64,000 nt of DNA. It comes from Erythrobacter sp. JK5 (GTDB lineage: Bacteria; Pseudomonadota; Alphaproteobacteria; Sphingomonadales; Sphingomonadaceae). The notes beneath the pieces were generated by a model, which saw only the letters and a list, made by a program, of their open reading frames with translations, made no database searches and was not told where the DNA came from. The DNA lies in contig NZ_CP073577.1 in NCBI RefSeq assembly GCF_018205975.1, forward strand, positions 1 through 64,000. The letters run 5' to 3'. Below, piece after piece: positions 1-64,000 of the stretch. How positions within the stretch are numbered: position 1 is the first letter of the stretch; each line of letters starts with the position of its first letter. A program made the position numbers and the translations under genes.

Positions 1-249
1 CTCGCTACACCGGGTGCGATGGCGATGCTGGCGGGCGGCGCGATCTACGTGGTGGGGATGTTCGTCGTCACGGTCGCGGGCAACGTTCCGCTCAACAACG
101 CCTTGGAAGCGACTGCAGCCGATGGTCCCGAAGCCGAGTCGATGTGGGCGCGATACATGCAGCGCTGGTTGCCGTTCAACCATATCCGCACGCTCGCATG
201 CACGGTGTCGCTGGGCCTGCTGATCCTCGCGCTGGTCGAGCGCGCCTGA
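1..249 (+). CDS. DUF1772 family membrane protein, C-terminal part
   Basis: The reading frame is open from the first base, so the true start lies outside the window. What remains is about 82 residues. There is a hydrophobic helix (GGAIYVVGMFVVTVAGN), the segment VPLNNAL, a Trp/Arg-rich stretch (MWARYMQRWLPFNHIR) and a last membrane helix. This order (helix, N-x-PLN, W..Y...W..WN..R) is what I know from DUF1772/anthrone-oxygenase-like integral membrane proteins. The biochemical role in bacteria is unclear. It ends two bases before the stop of the oppositely oriented SDR gene. Confidence 0.75.
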   Translation, partial: LATPGAMAMLAGGAIYVVGMFVVTVAGNVPLNNALEATAADGPEAESMWARYMQRWLPFNHIRTLACTVSLGLLILALVERA

Positions 250-250
250 C

Positions 251-1045
251 TTACTTCGGCGGCATCCGGATCGCGCCGTCGAGCCGGAACTGGTGTCCGT
301 TGATGTAACTGTTGCGGGCGATTTCGAGGATCAGCGAAGCGAACTCCTCGGGTTCGCCGAGGCGTTTGGGGAAGGGGACGCTGGCGTTGAGCTGGTCCCA
401 CATCTGCGGGTTGCGGTCTTTCATGCCGAGCATCAGCGGGGTGGCGAAGATACCGGGCATGACCGAATTCACCCGAATGCCGAGATCCATCAGGTCGCGC
501 GCCATCGGCAGCACCAGCCCGTTCACGCCCGACTTGCACGATCCGTAGATCACCTGCCCGATCTGCCCGTCTTGCGCGGCGACGCTGGCGGTGAGGGTAA
601 TCGCCCCGCGCTCGCCATCGTCGTTGAGCGGCTCGCTGTTGGCCATGCCGAGCGCCGAGATGCTGGCGACACGGTAGCTGGCGACGAGGATGCCCTGCGC
701 GCCGAATTCGTAATCCTCGGTCGGCAGGCGCTTGTAGCCGCCGCTGGCCTTGTCGTAGCCGATCGTCTTTCCGCGCCGGCTTGCCATCGCGCAGTGGACC
801 GTGACGCGTTCCTGCCCGTTGGCCGCGCGCGCGGCGGCAAAGCCTTCTTCGACGCTCGCCTCGTCCATGATATCGACATGGTGGAAAGTGCCGCCAATCG
901 CTGCGGCGTGCTCTTCCCCAGCTTCATCGTTGATGTCGAAAATCGCCACTTTCAGACCCGCTTCGGCCAATGCCGCCGCGCTCGCCTTGCCGAGGCCCGA
1001 TGCGCCTCCGGTCACCACAGCCGCCATTCCGTGTTCGAGATTCAT
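251..1045 (-). CDS. SDR family oxidoreductase (3-hydroxyacyl-CoA dehydrogenase type)
   Basis: This is a 264-residue classical short-chain dehydrogenase/reductase. The NAD-binding motif TGGASGLGK is at residues 12-20, FDIND follows beta-2 (a pattern favouring NAD over NADP), the catalytic Ser is near 154 and the Tyr/Lys pair is Y167-x3-K171 (YGSCK). The usual NNAG motif is replaced by VHCAMAS. The C-terminal NGHQFRLDGAIRM is typical of the family. Overall it resembles type-II 3-hydroxyacyl-CoA dehydrogenases (HSD17B10-like), which oxidise 3-hydroxyacyl-CoA in the cytosol, but the substrate is inferred. The ATG at 1045 directly precedes the nucleotide-binding strand. It appears monocistronic. 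Confidence 0.85.
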   Translation of the reverse strand: MNLEHGMAAVVTGGASGLGKASAAALAEAGLKVAIFDINDEAGEEHAAAIGGTFHHVDIMDEASVEEGFAAARAANGQERVTVHCAMASRRGKTIGYDKASGGYKRLPTEDYEFGAQGILVASYRVASISALGMANSEPLNDDGERGAITLTASVAAQDGQIGQVIYGSCKSGVNGLVLPMARDLMDLGIRVNSVMPGIFATPLMLGMKDRNPQMWDQLNASVPFPKRLGEPEEFASLILEIARNSYINGHQFRLDGAIRMPPK

Positions 1046-1182
1046 GCCTGCACCCTTCTTTTGCCGTTGGTCTCGTCCTGCCTAGCTGCGCCACCGTGGG
1101 GCGCAACCTCGCGAAATTGGCTGGGGCAAAGGCCGGACTTCGCATTTGCAATCTCTGCACTGGCGCGTGCTAGGGCGGGCTG

Positions 1183-1740
1183 ATGGACACTTTCATGTTC
1201 ACCCTGCTGCTCGTGTTCGCGGTGTCGCTCGGCGCGCGCGATCAGCTGATCGTCGCGCGGCTTTCGGGCGCGCTCGAACGCCCGTGGCCGCTGCTGGCGG
1301 TCGGTGGAGCGTGCTCGCTGGCCAGCGCCGCAGCGATGGCGTGGGCGGGCGCTGCCATGGCCGCGCTGCTACCCGCGCGGGCGGCCGACATGCTGGTTGC
1401 GTTTGCGCTGGCGATCGCCGCATTCGAGCTGGGCTGGGCGGTCAGGCTCAAGCGGATCGACGAACCCACACGGTCGCTGGGCGCGATCGGCATCGTGCTG
1501 TTTGCACGGCAGCTGGGCGATGCCGCGCGGTTCGTGATCTTCGCCCTGGCGGCCGAGGCGACGTATCCGGTCACGGCGGCGCTCGGCGGAGCGCTGGGCG
1601 GATTCGCGGCGATCGCGCTCGGCTGGATGATGGGCGATGCGATCGAGCGCGGGATTACTCTGACGCCCATCCGGCGCGCGCTCGGTCTGGGCATGATCGT
1701 CGCGGCGCTGTTCGTCGGATTGAACGCTCGTTACGCGTGA
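1183..1740 (+). CDS. GDT1/TMEM165-like membrane protein, degenerate motifs
   Basis: A 185-residue, very hydrophobic protein with about six membrane helices arranged as two halves, the pattern of the GDT1/TMEM165 (UPF0016) cation-exporter family. Each half of that family normally carries E-x-G-D-K-(T/S). Here the first copy reads SLGARDQL and the second reads RQLGDAARF, so the acidic and lysine positions are only partly kept. It may therefore be a divergent paralogue without normal Mn/Ca transport. The ATG at 1183 begins just before the first helix. A strong hairpin terminator follows the gene. Confidence 0.65.
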   Translation: MDTFMFTLLLVFAVSLGARDQLIVARLSGALERPWPLLAVGGACSLASAAAMAWAGAAMAALLPARAADMLVAFALAIAAFELGWAVRLKRIDEPTRSLGAIGIVLFARQLGDAARFVIFALAAEATYPVTAALGGALGGFAAIALGWMMGDAIERGITLTPIRRALGLGMIVAALFVGLNARYA

Positions 1741-1792
1741 TCCTGATCGATCTGATCCAGCCACGCCGCACCGGACTCATCGCGTCCGCACC

Positions 1793-1831
1793 AACGGGCC
1801 GTTTCCGTCTAGCCCGGAGCGGCCCGTTTGC
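1793..1831 (+). terminator. Intrinsic terminator after the GDT1-like gene
   Basis: A perfect 9-bp inverted repeat, AACGGGCCG (1793-1801) and CGGCCCGTT (1820-1828), is followed by TTGCT. It lies between the GDT1-like gene and pgl, so the two are probably separate transcripts. Confidence 0.7.
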
Positions 1832-1843
1832 TATGCGGGAGGG

Positions 1844-2476
1844 ATGCGACAGATCACATTCAACGAAGCTGCCGACGATGCGGCAATCGCCGATTGGCTG
1901 GAAACCGAGCTGCGTTCGGCACTGAGAGCGAACGCGGGCCGGGTCGCGATCGCCGTACCGGGCGGATCGACCCCGTTTCCGATCTTCGAAGTGCTGGTCG
2001 GGCGCGAGCTCGATTTCGCGCGGATCGACGTGTGGCCGGGAGACGATCGGGTCGTTCCGGAAGACCACGCGGCGTCCAACACCGGCAAGATCCGCGCGCT
2101 GTTCGAGCGGGTCGGCGCGCGCGTGATCGCGCTCGAACCCGATGCCGCTCCGCCCCGTTTCGCACTGGTGTGGCTTGGCATGGGCGCGGACGGGCACATC
2201 GCATCGCTGTTCCCCAACACCGATCCGCAGCCCGACGATCCGCAGGCCGTTCGCCGCCTTACGCCCGATCCGCTTCCGCCCGAAGCGCCGTTCGACCGCA
2301 TCACGCTGACCATGCCCGCCTTGCTCGATTGCGAGCGAATGATCTTCGTCATCCGCGGCAAGGACAAGCGCGCGGTGTTCGAGGCGGCGGTTGCGGACCA
2401 ACACGACCTGCCGATCGCGCGGCTCCTCAGGGCGGCCGAAAATCGCGCGGGCCTCGCGATCACATGCTTCACCTGA
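1844..2476 (+). CDS. pgl: 6-phosphogluconolactonase
   Basis: A 210-residue protein of the glucosamine-6-phosphate isomerase/6-phosphogluconolactonase family. It hydrolyses 6-phosphogluconolactone in the pentose-phosphate/Entner-Doudoroff route in the cytosol. Visible motifs are the phosphate-binding VPGGSTPFPIF (about residues 42-52), VWPGDDRVVP (the DER-type segment) and WLGMGADGHIASLFP (about 111-125), which holds the catalytic Gly-Asp-Gly-His. Length is slightly below the usual 230. The purine-rich GGGAGGG abuts the ATG directly, which is closer than a normal ribosome-binding site. The 3' end overlaps the Nudix gene by 13 bases, implying one operon. Confidence 0.92.
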   Translation: MRQITFNEAADDAAIADWLETELRSALRANAGRVAIAVPGGSTPFPIFEVLVGRELDFARIDVWPGDDRVVPEDHAASNTGKIRALFERVGARVIALEPDAAPPRFALVWLGMGADGHIASLFPNTDPQPDDPQAVRRLTPDPLPPEAPFDRITLTMPALLDCERMIFVIRGKDKRAVFEAAVADQHDLPIARLLRAAENRAGLAITCFT

Positions 2477-2982
2477 TCGCCCATGGGATCGAGCGTCTGC
2501 TCCCGGCACCGATCCACCGCGCGCTGCTGCCGATCGCGCATCGCATTCGCCATCGCTGGCGGCTGTGGCGCAAGGCCGAGCTGGTCGGCTGCTGCGTGGT
2601 TATCGGCGACCGGACGGGCAACGTGCTGTTGTTGAGACATTCCTACGGGCCGCAGGTCTGGGCGCTTCCCGGCGGCGGGATCGGCGCTGGCGAAGAGCCG
2701 GAGGATGCGGCACGCCGCGAGGTGCGCGAGGAGCTCGGCATTGCGCTGGACGCGATGCAGAGCCTTGGCACCATCGAGGAAGAGATATCCGGCTCGCGTC
2801 ATAGAGCGCACCTGTTCGCCGCGACCAGCGATGCACGGCCCCGGCCAGACCTACGCGAAGTGGTGGAGGCGCGGTTCTTCCCGACCCACTCGCTCCCCGA
2901 ACCACTGGGCCGGATCACGCGCGAGCGGATCGATATCTGGCGGCGGCGCGCTATCGGGGGCGATCACAGCAGCGAGAGCTGA
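2464..2982 (+). CDS. Nudix hydrolase
   Basis: A 172-residue protein with a full Nudix box (G-x5-E-x7-REVREELGI) at about residues 78-100 and the preceding PGGG. It should cleave a nucleoside-diphosphate-linked compound with Mg2+; the substrate cannot be read from sequence. The N-terminus has an amphipathic Arg/His-rich region (PIHRALLPIAHRIRHRWRLW) outside the Nudix fold. The ATG at 2464 overlaps the end of pgl by 13 bases, indicating translational coupling. Its end overlaps the oppositely transcribed dinB by 19 bases. Confidence 0.85.
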   Translation: MLHLIAHGIERLLPAPIHRALLPIAHRIRHRWRLWRKAELVGCCVVIGDRTGNVLLLRHSYGPQVWALPGGGIGAGEEPEDAARREVREELGIALDAMQSLGTIEEEISGSRHRAHLFAATSDARPRPDLREVVEARFFPTHSLPEPLGRITRERIDIWRRRAIGGDHSSES

Positions 2983-4097
2983 GCGTCGTCCGTCTTCGGC
3001 GCATCTTCTTCCTCGCCATGGTCGAGGTTCGACAGCGTCAGCCCCATTAGCCGGATCGGCATGGGGAGCGGCAGCGCCTCCTCGAGCAGTTCGCGACCCA
3101 ATCGCCCGAACTCGGCCTTGTCCTCGACCCAGTGCGTGACCGATTTCGCGCGGGTCATGATCTGGAAATCGGTGAACTTCATCTTGAGTGTCACCGTCCG
3201 CCCGCGGGCTTTCGCGTTTTCGATCCGCTCCCATACGATGTCGATGATGTTTTCCAGCGTCTCGCGCAGCTGCGCGCCGGACGAGATATCCTCGCTGAAC
3301 GTGCGTTCTCCGCCGACCGACTTGCGGATGCGGTGCGCACGCACGGGCCGCAGGTCGATCCCCCGCGCGGCGCGATAAAGGTAGTCGGCGAACGAGCCGA
3401 AATTGCCGCGCAGGAACTCGATATCCTTCGCCGCGAGGTCCGCGCCAGTCTCGATACCCAGCCGTTTCATCTTCTCTTCGGCCTTGGGTCCGACCCCGTG
3501 AAACCGCCGGATCGGCAGGCCCGCGACGAAATCCGCGCCCTGGCCGGGACGGATCACGCACAGCCCGTCGGGCTTGTTCTGATCGCTGGCGAGCTTGGCC
3601 AAGAACTTGTTGTAGCTCACCCCCGCGCTCGCGGTCAGTTGCGTCTTGGCCTTGATCTCCTGCCGGATCAGTTCGGCGATGCGGGTGGCGCTGCCGATCC
3701 CGAGTCGGTCCTCGGTCACGTCGAGATACGCCTCGTCGAGGCTGAGCGGTTCGACATGCGGGGTATGGTGTTCGAAGATCGCCCGGATCTGGCGGCTGGC
3801 TTCCTTGTAGGCCTCGAACCGGTGCCGCGCGAAGATCAGGTCCGGGCACAGCCGCTTCGCGGTGACCGAGGGCATCGCGCTGCGCACCCCGAACTTGCGC
3901 GCTTCGTAGCTCGCCGCAGCCACCACGCCGCGCCCGCCCGACCCGCCGACCGCCACCGGCTTGCCACGCAATTCGGGATTGTCGCGCTGTTCGACACTGG
4001 CGAAGAAGGCATCCATGTCGACATGGATGATCTTGCGCAGGCCCGATGCCTCGTCGTGCGCGTCCTCCAATTCGCTGTTCGAACCATCGGCGGTCAT
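2964..4097 (-). CDS. dinB: DNA polymerase IV (Y-family translesion polymerase)
   Basis: About 377 residues. The Y-family palm motif HVDMDAFFASVEQRDNP contains the first catalytic Asp and the steric-gate Phe pair. SLDEAYLDVT carries the second acidic pair. Finger motif AASYEARKFGVRSAMP, the GVGPKAEEKMKRLGI helix-hairpin-helix thumb and a little-finger domain follow. The extreme C-terminus, QLSLL, is a beta-clamp-binding motif, so the protein should access replication forks through DnaN. I place the start at the ATG at 4097; a GTG at 4145 would add 16 residues. No LexA-type operator was recognised upstream. The MFS gene is divergent. Confidence 0.93.
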   Translation of the reverse strand: MTADGSNSELEDAHDEASGLRKIIHVDMDAFFASVEQRDNPELRGKPVAVGGSGGRGVVAAASYEARKFGVRSAMPSVTAKRLCPDLIFARHRFEAYKEASRQIRAIFEHHTPHVEPLSLDEAYLDVTEDRLGIGSATRIAELIRQEIKAKTQLTASAGVSYNKFLAKLASDQNKPDGLCVIRPGQGADFVAGLPIRRFHGVGPKAEEKMKRLGIETGADLAAKDIEFLRGNFGSFADYLYRAARGIDLRPVRAHRIRKSVGGERTFSEDISSGAQLRETLENIIDIVWERIENAKARGRTVTLKMKFTDFQIMTRAKSVTHWVEDKAEFGRLGRELLEEALPLPMPIRLMGLTLSNLDHGEEEDAPKTDDAQLSLL

Positions 4098-4213
4098 GCT
4101 GGCCCAGATAGGCCCAAACCGCCCCAAGCGGAACCTTTTGGCCACGGATCGGCTTTATTGCTGCAATGCAAAATTCACTGGCCAACACCGCGCGCGGAGC
4201 GCAAGGGGAGCCG

Positions 4214-5449
4214 ATGGCAGCGACCAAGCCCCTGACCAAGCGCGCACCCGAAAAAGCATTGGGGGAGCGCGAGATGATCGTGCTGATGGCGCTGCTGATG
4301 AGCCTGCAGGCCTTCGGTATCGATGCCATGTTGCCCGCGCTCGGTCAGATGGCGACCGAGATGGGTGCTGGCGGCAACGACCGCCAGCTGGTGATCAGTT
4401 CGTACTTCCTCGGCGCGGGGATCGGCGCGTTCTTCCCCGGCGCGTTCGCCGACAAGTTCGGGCGCAGGCCGGTGCTGGCGGTGGGCCTGATCGCCTATAT
4501 CGTTCTGTCGCTGGCCTGCGCCTTGATCAGCAACTTCTGGGTGCTGGTCGGCCTCAGGGTGGTGCAGGGCATCTGCTGCGCGGGCCTCTCCGTTGTCCCC
4601 GCCGCGATCGTCCGCGACCATGTCGGCGGCGACCGGATGGCGCGGCTGATGAGCCTGATCATGATGATCTTCCTGCTGGTGCCGATCCTCGCCCCGGCCA
4701 TCGGGCAGGGCATCATGATGGTCGCCGGATGGCGCGCGATCTTCGGCGCAATGGCGCTGATGGGCGTGATCGTCGGCGCATGGGTGTGGATCAGGCTGCC
4801 CGAAAGCCTTGCGCCCGAAAACGTGCAGGAAATCGACCCGCCGACGATCCTGCGCAACATGCGCGAAGCTGTCTCGGTGCGGTGCTCGATCGGCTACGTG
4901 ATCGGCAGCGCGCTGGTGTTCGGCAGCCTGTTCGGATTCCTCAATTCCTCGCAGCAGCTGATCGGCGAAGCCTTCGGCATGGGCGACTATTTCGCGATCA
5001 TTTTCGGCGGGGCGGTGGTTGGCATGGTCGTCGCCAATTTCACCAATTCGCGGATCGTCGAGCGATTCGGCGCGCGCCGGGTCGGCCATACCGCGCTGAT
5101 CTGTTTCATCCTTATCAGCGGCGTAATGTGGGTCTCCGCCAGCAACCAGCCGCAGGGGCTGGCCGAATTCGTGATCCTGCTGAGCCTCAACATGGCGATG
5201 CTGGGCTTTATCGGATCGAACTTCTCGTCGATCGCGATGCAGCCCTTCGGCCATATCGCCGGGGCGGCGAGCAGCGCACACACCGCCCTGCGGATGGGCA
5301 CCGGCGCGATCCTCGGTGCGTTCATCGGCTACCAGTATGACGGCACGTCCGGGCCGCTGGCGATCGCGATGCTGGTTTGCGGCCTTGTCGGGCTGGGCTT
5401 CATCCTGTTCAGCGAGAAGGGCGTGCTGTTCACGCGTCCCAACGCGTGA
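4214..5449 (+). CDS. MFS drug-efflux transporter, Bcr/CflA type
   Basis: About 411 residues with 12 predicted membrane helices. The first helix carries SLQAFGIDAMLPALGQM, the Bcr/CflA signature, and the loop between helices 2 and 3 has the MFS motif A GAFADKFGRRPVL. This family exports bicyclomycin, chloramphenicol-like compounds or sulfonamides across the inner membrane by proton antiport; the substrate here is unknown. I chose the ATG at 4214 because AAGGGGAG lies four bases upstream; an in-frame ATG at 4166 would add 16 polar residues without a visible ribosome-binding site. It ends shortly before the convergent carboxylase beta gene. Confidence 0.88.
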   Translation: MAATKPLTKRAPEKALGEREMIVLMALLMSLQAFGIDAMLPALGQMATEMGAGGNDRQLVISSYFLGAGIGAFFPGAFADKFGRRPVLAVGLIAYIVLSLACALISNFWVLVGLRVVQGICCAGLSVVPAAIVRDHVGGDRMARLMSLIMMIFLLVPILAPAIGQGIMMVAGWRAIFGAMALMGVIVGAWVWIRLPESLAPENVQEIDPPTILRNMREAVSVRCSIGYVIGSALVFGSLFGFLNSSQQLIGEAFGMGDYFAIIFGGAVVGMVVANFTNSRIVERFGARRVGHTALICFILISGVMWVSASNQPQGLAEFVILLSLNMAMLGFIGSNFSSIAMQPFGHIAGAASSAHTALRMGTGAILGAFIGYQYDGTSGPLAIAMLVCGLVGLGFILFSEKGVLFTRPNA

Positions 5450-5470
5450 GTCTCGGGCCTGCGGGCAGAC

Positions 5471-7021
5471 CTAGCGCTCGCTTTCAAGCTTGCGCCACGC
5501 CAGTTCGGCGAATTCGCATAGCAGCGGGCGGGTGTCGCGCGGGTCGATGATGTCCTCGACATTGAAGCGCTCTGCGGAGCGGAAGGGCGAGGTCACCTTG
5601 GCCAATCTTTCCTTGATCGAGTTCAGTTCCGCCTCCGGATCGTCACTCGATTCCAGCTCGGATTTGTAGGCGACCTCCAGACCGCCCGCGATAGGCAGGC
5701 TGCCCCAGTCGCCGCTCGGCCAGCAGAAGCGGTATTGATACCGCTCGGCATTGCTCATCGCGCTCCCGGCAATCCCATAGGCGCGGCGCAAAACGATGCT
5801 CGCGAGCGGCACCGTGGCGCGATAGATCGCGTTCATCGCCTGCACGCCGTAGCGGATCGTCCCCGCCATCTCCGCCTCGCGCCCGATCATGAAGCCGGGA
5901 TTGTCGACCAGGTGCACGATCGGCAGCCGGAACTGGTCGGCGAGCCTCACGAAGCGTTCGACCTTCTCGCTGGTCTTCGCCTCCCAGCTTCCTCCGAGAT
6001 AGGAGGGATCGCTTGCCACCACCGCGACCGGCCAGCCGTCGAGTCGGGCAAGGGCGGTGATTGCGGCGCGACCCCACATCCGCCCGATCTCGAAGACCGT
6101 CCCCTGATCGAACACCATGTCGAGGCAGCGGCGCATCGAATAGACCTGTTTGGGGTCGCGCGGGACGAGGCTCAGCAGCGCCTCCTCCTTGCGATGGACC
6201 GGATCGGTGCAGTTGGAACGGCGCGCGAGCTGGCCGACATGTTCGGGCATGAAGGCGAGAAAGTGCCGCGCGCGGGCGAAGGCTTCGGCCTCGCTGGCGA
6301 CTTCATCGTCGACCACGCCGTTTCGCGTATGAATATCCGCGCCGCCGAGAGCTTCCTTGGCTTCGTTGTGATCCTTGGGTTGCTCATAATTCGAGCCCAT
6401 CGCATCGACCACGGCGGGACCGGCGGCGAAGAGCTGCGACAGCCCGCGCACCATGATCGAGTAATGGCTTGCCACCGTACGCGCCGCGCCGAGCCCTGCG
6501 GTCGGCCCGAGCGCCAGCGCCACCACGGGCACCGTATCGAGGTTTTCGACCACATCGCCCCAGCCGGGCACGGCGGGAATGTAGGTCGCGCCGATCTGTT
6601 CGAGCGTCTTGACCGAACCGCCGCCGCCGGTGCCGTCGATCATGCGGATGATCGGGAGCTTCAGCTCGTGCGCCATCATCTCGGCCTGCACCATCTTGCG
6701 CGCGATGCCCGCATCCGCCGCGCCGCCGCGAATTGTGAAATCGTCTGCCGTGGCGACGACCGGGCGGCCGTTCACCGTTGCCTTGCCGAACAGGAAGGGA
6801 GCGGGGGTGACGCCCTGAAGGTCGCCGTTTTCGTCGTAGTGCCCCTTACCCGCGATCTTGCCGATTTCGCGGAACGAGCCCTCGTCGCAGAGCGCCGCAA
6901 GCCGCGCACGCGCATCCATCTTGCCGCGCGAATGCTGGCGCGCGACCTTGTCCGGCCCGCCCATTTCCTCGGCGAGCGCTTCACGTTGGCGCAGTTCCTC
7001 GAGTTCAGCCTGCCAGGACAT
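5471..7021 (-). CDS. Acyl-CoA carboxylase, carboxyltransferase (beta) subunit
   Basis: 516 residues of the carboxyltransferase family (propionyl-CoA carboxylase beta, AccD5/MCC-beta type). The N-terminal crotonase-like half contains GTGGGGSVKTLEQ and ALALGPTAGLGAARTVASHYSIM; the C-terminal half contains VASDPSYLGGSWE, LVDNPGFMIGREAE, and RRAYGIAGSAMSN. It transfers CO2 from carboxybiotin to an acyl-CoA in the cytosol. The biotin-carboxylase/carrier subunit is encoded immediately upstream on the same strand, separated by 99 bases that hold a palindromic repeat. I expect propionyl-CoA or a related short acyl-CoA as substrate, by inference from pairing and length. Confidence 0.9.
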   Translation of the reverse strand: MSWQAELEELRQREALAEEMGGPDKVARQHSRGKMDARARLAALCDEGSFREIGKIAGKGHYDENGDLQGVTPAPFLFGKATVNGRPVVATADDFTIRGGAADAGIARKMVQAEMMAHELKLPIIRMIDGTGGGGSVKTLEQIGATYIPAVPGWGDVVENLDTVPVVALALGPTAGLGAARTVASHYSIMVRGLSQLFAAGPAVVDAMGSNYEQPKDHNEAKEALGGADIHTRNGVVDDEVASEAEAFARARHFLAFMPEHVGQLARRSNCTDPVHRKEEALLSLVPRDPKQVYSMRRCLDMVFDQGTVFEIGRMWGRAAITALARLDGWPVAVVASDPSYLGGSWEAKTSEKVERFVRLADQFRLPIVHLVDNPGFMIGREAEMAGTIRYGVQAMNAIYRATVPLASIVLRRAYGIAGSAMSNAERYQYRFCWPSGDWGSLPIAGGLEVAYKSELESSDDPEAELNSIKERLAKVTSPFRSAERFNVEDIIDPRDTRPLLCEFAELAWRKLESER

Positions 7022-7040
7022 CAGTCCCCCTTCACTTGAG

Positions 7041-7105
7041 GGAAGGGGTTAGGGGATGGGTGTTCAACGGTCGATAGCTGGGTACCCCACCCCCAACCCC
7101 TCCCC
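7041..7105. repeat. Imperfect palindromic intergenic repeat
   Basis: Left arm GGAAGGGGTTAGGGGATGGG (7041-7060) matches the reverse complement of 7086-7105 at 16 of 20 positions, and each end is itself able to fold (CCCCTT...AAGGGG at 7026-7046; CCCC-ACGG-GGGG at 7102-7113). It sits between the alpha and beta carboxylase genes. The layout is that of a dispersed palindromic element rather than a simple terminator. Copy number elsewhere cannot be judged here. Confidence 0.6.
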
Positions 7106-7120
7106 ACGGGGAGGGGAGAT

Positions 7121-9082
7121 TCACTGGCCTTCCTCCGAAGCAGGCTCCACGACGCACAGCACCGCCTCGACCTGCACCTGCCCGCCTTCGCTGGCGGCAA
7201 GTTCGGTAACGGTCCCGTCGAACGGCGCGGTGAGCGCGTGCTCCATCTTCATCGCCTCGAGCACCATCAACCGCTGGCCCGCAGTGACCGCATCGCCCTC
7301 GGCCACATCGACCGCGATGACCTTGCCCGGCATGGGGGCGAGGATTGCGCCATCGGCGGCGGAGGCGTGCCCGGTGCCGCGTTCGTTGGTAGGAGCCAAC
7401 TCGAATCGGTGTGCAACACCTCCGGAAAGTACCAGCCATTCGTCTCCATACCGGCTCATATCAACCGAATTGGCGTTCAGGATCGGTTCGGTGAGAACTG
7501 CCTCCGTTGCTTCTCCATCAACAAATAGCGGTATTCTCCGGTTTGGTTCCGAGTTCAGCCTAAAACCAAGCATCGTGCTCAACTTTGTACGGGCATCAGG
7601 CCGGAATTCGCGCGAACCATCAGGTCTGTATGCTGGTGACAACATCTGATGGAAAGCCTGTCCCATCAATAGGTTAAGCGCGCCTGCTCTTTTCTCTTCG
7701 TCATCGGGTCGTATCGGCGCGACTAGCCCTTCAAGCTTTCGTTCGATCAAGCCGGTATCTAAATTGCCAGATTCAAAATCAGTGTCTTCGATCGAGCGGA
7801 TCAAAAACTGAGCGTTTGTCTTAACGGGCCAGATTTTTGCTCCTGCCAGCAACCATGTAAGCTGATCGAGCGCATTCTTCCGATCCTTTGCGTGCGCGAT
7901 GACTTTCGCAATCATGGGATCGTAAAATGGCGAGATTTGATCGCCCATCTCGACCGCACTTTCGACGCGTCCCGATCTGCCCGGGCGAAGGTCGAACTTC
8001 TCCAACCGCCCCGTACTCGGCAGAAATCCCTTCACCGGGTCTTCCGCATACAGCCGTGCCTCGATCGCCCAGCCGTTGACGCTCAGCTCCTCCTGCTTGA
8101 GCGGAATCGGCTCGCCGCTCGCGACACGCAGCTGCCACTCGACTAAGTCCACCCCAGTGATCTCCTCCGTCACCGGATGCTCGACCTGAAGCCGCGTGTT
8201 CATCTCCATGAAGAAGATGCGGTCGGCGCGCAGGCCTTCGCTGGCGTCGGCGATGAATTCGATCGTGCCTGCGCCCTCGTAATCGACCGCCTTGGCCGCG
8301 CGCACGGCGGCGGCGCAGATTTCTGCGCGCGTCGCCTCGTCCATGCCGGGGGCGGGAGCTTCCTCGATCACCTTCTGGTGGCGGCGCTGCAAGGAACAGT
8401 CGCGTTCGAACAGGTGGACGACATTGCCGTGGCTGTCGCCGAACACCTGCACCTCGATATGGCGCGGCGAGGTGATCCACTTTTCCAGCAGTACCTCGTC
8501 ATTGCCGAAGCTGGCCTTGGCCTCGCGCCGGCAGCTTTCCAGCGCGGCTCCGAAGTCGGACGCAGCATCGACCTTTCGCATCCCCTTGCCGCCGCCGCCC
8601 GCGACCGCCTTGATGAGTACGGGATAGCCGATCGCCTCGGCCTCTTTGGTGAGCCGCTCGACCGACTGGTCTTCGCCCAGATAGCCCGGCGTCACTGGCA
8701 CGCCAGCGGCGATCATCCGCTCCTTGGCGGCGTCTTTCAGGCCCATTGCGCGGATGCTTTCCGGCTTTGGCCCGACCCAGATCAGCCCGGCGTCGATCAC
8801 CGCCTGCGCGAAGTCGGCGTTCTCGGACAGGAACCCGTAGCCCGGATGGATCGCCTCCGCGCCGGTCTCCTTGGCGGCGGCGATGATCTTCTCGCCGACG
8901 AGATAGCTCTCGGCAGCGGGAGAGGGACCGATATGCACCGCCTCATCCGCCGTGCGGGTGTGCAGCGCCTTGGCATCGGCATCCGAATAGACCGCGACGG
9001 TGGCGATATCCATCGCGCGCGCGGTGCGCATGATGCGACAGGCGATCTCGCCGCGATTGGCGATCAGGAGCTTAGCTATCAT
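7121..9082 (-). CDS. Acyl-CoA carboxylase alpha subunit (biotin carboxylase + biotin carrier)
   Basis: About 653 residues. The N-terminal biotin-carboxylase region opens with KLLIANRGEIACRI, followed by the ATP-grasp loop GGGGKGMRKV, EVQVFGD, ERDCSLQRRHQK and MEMNTRLQVEHPVTE. A linking domain spans about residues 370-570. The C-terminal biotinyl domain has the biotinylated Lys in LEAMKMEHALTAP. It carboxylates its own biotin with ATP and bicarbonate, for transfer by the beta subunit encoded next door. The ATG at 9082 starts the conserved MIAKLLIANRG; the longer upstream extension overlaps the NTF2-like gene and is rejected. The linker region is clearly less GC-rich than the rest. Confidence 0.93.
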   Translation of the reverse strand: MIAKLLIANRGEIACRIMRTARAMDIATVAVYSDADAKALHTRTADEAVHIGPSPAAESYLVGEKIIAAAKETGAEAIHPGYGFLSENADFAQAVIDAGLIWVGPKPESIRAMGLKDAAKERMIAAGVPVTPGYLGEDQSVERLTKEAEAIGYPVLIKAVAGGGGKGMRKVDAASDFGAALESCRREAKASFGNDEVLLEKWITSPRHIEVQVFGDSHGNVVHLFERDCSLQRRHQKVIEEAPAPGMDEATRAEICAAAVRAAKAVDYEGAGTIEFIADASEGLRADRIFFMEMNTRLQVEHPVTEEITGVDLVEWQLRVASGEPIPLKQEELSVNGWAIEARLYAEDPVKGFLPSTGRLEKFDLRPGRSGRVESAVEMGDQISPFYDPMIAKVIAHAKDRKNALDQLTWLLAGAKIWPVKTNAQFLIRSIEDTDFESGNLDTGLIERKLEGLVAPIRPDDEEKRAGALNLLMGQAFHQMLSPAYRPDGSREFRPDARTKLSTMLGFRLNSEPNRRIPLFVDGEATEAVLTEPILNANSVDMSRYGDEWLVLSGGVAHRFELAPTNERGTGHASAADGAILAPMPGKVIAVDVAEGDAVTAGQRLMVLEAMKMEHALTAPFDGTVTELAASEGGQVQVEAVLCVVEPASEEGQ

Positions 9083-9572
9083 CGCCCTCGACCCAGTCTG
9101 CGCCAACCGCCATGCATTCGGACGGCGCAACCATCGTGAAGCTGGTGTTGCCAACCTTCCATTCGCCATCGCGCTTCACGAGGCTCAGCGAGTTGATCCC
9201 GCAATGGGTAAGCGTGCCGTCGGCGGTGAAGGAGTACGGCCCCCAGACCTGCGCCATGTCGCCGTCGACGAGGATGTTCGAGTAGTTCATGACCTCCTCG
9301 TAGTCCGCGGTGCGGGTCTTCCAGCGCTCGACGTGCTCGGCAACCGGCACGATCGCGAGGCGCGGATTGTCCGGATCCATGCGGTCGTGCACGAAGATCA
9401 TGCCCTCGGGCACCATGAGTTCGGTGAGCAGCGTCCGGTCGTCGCTCGAAATCGCATCCATGAAGTCGGTTACGGCTTCGGCGACTGCGTCTTGTTCCGG
9501 CGTGGTGTGATGGTCGGCCAGCGCAGGCGCGGCGAGCGCAAGCGCGGCGGCGCGTATGGGGAGTCCTCTCAT
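9072..9572 (-). CDS. Secreted NTF2-like (DUF4440-type) protein
   Basis: 166 residues beginning with a signal peptide (RAAALALAAPALADHH). The mature part has the layout of SnoaL/DUF4440 NTF2-like domains: a first helix (QDAVAEAVTDFMDAISSDDRTLLTELM), then strands including VWGPYSFTADGTLTHCGINSLSLVKRDG and W-K-VGNTSFT. These are small cone-shaped domains used for binding or simple catalysis; no catalytic set can be assigned. Its 3' end overlaps the alpha-carboxylase start by 11 bases, so it is probably the first gene of that operon, although a periplasmic protein has no obvious role in acyl-CoA carboxylation. Confidence 0.75.
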   Translation of the reverse strand: MRGLPIRAAALALAAPALADHHTTPEQDAVAEAVTDFMDAISSDDRTLLTELMVPEGMIFVHDRMDPDNPRLAIVPVAEHVERWKTRTADYEEVMNYSNILVDGDMAQVWGPYSFTADGTLTHCGINSLSLVKRDGEWKVGNTSFTMVAPSECMAVGADWVEGDDS

Positions 9573-9597
9573 GTCCCGATCGCTAACCCAATTCTTT

Positions 9598-9720
9598 CGT
9601 TATTGCGAGACGAAGTCGGATACGAAGTAGGCCAGAGGCCAACCAATCCATGGACCATTCGGAAGGGTGCAGCGGCTGGACCATGGATTGCCGCGTCGCC
9701 TGCGGCTCCTCGCAATGACG
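9598..9720. repeat. Long palindromic repeat element (about 123 bp)
   Basis: The outer arms CGTTATTGCGAG (9598-9609) and CTCGCAATGACG (9709-9720) are inverted copies with one mismatch. The inner arms CAATCCATGGACC (from 9644) and GGACCATGGATTG (9678-9690) are also inverted copies with one mismatch. The TCATTGCGAG...AATCCA consensus resembles a family of dispersed palindromes I know from many proteobacterial genomes. It lies between crtB (stop at 9722) and the divergent carboxylase operon, and the hairpin could also end crt transcription. Confidence 0.65.
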
Positions 9721-9721
9721 A

Positions 9722-10687
9722 TCAGTTGGAGGGCCTGAAATCCCGGATGCCCCAGGTGATCGGCCCATCCGGATGTTTCTCGCGGTTGATGATCGCCGAG
9801 AGGAACGCGCGCGCGCCATAGAGCGCCTTTTCCCAGCGCGGCACAAAAGTGCGCGAGTTCCACGCTTCGGTCCCGCGCTTCCTCACCTTGCGGCCGATCG
9901 CGCCATAGATGCGCGCGGCGGAGAGCACCGCCCAGCGGCTGCGGAACGGCAGGCGCTCGGCACCGACCCGCGCGGCGGCTTCGTGCTTTTCGACCAGCGC
10001 GACCAGCTTGGCGGCCATGTCCGCCAGTTCCTGACGATGGTGCGGCTTGGTGTGCTGGCCGGGCTCGATATCCTGCTCGACCAGCCAGATCGCGGGAAGG
10101 TAGCAGCGGCCCGCAGCATCGTCCTCGACGATATCCCGTGCGATGTTCGATAGCTGGAACGCCAGCCCCAGGTCGCAGGCGCGGTCGAGCGTGTCCTGAT
10201 CGTCGGGCGAGATGCCCATCACCACCGCCATCATCACCCCGACGGCCCCGGCGACGTGGTAGCAGTAGCGCATCATGTCCGCCTCGGTGCGGGGCCGCCA
10301 GTCCTCGGCATCGAGCGCGAAGCCGGCGATCACGTCTTCGGCCATGGCCGGGGTCAGCCCGCATTCCTTCGCCACCACGCCCAGCGCATCGAACGCCGGG
10401 TCGCCGGTGGGCTCGCCCGCGAACGCTTTGGCTGTGAGTTTGCGGATCAGCGCCAGCCGGTCGTCGAGGTCGGACTGGTCACCCAGCGGTCCGCCTTTGA
10501 CCTGGTTGTCGGCAATATCGTCGCAGCGACGGCACCAGGCGTAGAGCAGCCACGCGCGCTCGCGGGTTTCCTCATCGAACAGGCGCGAGGCGGCGGAAAA
10601 GCTTTGCGAACCTTCCTTGATCGCGCGCCGTGCGTGTTCGACCAGCGCCTCTCGGCGGCTCGGTTGGAGATCGGGTTCAACGCCCAT
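9722..10687 (-). CDS. crtB: Phytoene synthase
   Basis: 321 residues of the squalene/phytoene synthase family, condensing two geranylgeranyl-PP into phytoene at the membrane surface. Both Asp-rich substrate-Mg motifs are present: CRRCDDIADNQ near residue 45 and DIVEDDAAGRCYLP near 170. YCYHVAGAVGVMM is the signature between them. The ATG at 10687 lies 11 bases after the LOG gene stop, inside the carotenoid operon crtY-crtI-LOG-crtB. The frame extends much further upstream, but that extension is the shadow of the LOG gene. Confidence 0.93.
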   Translation of the reverse strand: MGVEPDLQPSRREALVEHARRAIKEGSQSFSAASRLFDEETRERAWLLYAWCRRCDDIADNQVKGGPLGDQSDLDDRLALIRKLTAKAFAGEPTGDPAFDALGVVAKECGLTPAMAEDVIAGFALDAEDWRPRTEADMMRYCYHVAGAVGVMMAVVMGISPDDQDTLDRACDLGLAFQLSNIARDIVEDDAAGRCYLPAIWLVEQDIEPGQHTKPHHRQELADMAAKLVALVEKHEAAARVGAERLPFRSRWAVLSAARIYGAIGRKVRKRGTEAWNSRTFVPRWEKALYGARAFLSAIINREKHPDGPITWGIRDFRPSN

Positions 10688-10698
10688 CGCAGCGCCCG

Positions 10699-11289
10699 CT
10701 ACAGCTCCTCGGCCTTCATCCGGAAGATCGGGGTATGCGGCTGGTAGGCCTGCATCTTCGCGAGCAGTTCGGGCAGCGTGTCGGCGGAGATCAGGATATT
10801 CTGGTGCGCCGGGCGGACGAAGCCGACCTCGGCCATCTTGGCGTTGAACTTCAGCAAATCGTCGAAGAAGCCGAACGCATTGAGCAGCCCGACCGGGTCG
10901 GAGTGATAGCCGAGCTGCGCCCAGCTCATCGCCTCCCACAGCTCGTCCATCGTCCCGACCCCGCCGGGAATGGTGACGAAGCCGTCGGAAAGGTCGGTGA
11001 AGCGCTGCTTGCGCTCGTGCATGCCGGTGACGGTGATAAGCTCGTCGCAGGCGTGATTGGCGACTTCGGAATTGACCAGCGCCTCGGGGATCACCCCGAT
11101 CACCTCGCCGCCCGCATCCTTCGCGCCCTTGGCCACCGCGCCCATCAGCCCGAGCCGCCCGCCGCCATAGACGACCCCGATCCCGCGTGTCGCGAGCCCC
11201 GCGCCGACTTCGGTCGCAAGCTGGAGATAGCGCGGGTCTTCGGGCGTGGCCGATCCGCAGTATACCGCCACCCTTTTCATCTCGGTCAT
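10699..11289 (-). CDS. LOG family (TIGR00730) Rossmann-fold protein
   Basis: 196 residues with the LOG signatures VAVYCGSA at the N-terminus, GGGRLGLMGAVA, and PGGVGTMDELWEAMSWAQLG with the catalytic Glu. Characterised members are cytokinin riboside 5'-monophosphate phosphoribohydrolases that release adenine-type bases from nucleoside monophosphates. The start ATG shares four bases (ATGA) with the crtI stop, and crtB starts 11 bases after its own stop, so it is translationally embedded in the carotenoid operon. No link between LOG activity and carotenoid synthesis is established that I know of; it may only share regulation. Confidence 0.9.
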   Translation of the reverse strand: MTEMKRVAVYCGSATPEDPRYLQLATEVGAGLATRGIGVVYGGGRLGLMGAVAKGAKDAGGEVIGVIPEALVNSEVANHACDELITVTGMHERKQRFTDLSDGFVTIPGGVGTMDELWEAMSWAQLGYHSDPVGLLNAFGFFDDLLKFNAKMAEVGFVRPAHQNILISADTLPELLAKMQAYQPHTPIFRMKAEEL

Positions 11290-12863
11290 GCCGTCTGCTT
11301 AGCGGCCAAATCCTCCAGAACAATCCCCGCCGTGGCCTTCGCGCTGCCAACCACGCCGGGGATGCCAGCGCCCGGATGCGTGCCCGCGCCGACCAGGTAG
11401 AAATTGTCGATCACGTCGTCGCGGTTGTGGCCGCGCAGGTACGCGCTCTGCCACAGCACCGGTTCGAGGCTGAAGGCGCTGCCCATGTGGGCCGAGAGGT
11501 CCTGTTTGAAATCCTTGGGCGCATAGCTGAACTTGGTGACGATCCGGTCGTGGATATCGGGGATCAGCCGGCGTCCGATTTCGTCGAGGATCATCCGTTC
11601 GAGCTGCGGGCCGACTTCGTCCCAGTCGACCGGCATCTTGCCCATATGCGCCACCGGCACCAGCGCGTAGAACGTGCTTTTGCCCTTGGGCGCCATGCTC
11701 GGATCGGTCACGGTCGGGTGGTGCAGGTAGATCGCGAAATCCTCCGGCAGCACGCCGTTCTTGTAGATGTCGTCGAGCAAACCCTTGTAGCGGTTGGCGA
11801 ACAGGATCATGTGATGGGCGATCCCCGGCCAGGTGCCATCCAGCCCGAAATGCACGACGAACAGCGACGGCGAAAAGCTCTTGCGTGCCAGAGACTTGGC
11901 CATTTTCTGCCCGCGTACGCTCTCGCTCAGCAGATCCTTGTAGGAATGCATGATGTCGGCGTTGGAGGCGACCGCGTCGAAGCGCTCTCTCCATCCGCTG
12001 ACCGTCTCGACCTCGGTCGCGCGGGTGCCCATCGTGTGCACCTGCTTCACCGCATCGCCGACGCGCATCGTGCCGCCGAGCCGTTCGAAATGGCGCACCA
12101 TGCCTGCGATCAGCCGGTTGGTGCCGCCGCGTGCCCACCATACGCCGCCGTCCTTTTCCAGCTTGTGGATCAGCGCGTAGATCGAGCTGGTGTTCATCGG
12201 GTTGCCCCCGACCAGCAGCGAATGGAAACTGAACGCCTCGCGCAGTTTCTCGTTCTCGATATAGCTCGACACCATCGAATAGACGCTGCGCCACGCCTGT
12301 TTCTTCACCAGCGCGGGCGCGGCCTTGAGCATCGATTTGAAATCGAGGAACGGCTTGGTGCCGAGCTTGATGTAGCCTTCTTCGTAGACCTCGGCCGAGT
12401 ATTCGAGGAACCGCTGATAGCCGACGACGTCGTCGGGATTGAGCTTGGCGATCTCGGCGTAGAGCTCGTCTTCGTCGTTCGAGTAATCGAAATTCGTGCC
12501 GTCTGGCCAGTTGAGGCGGTAGAACGGCATGACCTTCATCAGCTCGACGTCCTCGGCGATGTTGTGGCCGGTCAGCTGCCACAGTTCCTCGAGGCAAGGC
12601 GGGTCGGTGATGACGGTCGGCCCGGCATCGAAGGTAAAGCCGTCCTTCTCCCAGAAATAGGCCCGCCCGCCCGGCTTGTCGCGCGCCTCGACCACGGTGG
12701 TCGCGATCCCTGCCGATTGCAGCCGGATCGCCAGCGCCATTCCGCCGAAGCCGGCGCCGATGACGCAAGCGCTCTTGCCCACGTATCGTTCGGCGATCTG
12801 GGGATCGATCCCCTTCCCGCGGTTGGCCGGTGGGTCGAGGTCTAGCCTGGCGTCGGCATTCAT
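11286..12863 (-). CDS. crtI: Phytoene desaturase
   Basis: About 525 residues. The FAD-binding fold begins with ACVIGAGFGGMALAIRLQSAG, followed by VVEARDKPGGRAYFWEKDGFTFDAGPTVIT split across its conserved strands. The C-terminal signature is LVGAGTHPGAGIPGVVGSAKATA. CrtI-type enzymes convert colourless phytoene to lycopene in the membrane using FAD. The ATG at 12863 overlaps the crtY stop by four bases (ATGA); the longer upstream frame is a shadow of crtY. The first 30 residues before the FAD motif are hydrophilic. Confidence 0.95.
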   Translation of the reverse strand: MNADARLDLDPPANRGKGIDPQIAERYVGKSACVIGAGFGGMALAIRLQSAGIATTVVEARDKPGGRAYFWEKDGFTFDAGPTVITDPPCLEELWQLTGHNIAEDVELMKVMPFYRLNWPDGTNFDYSNDEDELYAEIAKLNPDDVVGYQRFLEYSAEVYEEGYIKLGTKPFLDFKSMLKAAPALVKKQAWRSVYSMVSSYIENEKLREAFSFHSLLVGGNPMNTSSIYALIHKLEKDGGVWWARGGTNRLIAGMVRHFERLGGTMRVGDAVKQVHTMGTRATEVETVSGWRERFDAVASNADIMHSYKDLLSESVRGQKMAKSLARKSFSPSLFVVHFGLDGTWPGIAHHMILFANRYKGLLDDIYKNGVLPEDFAIYLHHPTVTDPSMAPKGKSTFYALVPVAHMGKMPVDWDEVGPQLERMILDEIGRRLIPDIHDRIVTKFSYAPKDFKQDLSAHMGSAFSLEPVLWQSAYLRGHNRDDVIDNFYLVGAGTHPGAGIPGVVGSAKATAGIVLEDLAAKQTA

Positions 12864-14107
12864 GCCGTGGTCTCCGTCTGTTTGTCTTTGTGCGTCCGCT
12901 GTTCGAGCGGCTCGCCCTGTTTGAAGATCGCGGCGAGCGCACGCGGAATAGATACGGGCGGATTGCCCCATAAGACGCGGACCCGGTCGAACCCGGTGGA
13001 ACGCGCGGCGTAGAATCGTTCGATCAGCCCTTTTTGCAGGCCGTAGAACCTCTGGAAAACGTTCACACGGGCTTCCGGGTCCGCAGCGAAGAAAAGAAAT
13101 CGGCCGAGCAGCCGGTAGTAGCCGGTCCTGCGCCAGTGGCGTCTGGCCCGGTTTTCGATCAGGGCGGCAAGCTGTTCGCCGGTCAGGTCGGCTTCGGCCG
13201 CGATCGTCAGCGCGTTGTCGACCGCGATCGGGATTGTATAGCTGGTGAGCGGATGGACGAAGCCGCCGCGCGCGCCTGCGATCGCGACGCCGGGGATGCG
13301 GACCTCGTCCTGATAGGCGGCGAAATCACCTCCGGTCAGCACCGGCAGCACGCCGCTCTCATGCCCGACGATGGCGCTGTCGGCCCAGCCGTTTTCGCGC
13401 GCATAGCGATCGATCCGCGACGACAGCGCGCCGCGATCGAGCTGCGGATCATCGGCGTAATAGGTGTCCTCGACAAACACATCGTGCGCTCCGAGCGGCA
13501 GCACGTAGACGAAGCGATAGGCCCCGCCATTGCCATGGGGTGCGACCTGATCGACGCTAGCGTCCATGATCACCGGTCGTTCGAGCCCGTGCGCATGATC
13601 GAGCCGCATGTGCCTTCCGAGAAACACCTGCCACCCGCCGCGCAGATGCTTGCTGGTGGTAAAGCTGCGACAGTCGATCACGGTGCGCGCGACAATCCGT
13701 TCCCCCCCGTTTTCGACACCGCCGTCGAGATCGACCCCGCGCACGTCGATCGCCGTCGCCTTGCGCCCCAGATGGAGCATACTGTCGGGCAGAAGCCGGG
13801 TCAGCGCCTCGTGAAAATCGACCGAGGACATCGAGCGATAGCCGGTTGCAAGCGTTCGGGCGTAGGCCGGAAACCGGACCTCGTAACCCTTGTCCCAGCT
13901 GGTCTGGCGGAATTCCTCCATCAAGGCCTTGCCGGCGGCGTCGAGATCGCTTTCGAACCAGCTCCAGCGGTGGTTCCCGCCCAGCGTTTTCCCGCCTTCG
14001 ATCAGCGCGATGCGGAATTCGGGACGCTGGCGATAGACCGCGAGCGCGATCAACCCGCCAGCGAGCCCGCCACCGACGATTGCCAGATCGATCGTGCGCC
14101 CTTCCAT
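12860..14107 (-). CDS. crtY: Lycopene beta-cyclase
   Basis: 415 residues of the CrtY family. The N-terminus has the dinucleotide motif LAIVGGGLAGGLIAL and the cyclase hallmark GGNHRWSWFESDLD. A second conserved part, VAIAGARGGFVHPLTSYTIP, contains the substrate-site region. The enzyme closes the beta rings of lycopene to give beta-carotene. The ATG at 14107 precedes the FAD motif; about 112 bases to the divergent DUF2585 gene presumably hold the operon promoter. As first gene of crtY-crtI-LOG-crtB, it implies beta-carotene or its derivatives as end product; hydroxylase or ketolase genes are not in this window. Confidence 0.93.
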   Translation of the reverse strand: MEGRTIDLAIVGGGLAGGLIALAVYRQRPEFRIALIEGGKTLGGNHRWSWFESDLDAAGKALMEEFRQTSWDKGYEVRFPAYARTLATGYRSMSSVDFHEALTRLLPDSMLHLGRKATAIDVRGVDLDGGVENGGERIVARTVIDCRSFTTSKHLRGGWQVFLGRHMRLDHAHGLERPVIMDASVDQVAPHGNGGAYRFVYVLPLGAHDVFVEDTYYADDPQLDRGALSSRIDRYARENGWADSAIVGHESGVLPVLTGGDFAAYQDEVRIPGVAIAGARGGFVHPLTSYTIPIAVDNALTIAAEADLTGEQLAALIENRARRHWRRTGYYRLLGRFLFFAADPEARVNVFQRFYGLQKGLIERFYAARSTGFDRVRVLWGNPPVSIPRALAAIFKQGEPLEQRTHKDKQTETTA

Positions 14108-14219
14108 GGTGAAGGGCCCTAAGCCAGCGCGGGCGAGGGGGCAATGGCACGCGTCTATCCCCAGCATCGTCGGATCGCACGCTTGCGCGTCAGGCGGCTG
14201 TGATTCATTCCGTTTGCGC

Positions 14220-14813
14220 ATGGGCAGACTGATGCCAGACCGCGTTTCGATCCTCGTATCGTTCGGCATCGCGCTGGCGACGGTGCTGATCCTGCTGGCG
14301 ATGGACCGCCCGCCGATCTGCACCTGCGGCGACGTGAAGCTGTGGCATGGCGATATCAACTCGTCGGGCAACAGCCAGCACATCTCGGACTGGTATACGC
14401 CCAGCCATATCATCCACGGGATGATCTTCTACGCGCTTGGCTGGCTGCTGTTCTGCAAGCGCGGGATCGGCGGCGGATCGGCAACAAGATGGGGAATCAC
14501 GCTGGCCGTGGCGCTGGAGGCCGCATGGGAGATCGCGGAGAACACACCCTTCGTGATCGACCGTTATCGTGCGGTGACGGTCAACTGGGGCTATTCGGGT
14601 GACAGCGTGCTCAATTCCTTCGCCGATCTCGGGTGGATGAGCCTCGGATTCTTTCTCGCGCTGCGATTGCCCGGCAAGGTAACGATCGCGTTGGCGATTT
14701 TGATGGAAATCGTGGTGGCGATGGTCGTCCGCGACAACCTCACGCTCAACGTCATCATGTTGCTGTTTCCGCTGGATTCCATCGCCGAATGGCAGGCGGC
14801 CGGCCACAGTTGA
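14220..14813 (+). CDS. DUF2585 (UPF0314) membrane protein
   Basis: 197 residues with four to five membrane helices and an extracytoplasmic-looking segment containing ICTCGDVKLWHGDINSSGNS and HIIHGMIFYALGW. LEAAWEIAENTPFVIDRYR and GYSGDSVLNSFADLG are the most family-typical parts. These match the alphaproteobacterial DUF2585/UPF0314 family, whose function is unknown; conserved His, Glu and Cys positions could bind metal. The ATG at 14220 and another at 14232 are both possible. It is divergent from the carotenoid operon. Confidence 0.85.
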   Translation: MGRLMPDRVSILVSFGIALATVLILLAMDRPPICTCGDVKLWHGDINSSGNSQHISDWYTPSHIIHGMIFYALGWLLFCKRGIGGGSATRWGITLAVALEAAWEIAENTPFVIDRYRAVTVNWGYSGDSVLNSFADLGWMSLGFFLALRLPGKVTIALAILMEIVVAMVVRDNLTLNVIMLLFPLDSIAEWQAAGHS

Positions 14814-14873
14814 AGGGGAACTGTCCTCTGGTCCGCGGATTGACCTGAGGGACAGGAATCTTCAAGGAGGCTC

Positions 14874-15758
14874 ATGAAACATTTCACTCGCATCGCTGCG
14901 TCGCTCGCGGTCTTTGTCGGCATCCCGGCGGCCGCGCAGGACGACACCGAACCGCCGCCAGGTCCGCCTCCCGGGATCGACATGTCGGATTCGGTGATCG
15001 ACGATACCTGGGTGACGCTGGGTATCGGTGCCGGGCTTGTCCCGAGTTATTCGGGGTCGGACGACACGGTGTTCTTCCCGCTGCCGCTGATTGTCGGGCG
15101 CGTCGGCGGGGTCGGCATTTCTCCCAACGGTCCGGGTCTCAATCTCGATCTGCTGTCGCAGCCACCGGGCCAGGGGCCGCGGGGCACCAGCGTCTCGTTC
15201 GGACCGTCGTTCCGGTTTCGCAACGATCGCGACAACCGGATCAAGGACGACGTGGTGCGCGCCGCCGGTCGGCTCGACACCGCGCTGGAAGTCGGGGTCA
15301 ACGGCGGAGTGAGTTTCCCCGCGATGCTGCACAGCTTCGACAGTCTTTCGCTATCGACCTCGGTGCGCTGGGACGTGCTCGGCGCGCATGAGGGCATGGT
15401 GATCGAGCCGAGCGTGTCGTATTTCACACCGCTGAACCGGGGCTCGGCGCTGCAGCTGGCGCTCAGCGCACAAATCGTCGACGACAATTTTGCCGACTAT
15501 TATTATTCGGTTTCGCCCGATCAGAGCGCAGCAAGCGGTCTCCCGCTGTTCGAAGCGGATGGCGGGCTCAACAGTGCCGGGCTGACGGCGATCGGCACGG
15601 TCGACCTCGACGGCAACCTGCTGAACGGTGGCTGGAACATCTACGCTATCGCCGGCTATTCACGGCTGATGGGCGATGCGAAAGACACGCCGTATACCGC
15701 GATCCGCGGCAGCGCCGATCAGTTCATCGGCGGGATCGGAATCGCCTACACGTTCTGA
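14874..15758 (+). CDS. MipA/OmpV family outer-membrane protein
   Basis: 294 residues. A signal peptide (IAASLAVFVGIPAAAQD) is followed by a short Pro-rich linker and a barrel with alternating strands: GAGLVPSYSGSDD, FPLPLIVGRVG, and the terminal strand GGIGIAYTF ending in Phe. This matches MipA/OmpV proteins, outer-membrane barrels sometimes linked to murein-synthesis complexes or small-molecule entry. AAGGAGG lies seven bases before the ATG. The gene stands alone and converges with the S9 peptidase gene. Confidence 0.88.
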   Translation: MKHFTRIAASLAVFVGIPAAAQDDTEPPPGPPPGIDMSDSVIDDTWVTLGIGAGLVPSYSGSDDTVFFPLPLIVGRVGGVGISPNGPGLNLDLLSQPPGQGPRGTSVSFGPSFRFRNDRDNRIKDDVVRAAGRLDTALEVGVNGGVSFPAMLHSFDSLSLSTSVRWDVLGAHEGMVIEPSVSYFTPLNRGSALQLALSAQIVDDNFADYYYSVSPDQSAASGLPLFEADGGLNSAGLTAIGTVDLDGNLLNGGWNIYAIAGYSRLMGDAKDTPYTAIRGSADQFIGGIGIAYTF

Positions 15759-15794
15759 TCCTGCCCCCGTTCGGCGCGCGCACCACGACAGCCC

Positions 15795-17897
15795 TTAATC
15801 TTCGATGTCGTCGTCCACGTCGCCGGGCCTGGCGCCTTTGGCCCCGTCGGCCAGCTGCGGGCGCGGATCGGGCATCTCGGCGCGGCGATCGCCGGTCTTC
15901 AGATAGGTATCCAACCAGCGCATCATCCGCAGATTGTAGTCGTAGCGGCTGGCTGCGAGCCGGTTGCCGTGGCCTTCGCCCGGATAGAACACCATCCGCA
16001 CCGGCACATCGGGCTTGCGTACCTTGAGCGAACGGTAAAGCTCCAGGCTCTGGCCCGGATCGACGCGTGTGTCGTCCTCGCCATGCATGATCAGGGTTGG
16101 CGTGTTGGCCTTGTCGACGTGATAGACCGGCGAGACTTCGAGCATCTTGGTCCAGTTGTCCCACGGCCATGCGCGGCTGTGGACGTTGTACATTTCGTAC
16201 GGGATGTCCCCGGTGCCGAACTTGCTGACCTGGTTGGAAATGCCGACGAACATCACGCTCGCGGCATATTCGCTCGAGTAGTAGGTCGCGCCCCAGGCGC
16301 TGGCGTAGCCGCCATAGGACCCGCCGGTGATGCCGGTGCGATCGGGATCGGCGATGCCTTCGGCGACCAGCGCCTTCTTCGCATCGACGATGTCGCGGAA
16401 TTCGGGGTCGGTGTAGCGGCCCTGATGCTGCTTGGCGAAGGCCACGCCGTACCCGGTCGACCCGCGATAATTGGGCAGGAACACGGCATAGCCCTGTCCG
16501 GCGGCGACCTGCCCCGGCTTGGAATAGGCGGTCTGCCAGCCGTTGCTCTCGTGCGCTTCGGGACCGCCATGGACGTTCATGATCGTCGGTGCCCCGCCTT
16601 CGGGCACGCCGCCCACAGGCAGGATCAGCACGCCTTCGACCTGCTGCCCGTCGGTTGCGGTGTAGGTGTAGGTGCGCTGTTCGCCGAAATCGATGTCGCT
16701 GAGCCAGGGGTTGTGGCTGGTCCAGCGTTCGAAGCGCTTGCCCTTGAGAACGAACAGTTCGGTCGGGTGGGTCGCCGAGTCGGCTGCAACTGCGATCGTT
16801 TCGCTGGCGCCGGTGGTCGATTCCACGCGGGTCAGGATCAGCTCGCCCGGATCGATCTCCTGATGCACCGAGCCATCGGGATTGTAGATTCGCAGCAGCG
16901 ATTGCGCACCGACATGGACCACGGCGGCCAACCGCCCGTCGCCCAGCCACTCGGTATCGACCACCGCCTCGGTGGCACCGGCATTGAGCGGATAGAAAGA
17001 CCCGTCCGTGGTGCTCGCGAAATGCAGCGTCGTTGCGGCCGGATCGTTCATGTCCACACCGGCGATCAACGATAGAACGTCGCCGCCGGGCGATATCTCG
17101 ACATCGTCGATCTTGCCCGGCGTCGCGACTTCCGCGCGAACGGTGCCGGTGGCCAGGTCGATAATGTTGACCCGCTTCTTGGTGTAACTGTCGTCGACCA
17201 ACGGGGTCGGTGCGGTCTCGACGATCGCGAACGAGCCGTCGCGCGCCACATCGAAGGCGCTGACGAAACCGGGCAAGGCGATCTCGCGCGGGTTCTCGTC
17301 CACGTCCCCGCCCGTCGCCGGAACGGTGACCGCAAACATGCGCGCAGGCTTGAATTCTTCCTCGTAGACCTTCGCGTTGAACCCGGCCTTTGATTGCTTG
17401 GTGCGCTGCTTGTCCTCGGCGGCATCGGCCAGCAGGTAAAGCGTCCGGCCGTCGGGGCTGAAACGGTACGAATTGACGTTCGCTTCGTCGATCGCGGCGA
17501 GCTTCGCGTAGGTGCCGCCGTCCACCGGTACGCCCCACACCGCGCGCTTTTCGTCTTCCTTGGCCCACAGGAAGGTGACCATCCGCCCGTCGGGCGAGAA
17601 GGCGACGCCGCCCGGGCTCACGTCGTCGGGCAGGAAGGCGCGCGACACGTCGGGCGCGGTGGCGATCTTGAGTTCGGACTTGAATCCGCCATTGTCTTCG
17701 CCCTCGGTCACGTCGGGCAGGCTCGAGGTCGTGTAGGCGATCCGCGTGCCATCGGGGGATACCGCCATGGTGCCGACGCTCTCCAGCTTGGCGACATCTT
17801 CGGGCGTCATCGGGCGTGCCTGCGCGGTCGCGGCGAGCGAGACCGATGCGAGCAGCGTGGCAGTGATGGCGATAGACTTGGCGTGCGACCCGGTCAT
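15795..17897 (-). CDS. Secreted S9 family prolyl-oligopeptidase-type peptidase
   Basis: About 700 residues. A signal peptide (SIAITATLLASVSLAATAQA) leads into a beta-propeller with repeated SPDG motifs (MAVSPDGTRIAY, VAFSPDGRMVTF, YRFSPDGRTLYL). The C-terminal alpha/beta-hydrolase domain has the nucleophile in TGGSYGGYASAW, the Asp in HGEDDTRVDPGQS and the His in GEGHGNRL. The family removes dipeptides or cleaves short peptides, here in the periplasm. I start at the ATG at 17897, which opens the signal peptide; the frame runs 17 residues further. It ends with an acidic tail (GDVDDDIED). The divergent gene encodes a secreted amidohydrolase of the prolidase type, suggesting shared peptide use. 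Confidence 0.92.
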   Translation of the reverse strand: MTGSHAKSIAITATLLASVSLAATAQARPMTPEDVAKLESVGTMAVSPDGTRIAYTTSSLPDVTEGEDNGGFKSELKIATAPDVSRAFLPDDVSPGGVAFSPDGRMVTFLWAKEDEKRAVWGVPVDGGTYAKLAAIDEANVNSYRFSPDGRTLYLLADAAEDKQRTKQSKAGFNAKVYEEEFKPARMFAVTVPATGGDVDENPREIALPGFVSAFDVARDGSFAIVETAPTPLVDDSYTKKRVNIIDLATGTVRAEVATPGKIDDVEISPGGDVLSLIAGVDMNDPAATTLHFASTTDGSFYPLNAGATEAVVDTEWLGDGRLAAVVHVGAQSLLRIYNPDGSVHQEIDPGELILTRVESTTGASETIAVAADSATHPTELFVLKGKRFERWTSHNPWLSDIDFGEQRTYTYTATDGQQVEGVLILPVGGVPEGGAPTIMNVHGGPEAHESNGWQTAYSKPGQVAAGQGYAVFLPNYRGSTGYGVAFAKQHQGRYTDPEFRDIVDAKKALVAEGIADPDRTGITGGSYGGYASAWGATYYSSEYAASVMFVGISNQVSKFGTGDIPYEMYNVHSRAWPWDNWTKMLEVSPVYHVDKANTPTLIMHGEDDTRVDPGQSLELYRSLKVRKPDVPVRMVFYPGEGHGNRLAASRYDYNLRMMRWLDTYLKTGDRRAEMPDPRPQLADGAKGARPGDVDDDIED

Positions 17898-18050
17898 GAG
17901 AATGTTGTCCCTGAGTGGTTGAATGTTGCGCATCTCCATAACGGTCATGACGCATAAGGCAAACCGGGGCGATACACCCTTGCTGACGGGTTTGGTGCTT
18001 GTGCTGCCCGCCTGGGCGCGTCATCAGGACGGCGAAGGGAGAGTGACCTG

Positions 18051-19357
18051 ATGAAGTTCCTGACGAAACTGGCCGGTGCCGCAGCAGCACTGGCAGCGGG
18101 ATTGGCAATGCCCGCAGCGGCTGAAACCATCGTGATCGAGGCTGGAAGCGTTATCCTCGACGCCAACAGCGCGCCGACCGGCCCGGCCACGATCGTGGTG
18201 GAAGACGGCAGGATCGCAGAGATCATCACCGATGGCGACCGCCGGACAGCCACCGAATCGGCGCTCGCCGCCGCCGGACACCGGGTCATTGACCTGTCCG
18301 ACAGGACCGTGCTGCCCGGCCTGATCGACCTGCACACGCACCTGTCGGGCGATCCCTCGGGCGAGTTCTGGCGCGCCGCGACCACGCCGCCGGAATATTA
18401 CACGCTGATCGCGGCCAAGAACGCGCGGATCACCGCGCTCGCGGGCTTCACCACGGTGCGGGACCTCGGTTCGCGGACCGATCAGGTCACCCAGATGCTG
18501 CGCCGCGCGACCGCCGAAGGGATCGTGCCCGGTCCGCGCATCGTCACCAGCGCGCGCACCATCGCCATCGTCGGCGGGCATGGCGACACCAACGGATTTA
18601 TCGAGCATGTGAACGACGCGATCGGATCGGACTACACCTGCACCGGCGCAGTCGAATGCGCGGAGATGGTGCGCAAGGCGTCCAAATACGGCGCCGACCT
18701 GATCAAGATCACCGCCACCGGCGGCGTTCTCTCGCAGCAGGGCAGGGGCTGGAGGAGCACTTCACCGCCGAGGAAATGAAGGCGATCGTCGAGACCGCCA
18801 GACTGCTCGGCCTGAAGGTTGCCGCTCACGCGCACGGCGCGCGCGGGATCGAAGCGGCGGCCAAGGCAGGCGTCCACACGATCGAGCACGGCACCTATAT
18901 CGACGAGGCCGCTGCAACCGCGATGAAGGCCAGCGGCACCACTTTGGTCCCCACGCTGATGGCGTTCGAAGGGATCAGGAAGAATGTCGGAACCGGCTAT
19001 TACACCCCTGTCGTGGACGACAAGATCCGTGCGGTGAGCGAGGTCGCCGATACGATCGTCCAGCGCGCACGGCGCTATGGCGTCAAGATCGCGTTCGGCA
19101 CCGATGCAGGCGTGTTCCCGCATGGCGAGAATGCGGGCGAGTTCGCGCTGATGGTGAAAGGCGGAATGTCCAACCGCGAGGCGCTGGCCGCAGCGACCAA
19201 CATTGCGGCGCAGATCATCGGCATGGAGAACGAGATCGGCAAAATCGCGGTCGGCTATTCGGCGGACATCATCGCGGTCGGTGGCAATCCGCTCGACGAT
19301 GTGACCGTCCTCGAGAATGTCGATTTCGTCATGGTGCGAGGACGGGTCATCGAATGA
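18051..19357 (+). pseudogene. Secreted amidohydrolase (imidazolonepropionase-like), frameshifted
   Basis: The first part (18051 to about 18748) encodes a signal peptide (LAGAAAALAAGLAMPAAAE) and an amidohydrolase N-terminus with metal ligands in LIDLHTHLSG. The frame then ends at 18779. The rest continues one frame over to 19357 with EEHFTAEEMKAIV, KVAAHAHGARG, IEHGTYID and FGTDAGVFPHGENA, which supply the remaining metal ligands. Adding one G to the GGGG run at 18745-18748 restores SQQGRGLEEHFT and one 435-residue protein like COG1228 Xaa-Pro/aryl-dipeptidase-type hydrolases. It is therefore a pseudogene, a sequencing error or a slippage site. The stop overlaps the next start (ATGA). Confidence 0.88.
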
Positions 19358-20289
19358 TCCGAGTCATGATTGCGGCGGCCGCCGTGATGGCGACGCCCGC
19401 CGCCGGACAGGAGCCCTGCCAGCGCGAGCTGGTTGTGCTGGGTGCAGGCCAGGATGCGGGCGCGCCGCAGATCGGCAACGCGGATGACGATGGTCCGCGT
19501 CTGATGCCGTCTTCGCTTGGTGTGATCGACCGCGAGAACGGGCAGCGGTTCCTGTTCGACGCCACACCGGCGATTACGGAACAGCTGGCGCTGCTCGATC
19601 GGCTGGAGCCGCCTGCCAGGGGCCTTGGCATCGACGGCATATTCCTGACCCACGCGCATTTCGGGCACTATCTCGGCCTTGCATGGCTCGGGCGCGAAGC
19701 GGCGAACACGCAGGGCGCGCCGGTGTTCGCAATGCCGCGCATGGCTCAATTCCTGCGCAGCAACGGCCCGTGGAACCAGCTCGTCGAACTGGGCAATATC
19801 GCCCTCACCGAGATGGACGCGGAAAGCTTCACGGTCATCAGCGACGATTTCGGCGTGCTGCCGATCGTGGTCCCGCATCGCGATGAATATTCCGAGACGG
19901 TCGGGTTCCTCATCATGACGCCCGACAAGCGAGCGCTCTATCTGCCCGACATCGATCACTGGGAAGGGCTGGAGGAAGCGACCAACCAGTCGCTTGCGGA
20001 TTTTCTGGCCGCTTTCGATTATGCCTTTATCGACGCGACCTTTTGGGACGACAACGAGCTGCCGGGGCGCGACATGTCCGAGATCCCGCATCCGCGCGTC
20101 AAGGCGACGATGGACCGCTTGCAGGACCTGCCAGCCAGCGAGCGGGCCAAGGTCCACTTCATCCACATGAACCACACCAACCCGATCCGCGATCCGTCGA
20201 GTACAGAGAGCCGCGAGGTCGAAACGCGCGGGTTCAACGTGGCGCGCCGCGGCGATCGGGTCTGCCTGTCGGAGCAGCGCGAGCCCTGA
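19354..20289 (+). CDS. Secreted PqqB-like metallo-beta-lactamase-fold hydrolase
   Basis: 311 residues. A short signal peptide (AAAAVMATPAAGQ) is followed by ELVVLGAGQDAGAPQIGN and later FLFDATP, features of PqqB-like MBL-fold proteins. The metal motif reads THAHFGHYLGL rather than the full HxHxDH, as in PqqB relatives. DIDHWEG and HFIHMNHTNPIRD supply further His and Asp. The actual reaction is unknown, and no other pqq genes lie nearby, so I do not propose PQQ synthesis. The start overlaps the amidohydrolase stop by four bases, so they form an operon of secreted hydrolases. Confidence 0.85.
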   Translation: MIRVMIAAAAVMATPAAGQEPCQRELVVLGAGQDAGAPQIGNADDDGPRLMPSSLGVIDRENGQRFLFDATPAITEQLALLDRLEPPARGLGIDGIFLTHAHFGHYLGLAWLGREAANTQGAPVFAMPRMAQFLRSNGPWNQLVELGNIALTEMDAESFTVISDDFGVLPIVVPHRDEYSETVGFLIMTPDKRALYLPDIDHWEGLEEATNQSLADFLAAFDYAFIDATFWDDNELPGRDMSEIPHPRVKATMDRLQDLPASERAKVHFIHMNHTNPIRDPSSTESREVETRGFNVARRGDRVCLSEQREP

Positions 20290-20314
20290 AGCCCCGCGCG
20301 GCTCCCAATCAGGC

Positions 20315-22021
20315 CTAGAACCCGAACAGTACAGTGGCGCGGCTACCGATGTCGCCATCGGCCGTATTGCCGCTGAAACCCGCCGACAGGTACACATCGG
20401 GCGCGATCTCTCCGGTCAGGTTGCCTGCGATCGCCTGTTCGCCGCGATAGTTCGCGACCGACACCGACAGCGAGATCTGCTTGCCCGGAGCAATCGCCGG
20501 ACCGCCCATCGCCATCGCCGCCGCGATCCCGCCGCGGGTGCGTTCGTCGAGATCGTCGAGCTGGAACTCCAGCCCGGTCAGGCGCCCGTCGAGCGCGAGG
20601 ACATTGTTTTCGAGCGCCCCGAACTGCGCGTCGGTCACCTGCGCGAGCGCATTCATCGATACCCGGATGTTGTCGACCGACGCTGCCGTAGCCACCGTTT
20701 GCCGCCCGAGCACACCGTTGCCGTCCACCGTCACTGCCTCGACCGGCCCCTGCTGCGCGGCGGTCGAGGCGGCGATATCGCCGATCCGCACCGCGCTGCC
20801 CGCGCCGCCCAGTGTGACCTGGTTGTCCGCCGTCGTCGTCGCATTCGCGCCGATCGCGGTCGAGCCGTTCTGCGTTACCGTCGCGCCCGCACCGATCGCG
20901 GTCGAATTGGCAAAGCTTGCTCCGATCTGGGTGACGCTGGCACCGTTGCCGATCGCGACCGAATTGGTCCCGTCCGCACCCGCACCCGCGCCGATCGCCA
21001 CCGCGCGGTCTGCGCGCGCTGTCGCATCGAACCCGATGGCGGTGGATTCGATCCCGGTCGCTTCGGTCGAGAACCCGATCGCGGTCGCGCGCACTTCCGG
21101 TGCGAAGGCGGTGTAGCCGATCGCCGTCGCAAACAGGCCGCGCGACTGGGCGAAGCCGCCGACGGCAAGCGCGCCGGTCTCGGTGGCACCTGCTCCGGCA
21201 CCGGTCGCGGTCGCCTGGATCCCGGCCGCATTGGCCTGGAAGCCCAGAGCGGTCGCCTGCACGTTCGACGCAGCGGCCTGATCGCCCAGCGCCGCGGCCG
21301 AGACGTCGGTCGCAGACGCATTCGGACCGATCGCGATCGCATGGTCCGCAGCGACAGTGGCGGAGCGACCGAGCGCGAGACCGCCAAGACCGGTCGAACT
21401 CGCCGCCATTCCCAGCGCAATCGCGCCGTCTTGCGAAGCGAGAGAGTCGGCGCCGAAGGCGATCGATCCCGCACCCAGCGCCTGCGCTCCCAGCGTGTCC
21501 GCATCGTTCGAGGAATCGCCGCCCACCGCGATCGCGCCGTCCGCCGATGCCAGGGTGGCGCGTCCTACCGCGAGCGCGGACGAAGCCGTGGCGAGCGAGG
21601 TGCTGCCGATCGCCACCGCATAGTTGGCCGCTGTCACGCGCGCGTTGAAGCCCAGCGCAACCCCGCCTTCGGTGTCGCCGGTTACCTGCGCGCTGGCGCC
21701 GATCGCGGTGTTGAGACCGAACGTGCCCGAAGCATTGGCGTTGCTGCCGAGCGCGGTGTTCCCGCCATTCGCCCCGCTCGCATTGGCGGCAAACCCGATC
21801 GCGGTGGAGGATGGCCCGGTGGCATCGGCCCCGACTCCGCAGGCGAGTCGTTCGTCGATCCCGTCGCTCGCTGCCCCGCCATCGGTGTCGAGCGTGTCGT
21901 CGGCGACCCCGTTGTCGTTCGTGTCGAGCAGGCAGTCATCGGCCGTGGCAGGACTCGCCAGGAGCGCGCCGGAGCACGCGGCGAGAAGGAGCGCCATCTG
22001 GCGGCTGTTGGATTGGAGCAT
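20315..22021 (-). CDS. Trimeric autotransporter adhesin 1 (YadA/Hia-like)
   Basis: 568 residues. Signal peptide (MALLLAACSGALLASPATA), then a short module with two Cys (DDCLLDTNDNGVADD ... RLACG). The head consists of about 14-residue YadA-type repeats of the AIAIG/ALG xxAxAxG kind with Asp-rich inserts. The conserved neck is NQVTLGGAGSAVRIGDI plus VTVDGNGVLGRQ. A short coiled coil (ALENNVLALDGRLTGLEF) leads to a four-strand anchor ending VLFGF. Three copies would build one outer-membrane barrel displaying the head. The anchor is the GGIAAAMAMG type shared with adhesin 3. It is the smallest of five paralogues and is divergent from the FG-GAP lipoprotein. Confidence 0.9.
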   Translation of the reverse strand: MLQSNSRQMALLLAACSGALLASPATADDCLLDTNDNGVADDTLDTDGGAASDGIDERLACGVGADATGPSSTAIGFAANASGANGGNTALGSNANASGTFGLNTAIGASAQVTGDTEGGVALGFNARVTAANYAVAIGSTSLATASSALAVGRATLASADGAIAVGGDSSNDADTLGAQALGAGSIAFGADSLASQDGAIALGMAASSTGLGGLALGRSATVAADHAIAIGPNASATDVSAAALGDQAAASNVQATALGFQANAAGIQATATGAGAGATETGALAVGGFAQSRGLFATAIGYTAFAPEVRATAIGFSTEATGIESTAIGFDATARADRAVAIGAGAGADGTNSVAIGNGASVTQIGASFANSTAIGAGATVTQNGSTAIGANATTTADNQVTLGGAGSAVRIGDIAASTAAQQGPVEAVTVDGNGVLGRQTVATAASVDNIRVSMNALAQVTDAQFGALENNVLALDGRLTGLEFQLDDLDERTRGGIAAAMAMGGPAIAPGKQISLSVSVANYRGEQAIAGNLTGEIAPDVYLSAGFSGNTADGDIGSRATVLFGF

Positions 22022-22161
22022 TTTCGTACCCTCGCAAGTTTCACCCTCTGTCCACCTTGCGCAACCCTATCGGAAGCCGCACTCCGGGCGAAGCACGATT
22101 GCAAAATCCCCGGCGGCCTGAAACATTGCCTGTCTCGCATTTACGATTCTGGCGGCGCAAA

Positions 22162-23589
22162 GTGGCTCTCGATTTTCGGAAACCGTTTACCGGCGGATTG
22201 ACCGCATGCGGATTACTGCTGGCGAGCTGCGGCAGCGACGAGCCGCAGCTATCCTCCGGCGAAGTCGAGCGCTTCGCTGCGGCGATCGGCAATCAGCGGG
22301 CGGTGCAAGTCCAATCGACCGCAGAAGCGTTCACCTGTTCGACGCCGCAACCCGAATTGCCGCCGGTCGGCACGATCGATTCGGCCGCAATCCCGCTCGT
22401 TCGGGCCGATCTGCGCACGGTCCCGCCGACCGTGCTGCCTTTCACACCGGTCGAGATCGCCTCGGGGTTTACCTATCTCTACGGGATAGAAACCGCCGAT
22501 TACGATTGCGATGGCGAATGGGATGTCAGCCTGTTCAATTCATGGACCGGGCTCTCGCCCGATCCTCGCGGAGCTGTAGGGTTCAACTACTCGGCGGCCG
22601 GCGGGCTTGAGCAGATCACCGATCGCGACACGTGGCCCGGCCTGATCCAGACCGGGCTGTATCTGTTCGAACGGCACAAGGCGCTCGATATCAATGGCGA
22701 CGGGTTTCTCGACATCGTCGGCGCAGGCAATTCCAACGAGGCGTTCATCGCGTACCTCAACCCCGGAGCGACCGATCCCGCTGCGCGCTGGGAAAGGCGC
22801 TATCTTCACACCTTTTCGCCGGGGCCGATCAATCTGGCGATACACGACATGGACGGCGACGGGCTGGAGGACGTCGTGATCTCGCTGCGCATCAACAGCG
22901 GTGGGCCTGCGAACGCGGTAGGCGGGCTGGGCTGGCTCAAGAATCCCGGCCCCCAGAGCTCCGAACGCTGGCTCAAGCGCACGATCGGTCCGTCCGACGA
23001 CCTGCTCGACCCCCGTAACCTGCACGTTGCGGATTTCGACGGCAACGGCCATCCCGATGTCTATGTCAGCGACGCGCGCACGGGCCTCGCATCGACCTAT
23101 TTTCAGACCCCGGCCGGCACGTGGGAGCGGGACCGGATCGCGATCGGTTCGATCAACGGCCATTTCGGTGCCGCGATCGACGAGCAGAACGATGGCGTCC
23201 CGGAAATCGTCCAGCCGATCTTTCAGGGCATCCGTTATCTTCGGTTCGACGAGACAGCGCGCAGCTGGACCTTCCAGACGATCGCGTCCTTCACCATCGA
23301 GGAAAATCCGCTGTACATCGCCGATATCGCGCTCAGCGACATGGATCGCGACGGCCTGACGGACATCGTGTTCAGCGTCGGCTCGCTGTCGACCAGTGCC
23401 ACCGCCCCCCGGCGCGGCGGCATCTTCCTGATGCGGGCGGCGAACAACTGGCAGGTCGAAGCGGTGGCGCAGGCGACCAGCTCGGTGGTCGAACTGAAGC
23501 TGGTCGATTTCGACCGCGACGGGGACACCGATATCGTCGCGAATTTCGAATATCCCGAGAACAAGGCAATCATCTACTACCGCAACTGA
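22162..23589 (+). CDS. FG-GAP/VCBS repeat lipoprotein
   Basis: About 475 residues. I start at GTG 22162, since no ATG lies in frame before the lipobox; a TTG 33 bases upstream is an alternative. The N-terminus GGLTACGLLLASCGSDEP is a lipoprotein signal with the acylated Cys after LLAS. Seven Ca-binding-type loops follow: DYDCDGEWD, DINGDGFLD, DMDGDGLED, DFDGNGHPD, DEQNDGVPE, DMDRDGLTD and DFDRDGDTD, the integrin-like FG-GAP/VCBS beta-propeller pattern. It should be a surface or periplasmic propeller binding calcium; the ligand is unknown. It lies within the adhesin cluster, divergent from adhesin 1, and converges with adhesin 2 over a strong terminator. Confidence 0.85.
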   Translation: MALDFRKPFTGGLTACGLLLASCGSDEPQLSSGEVERFAAAIGNQRAVQVQSTAEAFTCSTPQPELPPVGTIDSAAIPLVRADLRTVPPTVLPFTPVEIASGFTYLYGIETADYDCDGEWDVSLFNSWTGLSPDPRGAVGFNYSAAGGLEQITDRDTWPGLIQTGLYLFERHKALDINGDGFLDIVGAGNSNEAFIAYLNPGATDPAARWERRYLHTFSPGPINLAIHDMDGDGLEDVVISLRINSGGPANAVGGLGWLKNPGPQSSERWLKRTIGPSDDLLDPRNLHVADFDGNGHPDVYVSDARTGLASTYFQTPAGTWERDRIAIGSINGHFGAAIDEQNDGVPEIVQPIFQGIRYLRFDETARSWTFQTIASFTIEENPLYIADIALSDMDRDGLTDIVFSVGSLSTSATAPRRGGIFLMRAANNWQVEAVAQATSSVVELKLVDFDRDGDTDIVANFEYPENKAIIYYRN

Positions 23590-23594
23590 TCCAT

Positions 23595-23623
23595 GCAGCC
23601 GGGGGATGCGCACCCCCGGCTGC
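23595..23623. terminator. Bidirectional terminator hairpin
   Basis: A perfect 11-bp stem, GCAGCCGGGGG (23595-23605) and CCCCCGGCTGC (23613-23623), with a 7-base loop. It sits in the 41-base gap between the convergent FG-GAP and adhesin 2 genes, so it can serve both. Confidence 0.75.
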
Positions 23624-23630
23624 CGGGATT

Positions 23631-26600
23631 TCAGAACTCCCCGGCTACCCCGGCGCGCACGCTGGTGGAATTGCCGCCGGCATAGGTAACGCCGGCGGTG
23701 ATCGCGAAATCGCCTTCGAAGCGGTGCATCAGGCCGAGCGACACCCCGACTTCGCCGCGGTAGGTCGCGACGTTGCTGGCGTAGCTGGTGCGTCCGGCTT
23801 CGCTGGGGAAGTGCGGGTTGGCCTGCGCCGCGATCGAGGCGATCCCGCGCTGGGCATCGCGGTCGATCGTGTCGGTGAGGTCGAACAGCGTCCCGACCTG
23901 CCCTTCGAGCGTGGTCACCCGGCCCGAGAGCGCGGTGAACTGCGCGTCGGTGATCGCCGAGAGCGCGTTCATCGAGATCCGGACATTGTCGACCGAGGCG
24001 GCGGTGGCGACGCTCTGGCGGCCGAGAATGCCGTTGCCGTCGACCGTCACCGCCTGGACCGGGCCGGACTGCGCGGCGGTGGAGGCGGCGATGTCGCCGA
24101 TCCGCACCGCGCTGCCGCTGCCGCCCAGCGTAACCTGATTGGCGGCGGTGGTGGTCGCACCCTTGCCGATCGCGGTCGAGCCCGATTGCGCCGCGATTGC
24201 ACCCGACCCGACAGCCGCCGAATCCGCCCCTTGCGCCCGCGTGCCGAAGCCGATCGCCGTCGCCCTTTCGTTGGTGGCCTGCGCGGTGTTGCCGATCGCG
24301 GTGGCGCGGTCCGCCGGGGCGAAGCTCTGGTAGCCGAGCGAGGTCGAGAACGAGCCGCGGGCATCCGAGAACGCCCCGAAGGCGAGCGCGCCGACGCCAT
24401 TCGCGCGCGAACCTGCACCGACGGCAGTCGACTGCACACCGGTTGCGGTCGTACCCGCGCCGAGCGCCGTGGTGTTCAGGCCCGAAGAGAACGCATCGGC
24501 CCCGACCGAAGTGGTCTGCGTGCCGAGCGCCTGGGCGCCGAGCCTCCCGCTGGGATCAGCGTCGTTCCCGTCACCGCCCAGAGCAAGCGAACCCACTCCG
24601 GTTGCCTGAGCGCGATAGCCAACTGCGCTGGACATTTCCGCCGTGGCCCGCGCACCGACGCCATTGGCAGTTCCAAAGGCCCCAATCGCTTCAGCGACAG
24701 CCCCGGTCGCGGTAGAAAAGAGGGCGGTGGCCTGTGCGCCTACTCCCAATGCAGTGCTTGTTTCACCACTCGCAACCGCGTCTCCTCCAACCGCCGTACC
24801 GTTTAGTCCGCCAGCACTGGCTCGGTCACCGATGGCTGTTGTGAAACCGTTCGACGCAACGCTATCGCCGCCAAGGGCCACCGCATTGTTCCCGGTCGCG
24901 CTCGCAGCAGCGCCGGTCGTGCTCACGGCGAGGAAGGCGCTGCCGCCTCCGCCGCCGGAAACGCCTGCGATGGCGGAGGTAAGCTGGTCGAGATTGACCG
25001 CGTCGGTGCCATTCACGGCCTGCGCTACGTTGACGATCCGCCGCTTGATGACGTCATTCCCGACCGAGACCGTATTCACCTCTGTCGCGACCGACTCCGA
25101 ACCGAGCGCGACCGAATCCTCCGCGAACGCACCGGCGCCGAAGCCGATTGCAATTGCCTCGGTGGCTTGCGTGTTCGCGCTCGGCCCGATCGCGATTCCG
25201 GCAAAACCGTTTGTCGCGCTCGACGATTCGCCGATCGAAATGTTCACGCTGCCATCGGCGTTGGCGAGCGTGCCGATCGCGACCGATGATCCGCCGCTCG
25301 CGCTCGCGCGGTCGCCCAGTGCGGTAGCGCCGTTGGCGCTCGAGGAAGCGTTTTCGCCGATCGCGATGCTGCGGTCGTTGAGGGCGCTGGCGAGGTTGCC
25401 GGTGGCGACGCTGCCTGCGCCGACAGCGCTGGAATTCCCGCCGATGGCGATGGCGTCGTTGCCGCTCGCGTTTGCAGCGGTGCCGGTGGAATTCACGTCG
25501 AGATAGGTGCTCCCACCTCCCCCACCGGATACTCCCGCGATCGCACTGTTGAGCTGTGCCAGGTTCACGGCGTCGGTGTCCTGGGTGCCTGCCGCCACGT
25601 TGATGATCTGCCTTTGCCCGCCGACACCCGTGCTCCCGACGGAGACCGCATTCGCCCGATCCGCATTCGATCCCGAGCCCAAGGCCACGGAGTTGTCAGC
25701 CGTCGCGTTCGCGTTGGCCCCGAGCGCGACCGCGTTCGTTCCCGAAGCGGCGGCCGGTCCAGCGGCGCTGTTCACGACGAGGAAGGGCGTGCCGCCGGCT
25801 GTCACGTTGGTGATCGCGGTGTTCAACTGGCCGAGGGTAACCGCGTCGGATGAACTTGTGCCATCCGCGACGTTCACGATCCGACGCTTGCTGCCTGCGT
25901 TCCCGACCGAGACGGTGTTGGCTTGATCCGCGACCGATGCCGCGCCAAGGGCTATCGAGTTCTCGGCTGAAGCGGAGGCATCGGCACCCAAGGCTACTGC
26001 ATTGAGCGCACTGGCCGTCGCGCCAAACAGGCCTGCGGTGTCGTCGTCCGGACCATCGCCGCCCAGAGCGACCGCACCTGCGGCCGTTGCCTGCGCGCTC
26101 TCGCCGACGGCGGTCGACCCGTTTGCGGTTGCGTCCGCACCGACGCCGACGGCGGTTGCGGCTTCGTCTGTGGCCTCGGCGAAACTACCAAGCGCCGTCG
26201 CGAAATCTCCCGTTCCATCGGCACCGAAGCCCGCTGCGGTGGCAAACCGGTTTGTCGCCGTGGATTGGGCGCCAATTGTGAGAGCGCCTTCGCCAACCGC
26301 CGATGCCGAACCGCCGATTGCAATCGCAAAGTTCGGTATCTCAAGATTGACGCCCGTGTTTGCGCCTTGTCCAATTGCGATGTTCTGCAGGCCTTCGGCC
26401 GTCGACTGCTGACCCAGCGCGACAGCGCCGACGCCGCCGCTGCGCGATAGCCGCCCGATTGCGATGGCACCGGTATTGCCGGAAGATGCGCCATCGCTGC
26501 TCCCGGCTCCGCCGCCGATGGCGATGGAGCCTTCGGTTGCGGCAAAAGTGCCAAAACCCAGCGCGAGCGAGCCTGCGCCTCGAGAGCTTGAAAGAAACCC

Positions 26601-27080
26601 GAGCGCGACAGCGCTCGAAGCTTCGGCTTGCGCCGATCCGCCAATTGCTATGGTCCAGAAGCTGGTCGAATCCGCGCCGTTGCCGATTGCAATTGCGCCC
26701 AGTTCCGAAGCCTCGGTAACCGTGCCGATTGCGATCGAGACGTCGCCACTTGCATTGCCGAACAGCGAGATTGCCGCATCACCGGTCGACACAACGCCGT
26801 TGCCGATCGAGATCCCGGTATTCGAGCTGGCACCATTGCCGATCGCTACGCCGCTATTGGTGCTTGAACTGTTTCCGACCGCGAGGCCTCCGGTAGTCCC
26901 GACATCCGCATCCACACCGCATTCCAGCCCAACATCATCCGCGGTGTTCGGCGTCATGTCGGGGCCGGTGCCCTCGTTGCACTCCGGCGTGGCATCCGCG
27001 CGCGCTTCCTGCGGCGTCGCCAGCACACTCACGGCAACACCCACGCTCAAGGCGGTCGAAAGCAGCAATCTGGTCTTCAT
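23631..27080 (-). CDS. Trimeric autotransporter adhesin 2, largest (1149 aa)
   Basis: 1149 residues. Signal peptide (LLLSTALSVGVAVSVLATPQEARA), a two-Cys N-terminal module (TPECNEG ... LECGVD), and a long YadA-type head. Three internal stalk/neck units interrupt the head, each with a (T/A)VSVGN or AVSVG segment, R-(R/Q)-I-(V/I)-NVA and DAV(T/N)L-QL, and each is followed by a glycine-rich turn and a new head segment (TPFLVVNS, STYLDVNS, SAFLAVST). The conserved neck NQVTLGGSGSAVRIGDI and a coiled coil (VTTLEGQVGTLFDLTDTI) lead to an RDAQRGIASIAAQANPHFP anchor ending AGVAGEF. That anchor is nearly the same as in adhesin 4. The start codon follows a ribosome-binding site buried in an inverted repeat. 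Confidence 0.92.
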   Translation of the reverse strand: MKTRLLLSTALSVGVAVSVLATPQEARADATPECNEGTGPDMTPNTADDVGLECGVDADVGTTGGLAVGNSSSTNSGVAIGNGASSNTGISIGNGVVSTGDAAISLFGNASGDVSIAIGTVTEASELGAIAIGNGADSTSFWTIAIGGSAQAEASSAVALGFLSSSRGAGSLALGFGTFAATEGSIAIGGGAGSSDGASSGNTGAIAIGRLSRSGGVGAVALGQQSTAEGLQNIAIGQGANTGVNLEIPNFAIAIGGSASAVGEGALTIGAQSTATNRFATAAGFGADGTGDFATALGSFAEATDEAATAVGVGADATANGSTAVGESAQATAAGAVALGGDGPDDDTAGLFGATASALNAVALGADASASAENSIALGAASVADQANTVSVGNAGSKRRIVNVADGTSSSDAVTLGQLNTAITNVTAGGTPFLVVNSAAGPAAASGTNAVALGANANATADNSVALGSGSNADRANAVSVGSTGVGGQRQIINVAAGTQDTDAVNLAQLNSAIAGVSGGGGGSTYLDVNSTGTAANASGNDAIAIGGNSSAVGAGSVATGNLASALNDRSIAIGENASSSANGATALGDRASASGGSSVAIGTLANADGSVNISIGESSSATNGFAGIAIGPSANTQATEAIAIGFGAGAFAEDSVALGSESVATEVNTVSVGNDVIKRRIVNVAQAVNGTDAVNLDQLTSAIAGVSGGGGGSAFLAVSTTGAAASATGNNAVALGGDSVASNGFTTAIGDRASAGGLNGTAVGGDAVASGETSTALGVGAQATALFSTATGAVAEAIGAFGTANGVGARATAEMSSAVGYRAQATGVGSLALGGDGNDADPSGRLGAQALGTQTTSVGADAFSSGLNTTALGAGTTATGVQSTAVGAGSRANGVGALAFGAFSDARGSFSTSLGYQSFAPADRATAIGNTAQATNERATAIGFGTRAQGADSAAVGSGAIAAQSGSTAIGKGATTTAANQVTLGGSGSAVRIGDIAASTAAQSGPVQAVTVDGNGILGRQSVATAASVDNVRISMNALSAITDAQFTALSGRVTTLEGQVGTLFDLTDTIDRDAQRGIASIAAQANPHFPSEAGRTSYASNVATYRGEVGVSLGLMHRFEGDFAITAGVTYAGGNSTSVRAGVAGEF

Positions 27081-27083
27081 CGT

Positions 27084-27113
27084 CAGTCCCTTTCACTCAA
27101 CTCGAAGGGACTG
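27084..27113 (-). promoter_or_regulatory. Inverted repeat covering the adhesin 2 ribosome-binding site
   Basis: In the message sense CAGTCCCTT (27113-27105) can pair over all nine bases with AAGGGACTG (27092-27084). AAAGGGA is the only purine-rich candidate ribosome-binding site and lies just upstream of the ATG at 27080. Folding would hide it, so translation could depend on melting, a protein or an sRNA. This is a structural reading only; no regulator is known. Confidence 0.5.
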
Positions 27114-27226
27114 CGACCCAGTGTGTCACATGCAATTTGCGCGCCCCTGTGATTCGGCACAAAAACGCTGCGATGCGCATTTGTCCTGTATCACAGCGAC
27201 ATTTTTGTAGATTTGCGACAAGTTGC

Positions 27227-27262
27227 CGGTACGGGGTGGCGAATACGCAACACCCCGTACCG
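27227..27262 (-). terminator. Terminator hairpin after adhesin 3
   Basis: A perfect 12-bp stem, CGGTACGGGGTG (27227-27238) and CACCCCGTACCG (27251-27262), with a 12-base loop. It lies just past the adhesin 3 stop, about 150 bases before the adhesin 2 start. This suggests adhesin 2 has its own promoter in 27114-27226, a noticeably AT-rich stretch. Confidence 0.65.
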
Positions 27263-27280
27263 CTATCGGATAGATGGGGC

Positions 27281-29809
27281 CTAGAACCCGAAGGCGAACC
27301 CGGCCTGCGCGATCACGTCGCCTTCGCCGGTATTGCCCGCGACGCCTGCGGTCAGCGCGAAGTTCTCGGTCGCGCGGCCGACCAGCGTCAGCGCATAGCC
27401 CTGCTCGCCGCCATAGGTCGCGACGTTGCCGGCGACGACGAAGTCCTTGTCGGGCAGGGCGATGGCGCTGCCAAGCGCTGCCGCCGCCGCAATCCCGCCG
27501 CGCGCACGGGCGTCGACATCCTCGAGCCGGAATTCGAGACCGGAGACCCGGCTGTCGAGCGACATGACCTGGCCGGAGAGCTGGTTGAACTGCGCGTCGG
27601 TGATTGCCGAGAGCGCGTTGATCGAGGTGCGCACGTTCTGCACGGAGGCCGCGGTTGCAACCTGCTGGCGACCGAGCGTGCCGTTCTGGTCCACGGTGAC
27701 GACATCGACCGGCCCTTGCTGGGCGAGGGTCGAAGCCTCGATATCGCCGATCCGCACCGCACTGCCGGTCCCGCCAAGCGTCACCTGGTTCGCCGCCGTA
27801 GTGGTCGCACCCGTGCCGACGGCCGTGGAGGCGGTGAAATCCGCAGTGGCTCCGTTGCCGATCGCGGTTGCCTGATCCGCGCGGGCGAGCGCCTGCCGCC
27901 CGATGGCGGTGGCGTTTTCGCCGGTCGCCTGCGAGGCGCTGCCGATTGCGGTGGATTGCAGCGCCGGGGCAAAGCTCGCGAAGCCAAGCGCGGTCGACTG
28001 GTTGCCGCGCGCCTGGCTGAATGCACCAAACGCCAATGCACCCACACCGCTTGCACCGGCCCCCGCGCCCACAGCCGTGGATTGCACGCCGCTCGCATTC
28101 GAACCCGCACCCAGCGCGCTCGTGTTGAGACCCGAGGCGAACGCATCCGCACCCAGCGCCGTGGTCTGCTGACCCGTGGCCCGCGCGCCCAGGAAGTCGC
28201 TATCGAGCCCATCGCCGCCAATCGCGATCGATGAGGTCGCCTCGGCGCTCGCTTCCTGGCCCAGCGCAATCGAACCTTTTCCCAAAGCGAACGTAAAGGC
28301 CCCCAGCGCGACCGATTCCTCGCCTTCAGCAAACGCGTTGTTGCCGATCCCGATGGCCGATCTGGCGAGCGCGCTGGACCCGAAGCCGAGCGCCGTTCCA
28401 ACCGGACCCGAAGCTACGGTCTGGTTGCCGAGAGCGACCGAGAGTGCACCGGTTGCCCGCGCTCCTCGCTGAGCCTCGGGAATGACTCCGGGGTTGACCG
28501 ATCCGATGGCAATCGAGCCCTGCTGCGTGGCCTGGGCATCGAAGCCGATGGCGATCGTGGCCCGGTCGCTGGCGAGGCTGTTGTGCCCCAATGCGGTGGT
28601 TTTGTCGCCGTTGGCGAGCGCGCCGGCACCGACCGCGGTCGCGTCGCGGGCAGTGGCCTGTGCGGCATGGCCCAGCGCAGTTGAGGATGTGCCGCTTGCC
28701 CTTGAGTCATTGCCGAAGGCTGAAGCGGATAACGCCAACGCATCCGCATTTTCGCCGACCGCCGTCGCACGATCCCTATTGGCGTTAGAGAAAACCCCGA
28801 TCGAGATCGCTCCATTGCCACGCGAGTCGCTCCTATTGCCGATGGCAACGCCCGAACTGTCCTGCGCAAATGCACTGATACCGATCGCCACCGAAGCATT
28901 GCCTTGAGCCAAGGCATTGGAGCCCAGCGCGGTCGAGTCATTCCCCCTTGCCCGCGCATTCTGGCCGACTGCGGCGGCATTGATATTGGTCGCTTGCGCG
29001 CCCGCACCGATGGCGACGGTTTCCGCGAAGCTTGCCGTCGCATCCGCGCCCAGTGCAACCGAACGGTCGCCCGTCGCCTGCGCGCCGACATCCGATGCGT
29101 CACCGTCTGCGCCGATCGCGATCGCTGCATCGCCGCTAGCTGTCGAGCTTTCACCGATGCTGATGGCGCGGCGCGCGGTGGCAGCGGCAAGTGTGCCCAG
29201 GGCAAGCGCGTCCATGCCGGAAGCGGTGGTGACGGTACCCAGTGCGATGGTGCGCTCATTGTTGGCAATGGCGCGATCGCCGATTGCGGTGGATGAGATG
29301 CCCGAAGCGAGCGAGTCCGCACCGATGGCGATGGACAAGTCGCCGGTTGCCTGGGCACCGGTTTCGCCGATATCGTTGCTGTCGCCGCCGATCGCGATGG
29401 CTGTCACCCCGGTTGCCTCGGCAAACGGGCCGAGAGCGGTCGCATCTGGACCAGTTGCCACGCTGTTCCTTCCAAACGCCGCTGCATCCCGACCGGTTGC
29501 GTTCGATCGCGAACCGACCGCGGTCGAACCGAAACCGTTGCTGGCATTGGCGCGGAATCCGATCGCGGTGTTCGCATCGATATTGCCGCTGGCATCCGCT
29601 TCGGCACCAAATGCCGTGTTTGCAGAACTGGTGCCCGACGCATCGGCGGCGTTGCCGCAAGCGGTGTTCTCTTCCCTGGTTCCGCCGTCGTCGGGAGGCG
29701 TGGAAGTTGGCACTCCCTCATTCGAGCATTCTGTCGCAGCCGCCGGAGCGGGCTGGAAGGCGAACAGGGCGCAGGTCGCTGCGCCGGTGAGGAGAAGAAG
29801 CTTGTTCAT
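27281..29809 (-). CDS. Trimeric autotransporter adhesin 3
   Basis: 842 residues from the ATG at 29809, which opens the signal peptide MNKLLLLTGAATCALFAF and follows AGGAG by eight bases; the frame upstream is ignored. The N-terminal module has two Cys (ATECSNEG ... NTACGNA). The head is an uninterrupted array of YadA-type 14-residue repeats with several Asp-rich inserts (for example GGDGLDSDFLGARATG). The distal head from TTALGADAF to the neck is almost identical to adhesins 4 and 5. The anchor is the GGIAAAAALG type ending GFAFGF, like adhesin 1. It probably follows adhesin 4 in a transcript; the gap is 121 bases. Confidence 0.92.
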   Translation of the reverse strand: MNKLLLLTGAATCALFAFQPAPAAATECSNEGVPTSTPPDDGGTREENTACGNAADASGTSSANTAFGAEADASGNIDANTAIGFRANASNGFGSTAVGSRSNATGRDAAAFGRNSVATGPDATALGPFAEATGVTAIAIGGDSNDIGETGAQATGDLSIAIGADSLASGISSTAIGDRAIANNERTIALGTVTTASGMDALALGTLAAATARRAISIGESSTASGDAAIAIGADGDASDVGAQATGDRSVALGADATASFAETVAIGAGAQATNINAAAVGQNARARGNDSTALGSNALAQGNASVAIGISAFAQDSSGVAIGNRSDSRGNGAISIGVFSNANRDRATAVGENADALALSASAFGNDSRASGTSSTALGHAAQATARDATAVGAGALANGDKTTALGHNSLASDRATIAIGFDAQATQQGSIAIGSVNPGVIPEAQRGARATGALSVALGNQTVASGPVGTALGFGSSALARSAIGIGNNAFAEGEESVALGAFTFALGKGSIALGQEASAEATSSIAIGGDGLDSDFLGARATGQQTTALGADAFASGLNTSALGAGSNASGVQSTAVGAGAGASGVGALAFGAFSQARGNQSTALGFASFAPALQSTAIGSASQATGENATAIGRQALARADQATAIGNGATADFTASTAVGTGATTTAANQVTLGGTGSAVRIGDIEASTLAQQGPVDVVTVDQNGTLGRQQVATAASVQNVRTSINALSAITDAQFNQLSGQVMSLDSRVSGLEFRLEDVDARARGGIAAAAALGSAIALPDKDFVVAGNVATYGGEQGYALTLVGRATENFALTAGVAGNTGEGDVIAQAGFAFGF

Positions 29810-29930
29810 GGTTGAACTCCTGTTGATGAGCCCGAAATCGGGCTTCGACCTCCCATTGCCGCCCGGCGGCGTTGGGTGCGGTAATTCGGGATTTCGCCGC
29901 GCATCTGGCTGAGTATCGCGGGGCGCTGGC

Positions 29931-32045
29931 TCAGAACTCGCCCGCGATCCCGGCACGCACGGCGGTCGAATTGCCGCCCGCGTGGCTGACCCCGGCGGTG
30001 ATCGCGAAGTCGCCTTCGAGCCGGTGCATCAGGCCGAGCGAGAAGCCGACTTCGCCGCGATAGGTCGCGACGTTGCTGGCGTAGCTGGTTTTGCCCGCCG
30101 CCGATGGGAAGTGCGGATTGGCCTGCGCCGCGATCGAGGCGATGCCGCGCTGCGCGTCGCGGTCGATCGTGTTGGCGAGGTCGAACGCGCCCTCGATCTG
30201 GCCTTCGAGCGTGGTCACCCGGCCCGCCAGCGCATCGAACTGCGCGTCGCTGACGGCGGCAAGGGCGTTGATCGAGGTGCGGACGTTCTGGACCGACGCG
30301 GCTGTTGCCACTTGCTGACGGCCGAGCACGCCGTTGGCATCCACCGTCACCGCATCGACCGGTCCGGACTGGGCCGCAGTGCTGGCTTCGATATCGCCGA
30401 TCCGCACTGCACTGCCGGTGCCGCCGAGGGTGACCTGATTGGCCGCCGTGGTGGTCGCCCCGGTGCCGACGGCGGTCGAGGCCGAGAAGTCGGCGGTGGC
30501 ACCGTTGCCGATCGCGGTTGCCTGATCCGCGCGGGCCAGTGCCTGCCGCCCGATCGCGGTGGCGTTTTCGCCGGTTGCCTGCGCTGCGCTGCCGATCGCG
30601 GTCGCCTGTAGTGCCGGGGCAAAGCTCGCAAAGCCGAGCGCGGTCGAGAAGTTGCCGCGTGCTTGGCTGAATGCGCCGAAGGACAGCGCACCCACACCGC
30701 TCGCGCCTGCGCCCGCACCAACAGCGGTGGACTGCACGCCCGCAGCGCTGGCACCCGCACCGAGCGCGGTGGTGTTCAGACCCTCTGCAAAAGCATCCGC
30801 ACCGAGAGCGGTGGTCTGCTCACCGGTCGCCTGCGCGCCCAAGCGATCATTATCCAGACCGTCTGCGCCGATGGCGATCGATGCGGTTCCACTTGCCACG
30901 GTAAACCGGCCCATACCGATTGCACGCTCTCCGGATACTTGAACTGTGACACCAAGACCGATCGCATCTGCGCCGCTGACTTCGGAGTTTAATCCAACCG
31001 CGATGGCATTGTCAGCGATGGCGCGACTGGACTGACCGATCGCGATTGCCTCGCTTTCACTGGCCCGGCTTAAGCCACCAATCGAAACCGACTGTCTTCC
31101 CAACGCATTCGATGCAGCACCGATTGCGATAGCGCTGAGATCTGTCGCTTCGGCGCTCACTCCGATTGCGATCGTTTGGGTCCGACTCGCGGTCGCGCGA
31201 TTCCCCAGTGCGACACCGCCGCTGCCCGATGCCGAGGTATCTGCGCCGATTGCCACGGCTTGGTCGCCGGATGCCTGCGCGCCGAGGGGGTCTTCGTCGG
31301 ACCCGTCAGCGCCAATCGCGACGGAACTGGTGCCGGTCGCATTCGATAATGAGCCAAGAGCAAGCGAGCGTGTGCCCCCCGCGTTCGAGCTAAACCCGAA
31401 CGCAGCGCTTGCGATGCCGCTGGCACTTGCAAACGGACCGACAGCGACCGCGGCCTCTTCGACTGCGTCGGCAAACCTGCCTACGGCAAGGGAGTTATCG
31501 AACGTGGCTTTGGCAGATTGCCCCAAAGCGATAGCCGCCTGGCCCGATGCCAAGGCATCGGTCCCGATGGCGATAGCGTCAAAAGCGGAAGCGAGAGCCG
31601 CAGTCTCGCCGGCGTCAGCGCTATCGGTCCCGATTGCAATGGAACGATTGCCCGACGCCTCTGCGCCAAAACCGAGGGCAGTGGCTTCGGTGCTGGCAAT
31701 CGCGAAACTTCCGATTGCGGTTGCTTCCAGGCCGGGCGCCTCTGCGAATGAACCGACTGCCGTTGCATTACCTCCTGTCGCTACGGAGTTCGCGCCGAGC
31801 GCAGAGGTGTTGGATCCCTCTGCCTTAGCTTCCGAGCCAACCGCCGTGCTTCGGTTGGCCAAAGCCCGCGCTTGCGGCCCGCACGCCAGCGCATCGTTGC
31901 GACCAAAGCTTTCTGCACCGGCGGTGCTGTCGCCGTTGCTGTTGTCGTTGTTGTCGAGAAAGCAATCCTCGGCGGCGGCGGGTGCGGGCTGGAGGGCGAA
32001 CAGGGCGCAGGTCGCTGCGCCCGAAAGCAGAATGAGTTTCTTCAT
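29931..32045 (-). CDS. Trimeric autotransporter adhesin 4
   Basis: 704 residues. Signal peptide MKKLILLSGAATCALFAL, closely similar to adhesin 3, then an Asp/Asn-rich two-Cys module (EDCFLDNNDNSNGDS ... LACGPQ). The head has YadA-type repeats with Asp-rich inserts (GADGSDEDPLGAQASG, GADGLDNDRLGAQATG). The distal head and neck match adhesins 3 and 5, while the anchor (RDAQRGIASIAAQANPHFP ... AGIAGEF) matches adhesin 2. The gene thus combines the two lineages. Its upstream region (32046-32282) holds an inverted repeat at the ribosome-binding site and a 12-bp tandem repeat. Confidence 0.92.
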   Translation of the reverse strand: MKKLILLSGAATCALFALQPAPAAAEDCFLDNNDNSNGDSTAGAESFGRNDALACGPQARALANRSTAVGSEAKAEGSNTSALGANSVATGGNATAVGSFAEAPGLEATAIGSFAIASTEATALGFGAEASGNRSIAIGTDSADAGETAALASAFDAIAIGTDALASGQAAIALGQSAKATFDNSLAVGRFADAVEEAAVAVGPFASASGIASAAFGFSSNAGGTRSLALGSLSNATGTSSVAIGADGSDEDPLGAQASGDQAVAIGADTSASGSGGVALGNRATASRTQTIAIGVSAEATDLSAIAIGAASNALGRQSVSIGGLSRASESEAIAIGQSSRAIADNAIAVGLNSEVSGADAIGLGVTVQVSGERAIGMGRFTVASGTASIAIGADGLDNDRLGAQATGEQTTALGADAFAEGLNTTALGAGASAAGVQSTAVGAGAGASGVGALSFGAFSQARGNFSTALGFASFAPALQATAIGSAAQATGENATAIGRQALARADQATAIGNGATADFSASTAVGTGATTTAANQVTLGGTGSAVRIGDIEASTAAQSGPVDAVTVDANGVLGRQQVATAASVQNVRTSINALAAVSDAQFDALAGRVTTLEGQIEGAFDLANTIDRDAQRGIASIAAQANPHFPSAAGKTSYASNVATYRGEVGFSLGLMHRLEGDFAITAGVSHAGGNSTAVRAGIAGEF

Positions 32046-32053
32046 GGATGGTG

Positions 32054-32087
32054 TCCCTGTCGGCGAAGAGGTTGATCTTTGCAGGGA
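32054..32087 (-). promoter_or_regulatory. Inverted repeat at the adhesin 4 ribosome-binding site
   Basis: In the message sense TCCCTG (32087-32082) can pair with CAGGGA (32059-32054), which is the likely ribosome-binding site eight bases before the ATG at 32045. The stem is only six bases with a 22-base loop, so this is weaker than the adhesin 2 case but of the same design. Confidence 0.35.
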
Positions 32088-32200
32088 TGGAGCCGGGCCG
32101 GATTGGGGGGGCTGGTCAGTAAGGCGGGCCTGATTGCCTTGTGCAAACAGGCCCTACCCTACCGGCAAGACACCATCCCTGCGCGATCATCGATACGCGT

Positions 32201-32236
32201 CCAGCGTTGGAGCCAGCGTTGGAGCCAGCGTTGGAA
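32201..32236. repeat. 12-bp tandem direct repeat, three copies
   Basis: CCAGCGTTGGAG at 32201-32212 and 32213-32224, then CCAGCGTTGGAA at 32225-32236; a degenerate fourth copy (TTCAGCGTTGAA) begins at 32245. It lies between the end of the SARP-like regulator gene and the start of adhesin 4, about 160 bases upstream of the adhesin. Each unit contains the near-palindrome CCAGCGTTGG. It is a candidate regulator-binding site. Confidence 0.6.
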
Positions 32237-32282
32237 TCGCGCAATTCAGCGTTGAAATTGCGCCATTTCCTGCACTCTCGCT

Positions 32283-33908
32283 CTATTTCGTCAGGAATTC
32301 GCGCACCAACCGGATGAATTCGTCCGAAGCGGGCTCGCGGCCCAGCAGCAGGTGATTGGCGCTTTCGAGGCTGGCGAATCGCGCGTTGGGGATGCGCCCT
32401 GCGAGCGAGCGTCCGGTCGCAAGCGGAATGCGCTGGTCGCCGCGACTGTGAAGCACAAGCGTGGGGCACTGGACCTCGGCGAGCCGATGACGCACGTCGA
32501 TGGTCGAGAACGCTTCGAGAAACCGCACGGCGTTCTGCGCCGAGGTCGTGAGCCGCTGGAACTCGTCGAACCAGGTCAGCTCCTCAGCCGTCGCATCGGG
32601 CATGAAAGTCTGGCTGAACATATGGCGATAGGCGGGGTTGTCGCTGCCCCAGCCGGTTTCTGTCAGCACCATCACCGCCTCGCGCTCGCGCACTTCGTCG
32701 GGCGTCGCCACATGCCGCCAGCCGCAATCGTAGGCGCCGAACAGGATCAGGTGTGAAACGCGTTCCGGATAACGTGCCGCGTATTCGATCGATACCGCCG
32801 CGCCCTGGCTGATGCCGAGCAGCGGAAACCGGTCGAGCCCGGCGGCGTCGACGACTTTCTCGAGGTCGTTGACGAAACTTTCGAAGGTGATTTCGGCTGC
32901 GTCCCAGTCCGACAGGCCGCAGCCGCGTTCGTCATAGCGCACCAGGCGGAAAGACCCCGAGAGCTCGCGGAACAGGGGGCTCCAGATCGGCGCTTCCCAA
33001 TCGAGCTCGAGATGGTTGAGCCAGTTCGCCGCCTTGACCAGCGGCGGGCTGTCCTGCGCGCCGACGCTTGCCCAGGCGATCGAGACGCGGTCGCAGGTAT
33101 CGACGAAGCGGATCGACTGTTCGGGGATCGGCGCGTGGCCGATGGCAGCGCCGGGCGCGGCTGGTCCGAAAAACCTCGGCGGTTCGAGCTCGGCCTCGCC
33201 GAAGCGCCGCTCAAGCATTGCGGCGAGTTCGTGTGCCGCGTCCTTGCCTGCCAGCGCATGCCGCGTTTCGACCGCGCAGCGCGCCGCGCCAGCGTCGAAC
33301 GGAGACCCTTCCAGCCAGCGCTGCGCCCAGCGATCGCGCTCGTCTCCCTGCAGCGCTTCCAGCTGGGCGTAATGCGCTGCCAGTCGCGATCGAGCCTGTT
33401 GCAACTCGGCCCGGCGCCGATCAAGCCAGGCAGTGAAACCCTGCTGGTTGGGCATTTCGCAATCCTCGAGCAGCGTTCCGTTACCGATCTGCCACAGGGA
33501 TTCGGCTGCTTCAGACGACGGGCGGTCGGCGCTCAGCGCGCGGTCGATATCGAGTTCGAGATCGGCGCGGTCGAGCCAGACGTTCTGGCGATCCGAGCGG
33601 AGCCGTTCGACCCCGCCGGCATTGAGCACCGGGCGCAACTTGCTGAGCGACCAGCGCAGCGCGGCGCGCGGATCGTCGGGCGTATCCCACAGCAGGTCGC
33701 ACAGCGCCTGGCGTGCATGGGTGCCGCTCGAAAGTGCGAGATATGCCATCAACGCGCGGGTCTTGCGCGAGGCGGGGAGCGGCAGCTCGGCCCCGTCATG
33801 CAGCGCGGCGAGCGGCCCGATGGTGCGGATATCCAACGTCACATCGACACTCGCAAGCGGTTGAGAACGTGGCAGAGCATAGGTCCGCTTTGCCGCCGCG
33901 CCAACCAT
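32283..33908 (-). CDS. SARP/BTAD-like regulator fused to an alpha/beta hydrolase
   Basis: 541 residues. Residues about 25-115 look like the OmpR/SARP winged helix (RKTRALMAYLAL, ALCDLLWDTPDDPRAALRWS, LSKLRPVLNAGGVERL), followed by a BTAD-like helical region to about 245. The C-terminal half is an alpha/beta hydrolase with nucleophile Ser367 in GISQGA, Asp491 in SRGDQR and His519 in SANHLL; YDERGCGLSDW is the oxyanion-side loop. Such fusions could sense a small ester or lactone; whether it still hydrolyses is unknown. It is the only regulator in the adhesin cluster, on the same strand, 57 bases after adhesin 5. ATG at 33908. Confidence 0.8.
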   Translation of the reverse strand: MVGAAAKRTYALPRSQPLASVDVTLDIRTIGPLAALHDGAELPLPASRKTRALMAYLALSSGTHARQALCDLLWDTPDDPRAALRWSLSKLRPVLNAGGVERLRSDRQNVWLDRADLELDIDRALSADRPSSEAAESLWQIGNGTLLEDCEMPNQQGFTAWLDRRRAELQQARSRLAAHYAQLEALQGDERDRWAQRWLEGSPFDAGAARCAVETRHALAGKDAAHELAAMLERRFGEAELEPPRFFGPAAPGAAIGHAPIPEQSIRFVDTCDRVSIAWASVGAQDSPPLVKAANWLNHLELDWEAPIWSPLFRELSGSFRLVRYDERGCGLSDWDAAEITFESFVNDLEKVVDAAGLDRFPLLGISQGAAVSIEYAARYPERVSHLILFGAYDCGWRHVATPDEVREREAVMVLTETGWGSDNPAYRHMFSQTFMPDATAEELTWFDEFQRLTTSAQNAVRFLEAFSTIDVRHRLAEVQCPTLVLHSRGDQRIPLATGRSLAGRIPNARFASLESANHLLLGREPASDEFIRLVREFLTK

Positions 33909-33927
33909 CGATGGCTTGCATGGCGCG

Positions 33928-33951
33928 GGGCGGCCGCAATTCTGGCCGCCC
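33928..33951 (-). terminator. GC hairpin between adhesin 5 and the regulator gene
   Basis: GGGCGGCC (33928-33935) and GGCCGCCC (33944-33951) form a perfect 8-bp stem with an 8-base loop, in the 57 bases between the adhesin 5 stop and the regulator ATG. No T-run follows, so it may only partly terminate or act in the regulator leader. Confidence 0.4.
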
Positions 33952-33965
33952 GCCCCTTGCGCAGA

Positions 33966-36329
33966 TCAGAACCCCAGCGTGATCCCGACCCGTCCCGCGG
34001 TCTTGCCGTCCTTGTTGAAGCCGGTTGCCACCCCGGCATTGACCGCGACATTCTCGCTCACCAGCGCGCCGATCGTGAACGCCCCGGCATGCGCGCCGTC
34101 ATAGGTGCCGACATTGGCGCTGAGGCTGAAACTGGTGTTCGGCAGGAAAGTCGTGCCGCCCATCGCTACCGCCACTGCGGTCGAGCTGGCGATCTCGTCG
34201 CCGAGCAGCTCGACCTCTCCTTCGAGCAGATCGAGGCGCCCCTCGGTCAAGCTCACCCGCCCGGACAGCGCGTTGAACTGCGCGTCGGTTACCGCCGAGA
34301 GCGCGTTCATCGAGACCCGGATATTGTCGACCGAGGCGGCGGTAGCGACGCTCTGGCGGCCGAGTATGCCGGTGCCGTCGACCGTCACCGCCTGCACCGG
34401 CCCCTGCTGCGCGGAGGTGGAGGCGGCGATATCGCCGATCCGTACCGCGCTTCCGGTTCCGCCCAGCGTCACCTGGTTGGCGGCGGTGGTGGTCGCTCCG
34501 GTGCCGACGGCGGTCGAGGCGGTGAAGTCCGCCGTCGCGCCGTTGCCGATCGCGGTTGCCTGATTGGCGCGGGCGAGTGCTGCCCGCCCGATGGCGGTGG
34601 CGTTCTCGCCCGTCGCCTGCGAAGCGCTGCCGATCGCGGTCGATTGCAGCGCTGGCGCGAAGCTGGCGTATCCCAGCGAGGTCGAGAAGTTGCCGCGCGC
34701 CTGCGAGAACGCGCCGAACGCCAGCGCGCCGACTCCGCTCGCGCCTGCACCCGCACCCACGGCGGTCGATTGCACCCCGGTCGCGCTGGTTCCCGCGCCG
34801 AGCGCCGAGGTGTTGAGTCCTTGCGCCACCGCATCCGCGCCCAGCGCCGTGGTCTGCTGACCCGTAGCCTGCGCTCCGAGGGTATCGCCGTCCAGACCGT
34901 CCCCGCCGATGGCAATCGCGCCTGGATTCGTAGCCGACGCAAATGGTCCGAGTGCCGTTGCATTGTCGCCGCTGCCGATTGCGCCGCGACCGACCGCAAC
35001 AGCGAGCGAGCCACCGGCTTGCGCTACGGCTCCCAGTGCAGTGCCGCTGGAGCCTTGTGCGCTGCTCATGAACCCCAGCGCAGTTCCGCCGTTGCTTGCA
35101 GCGCTCAAGGCGCCCAACGCGGTCGAGCCCACAGCATTGGCAGACGCGCCCGCTCCTACGGCCGTCGCATTGGAGGAGCTGGCAAGGCTGGACCTGCCGA
35201 TCGCGACCGATTGAAGACCGCCGGCGTTGGCCAGCGTGCCGATGCCCAGCGAATCCTGACCGCCGGCAGTCGCGCTTTCGCCGAAGGCTATCGATGCCTG
35301 TCCGTTGGCATTGGTGAAGCGCCCGATGGCGATGGCCTGGATCGCGCCGACATTGGCGGTCGATCCCAGCGCAATCGAGTCGGTGAAGTCCGCCACCGCA
35401 TCGGGTCCGATGGCGATGGAAAAATTACCGGTCGCCTGCGCGCCAAGCGCATCGGCATCGCCCGCGTCCCCGCCAATGGCAATTCCGTTGATCCCGGTTG
35501 CGTTGGTTCCTGATCCGACCGCGATGGAACTCACACCTCCGGCAGCAGCATTTCGTCCGACGCTGGTTGCATCGCTCATGGTAGCCGATGCTCCAACTCC
35601 CAATGCCGTGGCAAACAATCCGGTCGCCTGGGCATTATGGCCCAGTGCGCTACTTCCTTGCATCGTAGCCTGAGAGAAGACCCCGACACTGGTCGAGAAG
35701 CTCCCGCTTGCCAGCGAAATGTAGCCGAACGCCGCACTTTCCTGGCCAGTCGAACGGGCGCCGGCTCCTACCGCCGTGCTGGGGGAACCCGAAGCGACGC
35801 TATCGGCACCGATTGCGACTGAACTGGGCGCGGTTGCCTGAGCGCCGAAGGTGTCGCCATCGGTCCCATCGCTGCCGATGGCGATGGAGTCCGCCCCGCT
35901 CGCAAACGCCAGCAATCCCACGGCAATAGAACCGCTTCCTTGCGCGGTAGTGCTCCGACCGACTGCGGTTGCCCCTGCCGCAGTGGCGACAGCAGAATTT
36001 CCAATCGCGACCGTCCCTGGGGCCACCGCATCGGAAAACGCTCCGACCGCGAGCGAGGCACTGCCGGTTGCTTCGGCAAAATTGCCGATCGCGGACGAGT
36101 TGGTTCCGGTCGCCAAGGAGTTGGCACCGCATGCAAGCCTGCCGTCGTCACCACCTGAATCCGCATTCAGATCGGTATCGACATTGGTATCGGCATTGCC
36201 GTCGTTGTTGGTATCGAGCAGGCAATCGTCGGCGCGGGCCGGTTGCGGCAATCCTGCCAGCATGGCGAGGCCGATCCCGGCGGCTCCAGCAAGCGTGAGC
36301 GCACGAACCGATAGATTGATGATTTTCAT
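33966..36329 (-). CDS. Trimeric autotransporter adhesin 5
   Basis: 787 residues from the ATG at 36329 (signal peptide VRALTLAGAAGIGLAMLAGL ending PARA); GGAGGG lies upstream. The N-terminal two-Cys module is rich in Asp/Asn (DDCLLDTNNDGNADTNVD ... RLACG), like thrombospondin type-3 Ca loops. The head is one long YadA-repeat array with Asp-rich inserts (GSDGTDGDTFGAQATA, GGDAGDADALGAQATG, GGDGLDGDTLGAQATG). The distal head matches adhesins 3 and 4. The anchor (VAVAMGGTTFLPNTSF ... VGITLGF) is a third, distinct type. A longer coiled coil (LTEGRLDLLEGEVELLGDEI) precedes it. First gene of the same-strand block. Confidence 0.92.
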   Translation of the reverse strand: MKIINLSVRALTLAGAAGIGLAMLAGLPQPARADDCLLDTNNDGNADTNVDTDLNADSGGDDGRLACGANSLATGTNSSAIGNFAEATGSASLAVGAFSDAVAPGTVAIGNSAVATAAGATAVGRSTTAQGSGSIAVGLLAFASGADSIAIGSDGTDGDTFGAQATAPSSVAIGADSVASGSPSTAVGAGARSTGQESAAFGYISLASGSFSTSVGVFSQATMQGSSALGHNAQATGLFATALGVGASATMSDATSVGRNAAAGGVSSIAVGSGTNATGINGIAIGGDAGDADALGAQATGNFSIAIGPDAVADFTDSIALGSTANVGAIQAIAIGRFTNANGQASIAFGESATAGGQDSLGIGTLANAGGLQSVAIGRSSLASSSNATAVGAGASANAVGSTALGALSAASNGGTALGFMSSAQGSSGTALGAVAQAGGSLAVAVGRGAIGSGDNATALGPFASATNPGAIAIGGDGLDGDTLGAQATGQQTTALGADAVAQGLNTSALGAGTSATGVQSTAVGAGAGASGVGALAFGAFSQARGNFSTSLGYASFAPALQSTAIGSASQATGENATAIGRAALARANQATAIGNGATADFTASTAVGTGATTTAANQVTLGGTGSAVRIGDIAASTSAQQGPVQAVTVDGTGILGRQSVATAASVDNIRVSMNALSAVTDAQFNALSGRVSLTEGRLDLLEGEVELLGDEIASSTAVAVAMGGTTFLPNTSFSLSANVGTYDGAHAGAFTIGALVSENVAVNAGVATGFNKDGKTAGRVGITLGF

Positions 36330-36331
36330 GG

Positions 36332-36370
36332 CTTTACCCTCCAGGCCCGGCTGCCTCGAAAAAGGTAAAG
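36332..36370 (-). promoter_or_regulatory. Inverted repeat next to the adhesin 5 ribosome-binding site
   Basis: In the message sense CTTTACC (36370-36364) can pair with GGTAAAG (36338-36332), which directly follows and partly overlaps the GGAGGG ribosome-binding site before the ATG at 36329. A GC-rich inverted pair (GCCCGGC/GCCGGGC) lies in the same leader and could compete. Confidence 0.35.
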
Positions 36371-36616
36371 GTGGCCGGGCGATCCCGTGTTGATCGAGTC
36401 CGCGGCCCAGCAATGCTTGCGCTGTTGATACCGGCGCAATCCGCAGAGTTTCTGCCCTTTCCCGCCTTCCGTCAATCGCGAGCGGGGCCTCGGGCGAACC
36501 GGGCGATCCGCAGTGACTCCCGGGGCGATGGATCGACCAAGGCGGTGACCGCGTTTGATCCTGCGAGCGAGCACCACCGTTGCTTTGCAAGGCGGATTGG
36601 CGGAGGATCACGGACG

Positions 36617-37495
36617 ATGCACTATCCGTTGATATCGATCCTCCTGGCTTGCTGTCTGCTCGTCGCTGCCTGTGACGACGCCGTCGAGTCCGCCGGTGCG
36701 TCTACCAGCACGACGCATGAGACTGGCGTAGCGACCTCGATCCTCAATGCCGGTGTCGCGGTGCATCTCGGCAAGACGGAGGCCCCGGCCAAATTTCTGT
36801 TCGATCCGCTTTACGACGATCATTTCGGCTCGCTCGAACCGCTCGACAATGCGCTGATCGAGCGGATCGTCACGGGCGCGCCGCCCTACGATAACGTTGC
36901 CGCGGTGTTCGTCAGCCACGCGCATGGCGATCATTTTTCGGCCACCCACCTCAACCGGATGCTAGCCGCGCAACCCGGCCTGCGTCTCGTGGCTCCTGCT
37001 CAGGCCATCGAGGAGATGCGCAGGGGCGAGGGCTGGGATCCGACCTTTGCGGTGCGGATCGAGGCGATCTCGCTCGAGAACGGGGCGCGGGCCGAAACAT
37101 TCGAAATTGCCGGGGCGCGGATCGAGGCGTTTCGATCTCCCCATGCCGGTTACCCTGACCGCCACAGGGACGTGCACAACATCACCTACCGCGTGACTGC
37201 CGCCTTCGGGACAAGGGCCGTGCATCGTGTGATGCATTTCGGCGACGCCGATCCGGGCAGCGCGTTCCTTGCTCCGCATGCCGATTTCCTCTCGCGCACG
37301 CGGACCGGCCTTGCGATCGTGCCGTTCTGGTTTCTGAGCGCAGACGACCCGCAGGCGCTGATCGGCACTACGCTGAATGCCGAAGCGGCGGTCGGCATGC
37401 ACGTTCCGGTGCGCGAGCCTGAGTGGCTCGAGGCCAGCGGATGGGAATATTTTTCCGGAGAAGGACAGACCGCAGCGATCCCGGCTACCCGATAG
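36617..37495 (+). CDS. MBL-fold metallo-hydrolase lipoprotein
   Basis: 292 residues. The lipoprotein signal is LISILLACCLLVAACDD, acylated Cys after LVAA. The body is a metallo-beta-lactamase fold with SHAHGDHFSATHL (HxHxDH), later FRSPHAGYPDR, MHFGDADPGS and MHVPVREPEW, matching the UlaG/phosphodiesterase-like branch with dinuclear metal. Substrate unknown; location is the periplasmic face of a membrane. I start at the ATG at 36617, since the upstream frame lacks coding character. The 287 bases between adhesin 5 and this gene should hold divergent promoters. Confidence 0.83.
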   Translation: MHYPLISILLACCLLVAACDDAVESAGASTSTTHETGVATSILNAGVAVHLGKTEAPAKFLFDPLYDDHFGSLEPLDNALIERIVTGAPPYDNVAAVFVSHAHGDHFSATHLNRMLAAQPGLRLVAPAQAIEEMRRGEGWDPTFAVRIEAISLENGARAETFEIAGARIEAFRSPHAGYPDRHRDVHNITYRVTAAFGTRAVHRVMHFGDADPGSAFLAPHADFLSRTRTGLAIVPFWFLSADDPQALIGTTLNAEAAVGMHVPVREPEWLEASGWEYFSGEGQTAAIPATR

Positions 37496-37569
37496 CTGCC
37501 CGAAGGCGGTTGAATGTCTCGCGGTATGTGTCATTATTGCAGGCGGGGCTGGCACATGGAGCAATTCAT

Positions 37570-40402
<2,833 letters not shown>

Positions 40403-40427
40403 CGACCGGTCACAACGGGAGAGGGAA

Positions 40428-40943
40428 ATGATGAAGACTACCATGACGATAGCTGCCGCCTGTGCGCTTGCGGCCGGCCCCGCGCTGGCCGACCACCATT
40501 CCGGCACAGCGCACGTCGCGAAGCAGACCATCATGCCCGAGGACGAACAGGCGCGGGCGTTTCTCGAACAGTTCGGCTTTTCCGAAGCGGTGATCCACGG
40601 CGACACGATCTACCTGTCGGGCGTGATCGCCGGGCCGCCGGGCGAAGGCATGACCGAGGAGGAGGCCTACGATCGTGCCTTCGGCTATATCGGCACGGTT
40701 CTGACCCGCGCCGGATCGGGCTGGGACGATGTGCTCGATCTCACCACCTTCCACGTCGATATCGAAGCCTCGATGCCCGCCTTCGCGGCAGCGAAGAACA
40801 AGGTGATCGAGGCGCCGTTCCCGGCCTGGACCGCGATCGACGTCGACCGGCTGTATTCGGCGGACGGGCTGGTCGAGATCAAGATCGTCGCGCGGGTCTC
40901 GCGCATGGCACCCGCGCAGAAGGCCATGCCGGAAGGAGAATGA
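40428..40943 (+). CDS. Secreted RidA-like (YjgF/YER057c/UK114) protein
   Basis: 171 residues. A signal peptide (TIAAACALAAGPALADHH) precedes a RidA-type fold: AVIHGDTIYLSGVIAGP, LTRAGSGWDDVLDLTTFHVD and the last strands GLVEIKIVARV. RidA normally deaminates enamine/imine intermediates in the cytosol using a conserved Arg near the start of the penultimate strand. Here that place reads FPAWTAIDV, so the Arg seems to be missing. Together with export, this argues against the classic reaction. It follows thiC by 25 bases with GGGAGAGGGA before the ATG and could be read through from it. Confidence 0.8.
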   Translation: MMKTTMTIAAACALAAGPALADHHSGTAHVAKQTIMPEDEQARAFLEQFGFSEAVIHGDTIYLSGVIAGPPGEGMTEEEAYDRAFGYIGTVLTRAGSGWDDVLDLTTFHVDIEASMPAFAAAKNKVIEAPFPAWTAIDVDRLYSADGLVEIKIVARVSRMAPAQKAMPEGE

Positions 40944-40947
40944 GTCG

Positions 40948-41172
40948 ATGAGCGGACTGCCCTACGAGGAGGCGCTGGCCGAAGCGCAGTCAGCCCTGGA
41001 GCGCGCGAAGGCGCTGCTGCTGGACGAGCTCGCCGAGTATCCGACGCCGATCAGCGGCTGCGACGCGCAATATATCCGCCTGATCAGCGACCGGACCAAG
41101 ATCGGATCGTGCCTGCGGGTGATGGAGGAGCAGCCGTTCGTGGCGACGCCGAGGGTGCTGGAGGCGGGGTAG
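40948..41172 (+). CDS. Small conserved-looking hypothetical protein (74 aa)
   Basis: 74 residues starting four bases after the RidA-like stop, with AAGGAGAATGAGTCG upstream as ribosome-binding site. The first half is an amphipathic Ala/Glu-rich helix (LAEAQSALERAKALLLDELAEYPTPISGC); the second has DAQYIRLISDRTKIGSCLRVM. No domain recognised and no signal peptide. Tight spacing suggests cotranscription with the RidA-like gene. Confidence 0.6.
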   Translation: MSGLPYEEALAEAQSALERAKALLLDELAEYPTPISGCDAQYIRLISDRTKIGSCLRVMEEQPFVATPRVLEAG

Positions 41173-41479
41173 GGGGAAGTTACTCTGCAGGCTTCAGACA
41201 CCTCAAACCATACAGGCCTTTCGATACAAGGCATGTAGACGGAATCGCAAGATTCCGCTAACTATTGATGCACAACGGCGCGCCGCCGGTTGGACTGGAA
41301 GCGCGCCGTTGCTCTTACCCCTTGTGGAAGGGGGCAGCGTGGGGGTCGCCCGAGGGCGTCACCCTATAATGTCCGGGCCATGTTCCACATGGCGCACCTC
41401 CTTTCCTCCGAGTGGGCAAGCAGCGCGCTTCCGGCCATGGAAACGGCGCGCTGTGCGAGAATAACTGGGCGACTGGCGT
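41173..41479. other. Gene-free 307 bases with hairpins, left edge of accessory stretch
   Basis: I see no gene here. Two clean hairpins follow the 74-residue gene: CGGAATC-GCAA-GATTCCG at 41240-41257, and AACGGCGCG (41274-41282) with CGCGCCGTT (41302-41310) followed by GCTCTT, both usable as terminators. At the right edge GGCGACTGGCG (41468-41478) pairs with CGCCGGTCGCC (41485-41495) around the stop of the next gene. No tRNA or flanking attachment repeat was found. GC content begins to fall here. Confidence 0.5.
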
Positions 41480-42295
41480 TCATTCGCCGGTCGCCTTGTT
41501 GCTTTCGGAGCGCTTTACTTCAGATCCTTTGGTGTAGATGACTGCAAAGATGGACTCAGCCATCGTGAGCCAAGCCTTGCGATCATTCTCAGACCACGGC
41601 TCGTCAACCATCGGGAGACGGTCAATCATCCCCTGTATGAGCGGGTGGTGGTTCCCGCTTCCGCCACCACCGTTGTCACCGCCCTTAGCTTGCTCTTCGT
41701 TGGCAGGAGCATCATTCTGGTTGTCAACATCGCTAACGTTTTGCGCCCCATCGAAGTGCGGTTTCACAAGGCGATCCTCCCCCTTGGCGAAGAAGCCCGC
41801 CTGTCGAGCGGAGCGCTCGAATGCCTGCCGCGCCTTGTCGGTCTGTTTGCTGGACACCCCAAGGTTTTCCATTTCGCGCTCAAGCGCCTTCGAGGGCGGC
41901 AGGCGCTGACCTTTGTAGTTTTCGTAAATCGCCGAATAGAGTGGAACTGCCAGAAAAGCTGACGCCCGCGCCTCAGCTTCGGTGTCAGGCTCGATAATCC
42001 GCAGCCCGATACCGCTCAGCTTTGTCGCATCGCGGCCCTCCTTTTCAGTGAGGCCGAAAATGCGCGCAGTGCCAGTCTTAAGGCGGAACGCGCCGCTCAA
42101 CGTCTGGTCCATCGTAGCCGCAAGCTCATGTGCTTCCATGGCGCTATGGCCGCGCGTCTTATACATCGCGTGCGCGACCTCGACTGCCGTATCGAGATCA
42201 AGATAGGGGAAGGATATGGTGGAGGTCTGCCGCTTCCGAGGCTCAGGTTTTGCCTGCTCCGCCGCCTTGTCGAATTGAACCGTTTCGCCCGTCAT
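41480..42295 (-). CDS. Unassigned accessory protein (271 aa)
   Basis: 271 residues; family not recognised. Residues about 28-155 look globular and mostly helical (YLDLDTAVEVAHAMYKTRG, GAFRLKTGTARIFGLTEK, LSGIGLRIIEPDTEAEARA, FLAVPLYSAIYENYKGQ). A basic helix with Arg/Lys follows (KQTDKARQAFERSARQAGFF), then a low-complexity linker (NEEQAKGGDNGGGGSGNHH) and a helical tail. The domain order (globular, basic, glycine linker) would suit a DNA-associated protein, but this is a guess. Base composition is lower in GC than flanking chromosome genes. It is divergent from the methyltransferase across a palindromic operator. Confidence 0.6.
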   Translation of the reverse strand: MTGETVQFDKAAEQAKPEPRKRQTSTISFPYLDLDTAVEVAHAMYKTRGHSAMEAHELAATMDQTLSGAFRLKTGTARIFGLTEKEGRDATKLSGIGLRIIEPDTEAEARASAFLAVPLYSAIYENYKGQRLPPSKALEREMENLGVSSKQTDKARQAFERSARQAGFFAKGEDRLVKPHFDGAQNVSDVDNQNDAPANEEQAKGGDNGGGGSGNHHPLIQGMIDRLPMVDEPWSENDRKAWLTMAESIFAVIYTKGSEVKRSESNKATGE

Positions 42296-42334
42296 GAGGG
42301 AACCTCGTGCCTAGTTGATAGGCGCGCCATAACC

Positions 42335-42391
42335 CGCGTTTGCGGATTGAGTCAATACATCCGCATTATTCCGCAAACGCGTTTGCGGAAT
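42335..42391. promoter_or_regulatory. Palindromic operator array between divergent accessory genes
   Basis: A perfect 24-bp palindrome at 42368-42391 has half-site ATTCCGCAAACG. A separate copy of the half-site, CGCGTTTGCGGATT, lies at 42335-42348, and GCGGAT (42342-42347) forms another inverted pair with ATCCGC (42359-42364). The spacing between the two main sites is about 38 bases. The site lies in the 165 bases between the divergent 271-residue gene and the methyltransferase gene, as expected for a dimeric repressor. Confidence 0.6.
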
Positions 42392-42460
42392 GCGAAACTC
42401 GAGTCTTTAGAGTCACTTAGCTGATATTGACTAACCACCTGATTCTGTTACATTAAATCC

Positions 42461-43054
42461 ATGGATGCAACATATAACCTAAACGGCGGGTTTAAGCCTG
42501 CAACAAAGCGTTTTGCGGATCTGGCAGGGCCAGATTTTTTCCCAACGCCGGCATGGGCGACGCATGCGCTTGTGGATAATGAGGTCTTCAAGGGCGAGAT
42601 ATGGGAGTGCGCCTGTGGCGACGGCTCCATGTCACAGGTCCTTGATGAGACAGGAAATAGGGTTGTCAGCTCCGACCTGTACGACCGTGGTTATGGCGAA
42701 AGCAATCATGACTTTCTTGCTTCCTCGCGACGCGCACCCAACATCGTAACCAATCCGCCCTACAATGCTGCGGAAGGCTTTGTTCGGTCGGGAATGGAGC
42801 GGGCGGACAGTAAATTCGCACTCTTGTTGCGGCTCGCGTTCCTCGAAGGTGCAAACAGGCAGCGCACGATCTTTTCTGAGTGTCCGCCGTCCAGAGTTTG
42901 GGTATTTAGTGAGCGAATTACATTCTATCCCGCTGGCGCTAAGCGGAAGGGAAGCGGCACTACGGCATATGCTTGGTTTGTCTGGGACAAAAGCGCTCCA
43001 ACCGGAACCGAACTCAAGTGGTTAAAGCCAGGCTACAAGAAGCTCTATTCTTGA
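42461..43054 (+). CDS. Orphan DNA adenine methyltransferase-like protein
   Basis: 197 residues. IWECACGDGSMSQVL (about 46-60) is a motif I-like SAM site, VVSSDLYDRGYG supplies the acidic residue of motif II, and VTNPPYN (about 96-102) is motif IV of N6-adenine/N4-cytosine methylases. The N-terminal DFFPTPAWATHALVD is typical of small phage-type methyltransferases. No target-recognition domain of any size is present, and no restriction nuclease gene is clearly paired. It likely modifies DNA of a mobile element or host. Lower GC than neighbours. Ten bases overlap the convergent winged-helix gene. Confidence 0.8.
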   Translation: MDATYNLNGGFKPATKRFADLAGPDFFPTPAWATHALVDNEVFKGEIWECACGDGSMSQVLDETGNRVVSSDLYDRGYGESNHDFLASSRRAPNIVTNPPYNAAEGFVRSGMERADSKFALLLRLAFLEGANRQRTIFSECPPSRVWVFSERITFYPAGAKRKGSGTTAYAWFVWDKSAPTGTELKWLKPGYKKLYS

Positions 43055-43362
43055 GGTACTGAGTCAAGAAACGACCGTCCTAGATCAGTAATACGGATCG
43101 TCTCACTTTGAGCATCGTAGGTGGCATAACCGCGAGTAAACATGCTCGTTGATGTTTCACGATGCGAAACAAGGTTGCGAACCTTTTGGCTAAAGTACGT
43201 ATCGTTTCGCCCATCCAAGATTTGGGCGTCCGTCCCTTCAGGCTGAAATTCATCTTCCATGACTTCAATTAACTTTGTCGTCGTGATTTCCCCACCAAGA
43301 CTCGCAGCAGCTGCTCGCAATGCCGGAATAATCAAATCACGCTCTCGAATACGAGCGGGCAT
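43045..43362 (-). CDS. Winged-helix protein, restriction-accessory type
   Basis: 105 residues: REIPALR-like helix start (RERDLIIPALRAAAAS), GGEITTTKLIEVMEDEF, a loop with DAQILDGRNDTYFSQKVRNLVSHRE, then a wing (YATYDAQSETIRITDLGRSFLDS). FSQKVRNLVSHR-type segments are known to me from winged-helix domains attached to HNH or Mrr-type restriction nucleases. Here the nuclease part is absent, so it may be a stand-alone DNA-binding protein or a remnant. It converges with the methyltransferase gene. Confidence 0.6.
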   Translation of the reverse strand: MPARIRERDLIIPALRAAAASLGGEITTTKLIEVMEDEFQPEGTDAQILDGRNDTYFSQKVRNLVSHRETSTSMFTRGYATYDAQSETIRITDLGRSFLDSVPQE

Positions 43363-43503
43363 CTCTATTCTCCATTCCTTAGTGTTATCTTCGCAGAAAA
43401 AACTGGGTAGGCAAGGTGGTTTCGTGCAGATCCGCCGAGGTGGAGTGCGGAATTCTGTTTGCGGCCCTTTCCTACACCGCCAAAATCTGCCTTACACTCG
43501 CCG

Positions 43504-44087
43504 ATGGCGAACTCCTCTTCCGGCACCTCCGACACCGCTCCCCGATCCACCGCGCTCATCACCAGCGCGTCCTCCACCGCCCGCTCAAGGGACCGACACG
43601 ACGGCTGGACGCCGCGGCGGCAGGCGACCTTCCTGCGCGCGCTCGCCTCCTCGCACTCGGTCAAGCATGCCGCGCGGGCGGCGGGGATGAGCCGCCAGTC
43701 CGCCTATGCCCTGCGCGCGCGGCTCAAGGGGGAGCCGTTCGACCATGCATGGGCGGCGGCCCTGCGCTGCCGCTTCGACGCGCTGGCCGAGGCCGCGATG
43801 GAGCGGGCGCTCACCGGGGTCGAGGTCCCGCATTACTACAAGGGCGAGCTGGTCGGGACCTCGCGCAAGTTCGACGAGCGGCTGACGGTCGCGCTGCTGC
43901 TGATGCGCGACCAGTTCGCCCCGCCGCGCGCGCGCGCGCCTACGAGCCGGCGGGGGACTACGGCCCGGACGATTTCGGGCGGCTGGTCGAGCGGGTCGAG
44001 ACCGGCCCCGAGACCTGGGACGAAGGCGCGCGGCAGGAGCGCGAGGCGCTGTATGCGGAGTATGAGGGGCAGGGGGAGAGTGATTAA
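43504..44087 (+). pseudogene. Helix-turn-helix protein broken in a (CG)n tract
   Basis: The frame starting at 43504 encodes a Ser/Thr-rich start, then a helix-turn-helix (GWTPRRQATFLRALAS, VKHAARAAGMSRQSAYALR) and a helical region ending LLLMRDQFAPPRA. After the CG run at about 43926-43940 the sensible reading continues in another frame as YEPAGDYGPDDFGRLVERVE to the stop at 44087. Removing one CG unit joins the two parts into a 193-residue protein. The product may be a terminase-small-subunit-like or regulatory protein; I cannot assign it. The start codon is uncertain. Confidence 0.6.
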
Positions 44088-44509
44088 CGGCGGAGTCTTT
44101 GTTTGCGCACGCCCATCCGGGCGCGCGATTTCCTCGCTCACGCGGCCTGCGGCCGCATCGCTGCGGGCGCCCGGTCGGGCTTGCGGACCCTTGCGGGTCC
44201 GTTCTTGCGCTTCTGGGTGAGGGTGTTTTGAGTTGGAGAAGTGTCAACTTCGCTATTCGGCCAGAAAACCGGGGAGTTCTGCGGTTTTCCGGGCCGAAAG
44301 GGCGGGTGACACCGTGTCAGGTGTGTCAACTTGGGAGTGCTTGTGTTCCGCATCGCTGTGGACGGGCGCTCGCCCTTGCGGGCCCTGCGGGTCCGTGCTG
44401 CGCGACTGGACCGCAAAACCACTTCCGTCCCGCCGATTTCGCTGGTCTTGAACCGTCCCGATCCCCATATCTCCCGGCAAGAGAGACCAATCAGAGGAGA
44501 CCTTCGCGC
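44088..44509. other. Gene-free 422 bases upstream of the hibernation factor
   Basis: No coding region is convincing. It holds CGGACCC-TTGC-GGGTCCG at 44184-44201, a partial second copy (GCGGGCCCTGCGGGTCCG near 44378-44395), GAAAACCG (44264-44271) paired with CGGTTTTC (44282-44289), and two copies of GTGTCAACTT (44241-44250 and near 44325), the first within GAAGTGTCAACTTC, itself a palindrome. These could be a terminator for the upstream gene and regulatory sites for the hibernation factor. Confidence 0.45.
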
Positions 44510-44860
44510 ATGCAATTCCAGTTCAATTCCGACAGTTCGGTCATGGGCACCGAGAACGTCGCCGAGCGGATCGAAAGCACGATCCGTCACAAGCTCGCGC
44601 GGTTCGAGGATCGGCTGACGCGGGTCGAGGTCCATGTCTCGGACGAAAACGCGCGCAAGGGCGGCGCGGACGACAAGGCCTGCACGATCGAAGCCCGACC
44701 CCGTTCGGGCAAGCCGATCGGTGTGACCGAGCATGCCTCCAAGGTCGACGATGCGGCGCGCAAGGCTGCGAACACGCTCGCCCACCGGCTCGAACGGGTG
44801 TTCGGCAAGAGCGAGCGGCACAAGCACGACGCGCCGCCTACGAAAGTGATCGACGGATAG
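44510..44860 (+). CDS. HPF/RaiA-type ribosome hibernation factor
   Basis: 116 residues of the ribosomal S30AE family, short form. MQFQFNSDSSVMGTENVAER and ESTIRHKLARFEDRLTRVEVHV give the first strand and helix; the next strands include DKACTIEARPRSGKPIGV; the second helix is DDAARKAANTLAHRLERVFG. It binds the small subunit near the decoding centre and stalls idle ribosomes in stationary phase. There is no long C-terminal dimerisation domain, unlike the long HPF usual in alphaproteobacteria. GAGGAGA precedes the ATG. The upstream frame to 44099 is noncoding. Confidence 0.85.
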   Translation: MQFQFNSDSSVMGTENVAERIESTIRHKLARFEDRLTRVEVHVSDENARKGGADDKACTIEARPRSGKPIGVTEHASKVDDAARKAANTLAHRLERVFGKSERHKHDAPPTKVIDG

Positions 44861-44908
44861 GCCCCAGCTGCACGGCGCTGCGCGGTTTCGGGTCGCGCCG
44901 GCGCTCCG

Positions 44909-46180
44909 CTAGGCCTGCTTGCGTCCGAACACCTTGGCCCGCAACCCGCGTCCGCTGAGCGTCGGCAGGCCGGGATTGCTCGGAGTAGGAGCGCTGACCT
45001 GCGGCGGCGGAGGGGCAGGCGGCTCGGGCGGGCCATCGTCCGGTCCGATGTTGCGCGCGCGCACCTCGAACTGCGCCCCGGCACCCTCGGCGAGCTTGCG
45101 GCTCTCGCGCCAGCGATTGGCTTCCTCCATCTTCTCGTCCTGATCTTCCGGCATCAGGTCGGCGGGATAGGCGCGATCGTCGATCACGTTGCCATCGGGC
45201 ACGTGCTCGTCGGAGACAAAGCCGTATTCGACATGCTTGAGCGGGGTGAGCTTGTAGAGCGGGACGCCGCCTTCTTCCGCCGTGAGATCGTCCTCGGTCT
45301 CTCCCGCTTCGTGCCAGGTGACGCGGTAGGACAGGCTGCGGTCTTCGGGTCCGAACGTGTCGCCATCCGGGATGACATAGCCGTTCTCCATCGTGCAGAC
45401 CCGCAGGAAGGCGAGGATAGTCTCGTAATTGGCAGCCCACGGAAGGACGCTGGGTTCGACCAGGATCTCGCGGCCGATCCAGTGGCGCGCGCCGAAGGTG
45501 CGGATCCCGGCCCTGGGTTCCTCACCGGGACCGGGACGCGGGCCGAACAGATAGGGATGGATGTGCAGCGGCCCGGGAACGCCCCCGGTCGCGTAGTTCT
45601 CGAACAGCTCTCCGGGCAGCAGCTGGTCCGACTGGGTCCAGTGCACCACCGATGGCGAAGCATGGTCGCTGGTGATGCGGCTCATCAGCGCGAGCAGTTC
45701 GAGGCGACGTTCGAACTCGCTCTGGCTCGCGCCTTCGCGGCGGCGGCCGATCTGTTCGAACATGGCCGCGATCTGGGGGAGCTCCTCGACCCCGCCGAGC
45801 ACGCCGTGCGACACCTCGAGCAGGATGTGGCTGCGCGAGCGCTCGAGCCGCTGGCGGATGTCGGGGCACAGCATGCCGGTGACCGCAGAGGACAGCGCGC
45901 CGCGGAACGCCTCGGGATTGGCCGGCCCTTCGATGTATTCGAAGGATAGTCCGATTTCGCCGCCGCCGAACAGCCGGTAGAACCTGCCGGGATTGCTCTC
46001 GGGAACGTTGAAGGTGGCGCCCGACTTCATTTCCTCGATCTTGGCGAAATCGCGCACGGCGGCTTCGAGAACATCGATGCGCTCGTCGAAAACCAGGCAG
46101 GCCTGTAAGCGGTTGGGATATTTCACGATGTCGACCCTCCGAATGTGCGCGAGGATCATAAGGCAGAGCCGTAATCGCAT
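44909..46180 (-). CDS. Large hypothetical protein with Pro-rich tail
   Basis: About 423 residues. No domain recognised. The N-terminal region (NRLQACLVFDERIDVLEAAVRDF) and the segments EEMKSGATFNVPESNPGRFYRLFGGGEIGLSFEYIEGPANPEAF look like a folded alpha/beta domain. The middle is rich in Trp/Tyr (HWTQSDQLLPGELFENY, HIHPYLFGPRPGP, RHWIGREILVEPS). The C-terminus is charged, then Pro-rich (PPEPPAPPPPQVSAPTP), and ends with a basic patch. No signal peptide is evident. It could be a cytosolic or injected protein; I give no function. Start at ATG 46180; ATG 46159 is an alternative. Confidence 0.6.
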   Translation of the reverse strand: MRLRLCLMILAHIRRVDIVKYPNRLQACLVFDERIDVLEAAVRDFAKIEEMKSGATFNVPESNPGRFYRLFGGGEIGLSFEYIEGPANPEAFRGALSSAVTGMLCPDIRQRLERSRSHILLEVSHGVLGGVEELPQIAAMFEQIGRRREGASQSEFERRLELLALMSRITSDHASPSVVHWTQSDQLLPGELFENYATGGVPGPLHIHPYLFGPRPGPGEEPRAGIRTFGARHWIGREILVEPSVLPWAANYETILAFLRVCTMENGYVIPDGDTFGPEDRSLSYRVTWHEAGETEDDLTAEEGGVPLYKLTPLKHVEYGFVSDEHVPDGNVIDDRAYPADLMPEDQDEKMEEANRWRESRKLAEGAGAQFEVRARNIGPDDGPPEPPAPPPPQVSAPTPSNPGLPTLSGRGLRAKVFGRKQA

Positions 46181-46251
46181 GGTTAATGGCGCGAATGTGC
46201 GGTTTCGAGCGGAGGATCGCGCCCCGCGGTGAAGATTGGCCAGGCGGAGGA

Positions 46252-47487
46252 TTATGCGGGGTCGCGCGTCCCGGTGATGCCGAGCTCGCCGAGGATCCCG
46301 TCGATCTGCTTCTTGACGCCAAAGAACCCGGCGCGGGCATGCGGCCAGGTGGCGCGATCGAGATCGTCGACGAGGATGGTCGCACGCTGGTCGTCGATCA
46401 GCGGGGCGAGCGCGGGCATAAGCGCATCGCGCGTCCAGCCCACGGGCAGATGGGGCACGACGACACGATCGATTGCTGCGGTGCCGAGGATTTCGGCGAG
46501 GTTGTCGTCCAGCCCCCATTCGCGAGAATCGCACCCGAACGCTGCGGCCGCCTCTTCGAGTCCGCCGCGCACCGCTTCGAGCGCGAAGGTGCGCGCGATC
46601 CTGCCCACTCTGCCGGGCGAGCGCGCGTCGGGCCGCGCGGCACCGATCACCAAGGCTGGGGGACGGGGCAGGTCGAGCGGTGCGTGGCTCGCCGCCTCGT
46701 CGTGCAGAATCAGGGCGTAGGGCTGCTCGAAGACCTCGGGAGAAGGAGCCTTCGGCACGTCGAGCTGGCGGCGTCCATGCTCGCGACCCTCCTCCAGCGC
46801 CGGCGCATCCTCGGCCAGACCTTCGGCTGCGAGCGGCCCGGCGGGATGGTGGGCGGTGTAGCGTGCGATATTGTCGGGCCGGGCGAGGTAGGTCTTGCCC
46901 TGGGTGTGCAGCCCGCCGACCCAGCGCCAGCTCAGCGTGTTCGAGGCGGCGTCGCCATCGGCGAGGTGGCGCAGGAAGAAGTCTGCGCCCAGCTGCCAAT
47001 CGAGCTTGAGCGTGAAGATCCAGATGCTCGCGAACCACATGCGTGCGTGGTTGTGCAGATATCCGGTCTCGGCCAGTTCGCGGGCCCAGAGATCGAAAGC
47101 GGCGATCCCGGTGCGGCCTTCGACCGCTTCGTCATAGGCCTTTCGCAAGCCGGAATTGCCATCGAGCGCGCCAAGCGCTTCGTCGCGTTCGGTACAGTAG
47201 GCCTGCCAGATCGTCGGGCGCTGCTCGAGATAGCCCTTGAAGTAGATGCGCCAGAATACTTCGGCGATAAACTTTTCGGCGGCGCGGTGGCTGTGGTGCC
47301 CGAGCACGCGGTCGATCACTTCCGTTTCGCGCAGCAGGCCCGCGTGGAGCCACGGCGAAAGCTGCGACACGTTGGCGCGTTCGGACCCTTCGTCATGGTT
47401 GCGGGTTTCGGCATAGGTGCGTCCGGCGCGTGGCAGGAATGCGGCGAGCCGGTCCAGACCAGCCGTGCGGGAGGGTATGAAGGACAT
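46252..47487 (-). CDS. Photolyase/cryptochrome-like FAD protein with unusual domain order
   Basis: 411 residues. The FAD-binding helical domain comes first: TYAETRNHDEGSERANVSQLSPWL, FIAEVFWRIYFKGYLE, GYLHNHARMWFASIW, DWQLGADFFLRHLADGD and NTLSWRWVGGL match cryptochrome/photolyase motifs in normal order. The C-terminal 170 residues (ALILHDEAASHAPL ... WGLDDNLAEILGTAAIDRVVVPHLPVGW ... ATILVDDLDRATWP) look like an alpha/beta domain, where normal photolyases have theirs at the N-terminus. The protein may thus be circularly permuted or carry a different partner domain. Start at ATG 47487, before MSFIPSRTAGLDRL. Confidence 0.75.
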   Translation of the reverse strand: MSFIPSRTAGLDRLAAFLPRAGRTYAETRNHDEGSERANVSQLSPWLHAGLLRETEVIDRVLGHHSHRAAEKFIAEVFWRIYFKGYLEQRPTIWQAYCTERDEALGALDGNSGLRKAYDEAVEGRTGIAAFDLWARELAETGYLHNHARMWFASIWIFTLKLDWQLGADFFLRHLADGDAASNTLSWRWVGGLHTQGKTYLARPDNIARYTAHHPAGPLAAEGLAEDAPALEEGREHGRRQLDVPKAPSPEVFEQPYALILHDEAASHAPLDLPRPPALVIGAARPDARSPGRVGRIARTFALEAVRGGLEEAAAAFGCDSREWGLDDNLAEILGTAAIDRVVVPHLPVGWTRDALMPALAPLIDDQRATILVDDLDRATWPHARAGFFGVKKQIDGILGELGITGTRDPA

Positions 47488-47679
47488 GGCATGGCAACAG
47501 CCGAACGGGGCACGGGTTCCTGCCCCGGTTTCCACGGACCGGGCGCATTCGCGACACTGCTCCCGGAACATCCGAGCGCCTGATCCGTTCGTATCTCCGG
47601 ACAGGCCGTGCATCACCTCATGCGGCCTCGCGATTTCCGGTCGCGCCCGAAACCCTCATCCAGTTCAAGGATATCACCC

Positions 47680-48252
47680 ATGAAGACTTTCAAACTTTCC
47701 ATCGCCTCGGCCCTCGCTCTGACGCTCGTCGCGTGTGGTGGCGAAGCCGATACCGGCGACGCCATGACTGCCGACGAAACCGCCGTGGCCGAAGAAGCGA
47801 CTTCGGCCGGAACGATCGTCGAAGTTGCGCAGGGCGACGAGACGTTCTCGACGCTCGTGGCCGCCGTTACCGCCGCCGGTCTTGGCGAAACGCTGTCGGG
47901 CACCGGCCCCTTCACGGTGTTCGCTCCGACCAACGATGCGTTCGGCAAGATCGATGCCGCGACGCTGGAAACGCTGACCACGACCGACACCGAAACGCTC
48001 GGCGCGATCCTCAAGTATCACGTGGTCGAAGGCGCGGTTGACGCCGCGACCCTGACCGCCGCGATCGAAGGTGCCGGCGCAGACGGCTATGCGGTCACCA
48101 CTGTGGGCGGCGGGACGCTTACGGCGAAGATCGTCGACGGCGCGGTGGTGCTGACCGACGCGACCGGCGGCACCGCTACGGTGACCGCGACCGACGTCGA
48201 AGCGTCGAACGGTCTGATCCACGTGATCGACACCGTGCTGATGCCGCAATAA
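47680..48252 (+). CDS. Fasciclin-domain lipoprotein
   Basis: 190 residues. Lipoprotein signal FKLSIASALALTLVACGG, then an acidic Ala/Thr linker and one FAS1 domain: TFSTLVAAVTAAGLGETLSG, GPFTVFAPTNDAFGKID (H1 motif), LKYHVVEGAV (YH motif) and ASNGLIHVIDTVLMP (H2 motif). FAS1 domains mediate adhesion or matrix contacts. It should sit on a membrane surface. It is divergent from the photolyase-like gene and followed by a strong intrinsic terminator. Confidence 0.9.
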   Translation: MKTFKLSIASALALTLVACGGEADTGDAMTADETAVAEEATSAGTIVEVAQGDETFSTLVAAVTAAGLGETLSGTGPFTVFAPTNDAFGKIDAATLETLTTTDTETLGAILKYHVVEGAVDAATLTAAIEGAGADGYAVTTVGGGTLTAKIVDGAVVLTDATGGTATVTATDVEASNGLIHVIDTVLMPQ

Positions 48253-48279
48253 GCGCATCCATCAAGACAAACATGCGAA

Positions 48280-48311
48280 GGCGGGCCCGTTCGGGTCCGC
48301 CTTTTGCGTTT
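48280..48311 (+). terminator. Intrinsic terminator after the fasciclin gene
   Basis: GGCGGGCCC (48280-48288) and GGGTCCGCC (48293-48301) make a 9-bp stem with a GTTC loop, followed by TTTTGCGTTT. This is the most typical Rho-independent terminator in the window. Confidence 0.9.
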
Positions 48312-48355
48312 GTGCTGTGTCGGCTATAGCGTGCCACGGGAGTGGGAGAGACGCG

Positions 48356-48790
48356 ATGGACGGCCTGTTGCGGAGCGGCTGTATTGGCGGCGCGATCGTT
48401 CTGGTCGTGGCTGGATGCACACGCGACGACGGGGTCAGCCAGAATAGCGAACCGTATGCCGGTATCGATGCGAGTGAGACGTTGACGCTGCTCGGCACCG
48501 AGCCGTTCTGGGATTTCGAGATCTCCGGCGAGACCGCGACCTATACGACGCCGGAAAATCTCGACGGGACAACGATCGCGGTGTCGCGCTTTGCTGGCAA
48601 CAACGGTCTCGGCTTCTCGGGTGAGATCGACGGCGATGCCTTGCAGATTGCCGTGACGCCGGGCGATTGCAGCGACGGCATGAGCGACCGCACTTATCCC
48701 TTCACCGCGACGGTCTCGCTCGGCGATCGGACGCTGTTCGGCTGTGGGTACACCGACAGCCAATCTTTTGGCGGGGAGGAAGCACCATGA
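48356..48790 (+). CDS. Small lipoprotein, COG3650-like
   Basis: 144 residues. Lipobox in AIVLVVAGCTRDD. The mature part ASETLTLLGTEPFWDFEISGETATYTTPENL, NGLGFSGEIDGDALQIAVTPGDCSDGMSDRTYPF and LFGCGYTD matches the small COG3650/META-like lipoproteins, in which two Cys form a conserved pair (GDCSDGMSD and GCG). Function unknown. The stop overlaps the start of the next gene (ATGA), so the two form an operon. Confidence 0.75.
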   Translation: MDGLLRSGCIGGAIVLVVAGCTRDDGVSQNSEPYAGIDASETLTLLGTEPFWDFEISGETATYTTPENLDGTTIAVSRFAGNNGLGFSGEIDGDALQIAVTPGDCSDGMSDRTYPFTATVSLGDRTLFGCGYTDSQSFGGEEAP

Positions 48791-49173
48791 ATGCATCGCA
48801 AATCGGCGCGCGCGTGGGGGGCGAAGGGACGGTCGGACGCGGCTGGCGCACGTTCTTCTGGATCGCCATGGCGTTCAACTTTCTGATCGGGACGATGGGA
48901 ATGCTGTCGCCCGAAGCCACCGTCGACGCTCGCATCATCGGGCTGCTCGTATTCAGTTTCGGCGTGATTTACCTGCTGGTCGCGCGCGATCCCGCGCGGT
49001 TTGCGCCGGTTTTGTGGGCGGGGGTCATCGGCAAGATCGGAGTGGTCGCGCTGCTCGGCCCTGAGACCTTTGGCGAGAACGGAGATCGCCTGATCGCGGG
49101 CGTGCTCGTGCTCGACGGCGTGTTTGCGCTCGGGTTTCTGGCCTTTCTGCTTACGCGAGGAGAGTCGCGCTAG
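48787..49173 (+). CDS. Small four-helix membrane protein
   Basis: 128 residues with about four membrane helices: FFWIAMAFNFLIGTMGML, IIGLLVFSFGVIYLLV, PVLWAGVIGKIGVVALLG and LIAGVLVLDGVFALGFLAFL. I recognise no named family. The start shares four bases with the preceding lipoprotein gene. It ends near the GFA-like gene and may be cotranscribed with it. Confidence 0.7.
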   Translation: MNASQIGARVGGEGTVGRGWRTFFWIAMAFNFLIGTMGMLSPEATVDARIIGLLVFSFGVIYLLVARDPARFAPVLWAGVIGKIGVVALLGPETFGENGDRLIAGVLVLDGVFALGFLAFLLTRGESR

Positions 49174-49197
49174 CGCGGCACTGGAAAGGGAAAAAGC

Positions 49198-49605
49198 ATG
49201 AGCCAGACCGGAGGATGCCTGTGCGGTGCGGTGCGTTACACGCTGACCGCAGAGCCGCTGATGTGCGTCACCTGCCATTGCAAGAACTGTCAGCGACAGG
49301 CGGGGAGTGCGCTTTCGATCATCATCGGCGTGCCCGAGGACGCCGTTGCCATCGAAGGCGAGGTCACGACCTACAACGATACCGGAGACAGCGGCGCAAC
49401 CGTGCGGCGACAGTTTTGCGGCACCTGCGGCTCGCCCGTCTTCACCCGGGTCGAAGAACCCGCTGGCGTGCTGTTCATCAAGGCCGGGACGCTGGACGAT
49501 ACCTCGACGCTCGACCCGCAATTCCATTGCTATACCAAGAGCAAACAGGCGTGGGTCGATCTGGGCGCGATTCCCGGGTTCGAGACGGTACCGCAGGGAC
49601 TCTGA
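49198..49605 (+). CDS. GFA/CENP-V family zinc protein
   Basis: 135 residues. The zinc ligands are laid out as GGCLCGAVRY, CVTCHCKNCQRQAG and FCGTCGSPVF, the full Cys set of the GFA (glutathione-dependent formaldehyde-activating enzyme-like) fold. The role of most bacterial members is unproven; some were proposed to speed S-hydroxymethyl-glutathione formation. GGAAAGGGAAAAAGC precedes the ATG. Confidence 0.9.
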   Translation: MSQTGGCLCGAVRYTLTAEPLMCVTCHCKNCQRQAGSALSIIIGVPEDAVAIEGEVTTYNDTGDSGATVRRQFCGTCGSPVFTRVEEPAGVLFIKAGTLDDTSTLDPQFHCYTKSKQAWVDLGAIPGFETVPQGL

Positions 49606-49852
49606 CGCCTGCCCGGAAGCCTGCCGGCAAGTTCCATTTGCGAGGCGTGAGGCGCGTCGCAGCCGTTCACGTTCATCTCGGCCGCATTGCGACGGGCATG
49701 GATCGCTTCAAAATCAAAAGCATGCGCGCGAGAGCCTGAAAAACGTCGATCTTTCAGGAACGCGGGCTCGCACTTGTGGTTTGGAAGGGAAAGCACACAG
49801 CATCCGCGCTTGGCCGTGACAACCGGGCCAGGCTGCGGGAAAGCAGGTAGAC

Positions 49853-50934
49853 GTGAACACAGACGACGAAAGCGACCGCGCGAGGTCCGACCAGGCTTCG
49901 CTGCGGTTTGACGATGCGCCCGACCGCTTTCGGGCCGGCAATTCGAGCGATCAGTTCTCCGGTGCTTCCGGAGTCCTGTTCGAACAGGCGATGGCGCAGA
50001 CGCGCATGGCGATCTGCCTGTCCGATCCGCACCACCCGGATATGCCGATCGTGTTCGCCAATCGCGCGTTCCGGCGGCTGACCGGCTATTCGGAAGAGGA
50101 GGTGATCGGACGCAATTGCCGCTTCCTCCAGGGCCCCGAGACCAGTCCCGAACCGGTCGAACGCATTCGCGAGGCGATCGCGAACGAGGACGTGGTGGTG
50201 GTCGAGCTGGTGAACTATCGCAAGAACGGCACCAAGTTCTGGAACGCGTTGCACCTCGGCCCGATCTACAACGACCGGGGCGAGCTGGTGTACTTCTTCG
50301 GCAGCCAGTGGGACGTTTCGGACGTTCGTGCGGCGCGGGCGGAAGAGCGCCATGCGAAAGAGATGGCGCGCGAACTGTCGCATCGCATGAAAAACATGTT
50401 CGCGGTGATCTCCGGCATCGTCAACGTGACCGGGCGAGTGCGCGGGATCCAGAACGAGGCGGCCGAGATCAATTCGCGCATCCGGGCGCTTGGCCGGGCG
50501 TACGAGACGACACTCGACGACGCATCGAGTGGCAGCATCGATATCGGCGAAGCAATCAAGGCGGTGCTGCTGCCCTATGATCGCGACGGCGAACGGCTGG
50601 TGTTCGGGGCGAGGACGTGCGCATGCCGTTCAGCGCCATATCCATCGTCGGTCTGATCCTGCACGAGCTCGCCGCCAACGCGACCAAGCACGGTGCCTGG
50701 TCAACCGATCAAGGTCGGGTGAATGTCGGCTGGAAGGCGTTGCAGGATTCTGCACTGCTGGAAATCAGCTGGGCCGAAACCGGCGGGCCGCCCGTCGATC
50801 CCGGTCAGATGGCGAGCGGGACCGGCACCGCTATCGTCGACCGCCTGCTGGCGGCCGCGCGCGGAACAATCGAGCGATCTTGGAGCGATGCCGGGCTCCG
50901 GGCCACCATCTCGATGCCAGCGCGGACGGATTGA
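49853..50934 (+). pseudogene. LOV-domain histidine kinase (HWE/HisKA_2), frameshifted
   Basis: GTG start at 49853. Residues about 40-155 form a LOV domain; the photo-adduct Cys89 is in GRNCRFLQGP, with NRAFRRLTGYS before it and YRKNGTKFWN after. The phospho-acceptor His177 is in ELSHRMKNMFAVI. The first frame ends at 50656, but the ATP domain continues one frame over from about 50610 with LHELAANATKHGAW (N box), ISWAETGGPP (HWE W-x-E) and GTGTAIVDRL to 50934. One extra G in the GGGG at 50606-50609 restores a 360-residue blue-light kinase like the short E. litoralis ones. The stop overlaps the response-regulator start. Confidence 0.9.
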
Positions 50935-51302
50935 TGGAACGGACGTGTACCATCCTTGTGCTCGAGGACGAGCCGGTGATCCTGATGGATCTCCAACTGG
51001 CAGCGGAAGACTGCGGCTGCATCGCGCTGACCGCATCGACTTGCGAGGCGGCGCTCGAAGTGCTGCACGCCCAGAGCGGATCGATCGATGCGGCGGTGCT
51101 CGACGTGTCGCTGGGGAACGGTCTGACATGCCTGCCGGTGGCCAAGGAACTCGACCGGCAGGGCATCCCCTACATCCTGCATTCGGGTGACCTCGATCGC
51201 CACAACGAGCGTATTCGCGAGCTGAAGGCCGAGCTGATTTCCAAACCGGCGGCGGCGGCAACGGTCATATCAGCCGCTCTCGCGCACTGCCACGAGCCCT
51301 AG
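50934..51302 (+). CDS. Single-domain response regulator
   Basis: 122 residues, receiver domain only. TILVLEDEPVILMDLQ holds the acidic pair, AAVLDVSLGNG the phospho-acceptor Asp57, YILHSGD the switch Thr/Ser position and ELISKPA the conserved Lys. The start codon overlaps the LOV-kinase stop by one base (TGATG), so it is the probable direct partner of that kinase. With no output domain it should act by protein contact or as a phosphate sink. Confidence 0.9.
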   Translation: MERTCTILVLEDEPVILMDLQLAAEDCGCIALTASTCEAALEVLHAQSGSIDAAVLDVSLGNGLTCLPVAKELDRQGIPYILHSGDLDRHNERIRELKAELISKPAAAATVISAALAHCHEP

Positions 51303-51372
51303 TCCGGGGAAGCCCCGTACAGGCCCGGTGAAGCAGCGAGCAGCGCCCGGCAGTTTCTGCAGTCCGGTATTC

Positions 51373-52803
51373 TCAGAACAGGCCGGGAATCTCGTATTGC
51401 GCTGCATTGGGGCGCTCGGGCTGCAGCAATTCGCGGCCGCCGACGCTTTGCGCGGTCTGCCCGGCTGCTCCGGTGATCGGTGCTGCGCACGCACGCCCGG
51501 CGAGAAAATCGAGCGCGCCCTTTATTGACGCCTCGGCCGGATCACCGAACGGGGTGAAGATATCGTCATTGGCCCGGCAGGTGTTCGCGACTTCGCTCGC
51601 CAGACCGGTGAAGTATTCCCCGTTTCCGTCGGCGTTGAGCGTCTGGAATGTTACTGCGCGCACCCGCAGGTCGCAGGCGTCGAGATCGAATCCGAACTGT
51701 CCGACGGGCTTGCCGAAGGTATTCGCCCCGATCAGAGCCATGTTGTTGCCGAGATAGGGGATCATCGAATTGATCACGAGCTCGCTCGCCGAAGCCGTGC
51801 CGCCGCGACCGATAAAGGCGATCTTGGTGGGAGCCAGGGCGTTGACTTCGTTCTGGAACAGCTCGGTCGAATTTTCCGACGACTTGGAAGCGCGCAGCAC
51901 TGTCTCGCTCCACACCTGGCCAACGCGGCCTCTGCCCATCAGGTCGCCAAGCGTGTCGGCCACGCTCACCAGCCCGCCGCCATTGTAGCGGAAGTCGATG
52001 ATCAACTCGGTCACTCCGCGGCTGCCGAACAGCTGGAATGCGTCGCGCAGCTGGTTGGAAGCATCGGACACGATGAAGGTGCGCAGGTTGAGATAGCCGA
52101 CCTGCTTTCCGCCATCGTTCAGGATCAGGGCGCCATAACGGTCCGAGATCGGATCGAGCGAGAAATCGCTCTTGGTCACGGTGGTCTCGACGATGGTGCC
52201 GCCGACCTGCGCGAAGCGGATTACCCGCGCCGTGCCTGCGGTCGAGGGGCCGAGCGCATCGACCACCGCCTGCGGTCCTCCGCTCGCCATCAACGAGGTG
52301 ACCGATTGAAGGTTTGCACTGGTGGTGCCGATCGCCAGCAATTCGGTGCCGCGATCCATTCCGGCGGCAAACCCGTTGGCGTTTTCGTAGGCTTCGAGCA
52401 CGAACACCCGGTTGTTGACCGTGTCGTAGCCGAGCCGGATCCCGAATCCGGCGCTGGAGCCCGAGTTGATGAGGTCGTTTTCTTCCTGGATCGAGGTCGC
52501 GAAAGTAAAGCCGCGGTCGCGCGACTGCGCTCGTGCGGGCGCGACCCGGGCGTCGAGGTAAGCTTGGACGTCGTTGAAGCTGGCCGGGTTGACGGTGTTG
52601 TCGAGCAGGTTCGGGAACAGATACCATTCGTCGAGGACTGCCCCGGCAAAATTGATCTGATCGGCGACCGAGCATCCGCTGCTAGGCGGGGTGGGTGTGG
52701 GTGTCGAGCCGCCCTGCGTCGGCGGCGGGTTGGAGCCGCCTCCACCGCAAGCGACAAGGGCAAGGGCGAGCGTTGCGGATAGGGCGGTGCGACCGATCTT
52801 CAT
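51373..52803 (-). CDS. S41 family peptidase lipoprotein
   Basis: About 476 residues. Lipoprotein signal ATLALALVACGGGG, then a Pro/Thr linker. A helical N-terminal region (QINFAGAVLDEWYLFPNLLD), a PDZ-like middle (GIRLGYDTVNNRVFVLEAYENANGFAAG) and the tail-specific protease core follow. FRYNGGGLV, and GRGGTASASELVINSM with the nucleophile Ser, and TFGKPVGQFGF with the general-base Lys are all present. It degrades or trims proteins in the periplasm. ATG 52803 is preferred; a start nine bases upstream is possible. Confidence 0.9.
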   Translation of the reverse strand: MKIGRTALSATLALALVACGGGGSNPPPTQGGSTPTPTPPSSGCSVADQINFAGAVLDEWYLFPNLLDNTVNPASFNDVQAYLDARVAPARAQSRDRGFTFATSIQEENDLINSGSSAGFGIRLGYDTVNNRVFVLEAYENANGFAAGMDRGTELLAIGTTSANLQSVTSLMASGGPQAVVDALGPSTAGTARVIRFAQVGGTIVETTVTKSDFSLDPISDRYGALILNDGGKQVGYLNLRTFIVSDASNQLRDAFQLFGSRGVTELIIDFRYNGGGLVSVADTLGDLMGRGRVGQVWSETVLRASKSSENSTELFQNEVNALAPTKIAFIGRGGTASASELVINSMIPYLGNNMALIGANTFGKPVGQFGFDLDACDLRVRAVTFQTLNADGNGEYFTGLASEVANTCRANDDIFTPFGDPAEASIKGALDFLAGRACAAPITGAAGQTAQSVGGRELLQPERPNAAQYEIPGLF

Positions 52804-52941
52804 GGGGGACACGACTCCGGGGAAATGTTTTGCGACCTGACTTACCTAGATGGGTCGACAATGCATCCCGGGGGGCGATCGGGCAAGAAAATCGGCGCAG
52901 ATGCCCCCAATCCGGTGCGATCACGGCTGAATTCCAACGTT

Positions 52942-52963
52942 TTTTGCGGGGTTTTCCGCAAAA
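52942..52963. promoter_or_regulatory. Perfect hairpin in a divergent promoter region
   Basis: TTTTGCGG (52942-52949) and CCGCAAAA (52956-52963) form a perfect 8-bp inverted repeat around GGTTTT. It lies midway between the divergent S41 peptidase and PEBP genes, so it may be an operator. No regulator is identified. Confidence 0.35.
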
Positions 52964-53042
52964 TCCGGGGCAAATCGTGTCCGCATCCCTCGTCTATCCG
53001 CAGCGATGCGACTAGCCTGCACCCCGATGAGAGCAAAGAATC

Positions 53043-53636
53043 ATGCCTGATCTGCCCGATTGGCTGGCATCAAAGCTGCCGCAAGCGGCGCGCCATCCCG
53101 GACTCGCTGCCGCGAGCCTCGGTGATGCCCGCACGCTCGGTCGCGGTGGTTTTGCGCTGAGCAGCCCGGCCTTCGCCGAAGGCGATGAGCTCGACCCGTG
53201 CTTCACCGCGAAGGAAGAGGATGCCGTCGCTCCGCCGCTGGAATGGACGGCTCCGCCACCGGGCGCGCAGGAGCTCATCCTGATCGTCGAGGACGCCTCC
53301 AGCGACAGCCCGGAACCGCAGGTCCATTGGCTGGTCTGGGGCCTGGCGGGTCAGCGCGGCAAGCTGCTCGAAGGCGAGGTGCCGCCCCGCACGGGAAAGA
53401 ACGCGCACGGCAATTCCGAATGGCTGCTTCCCGATCCGCCGATCGGCGAGACGCGCCACTACGTGTTCCAGATCTTCGCTACCGACCTTCCCCTCACGCT
53501 GATGCCTGGCGCCACCCGCAACGACCTGATCGATACTCTGCGCGGCAATGTCACGGGCTGCGCGGTGTTGACCGCACCCTTTACCGGTGTGGAAGCCGCC
53601 GACGAACTGGCGTGGGATGAAGAAGAATCCGAATAA
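53043..53636 (+). CDS. YbhB/YbcL family PEBP-like protein
   Basis: 197 residues. Family parts are FALSSPAFAEGDELDPCFT, PPLEWTAPPPGAQELILIVEDAS, PQVHWLVWGLAG and a C-terminal HYVFQIFATD. These match the bacterial Raf-kinase-inhibitor-like (PEBP) proteins, which bind phosphorylated or anionic ligands; the ligand pocket His of HWLVWGL is present. The role is unknown. The first 30 residues (PDWLASKLPQAARHPGLAAA) extend beyond the usual domain. ACAAGGGAGAATATC in the following gap starts the SWIB gene. Confidence 0.88.
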   Translation: MPDLPDWLASKLPQAARHPGLAAASLGDARTLGRGGFALSSPAFAEGDELDPCFTAKEEDAVAPPLEWTAPPPGAQELILIVEDASSDSPEPQVHWLVWGLAGQRGKLLEGEVPPRTGKNAHGNSEWLLPDPPIGETRHYVFQIFATDLPLTLMPGATRNDLIDTLRGNVTGCAVLTAPFTGVEAADELAWDEEESE

Positions 53637-53663
53637 CCTGCCATAATCACAAGGGAGAATATC

Positions 53664-53915
53664 ATGGCTGGCAAAACCAACGCACTGCAAAAGCCGGTGC
53701 AGCTTTCGAGCGAGCTTGAAGCGGTAATCGGCAAAGGCCCGATGACCCGCGCTCAGGTAACCTCGAAGGTCTGGGAATACATCAAGGCCAAAGGCCTTCA
53801 GGACAGCAAGGACAAGCGTCAGATCAATCCCGATGCCAAGCTTGGCGCCGTGATCGGCAACGCTCAAATCTCGATGTTCAAGATGACTGCTGCGGTGTCG
53901 AAGCACCTCAGCTAA
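53664..53915 (+). CDS. SWIB/MDM2-domain protein
   Basis: 83 residues, entirely one SWIB domain: PVQLSSELEAVIGKGPMTRA, KVWEYIKAKGLQDSKDKRQI, DAKLGAVIG and ISMFKMTAAVSKHL. Bacterial stand-alone SWIB proteins are abundant in chlamydiae and alphaproteobacteria and are thought to affect DNA topology or chromatin-like structure. AAGGGA lies before the ATG. Its stop overlaps that of the convergent DUF3253 gene. Confidence 0.92.
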   Translation: MAGKTNALQKPVQLSSELEAVIGKGPMTRAQVTSKVWEYIKAKGLQDSKDKRQINPDAKLGAVIGNAQISMFKMTAAVSKHLS

Positions 53916-54169
53916 GTCTTGCCGTCAGACGGTCGGCGGCGCGCGATCCGATAAGGTCCGCGCCGCCGCTCGACTGGTTGCCCCTGCCACGACAGGGATA
54001 TTTGGCCGGCAACAACCATGCTGTCGACCGCTTCGTGGACTTCGCTCATGCAGTGCCGCCAGTCGCCCCGGGGCGGGCAGATCAGCCGTGCGGCTTCGCT
54101 GGGGCAGACCGTCTTGCCCGCGCCGCGATCGTCCAGCAGCTGCGATATCGCCTGCTCGGCCCGGCTCAT
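53912..54169 (-). CDS. DUF3253 protein
   Basis: 85 residues. EQAISQLLDDRGAGKTVCPSEAARL, GDWRHCMSEVHEAVDSMVVAG and GPYRIARR match DUF3253, a small winged-helix-like family of unknown role. The start at 54169 shares four bases (ATGA) with the DoxX stop, which favours it over the ATG nine codons upstream. Last gene of the cupin-DoxX-DUF3253 operon. Confidence 0.85.
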   Translation of the reverse strand: MSRAEQAISQLLDDRGAGKTVCPSEAARLICPPRGDWRHCMSEVHEAVDSMVVAGQISLSWQGQPVERRRGPYRIARRRPSDGKT

Positions 54170-54552
54170 GGCCGCTTCATTACCCCGCCGACCCATAGCG
54201 CGAGCCAGATCAGGATCGGCTGCGCGATCATGCGGGGCACGTGATAGGCGAGCCCGAGCCCTCCGTCAGCGCGCGCCATGTCCATCGCGAAATGATTGAT
54301 ATTGGCTGGCCACACGCACAGCGCATACAGTGCCAGCCCGATCCCGCCCGCCTGACGCAATCGCTCGGAGAACGGCTGGAGCAACGCCGCCGCTCCGGCC
54401 AGTTCCGCGATCCCGGTCCAGAATACCACCGCTTCGGGCATCGGAACCCAGTGCGGCGTGATCATCAGGAACGGCTCGGGCGTCGCGATATGCGCATACC
54501 CGGCCAGCGCGTAGAACACCGCCAGCAAAATGCGAACGCCGGCCTTTATCAC
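54166..54552 (-). CDS. DoxX-like small membrane protein
   Basis: 128 residues with four membrane helices. VRILLAVFYALAGYAHIATPEPFLMITPHWV is split over helix 1 and its loop; GIAELAGAAALLQPF and GIGLALYALCVWPANINH follow. This is the DoxX/DUF417-like layout, inner-membrane proteins sometimes tied to redox balance. The start is GTG 54552, overlapping the cupin stop (GTGA); there is no closer ATG. Confidence 0.82.
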   Translation of the reverse strand: MIKAGVRILLAVFYALAGYAHIATPEPFLMITPHWVPMPEAVVFWTGIAELAGAAALLQPFSERLRQAGGIGLALYALCVWPANINHFAMDMARADGGLGLAYHVPRMIAQPILIWLALWVGGVMKRP

Positions 54553-55013
54553 GCCGTTGCATCCTTTCCGGGTTGCCAGCCCGGCGGAGCGAGTTCGAAC
54601 CCGGCAAAATCGAATCCCGGAACGACGATGCAGGAAACCAGCGTGAACCCAGCCGCAAGGTCTCCGGGCGACGCTGGCTCGGCAGCCTGCCATGCGCCGG
54701 CCGGCACCAGGCCCTGCAGATGACAATCGGTGCCGAAAGCGGGGCCGAGCGTGAGCGTGCGAACCGGTCCCGCATCGGTATCTGCAATCATCAGGTCGAG
54801 CGGGTCGCCGCCCTGCCACAGCCACAGCTCGTCGGCGTCGACCCGGTGCCAGTGCGAGCGTTCGTTCGACTTGAGCAGAAACTGGATGGCGGTGCCGCGC
54901 GCGCGGCCCGGCGCATCGACCTGCCCGCGCCACGTTTCGCGATACCACCCGCCCTCGGGATGCGCAGCGAGCTGCAATTGTTCGATCAGCGCACCCGCGC
55001 TATCTGTCTGCAT
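54549..55013 (-). CDS. Cupin family (DUF985-type) protein
   Basis: 154 residues. QLQLAAHPEGGWYRETWRG at the N-terminus, TAIQFLLKSNERSHWHRVDADELW with the His pair of cupin motif 1, and FGTDCHLQGLVPAGAWQAAE then SCIVVPGFDFAGFEL match the DUF985/cupin_5 family, small beta barrels that bind a sugar- or nucleotide-like ligand; a metal-binding site is partly present. Start ATG 55013. First gene of a three-gene operon with overlapping starts. Confidence 0.88.
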   Translation of the reverse strand: MQTDSAGALIEQLQLAAHPEGGWYRETWRGQVDAPGRARGTAIQFLLKSNERSHWHRVDADELWLWQGGDPLDLMIADTDAGPVRTLTLGPAFGTDCHLQGLVPAGAWQAAEPASPGDLAAGFTLVSCIVVPGFDFAGFELAPPGWQPGKDATA

Positions 55014-55060
55014 CACGATCCATTCCCTTCACGCCTGCCCTACCGGGAGACCCGATCTTG

Positions 55061-56365
55061 ATGCAACATCGCCTTGTTTCACCTGCTGTTCTCGCCGCGC
55101 TTTTGGCGGCCCCGCTCGCCGCGCAAAGCGTGGAGGAGGAGATCGCACCGGCGATCGAGACCGACCCTGCGGTGCTCACTGCCAACGCGGCGCTCGAAGC
55201 CGCGCCGGTGTTCGACGGACACAACGATGTGCCGATCCAGCTGCGCGCGCGGTTCGACAACAAGATCAACGAGTTCGACTTCGCCGATACCAGCGGGACG
55301 GGCGCGACCCATCCCGAAGGCCGGGTGATGCACACCGACCTTGCGCGGCTCGCCGAGGGGAAGGTCGGCGCGCAATTCTGGTCGGTCTACGTGCCCGCAA
55401 GCCTTTCCGAGCCCGAAGCGGTGCAGATGACGATCGAGCAGATCGACGTCACGAAGCGCTTGATCGCGCGCTACCCGGGCAGTCTGCGCTATGTCGAGAC
55501 CGCCGATCAGGTCGAACGCGCGATCGCCGACGGGCGCGTCGCGTCGCTGCTTGGCATGGAAGGTGGCCACTCGATCGGATCGAGCCTGGCGGTGCTGCGC
55601 CAGATGTACGCGCTCGGTGCGCGCTACATGACGCTCACGCATTCGAAGAACACGCCATGGGCTGACAGCGCGACCGATGTGCCGAAGCATGGCGGACTCA
55701 CCGACTTCGGCAAGGATCTCGTGCGGGAGATGAACCGTATCGGTATGCTGGTCGATCTCAGCCATGTCAGCGAAGAGGCGATGCTCGATGCGCTCGAAGT
55801 TGCCAAGGCACCGGTGATCTTCAGTCATTCGGGCGCGCGCGCCGTCAACGGCCATGCCCGCAACGTGCCCGACAGCGTGCTCAGACAGCTGCCCTACAAT
55901 GGCGGGATCGTGATGGTGGTGGCGCTGCCGGGGTTCCTCAACGATGCGCGCCGTCAATGGTTCGCAGCCCGCGAAGCCGAGGAGGCGCGGCAGAACTCGC
56001 TGTTCCAGGGGCAACCCGATATTGTGAAAGCGGCTATGGATGCATGGGATGCAGCCAATCCCGAACCGCAAACCACCATCGGTCACATGGCCGACCATAT
56101 CGACCACATCCGCGAAGTCGCAGGGGTGGAATCGATCGGGGTCGGCGCGGACTTCGATGGCATGCCGAGCGGCCCGGTGGGGTTCGAAGATGTCAGCGGC
56201 TATCCCGCGCTGTTCGCCGAGCTGGCGCGCCGTGGCTATTCGCAGGCCGAGCTGGAAATGATCGCGAGCCGCAACGCGCTGCGGGTGCTGCGCCAGGCGG
56301 AGCGCTATGCCGCCAGTATTGCCGACCAGCCTCCGATCGAAACGCTGGCGCCACCCGCCGAATAG
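55061..56365 (+). CDS. Secreted M19 (membrane-dipeptidase family) dipeptidase
   Basis: 434 residues. Signal peptide AVLAALLAAPLAAQS. The binuclear zinc site is visible: VFDGHNDVP (H-x-D), LGMEGGHSIG (bridging Glu), VDLSHVSEEAMLDAL and FSHSGARAV for the two distal His, and IGVGADFDGM for the final Asp. M19 enzymes cut dipeptides, including some D-forms, here in the periplasm. It may work with the S9 and amidohydrolase genes in peptide use, but lies 35 kb away. ATG 55061 follows GGGAGACCCG. Confidence 0.92.
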   Translation: MQHRLVSPAVLAALLAAPLAAQSVEEEIAPAIETDPAVLTANAALEAAPVFDGHNDVPIQLRARFDNKINEFDFADTSGTGATHPEGRVMHTDLARLAEGKVGAQFWSVYVPASLSEPEAVQMTIEQIDVTKRLIARYPGSLRYVETADQVERAIADGRVASLLGMEGGHSIGSSLAVLRQMYALGARYMTLTHSKNTPWADSATDVPKHGGLTDFGKDLVREMNRIGMLVDLSHVSEEAMLDALEVAKAPVIFSHSGARAVNGHARNVPDSVLRQLPYNGGIVMVVALPGFLNDARRQWFAAREAEEARQNSLFQGQPDIVKAAMDAWDAANPEPQTTIGHMADHIDHIREVAGVESIGVGADFDGMPSGPVGFEDVSGYPALFAELARRGYSQAELEMIASRNALRVLRQAERYAASIADQPPIETLAPPAE

Positions 56366-56375
56366 CCTGCGCAGA

Positions 56376-56567
56376 TCAGCTGTCGCCCGCGGTTTCGGGC
56401 AGGTCCTTGTGCGAAGCAGACGCCATGTCCTCGAGCTCTTCCTCGCTCATCGATTCGTACATCTCGATCGAGGCGCCTTCGAGCTCGGACCTGTCGATCT
56501 CTCCACGCTTGGCAGACAGCGCCGCGCCCGCCGCCTGCTGCTGCGCCTTGCTTTTCGCTTTGGGCAT
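56376..56567 (-). CDS. DUF3008 family small protein
   Basis: 63 residues: MPKAKSKAQQQAAGAALSAK, then EIDRSELEGASIEMYESMSE, ELEDMAS. This Lys/Ala-rich start with an acidic C-terminus is the DUF3008 pattern, found as small cytosolic, probably stress-linked proteins. The ATG overlaps the DUF2945 stop by one base (TGATG), so they form a two-gene operon. Confidence 0.85.
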   Translation of the reverse strand: MPKAKSKAQQQAAGAALSAKRGEIDRSELEGASIEMYESMSEEELEDMASASHKDLPETAGDS

Positions 56568-56800
56568 CAGGTCTTGTCCCAGTCGGAAAGTTCGCTGCCG
56601 CGCTTGAGGACTTCGTCGCCGTCTTCCTGCTCGATGAGGTAGGCCGGATTGTCCGCATCGCCGTCCCTGATTACCTCGGTGCCTTGCAGCGTCCGGGTGA
56701 CTTCGCGTTCGAAGCGCTCCTTCACCTGACCTTTGCCTTCGCCGTTGCCCCAGTTCCACTTGACGTATTGATCGGTCTGGAAGCTGTTGGAATTGCTCAT
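56567..56800 (-). CDS. DUF2945 (small TUDOR-like) protein
   Basis: 77 residues. YVKWNWGNGEGKGQVKERFE, VIRDGDADNPAYLIEQEDGDEVLKRGSEL contain the GxGxV core of DUF2945/hypervirulence-associated TUDOR-like domains. The ligand is unknown. Start ATG 56800, behind GGAGAATACG. Cotranscribed with the DUF3008 gene. Confidence 0.85.
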   Translation of the reverse strand: MSNSNSFQTDQYVKWNWGNGEGKGQVKERFEREVTRTLQGTEVIRDGDADNPAYLIEQEDGDEVLKRGSELSDWDKT

Positions 56801-56895
56801 CGTATTCTCCTGATTGGTGTCAGGAGACCAACGATGCACCGGGCAAGGATGTTCCGCCGCGCAGGCTGCGACGAATGCGGGGAGGGGCGAACCGC

Positions 56896-57051
56896 CTAGC
56901 CGTAAAGCGCCGGGACCACCCAGACGACCGTCATGGCGATGACAGCCAGCAGCAGGCTGATCCCCAGCACCCAGCGCATCGCGCCGGTCGTCTGCGCAGC
57001 ACGGGCATCATCGTCTTCGATGTGGATTTCGTCGTTTTCTTCGTAAGCCAT
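56896..57051 (-). CDS. 51-residue single-span membrane protein
   Basis: A small open frame, ATG at 57051 to TAG at 56896, encoding an acidic N-terminus (MAYEENDEIHIEDDDARAAQ) followed by one membrane helix (WVLGISLLLAVIAMTVVWVV) and ALYG. The His-free acidic tail in the cytosol and a short exit fit a small regulatory or stress membrane protein. GGAGTTAGAC precedes the ATG. It is too short for many gene callers; codon use and the clean helix argue that it is real. Confidence 0.7.
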   Translation of the reverse strand: MAYEENDEIHIEDDDARAAQTTGAMRWVLGISLLLAVIAMTVVWVVPALYG

Positions 57052-57119
57052 GTCTAACTCCGTTCGGTACGATATAGCGCAGCGCAGCCGGGCCCGATAG
57101 CCCGGGCTGCTTCCTGTGT

Positions 57120-57956
57120 TCAGTCGCGCAAGAGTTCATTGATGCCGGTTTTCGCGCGGGTCTGCGCATCGACCGTCTTCACGATCACCGCGCAGTAGAG
57201 CGATGGGCCGGTAGACCCGTCGGGCAATGGTTTTCCGGGCAGTGCGCCCGGAACGACAACCGCATAGGGCGGCACTTCGCCGCGATGCACCTCACCGGTC
57301 GCCCGATCGACGATCTTGGTCGAAGCGCCGAGATAGACCCCCATCGACAGCACTGCGCCTTCCCCGACGCGAACGCCTTCGGCGACTTCGCTGCGCGCAC
57401 CGATGAACGCGCCATCGCCGATAATGACCGGCTCTGCCTGCAACGGCTCGAGCACGCCGCCGATCCCGGCACCGCCCGAGATGTGCACATTCTTGCCGAT
57501 CTGCGCACACGATCCGACGGTCGCCCAGGTGTCGATCATGGTCCCTTCATCGACATAGGCACCGATATTGACGAAGCTCGGCATCAGCACCGCGCCCTTG
57601 CCGATGAAGCTGCCGCGCCGCACCACGGCGCCTGGCAAGACCCGGAAGCCGGCTTCGCTGAAGCGGTTGTCGCCCCACCCGGCGAACTTGGTCGGCACCT
57701 TGTCGTAGGCGGCTTCGCCCGCAGACGCGCATTCCATGACGCGATTGTCGTTCAGACGAAAAGAGAGAAGGACCGCCTTCTTGAGCCACTGGTGGACCCG
57801 CCAACCGCCGTCGCCATCGGGTTCGGCGACCCGCGCTTCTCCGCTGTCGAGCAGCGCCAGCGCTTCGTTGACGGCATTGCGGACATCGCTGCCGGGGGTG
57901 AGGTCGGCGCGGTTTTCCCAGGCGGCTTCGATATCGGCGATCAGGGTCTCGGTCAT
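57120..57956 (-). CDS. dapD: Tetrahydrodipicolinate N-succinyltransferase
   Basis: 278 residues of the left-handed beta-helix acyltransferase family, the normal DapD length. N-terminal helices ([12 protein letters not shown]) are followed by [48 protein letters not shown] and [20 protein letters not shown] with hexapeptide repeats. It succinylates tetrahydrodipicolinate in the lysine and meso-diaminopimelate route in the cytosol. Start ATG 57956; the longer frame upstream is ignored. The gene stands alone, divergent from the subtilisin autotransporter. Confidence 0.95.
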
Positions 57957-58162
57957 GGTAACTCCGGCAACAGGCCTGGTGGAAAGGCCATTCAACCACG
58001 GCCGCAATGCCGCGCTCGCGCTGCTAGCGGGGCAGGAAGGGTGCGGCAAGGCCGGAACGTGGGAAATGCCGTCTCTGCTGGCGAATGCGTCCATTCACTT
58101 GTCAGCGCGTTAATCCTATGCCTATGAGCGCCCGGCTAGGGGGTTGTTTCAGGAAGGACCCG

Positions 58163-60592
58163 ATGCCCGAATCCCTTGAGCCCGATCCCCTCGGCCATGC
58201 CGCACCCCGAATGGATCGCGCTGCGCCGATCCGGTGGAAGGTCATTGCGGGTGCCGCCGCCTGTGCCGCGTTGACAGCGTGCGGCGGCGGTGGGGGCGGG
58301 ATCGCCCCGGGACAGATTGCAGCGCCGCCGCCGGTCCCTCCGCCTCCCCCTCCACCACCTCCGCCGCCACCTCCCCCTCCGCCCCCCACCAATTTCGACA
58401 CGGCGGAGTTCCGCCGATCGGACGGGCCGGGCTTTCACGGCGCGGTAAACGCGTGGCAGGCCAATTTCACCGGTGCGGGCGAAGTGATCGCGGTGATCGA
58501 TACCGGGATCGACAGCGACAGCCCCGAATTCGCGGGCCGGGTGCATCCCAATTCGCGCGACGTGGCCGGCAATCGCGGGATCGACCCCGACGACGATCAC
58601 GGCACCAATGTCGCGCTGGTCGCAGCGGCAGCCCGCAACGACACCGGAGTGCTCGGCATCGCGTTCGACGCGCAGCTCCTCGTTGCTCGCGCCGATCGGC
58701 CGGGATCGTGCGGAATGGATACGCCGCAGGACGCGACGCTGGGCTGCGCCTTCGCCGATACCGATATCGCTGCCGGAATCGACCTCGCGATCGACAATGG
58801 CGCGACCGTGATAAACCTCAGCCTCGGCGGGGGCGGGGCATCGCAGCGCCTGCTCGATGCGATCGCGCGCGCGGCCGGTGCCGGCATCATCGTGGTGGTG
58901 GCAGCCGGAAATGGCGGCGACGGTTCCGAACCGGGGATCGATCCCAACCAGCCCGATCCGTTCGCCTCGAGCATCGTTCAGGCCGGCAACGGCAATGTCA
59001 TCATCGTCGGCTCGGTCAATGCTGCTGGACAATTGTCCGGCTTCAGCAACCGGGCGGGCGATTTCGCCGGGTCGTATCTTTCGGCGCTCGGCGAACGGAT
59101 TTGCTGCGTCTACGAAAACGGCCAGGTATTCGTCGAGAATATCGGCGGCGACCAGTTCGTGACGCTGTTTTCGGGCACCAGCTTTGCGACACCGCAGGTC
59201 GCTGGCGCGGCGGCAATTCTCGCGCAGGCTTTTCCGAACCTGACCGCGCAGGAGATCGTGACGATCCTGCTCGACACAGCCCGCGATACGGGCGCGACGG
59301 GTGACGATCCGGTATTCGGCAGAGGCATTCTGGATATCGCGGCGGCAATCGCGCCGCAGGGTACGACCACCCTGGCGGGGACCGGCAATACGCTGGCGCT
59401 GGCCGACGATTTCGCGCTGGGTTCGGCAGCGATGGGCGACGCGCTGGGCGGCGCATCGCTCAAGACGATCATCCTCGATCGCTACGATCGCGCCTACACG
59501 GTCGCGCTCGGCAACAACGCGCGCAGCGCCGCACAGGTTCAGCGCCTTCGCGGCGCGGTCGAGCATAGCGGGATCAGCCGCTCGGTGGCGGGTGATGGTT
59601 TCGCTGCGGCGGTGACCGTCGGCGAAGGACAGCGGGCCGCAGGCCTCGGCTGGACCGCAAACCTGCAATTGACGCCCGAAGAGGCCGACGGTGCACGGGT
59701 GCTGGCGGCGCGGGTTGCAGCGCGGATCGCGCCCGACCTGCAGCTCGGCTTCGCCGTATCGCAAGGCGCAAAGGGCCTCGTCGGACAATTGCAGGGTGCG
59801 ACCCGTCCAGCCTTCGCGATCGCGCCGCAGGCGGGCGGCGATGCGGGTTTCCTCGACAGCAGCGAAGTCGCGATCGCCGCGCGGCATGCGGTCGGACCGT
59901 GGGGACTGACGCTTTCCGCAGAGCGCGGGCGCGCATGGCTTGGCGACAATCGCCGCGCGGGCGATGTGGTCTATGGTCTGCGCGAACGGCGCCCGACTTC
60001 AAGCGTCAGCCTGGCGGCGGATCGCCGCTTTGGCGGGTGGGACACGGTGCTGTCCGCCACCTGGCTGAGCGAGGAAGACACGCTCCTCGGCGCGCACTTC
60101 AACGCGGCGCTGGGATTGCGAGGCGCGGACACGGTCTTTGTGGATGGGCAGCTGGGGCGCGAGTTTGCCCGCAACTGGCGCATCGGCGCGGCCTACCGCG
60201 CCGGTCTCACAACCCCTCGCGGCGGCGCATTGATCGGCGAGGGCTCGCAGCTGTTCAGCGAGGGTTGGTCGCTCGACCTTGCAAAGCGCAATACATTCTC
60301 GTTCGGTGACAGCCTGGGTTTGCGATTGAGCCAGCCCTTGCGGGTGAGCGGCGGATCGATCGCTTTCGACCTGCCGGTTGCCTACGATTACGCGACCGAA
60401 AGCCCGATTATCGGGCGGCAGACGCTGTCGCTGTCGCCCGAAGGTCGCGAGATCATGGGCGAACTGGCCTGGGCTTCGCCGCTGGTGTTCGGCTATGCCA
60501 ATGCGAGCCTGTTCTACCGCCACCAGCCGGGACATTTCGCCAACGCACCCGCCGACATGGGCGTGCTGGTCGGCTTCAACGCCTCGTTCTAG
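58163..60592 (+). CDS. Lipidated subtilisin (S8) autotransporter
   Basis: 809 residues from ATG 58163, chosen for AGGAAGG five bases upstream. A lipobox ends at Cys40 (AACAALTACGG), after a 39-residue leader. A Gly run and then a run of 17 Pro (about 59-75) tether the S8 domain: Asp113 in VIDTGID, His146 in DDHGTNVA and Ser340 in SGTSFATP. A linker (about 390-510) and a C-terminal region with barrel-like strands ending in VLVGFNASF follow. It resembles NalP-type lipidated autotransporters, acting at the cell surface on itself or on neighbours. Polyproline and lipid anchoring are both visible. Confidence 0.9.
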   Translation: MPESLEPDPLGHAAPRMDRAAPIRWKVIAGAAACAALTACGGGGGGIAPGQIAAPPPVPPPPPPPPPPPPPPPPPTNFDTAEFRRSDGPGFHGAVNAWQANFTGAGEVIAVIDTGIDSDSPEFAGRVHPNSRDVAGNRGIDPDDDHGTNVALVAAAARNDTGVLGIAFDAQLLVARADRPGSCGMDTPQDATLGCAFADTDIAAGIDLAIDNGATVINLSLGGGGASQRLLDAIARAAGAGIIVVVAAGNGGDGSEPGIDPNQPDPFASSIVQAGNGNVIIVGSVNAAGQLSGFSNRAGDFAGSYLSALGERICCVYENGQVFVENIGGDQFVTLFSGTSFATPQVAGAAAILAQAFPNLTAQEIVTILLDTARDTGATGDDPVFGRGILDIAAAIAPQGTTTLAGTGNTLALADDFALGSAAMGDALGGASLKTIILDRYDRAYTVALGNNARSAAQVQRLRGAVEHSGISRSVAGDGFAAAVTVGEGQRAAGLGWTANLQLTPEEADGARVLAARVAARIAPDLQLGFAVSQGAKGLVGQLQGATRPAFAIAPQAGGDAGFLDSSEVAIAARHAVGPWGLTLSAERGRAWLGDNRRAGDVVYGLRERRPTSSVSLAADRRFGGWDTVLSATWLSEEDTLLGAHFNAALGLRGADTVFVDGQLGREFARNWRIGAAYRAGLTTPRGGALIGEGSQLFSEGWSLDLAKRNTFSFGDSLGLRLSQPLRVSGGSIAFDLPVAYDYATESPIIGRQTLSLSPEGREIMGELAWASPLVFGYANASLFYRHQPGHFANAPADMGVLVGFNASF

Positions 60593-60618
60593 CTACTCCG
60601 GCATAAGTCTTTGTCGTT

Positions 60619-60639
60619 GGATGCCCTATTCGGGCATCC
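60619..60639. terminator. Terminator hairpin between convergent genes
   Basis: GGATGCCC (60619-60626) and GGGCATCC (60632-60639) form a perfect 8-bp stem with the loop TATTC. It overlaps the phosphotransferase stop codon and lies 27 bases past the autotransporter stop, so it may serve both genes. Confidence 0.6.
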
Positions 60640-61735
60640 CGGCATCGCGCGCGAACCTGTAGGCGCGCGCGACCAGCGGCTGCACCCGGTCGCTCATCGC
60701 CTTGGCGTGGGCTGAGGACGCCGTGCCGTCGATCACGCGCTTCTTGATCCCCTGCATGATTCCCGCGAGGCGGAACAGGTTGTAGGCGAAATACCAGTCC
60801 ATCGGCGGGACCGGATAGCCGGTTCGCGCGACGTAGCGCTCGACCGCTTCTTCCTGCGAGGGAATGCCCAGCGCCCCCAGATCGAGCCCGAGCAATCCGG
60901 CACGGCCATCGGCGGGGTTGTGCCAGTTGAGCATCAGGTAGCTGAAATCGGCGATCGGATCGCCAAGCGTCGAAAGTTCCCAGTCGAGCACCGCGATGAT
61001 CCGGTTTTCGTCACGCGCGAAGATCACGTTGTCGAGCCGGTAGTCGCCGTGCACCACGCTGCTTTCGTGCTGCGGCGGGATCGTTTCCGGCAGCCATTCG
61101 ATCAGCCGCTCCATCTGCGGCATGTGCTCGGTTTCTGAGAGCTTGTACTGCTTCGACCAGCGCGCGATCTGCCGCGCGCAATAATCGGTCGGCTTGCCGT
61201 AATCGCCAAGGCCGATTGCGTCCGGCTTGTTGAGGTGCAGCTCAGCCATCGTGTCGATCAGCGCGTGGTAGATTTCGCGCCGCTGGTCGGGCTCCATGCC
61301 GGGCAGCGCGCCGTTCCACAGCGAGCGCCCGTCGGCCATGCTCATCACGAAGAATTTCGATCCGATGACGTCCGGGTCCTCGCACAGTCCATAGGTGCGC
61401 GGGACGGGAAAGCCGGTCGGATACAGGCCGGTCATCGCCTTGTATTCGCGGTCGACCGCGTGCGCGCTCGGCAACAGCTTGCCGAAAGGCTGGCGGCGCA
61501 ACACGTAGTTCGCGCCGGGCGTTTCGATCTTGTAGGTCGGGTTGGACTGCCCGCCCTTGAACTTGGTGTAGCTGATCGGGCCTGCAAAGCCTTCGACATT
61601 GGCTTCGAACCAAGCGGTCAGTGCATCGAGATCGAGCTTGTCGGCCTCGGGCACATCCACCGTGCCGACCATTTCCTTATCGAAGTCGATGTCGGGCATG
61701 CCCGTTTCGGGATTGGTCCTGTTCGTTTCTGGCAT
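60626..61735 (-). CDS. APH-type phosphotransferase (ACAD10/11 kinase-like)
   Basis: 369 residues of the aminoglycoside-phosphotransferase fold. FKGGQSNPTYKIETPGANYVLRR holds the G-loop and Lys region, SSVVHGDYRLDNVIFARDEN the catalytic Asp, and VLDWELSTLGDP the Mg-binding Asp. Proteins of this branch pair with acyl-CoA dehydrogenases: mammalian ACAD10/11 fuse both domains, and bacterial LvaA phosphorylates 4-hydroxyacyl-CoA. Here the ACAD gene lies in the same operon. The start overlaps the alcohol-dehydrogenase stop by one base. Specific substrate is inferred. Confidence 0.88.
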   Translation of the reverse strand: MPETNRTNPETGMPDIDFDKEMVGTVDVPEADKLDLDALTAWFEANVEGFAGPISYTKFKGGQSNPTYKIETPGANYVLRRQPFGKLLPSAHAVDREYKAMTGLYPTGFPVPRTYGLCEDPDVIGSKFFVMSMADGRSLWNGALPGMEPDQRREIYHALIDTMAELHLNKPDAIGLGDYGKPTDYCARQIARWSKQYKLSETEHMPQMERLIEWLPETIPPQHESSVVHGDYRLDNVIFARDENRIIAVLDWELSTLGDPIADFSYLMLNWHNPADGRAGLLGLDLGALGIPSQEEAVERYVARTGYPVPPMDWYFAYNLFRLAGIMQGIKKRVIDGTASSAHAKAMSDRVQPLVARAYRFARDAGMPE

Positions 61736-62823
61736 CAGTCAAACACCACCACGCTGCGCGCCGAATGTCCCTCGCGCATCTTGTCGAAACCGGCGTTTAC
61801 GTCCTCAAGGCCGATCCGCTCGGCGATGATCGTGTCGAGATCGAGCAGCCCGCGCAGGTAAAAATCGACAAGGCGCGGCAGATCGACCGGGAAATGGTTC
61901 ATCCCCATGATCGCGCCCATCAGCTTCTTCCCACTGAGCAGGTCCATAGCGCCCAGACCAACCTTGCAATCCAGCGGCATCATCCCGAGGATCACCGCCG
62001 TGCCTCCGCGCCGCAACGAAGCGACCGCAAGATCGGCGGAGGCCTGGCGCCCGACCGCTTCGATCGCCCAATCAACCCCGCCGTCCGAAAGGGCGAAGAT
62101 CTGCTTGATCACATCGTCTGCCAGCGCATCGACGGTGTGCGTCGCACCGAGTGTTTCAGCCAGCGCACGCTTTTCCGGCAGCGGATCGGCGGCGATCACC
62201 TTGCCCGCGCCGGCAATCTTGGCGGCGTTGATCGTCGCGAGGCCAACGCCTCCGCAGCCGACCACGAGCACCGTTTCGCCCGGCGTCACCTTGCAGGCAT
62301 TGAAGATCGTGCCGGCACCGGTCGTCACCGCGCAGCCGATAACGGCCGCCCGGTCGAGCGGCATGTCCTTGTCGATCGCGACGCAGGCGTTTTCGTGGAT
62401 CAGCATCTGTTCGGAAAGCGCCGAGAGGTTGAGCATCTGATTCACCGGTTCCCCGCCCGCACGCGTAATGCGCGGGGGATCGTCCTTGCCGCGCCGCGTC
62501 GCTCCGCCAAGGCACAGCGCCATCCGGCCGGTGACGCAGAATTCGCACTGGCCGCAAAAGGCGCTCAGGCACGTGACGACATGGTCGCCCGGCTTGACTG
62601 TCCGCACTTCCGAACCCACCGCACGCACCACGCCTGCCGCCTCGTGCCCCGGAATGCAGGGCAGGGGATGCGGATAGGCGCCGTCGATGAAGTGCAGGTC
62701 CGAATGGCACAGCCCGCAGGCCTTGGTATCGATCAAGACCTCATGCGGGGCCGGATCGGAATACTCGACGTCTCCGATCACGAGCCCTTGGCCCGGGGTC
62801 TCCAGGATTGCCGCTTTCGCCAT
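61735..62823 (-). CDS. Zinc-dependent alcohol dehydrogenase
   Basis: 362 residues of the medium-chain dehydrogenase/reductase family. Catalytic zinc ligands are in GLCHSDLHFIDG and PGHEAAGVV; the structural zinc set is CLSAFCGQCEFCVTGRMALC (C-x5-C-x2-C-x7-C with spacing slightly altered); NAD binds at VVGCGGVGLATI and AADPLPEKR. It oxidises an alcohol to an aldehyde or ketone. It lies between the ACAD and kinase genes with tight spacing (27 bases and one-base overlap), so all three likely act on one substrate chain. Confidence 0.92.
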   Translation of the reverse strand: MAKAAILETPGQGLVIGDVEYSDPAPHEVLIDTKACGLCHSDLHFIDGAYPHPLPCIPGHEAAGVVRAVGSEVRTVKPGDHVVTCLSAFCGQCEFCVTGRMALCLGGATRRGKDDPPRITRAGGEPVNQMLNLSALSEQMLIHENACVAIDKDMPLDRAAVIGCAVTTGAGTIFNACKVTPGETVLVVGCGGVGLATINAAKIAGAGKVIAADPLPEKRALAETLGATHTVDALADDVIKQIFALSDGGVDWAIEAVGRQASADLAVASLRRGGTAVILGMMPLDCKVGLGAMDLLSGKKLMGAIMGMNHFPVDLPRLVDFYLRGLLDLDTIIAERIGLEDVNAGFDKMREGHSARSVVVFD

Positions 62824-62849
62824 GTTTGGCCTCTCCCCCTGGTGTGCGC

Positions 62850-64000
62850 CTAGCGCGCGACGCCCATGTCGCCCGAACTGAACGCGCCGCCATCGTTGGC
62901 CGCGCGACCGGCACCGCCACGCAGGGCGTTGGCGGTCGGGCCTTCTTCGGGCACATGCTTGCCGAACTCCATCCGCGCGATCGAGCGGGCGTGGACTTCG
63001 TCGGGGCCATCGGCGAGCCGCAGCGTGCGCTGATGGGCATAGGCCGAAGCGAGGCCGTAATCCTCCGACACGCCGCCGCCGCCATGCGCCTGGATCGCAT
63101 CGTCGATGATCCGCAGCGCCATGTTGGGCGCCTGCACCTTGATCATCGCGATTTCCTGCTTGGCAGACTTGTTGCCGACCTTGTCCATCATGTCGGCCGC
63201 CTTGAGGCAAAGCAGGCGGGTCATGTCGATATCGATGCGGGCGCGCGCGACGCGCTCTTCCCAGACCGAATGCTTGTAGATCGGCTTGCCGAACGCCTCG
63301 CGCTCCTGCAGGCGGCGGCACATCTTGGCGAGCGCCTCTTCGGCGACGCCGATGGTACGCATGCAGTGGTGGATGCGGCCCGGGCCGAGGCGGCCCTGCG
63401 CGATCTCGAAGCCGCGTCCTTCGCCAAGCAGCATGTTGGTGACGGGGACGCGCACGTCCTTCATCTCGACCTCCATATGGCCGTGCGGCGCGTCGTCGTA
63501 TCCGAACACGGGCAGGTGACGGATGATGTTCACACCCGGCGTTTCGATCGGCATCAGCACCATCGATTGCTGCGCGTGGCGCTTGGCTTCGAAATCGGTC
63601 TTGCCCATCACGATCGCGACCTTGCAGCGCGGATCGCCGAGGCCCGAAGACCACCACTTGCGCCCGTTGATGACGTATTCGTCGCCATCGCGCTCGATCC
63701 GGGTCTCGATATTGGTCGCGTCGGACGAGGCGGTGTAGGGCTCGGTCATCAGGAAGGCGCTGCGGATCTCGCCGTTCATCAGCGGTTTGAGCCATTCTTC
63801 CTTCTGTTCGCGCGTGCCGTAGCGGTGAAACACTTCCATGTTGCCGGTGTCCGGAGCGGAGCAGTTGAACACCTCGCTGGCCCAGCCGATCCGGCCCATT
63901 TCCTCGGCACACAGCGCGTATTCGAGGTTGGTCAGGCCCGGCCCGTCGAATTCGAACGTGTCGTCGACATGGTGGTGGCTGTCATTGCGCGGCGGCATGA
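62850..64000 (-). CDS. Acyl-CoA dehydrogenase, ACAD10/11-like (5' end outside window)
   Basis: At least 383 residues. [78 protein letters not shown] and [12 protein letters not shown] match FAD-dependent acyl-CoA dehydrogenases of the ACAD10/11 group, whose members normally have about 410 residues. The ATG at 63998 falls within the conserved N-terminal region, so the true start is beyond the window. The C-terminus is Gly/Ala-rich ([16 protein letters not shown]). First visible gene of the ACAD, alcohol dehydrogenase and kinase operon. Confidence 0.92.

Follow-up and report, generated by a model that had tools for sequence, protein, structure and literature searches.

Why should five genes for trimeric autotransporter adhesins (TAAs) stand together in one Erythrobacter genome, with a single regulator gene among them? 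In our literature search, trimeric adhesins of Erythrobacter were not the subject of any paper. The window analysed here comprises 64,000 nucleotides of Erythrobacter sp. JK5, and comparison with related genomes makes it likely that an array of TAA genes occupies an inherited hotspot here and contains a single regulated cassette, which runs from a regulator (R) through an operator and a leader to TAA gene D.

The five adhesin genes and the lipoprotein among them

The five YadA-type TAA genes, termed A to E, were confirmed as open reading frames on the minus strand, which bears out the initial annotation in both position and size. Gene A (20315-22021, 568 aa) has a beta-type anchor, B (23631-27080, 1149 aa) an alpha-type, C (27281-29809, 842 aa) a gamma-type and E (33966-36329, 787 aa) a delta-type anchor, and D (29931-32045, 704 aa) is a mosaic with a module like that of C and E and an anchor like that of B. 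All five N-termini are hydrophobic, as seen in the translations, and all five genes match the Pfam family YadA_head (E 1.5e-34, for A, to 1.2e-82); YadA_stalk is matched by B only. For YadA_anchor, B and E score above the cut-off, C and D fall short by 0.2 and 1.3 bits, and A is weak (E 0.007), its best counterpart among the TAA anchors of other genomes being 94% identical. The C-termini have a YadA-like anchor, and the identification of the genes as TAAs stands. An additional anchor profile, A1, was built with the window's five anchors, so its scores on them are circular, which the Pfam scores are not. Across the whole 3.34-Mb genome, the five anchor matches all fall inside the cluster, as do all 60 YadA_head matches listed, from a search in which 150 of 189 candidates were scored. 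No TAAs other than A to E turned up in this genome.

An FG-GAP repeat lipoprotein gene (22162-23589; FG-GAP_3, E 9.3e-23) sits between A and B, and the initial annotation had offered it as a possible adhesin partner. R lies on the minus strand; the lipoprotein gene is on the plus strand, opposite to the adhesins, so that it diverges from A and converges on B. Its location and an N-terminus that looks lipoprotein-like by eye would fit an outer-membrane partner of the TAAs. Apart from the strand, two absences oppose this: none of the 60 relatives, among which 12 have TAA heads, encodes a full-length homologue (one weak match of 91 residues was found), and a site with five TAAs in another species (G133) gave no match. 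A partnership is extremely unlikely on this evidence, and the lipoprotein is probably not part of the system.

Modular adhesins at a hotspot

Within the genus, the site between S9 peptidase/amidohydrolase and thiC is a hotspot for TAAs, and it is here that G133 carries its five TAAs. The shared neck noted in the initial annotation is real as a common module of A, C, D and E, reading ..NQVTLGG.GSAVRIGDI..AVTVD.NG.LGRQ.., but it differs from the classical stalk motif of YadA. C and D are 96% identical over the head-neck module and 45% identical in the anchor, and the anchors of B and D are 89% identical. The window's anchors have counterparts of 90-94% identity in other genomes. Judged by these identities, the anchors of A to E are old classes and not recent copies of one another, the B/D pair excepted.

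As many as six dispersed genes of a single genome, belonging to several anchor types, have head-neck modules that are up to 100% identical. The mosaic statistic covers 46 of the 66 anchored TAA genes, 20 having been dropped where the neck motif was absent, or too far from or near an end. The pattern supports an exchange of head-neck modules between genes with different anchors. Recombination would in this way renew the TAA passengers, with paralogues trading the head-neck module and the anchors persisting as old orthologous classes. The surface variation suggested for the locus would then hold in an evolutionary sense, through module exchange across anchors. Phase variation via simple repeats was examined with Tandem Repeats Finder over 19000-37500 and rejected: it returned seven short rows, none of them a convincing phase-variation tract in the genes, and the informative pair is intergenic (32201-32267).

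Regulator, repeat array and leader

R (32283-33908, minus strand, 541 aa), whose start is separated by 57 nt from the end of E, combines a SARP-type DNA-binding domain and a BTAD with an alpha/beta hydrolase. Fold comparison finds an OmpR-type winged helix and the BTAD fold; the N-terminal half of the window protein alone has no Pfam match even at E 10; fold comparison and profiles are what support its assignment. The fold matches include RsbQ (1wpr). The hydrolase triad is intact, a result taken from 80 R loci collected by other motifs, since the motif that collected loci for the R alignment A3 (21 of 42 loci scanned) already held the triad serine and aspartate. RsbQ-type hydrolases serve as sensors, and R may likewise be a signal receptor, with the difference that its hydrolase is fused to a DNA-binding protein. 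We infer that R activates transcription as a SARP-type regulator and that its C-terminal hydrolase probably senses a small molecule. Its neighbours in the genus are TAAs or DUF4915-like genes, the latter adjoining R in 6 of the 12 R-bearing genomes. The absence of linkage to antibiotic gene clusters weakens only the claim to an antibiotic-type SARP, not membership in the fold family.

The operator-like array (32201-32236, minus strand) consists of three 12-bp direct repeats, YTCCAACGCTGG, and a fourth AACGCT starts at 32253. The array has a score of 52.9, and the highest among 100 shuffled sequences of 64 kb, each taken on one strand, is 22.5; with up to one mismatch the pattern has no other match in the genome. 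Across 114 genomes, one-mismatch counts (41) were unusable because a reversed control pattern matched more often; of the exact matches, only the positions were used. Genes A, B, C and E have neither array nor leader. Sigma-70 consensus promoters were uninformative, with 2 found and 1.6 expected.

The structured leader (32081-32182, minus strand) has an outer stem of 10 bp and a long inner stem, lies 35 nt 5' of the ATG of D, and gives a fold z of -5.8 (32070-32191). Among 15 leader sequences, 51 double-change cells were counted against 22.5 after shuffling (0/500) and 8-17 in slid controls, the structure for this count having been taken from folds of those very sequences, and the covariation score was 0.352 against 0.201 (0/500). 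Pairs with double change (13 against 10.0; 21/500) and further pair types (39 against 35.2; 26/500) were weaker measures. The leader has a conserved structure with compensatory changes. No known RNA family was found for it in Rfam, where the window leader is without a match at the gathering threshold and the leaders of six other loci are without one at E<=5. A switch in which the 3' arm of the outer stem sequesters the SD sequence was rejected, with at least six pairs to the ribosome site in only 6 of the 14 leaders that had the right start codon (G004 being left out).

It is likely from the fold, the repeat architecture and co-occurrence that R binds the 12-bp repeats just 5' of the D promoter and brings in RNA polymerase, which is how AfsR and other SARPs act at direct repeats. 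The transcript would start near the foot of the stable hairpin leader, which would leave the ribosome site open and probably set mRNA stability or translation. The target here would be D, perhaps also C and B by read-through.

R-linked arrays and the leader recur before TAAs in R-bearing relatives (association tests not corrected for phylogeny), so that the dedicated-looking regulator of the initial annotation proves well founded. Up to four dispersed TAAs in relatives carry a matching operator and leader, which suggests that R governs a TAA regulon. An early reading of the relatives, in which R was unlinked to TAAs, was overturned by the anchor search and the wider loci; the locus-level anchor scan had omitted anchors of the anchor search in the long gene of L097 and the second genes of G098 and G134. 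In G018, R is present without any TAA, and the TAA-rich G006 and G121 are without R, G121 being only 86% complete. In the wider collection, a similar 12-bp repeat code occurs at 47 of 80 R loci, through Proteobacteria. By threshold, the array is missing at the other 33 and at 6 of the 29 test loci, and the threshold is passed at 5 of 16 loci where the match is to the hydrolase half alone. A TAA, recognised by head-repeat pattern, is found at one of the 80 loci only, so that TAA control would be one local application of a regulator family with a wider range.

Alternative readings and related systems

An alternative possibility is that the array is the operator of R itself or of a neighbouring gene only, the adjoining TAA being incidental and R having no adhesin role. 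Arrays do adjoin R where the neighbour is no TAA (G018, G062, G129, G088 and G080) and throughout Proteobacteria, and at 12 of the 23 test loci with an array it is placed 5' of R but on the other strand, a position from which R itself or a divergent gene could be served (the genes after R in family loci were set aside for this reason). Such local control would not readily account for seven arrays with leaders before TAAs far from R in G077 and G080, nor for the two exact array matches in the 114 genomes, both likewise before TAAs distant from R, and the leader accompanies arrays before TAAs and was not found at R loci with DUF4915-like genes. We consider this reading unlikely. Ordinary adhesin expansion, with duplicated TAAs under general regulation and no special circuit, would suit the four window genes without an array, and other Alphaproteobacteria (Bartonella, Brucellaceae) have TAA paralogues both in tandem and dispersed, as far as the available portions of the sources go. 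It is made very unlikely by the co-occurrence of array, leader and R and by the old anchor classes with their 90-94% identical counterparts elsewhere (B/D, at 89%, excepted).

The leader itself might be mobile, as a palindromic element, or act as a terminator, rather than being a regulatory or stabilising RNA, given its very long, near-perfect stems and the way it recurs almost unchanged at several loci of G077 and G080. This is doubtful in view of its constant position, 30-42 nt before the start codon in 15 of 15 cases, and of the search among 91 loci, where it matched only at that place. R-less genomes of the genus gave no strong match, and the stem pairs covary.

The TAA array with its regulated cassette before D, the reading preferred here, can be compared with known systems. 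YadA-type TAAs (type Vc; YadA, BadA, AtaA and SadA) have the YadA_head repeats and YadA-like anchor in common with these genes, but here the classical stalk occurs in B alone and a distinct neck module extends across genes with differing anchors. The Vomp TAA genes of Bartonella quintana are arranged in tandem. As here, there are several paralogues with suggested recombination among them, according to the part of the source available; in the present array the head-neck module is common, the anchors differ and a regulator cassette lies inside. In Moraxella (UspA1, UspA2, UspA2V and UspA2H), passenger segments move between uspA1 and uspA2 by recombination, as an excerpt of the source describes (PMC3458076). 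Passenger exchange between TAA genes is thus common to both, but here it would involve up to six dispersed genes, several anchor types per genome and modules up to 100% identical.

R resembles AfsR, ActII-ORF4, DnrI and EmbR, the last likewise a SARP, in its DNA-binding domain and BTAD fold and in the direct repeats of its candidate operator. For AfsR, ActII-ORF4 and DnrI, the binding site consists of direct repeats, often three, with a classical unit of 11 bp, in the available part of the source (PMC10972967). R differs in its 12-bp unit, its alpha/beta hydrolase partner domain, its occurrence in Proteobacteria and its association with adhesin rather than antibiotic genes. The chances are about even that this is a new kind of cassette, in which a hydrolase-fused proteobacterial SARP reading an ester- or lactone-like signal would act through its own operator of three 12-bp repeats, together with a new family of structured leader RNA, before interchangeable TAAs whose passengers move between anchors, the regulator-operator pair being widespread beyond adhesins.

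Regulator, likely operator and leader RNA were read together from sequence alone, which makes the proposal directly testable. As the family is widespread in Proteobacteria with a similar 12-bp code, the targets of R may become predictable from genome sequence. Ultimately, the resemblance between head-neck modules of one genome whose anchors belong to different classes constitutes a natural experiment in modular adhesin evolution.

Adhesin genes and their genomic site

Between 20315 and 36329 the initial annotation had placed five YadA-like adhesin genes on the minus strand, and this is borne out. The products of genes A to E (568, 1149, 842, 704 and 787 aa) are trimeric autotransporter adhesins (TAAs) of the YadA type, all with strong Pfam head repeats. 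The accompanying assignment of the C-termini to the YadA anchor family stands for B and E, which passed the Pfam cut-off; C and D missed it by 0.2 and 1.3 bits, and the match of A was weak. The classical Pfam stalk is restricted to B. No further TAA gene was found in the whole genome outside the cluster, which contains all 60 head and five anchor matches. In the order D-C-B, C lies 121 nt and B 200 nt downstream. Unlike A to E, the FG-GAP lipoprotein gene (22162-23589) is on the plus strand; it has no full-length homologue in 60 relatives and is perhaps a recent acquisition.

The site is flanked by an S9 peptidase gene (in 24 of 61 genomes) and thiC (in 57 of 61), between which many genomes carry an amidohydrolase and two metallo-hydrolases. 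TAA heads were found in 13 of the 61 genomes; in the genus, 42 of 114 genomes have TAA anchors. Among 20 syntenic stretches retrieved, seven have a TAA in the interval from the peptidase to thiC (six recognized by heads, L076 by its anchor), and none was found there in the other 13. At the same site, the relative G133 has five TAAs with anchor types gamma, delta, another, alpha and beta; the window order, including the regulator gene R, is E(delta)-R-D(alpha)-C(gamma)-B(alpha)-A(beta). Given this variation among relatives, the window is one version of a TAA site that is inherited but variable, a hotspot that is patchily occupied in the genus.

Several features of the surroundings were also recorded. 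The amidohydrolase gene of the window (18051-19357, plus strand) consists of two overlapping frames, 18051-18779 and 18656-19357, and looks frameshifted. A TPP riboswitch (38390-38503, plus strand; Rfam RF00059, 57.8 bits) precedes thiC, and just past thiC, at 41000-43000, G+C dips locally to 0.60 and 0.55 vs about 0.65. In G030, a broken-looking TAA gene occupies two frames (L086, 5214-8155).

Exchange of head-neck modules

For each of A to E, the anchor has its best match in another genome at 90-94% identity, while anchors of different classes inside the window are 27-45% identical, which indicates that these are old classes. The head-neck modules follow the opposite pattern, with 92-96% identity among C, D and E. 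D joins a C/E-like module to an anchor 89% identical to that of B, and the modules of B and D are just 68% identical. At the DNA level, B, C, D and E share some 620-680 nt, and this segment breaks off 274-289 nt short of the stop codon; the exception is the B-D pair, whose match spans 916 nt and extends to the gene end. Two TAAs on separate contigs of G027 have 700 bp in common at 97.6%, ending at the anchor boundary, past which their anchors differ. Among the 46 usable of 66 genes, mean module identity was 79.7% in same-genome pairs with different anchors (62 pairs) vs 58.3% in different-genome pairs (768 pairs), a gap matched by 0 of 2000 label permutations. Recombination between TAA paralogues is the simplest reading of this module sharing.

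The regulator R and its operator-like array

R (32283-33908, minus strand, 541 aa) is predicted to combine a SARP-type DNA-binding domain and a BTAD with an alpha/beta hydrolase. Between its stop and the start of D lie three 12-bp units (YTCCAACGCTGG) on the gene strand at 32236-32201; AACGCT occurs a fourth time 21 nt upstream of this array. Similar arrays lie between R and a TAA in G004 and in G133, where the two genes are divergent. A matrix built from these three loci scored 52.9 in the window, and no score above 22.5 arose in 100 shuffled 64-kb sequences. Among 29 other full-length R loci from the genus, the family and one of the order, 23 scored at least 14 (for 300 shuffled 4.5-kb loci searched on both strands, the 95% level was 8.2, the 99% level 11.5 and the maximum 19.1). 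The array is downstream of R on its strand in 11 of these 23 loci and upstream on the other strand in 12; it lies within about 85 nt of R in 21, the remaining distances being about 450 nt (G093) and 800 nt (G151). Loci matching only the hydrolase half of R scored at least 14 in 5 of 16 cases. In a wider collection, in which some loci are from the same species, 47 of 80 R loci had a score of at least 14 no more than 600 nt from R (for 800 shuffled 1.2-kb sequences, the 99% level was 10.8 and the maximum 17.2). SARPs are described in PMC10972967 as recognizing a heptamer directly repeated two or three times, classically with a unit of 11 bp, whereas the units of the window array, a candidate site, measure 12 bp. 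The R family with 12-bp arrays (L254-L333) was seen across Alpha- and Gammaproteobacteria and in a few records of other phyla.

Ten exact matches to the array pattern occur in the 114 genomes; one-mismatch matches were excluded from this count, as a control pattern outnumbered the array pattern. Eight adjoin R (G000, G004, G062, G080, G088 twice, G129 and G133), and two lie upstream of a TAA away from R (G080, G133). Arrays precede four dispersed TAAs in G077, three in G080 and one each in G088 and G133. Full-length R is found in 12 of the 114 genomes, of which 11 have TAAs vs 31 of the 102 others (Fisher p=5.8e-5), with means of 3.6 anchors per genome with R vs 0.6 without. R adjoins a TAA in five of the 12 (G000, G004, G070, G093, G133), and G266, from another genus, has the order TAA-R-array-leader-TAA, as in the window; its first TAA ends delta-like by eye, yet has no Pfam anchor listed. 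In six of the 12 (G018, G062, G088, G129, G080, G094), R adjoins a DUF4915/TIGR03032-like gene, profile-checked in the G080 copy only. The 12-bp array is present at such loci (L095, L182, L249; L179, L180, L251), and in G018 R also stands behind a PKHD-type hydroxylase. The R-TAA association is strong but not obligatory, since G018 has R and no TAA, and G006 and G121 (86% complete) are TAA-rich without R.

The structured leader and proposed working of the locus

Directly after the array, before D, is a leader (32081-32182) of about 100 nt; in such leaders the outer stem measures 9-14 bp and the inner stem is long. All seven leaders examined fold with energies 4.0-7.3 SD below dinucleotide shuffles. 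In 15 leaders from nine genomes and three genera (seven from G077 and G080), two-sided changes with pairing kept numbered 51 cells vs 22.5 in shuffles (0/500) and 8-17 in slid controls, and the outer stem was paired in 94.9% of cells; two other covariation measures exceeded the shuffles by only a modest margin (21/500 and 26/500). The distance from leader end to start codon is 30-42 nt in all 15. Across 91 loci, matches of a covariance model were confined to leader places and three weak ones on their opposite strands. Strong matches in the genus fall in seven genomes, every one with R (p=1.9e-8), and R-less genomes gave two weak matches (E 9e-4 and 0.007). In a family sample of 397, the model matched two R-bearing genomes, G266 and G267, and gave a weak match in G294 (E 0.009). 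The leader had no match in Rfam at the thresholds used. At the R loci with a DUF4915-like neighbour in the six genomes, there was no leader match. Switching of the ribosome site through the outer stem is possible in just 6 of 14 leaders and was rejected as a general mechanism.

In G077 and G080, several dispersed TAA genes are preceded by near-identical copies of array and leader (upstream regions in L114, L115, L117, L119, L127, L128, L130), as if these promoter regions had been homogenized too. In G133, a further TAA-like gene (588-aa frame) follows an array and a different long hairpin (L109, 560-840), and in G004 a degenerate-looking TAA gene follows the leader beside R (L094, 10470-11289).

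Tandem TAAs, TAA recombination and SARPs are already known; recombination is described for UspA (PMC3458076), and Brucellaceae TAAs are cited among the known tandem or recombining cases (PMC7688925). No literature was found on trimeric autotransporters in Erythrobacter, on a SARP fused to an alpha/beta hydrolase or on SARP/BTAD direct repeats in Proteobacteria, which is no proof of novelty because most subscription journals lay outside the search. The observations made here are the five TAAs, the predicted fold of R, the array, the leader, their co-occurrence and module exchange. In the working proposed from them, R would respond to a small molecule via its hydrolase, bind the array and activate D, perhaps also C and B, and the leader would tune mRNA stability or translation. 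E, which ends 57 nt before the start of R, may drive R expression.
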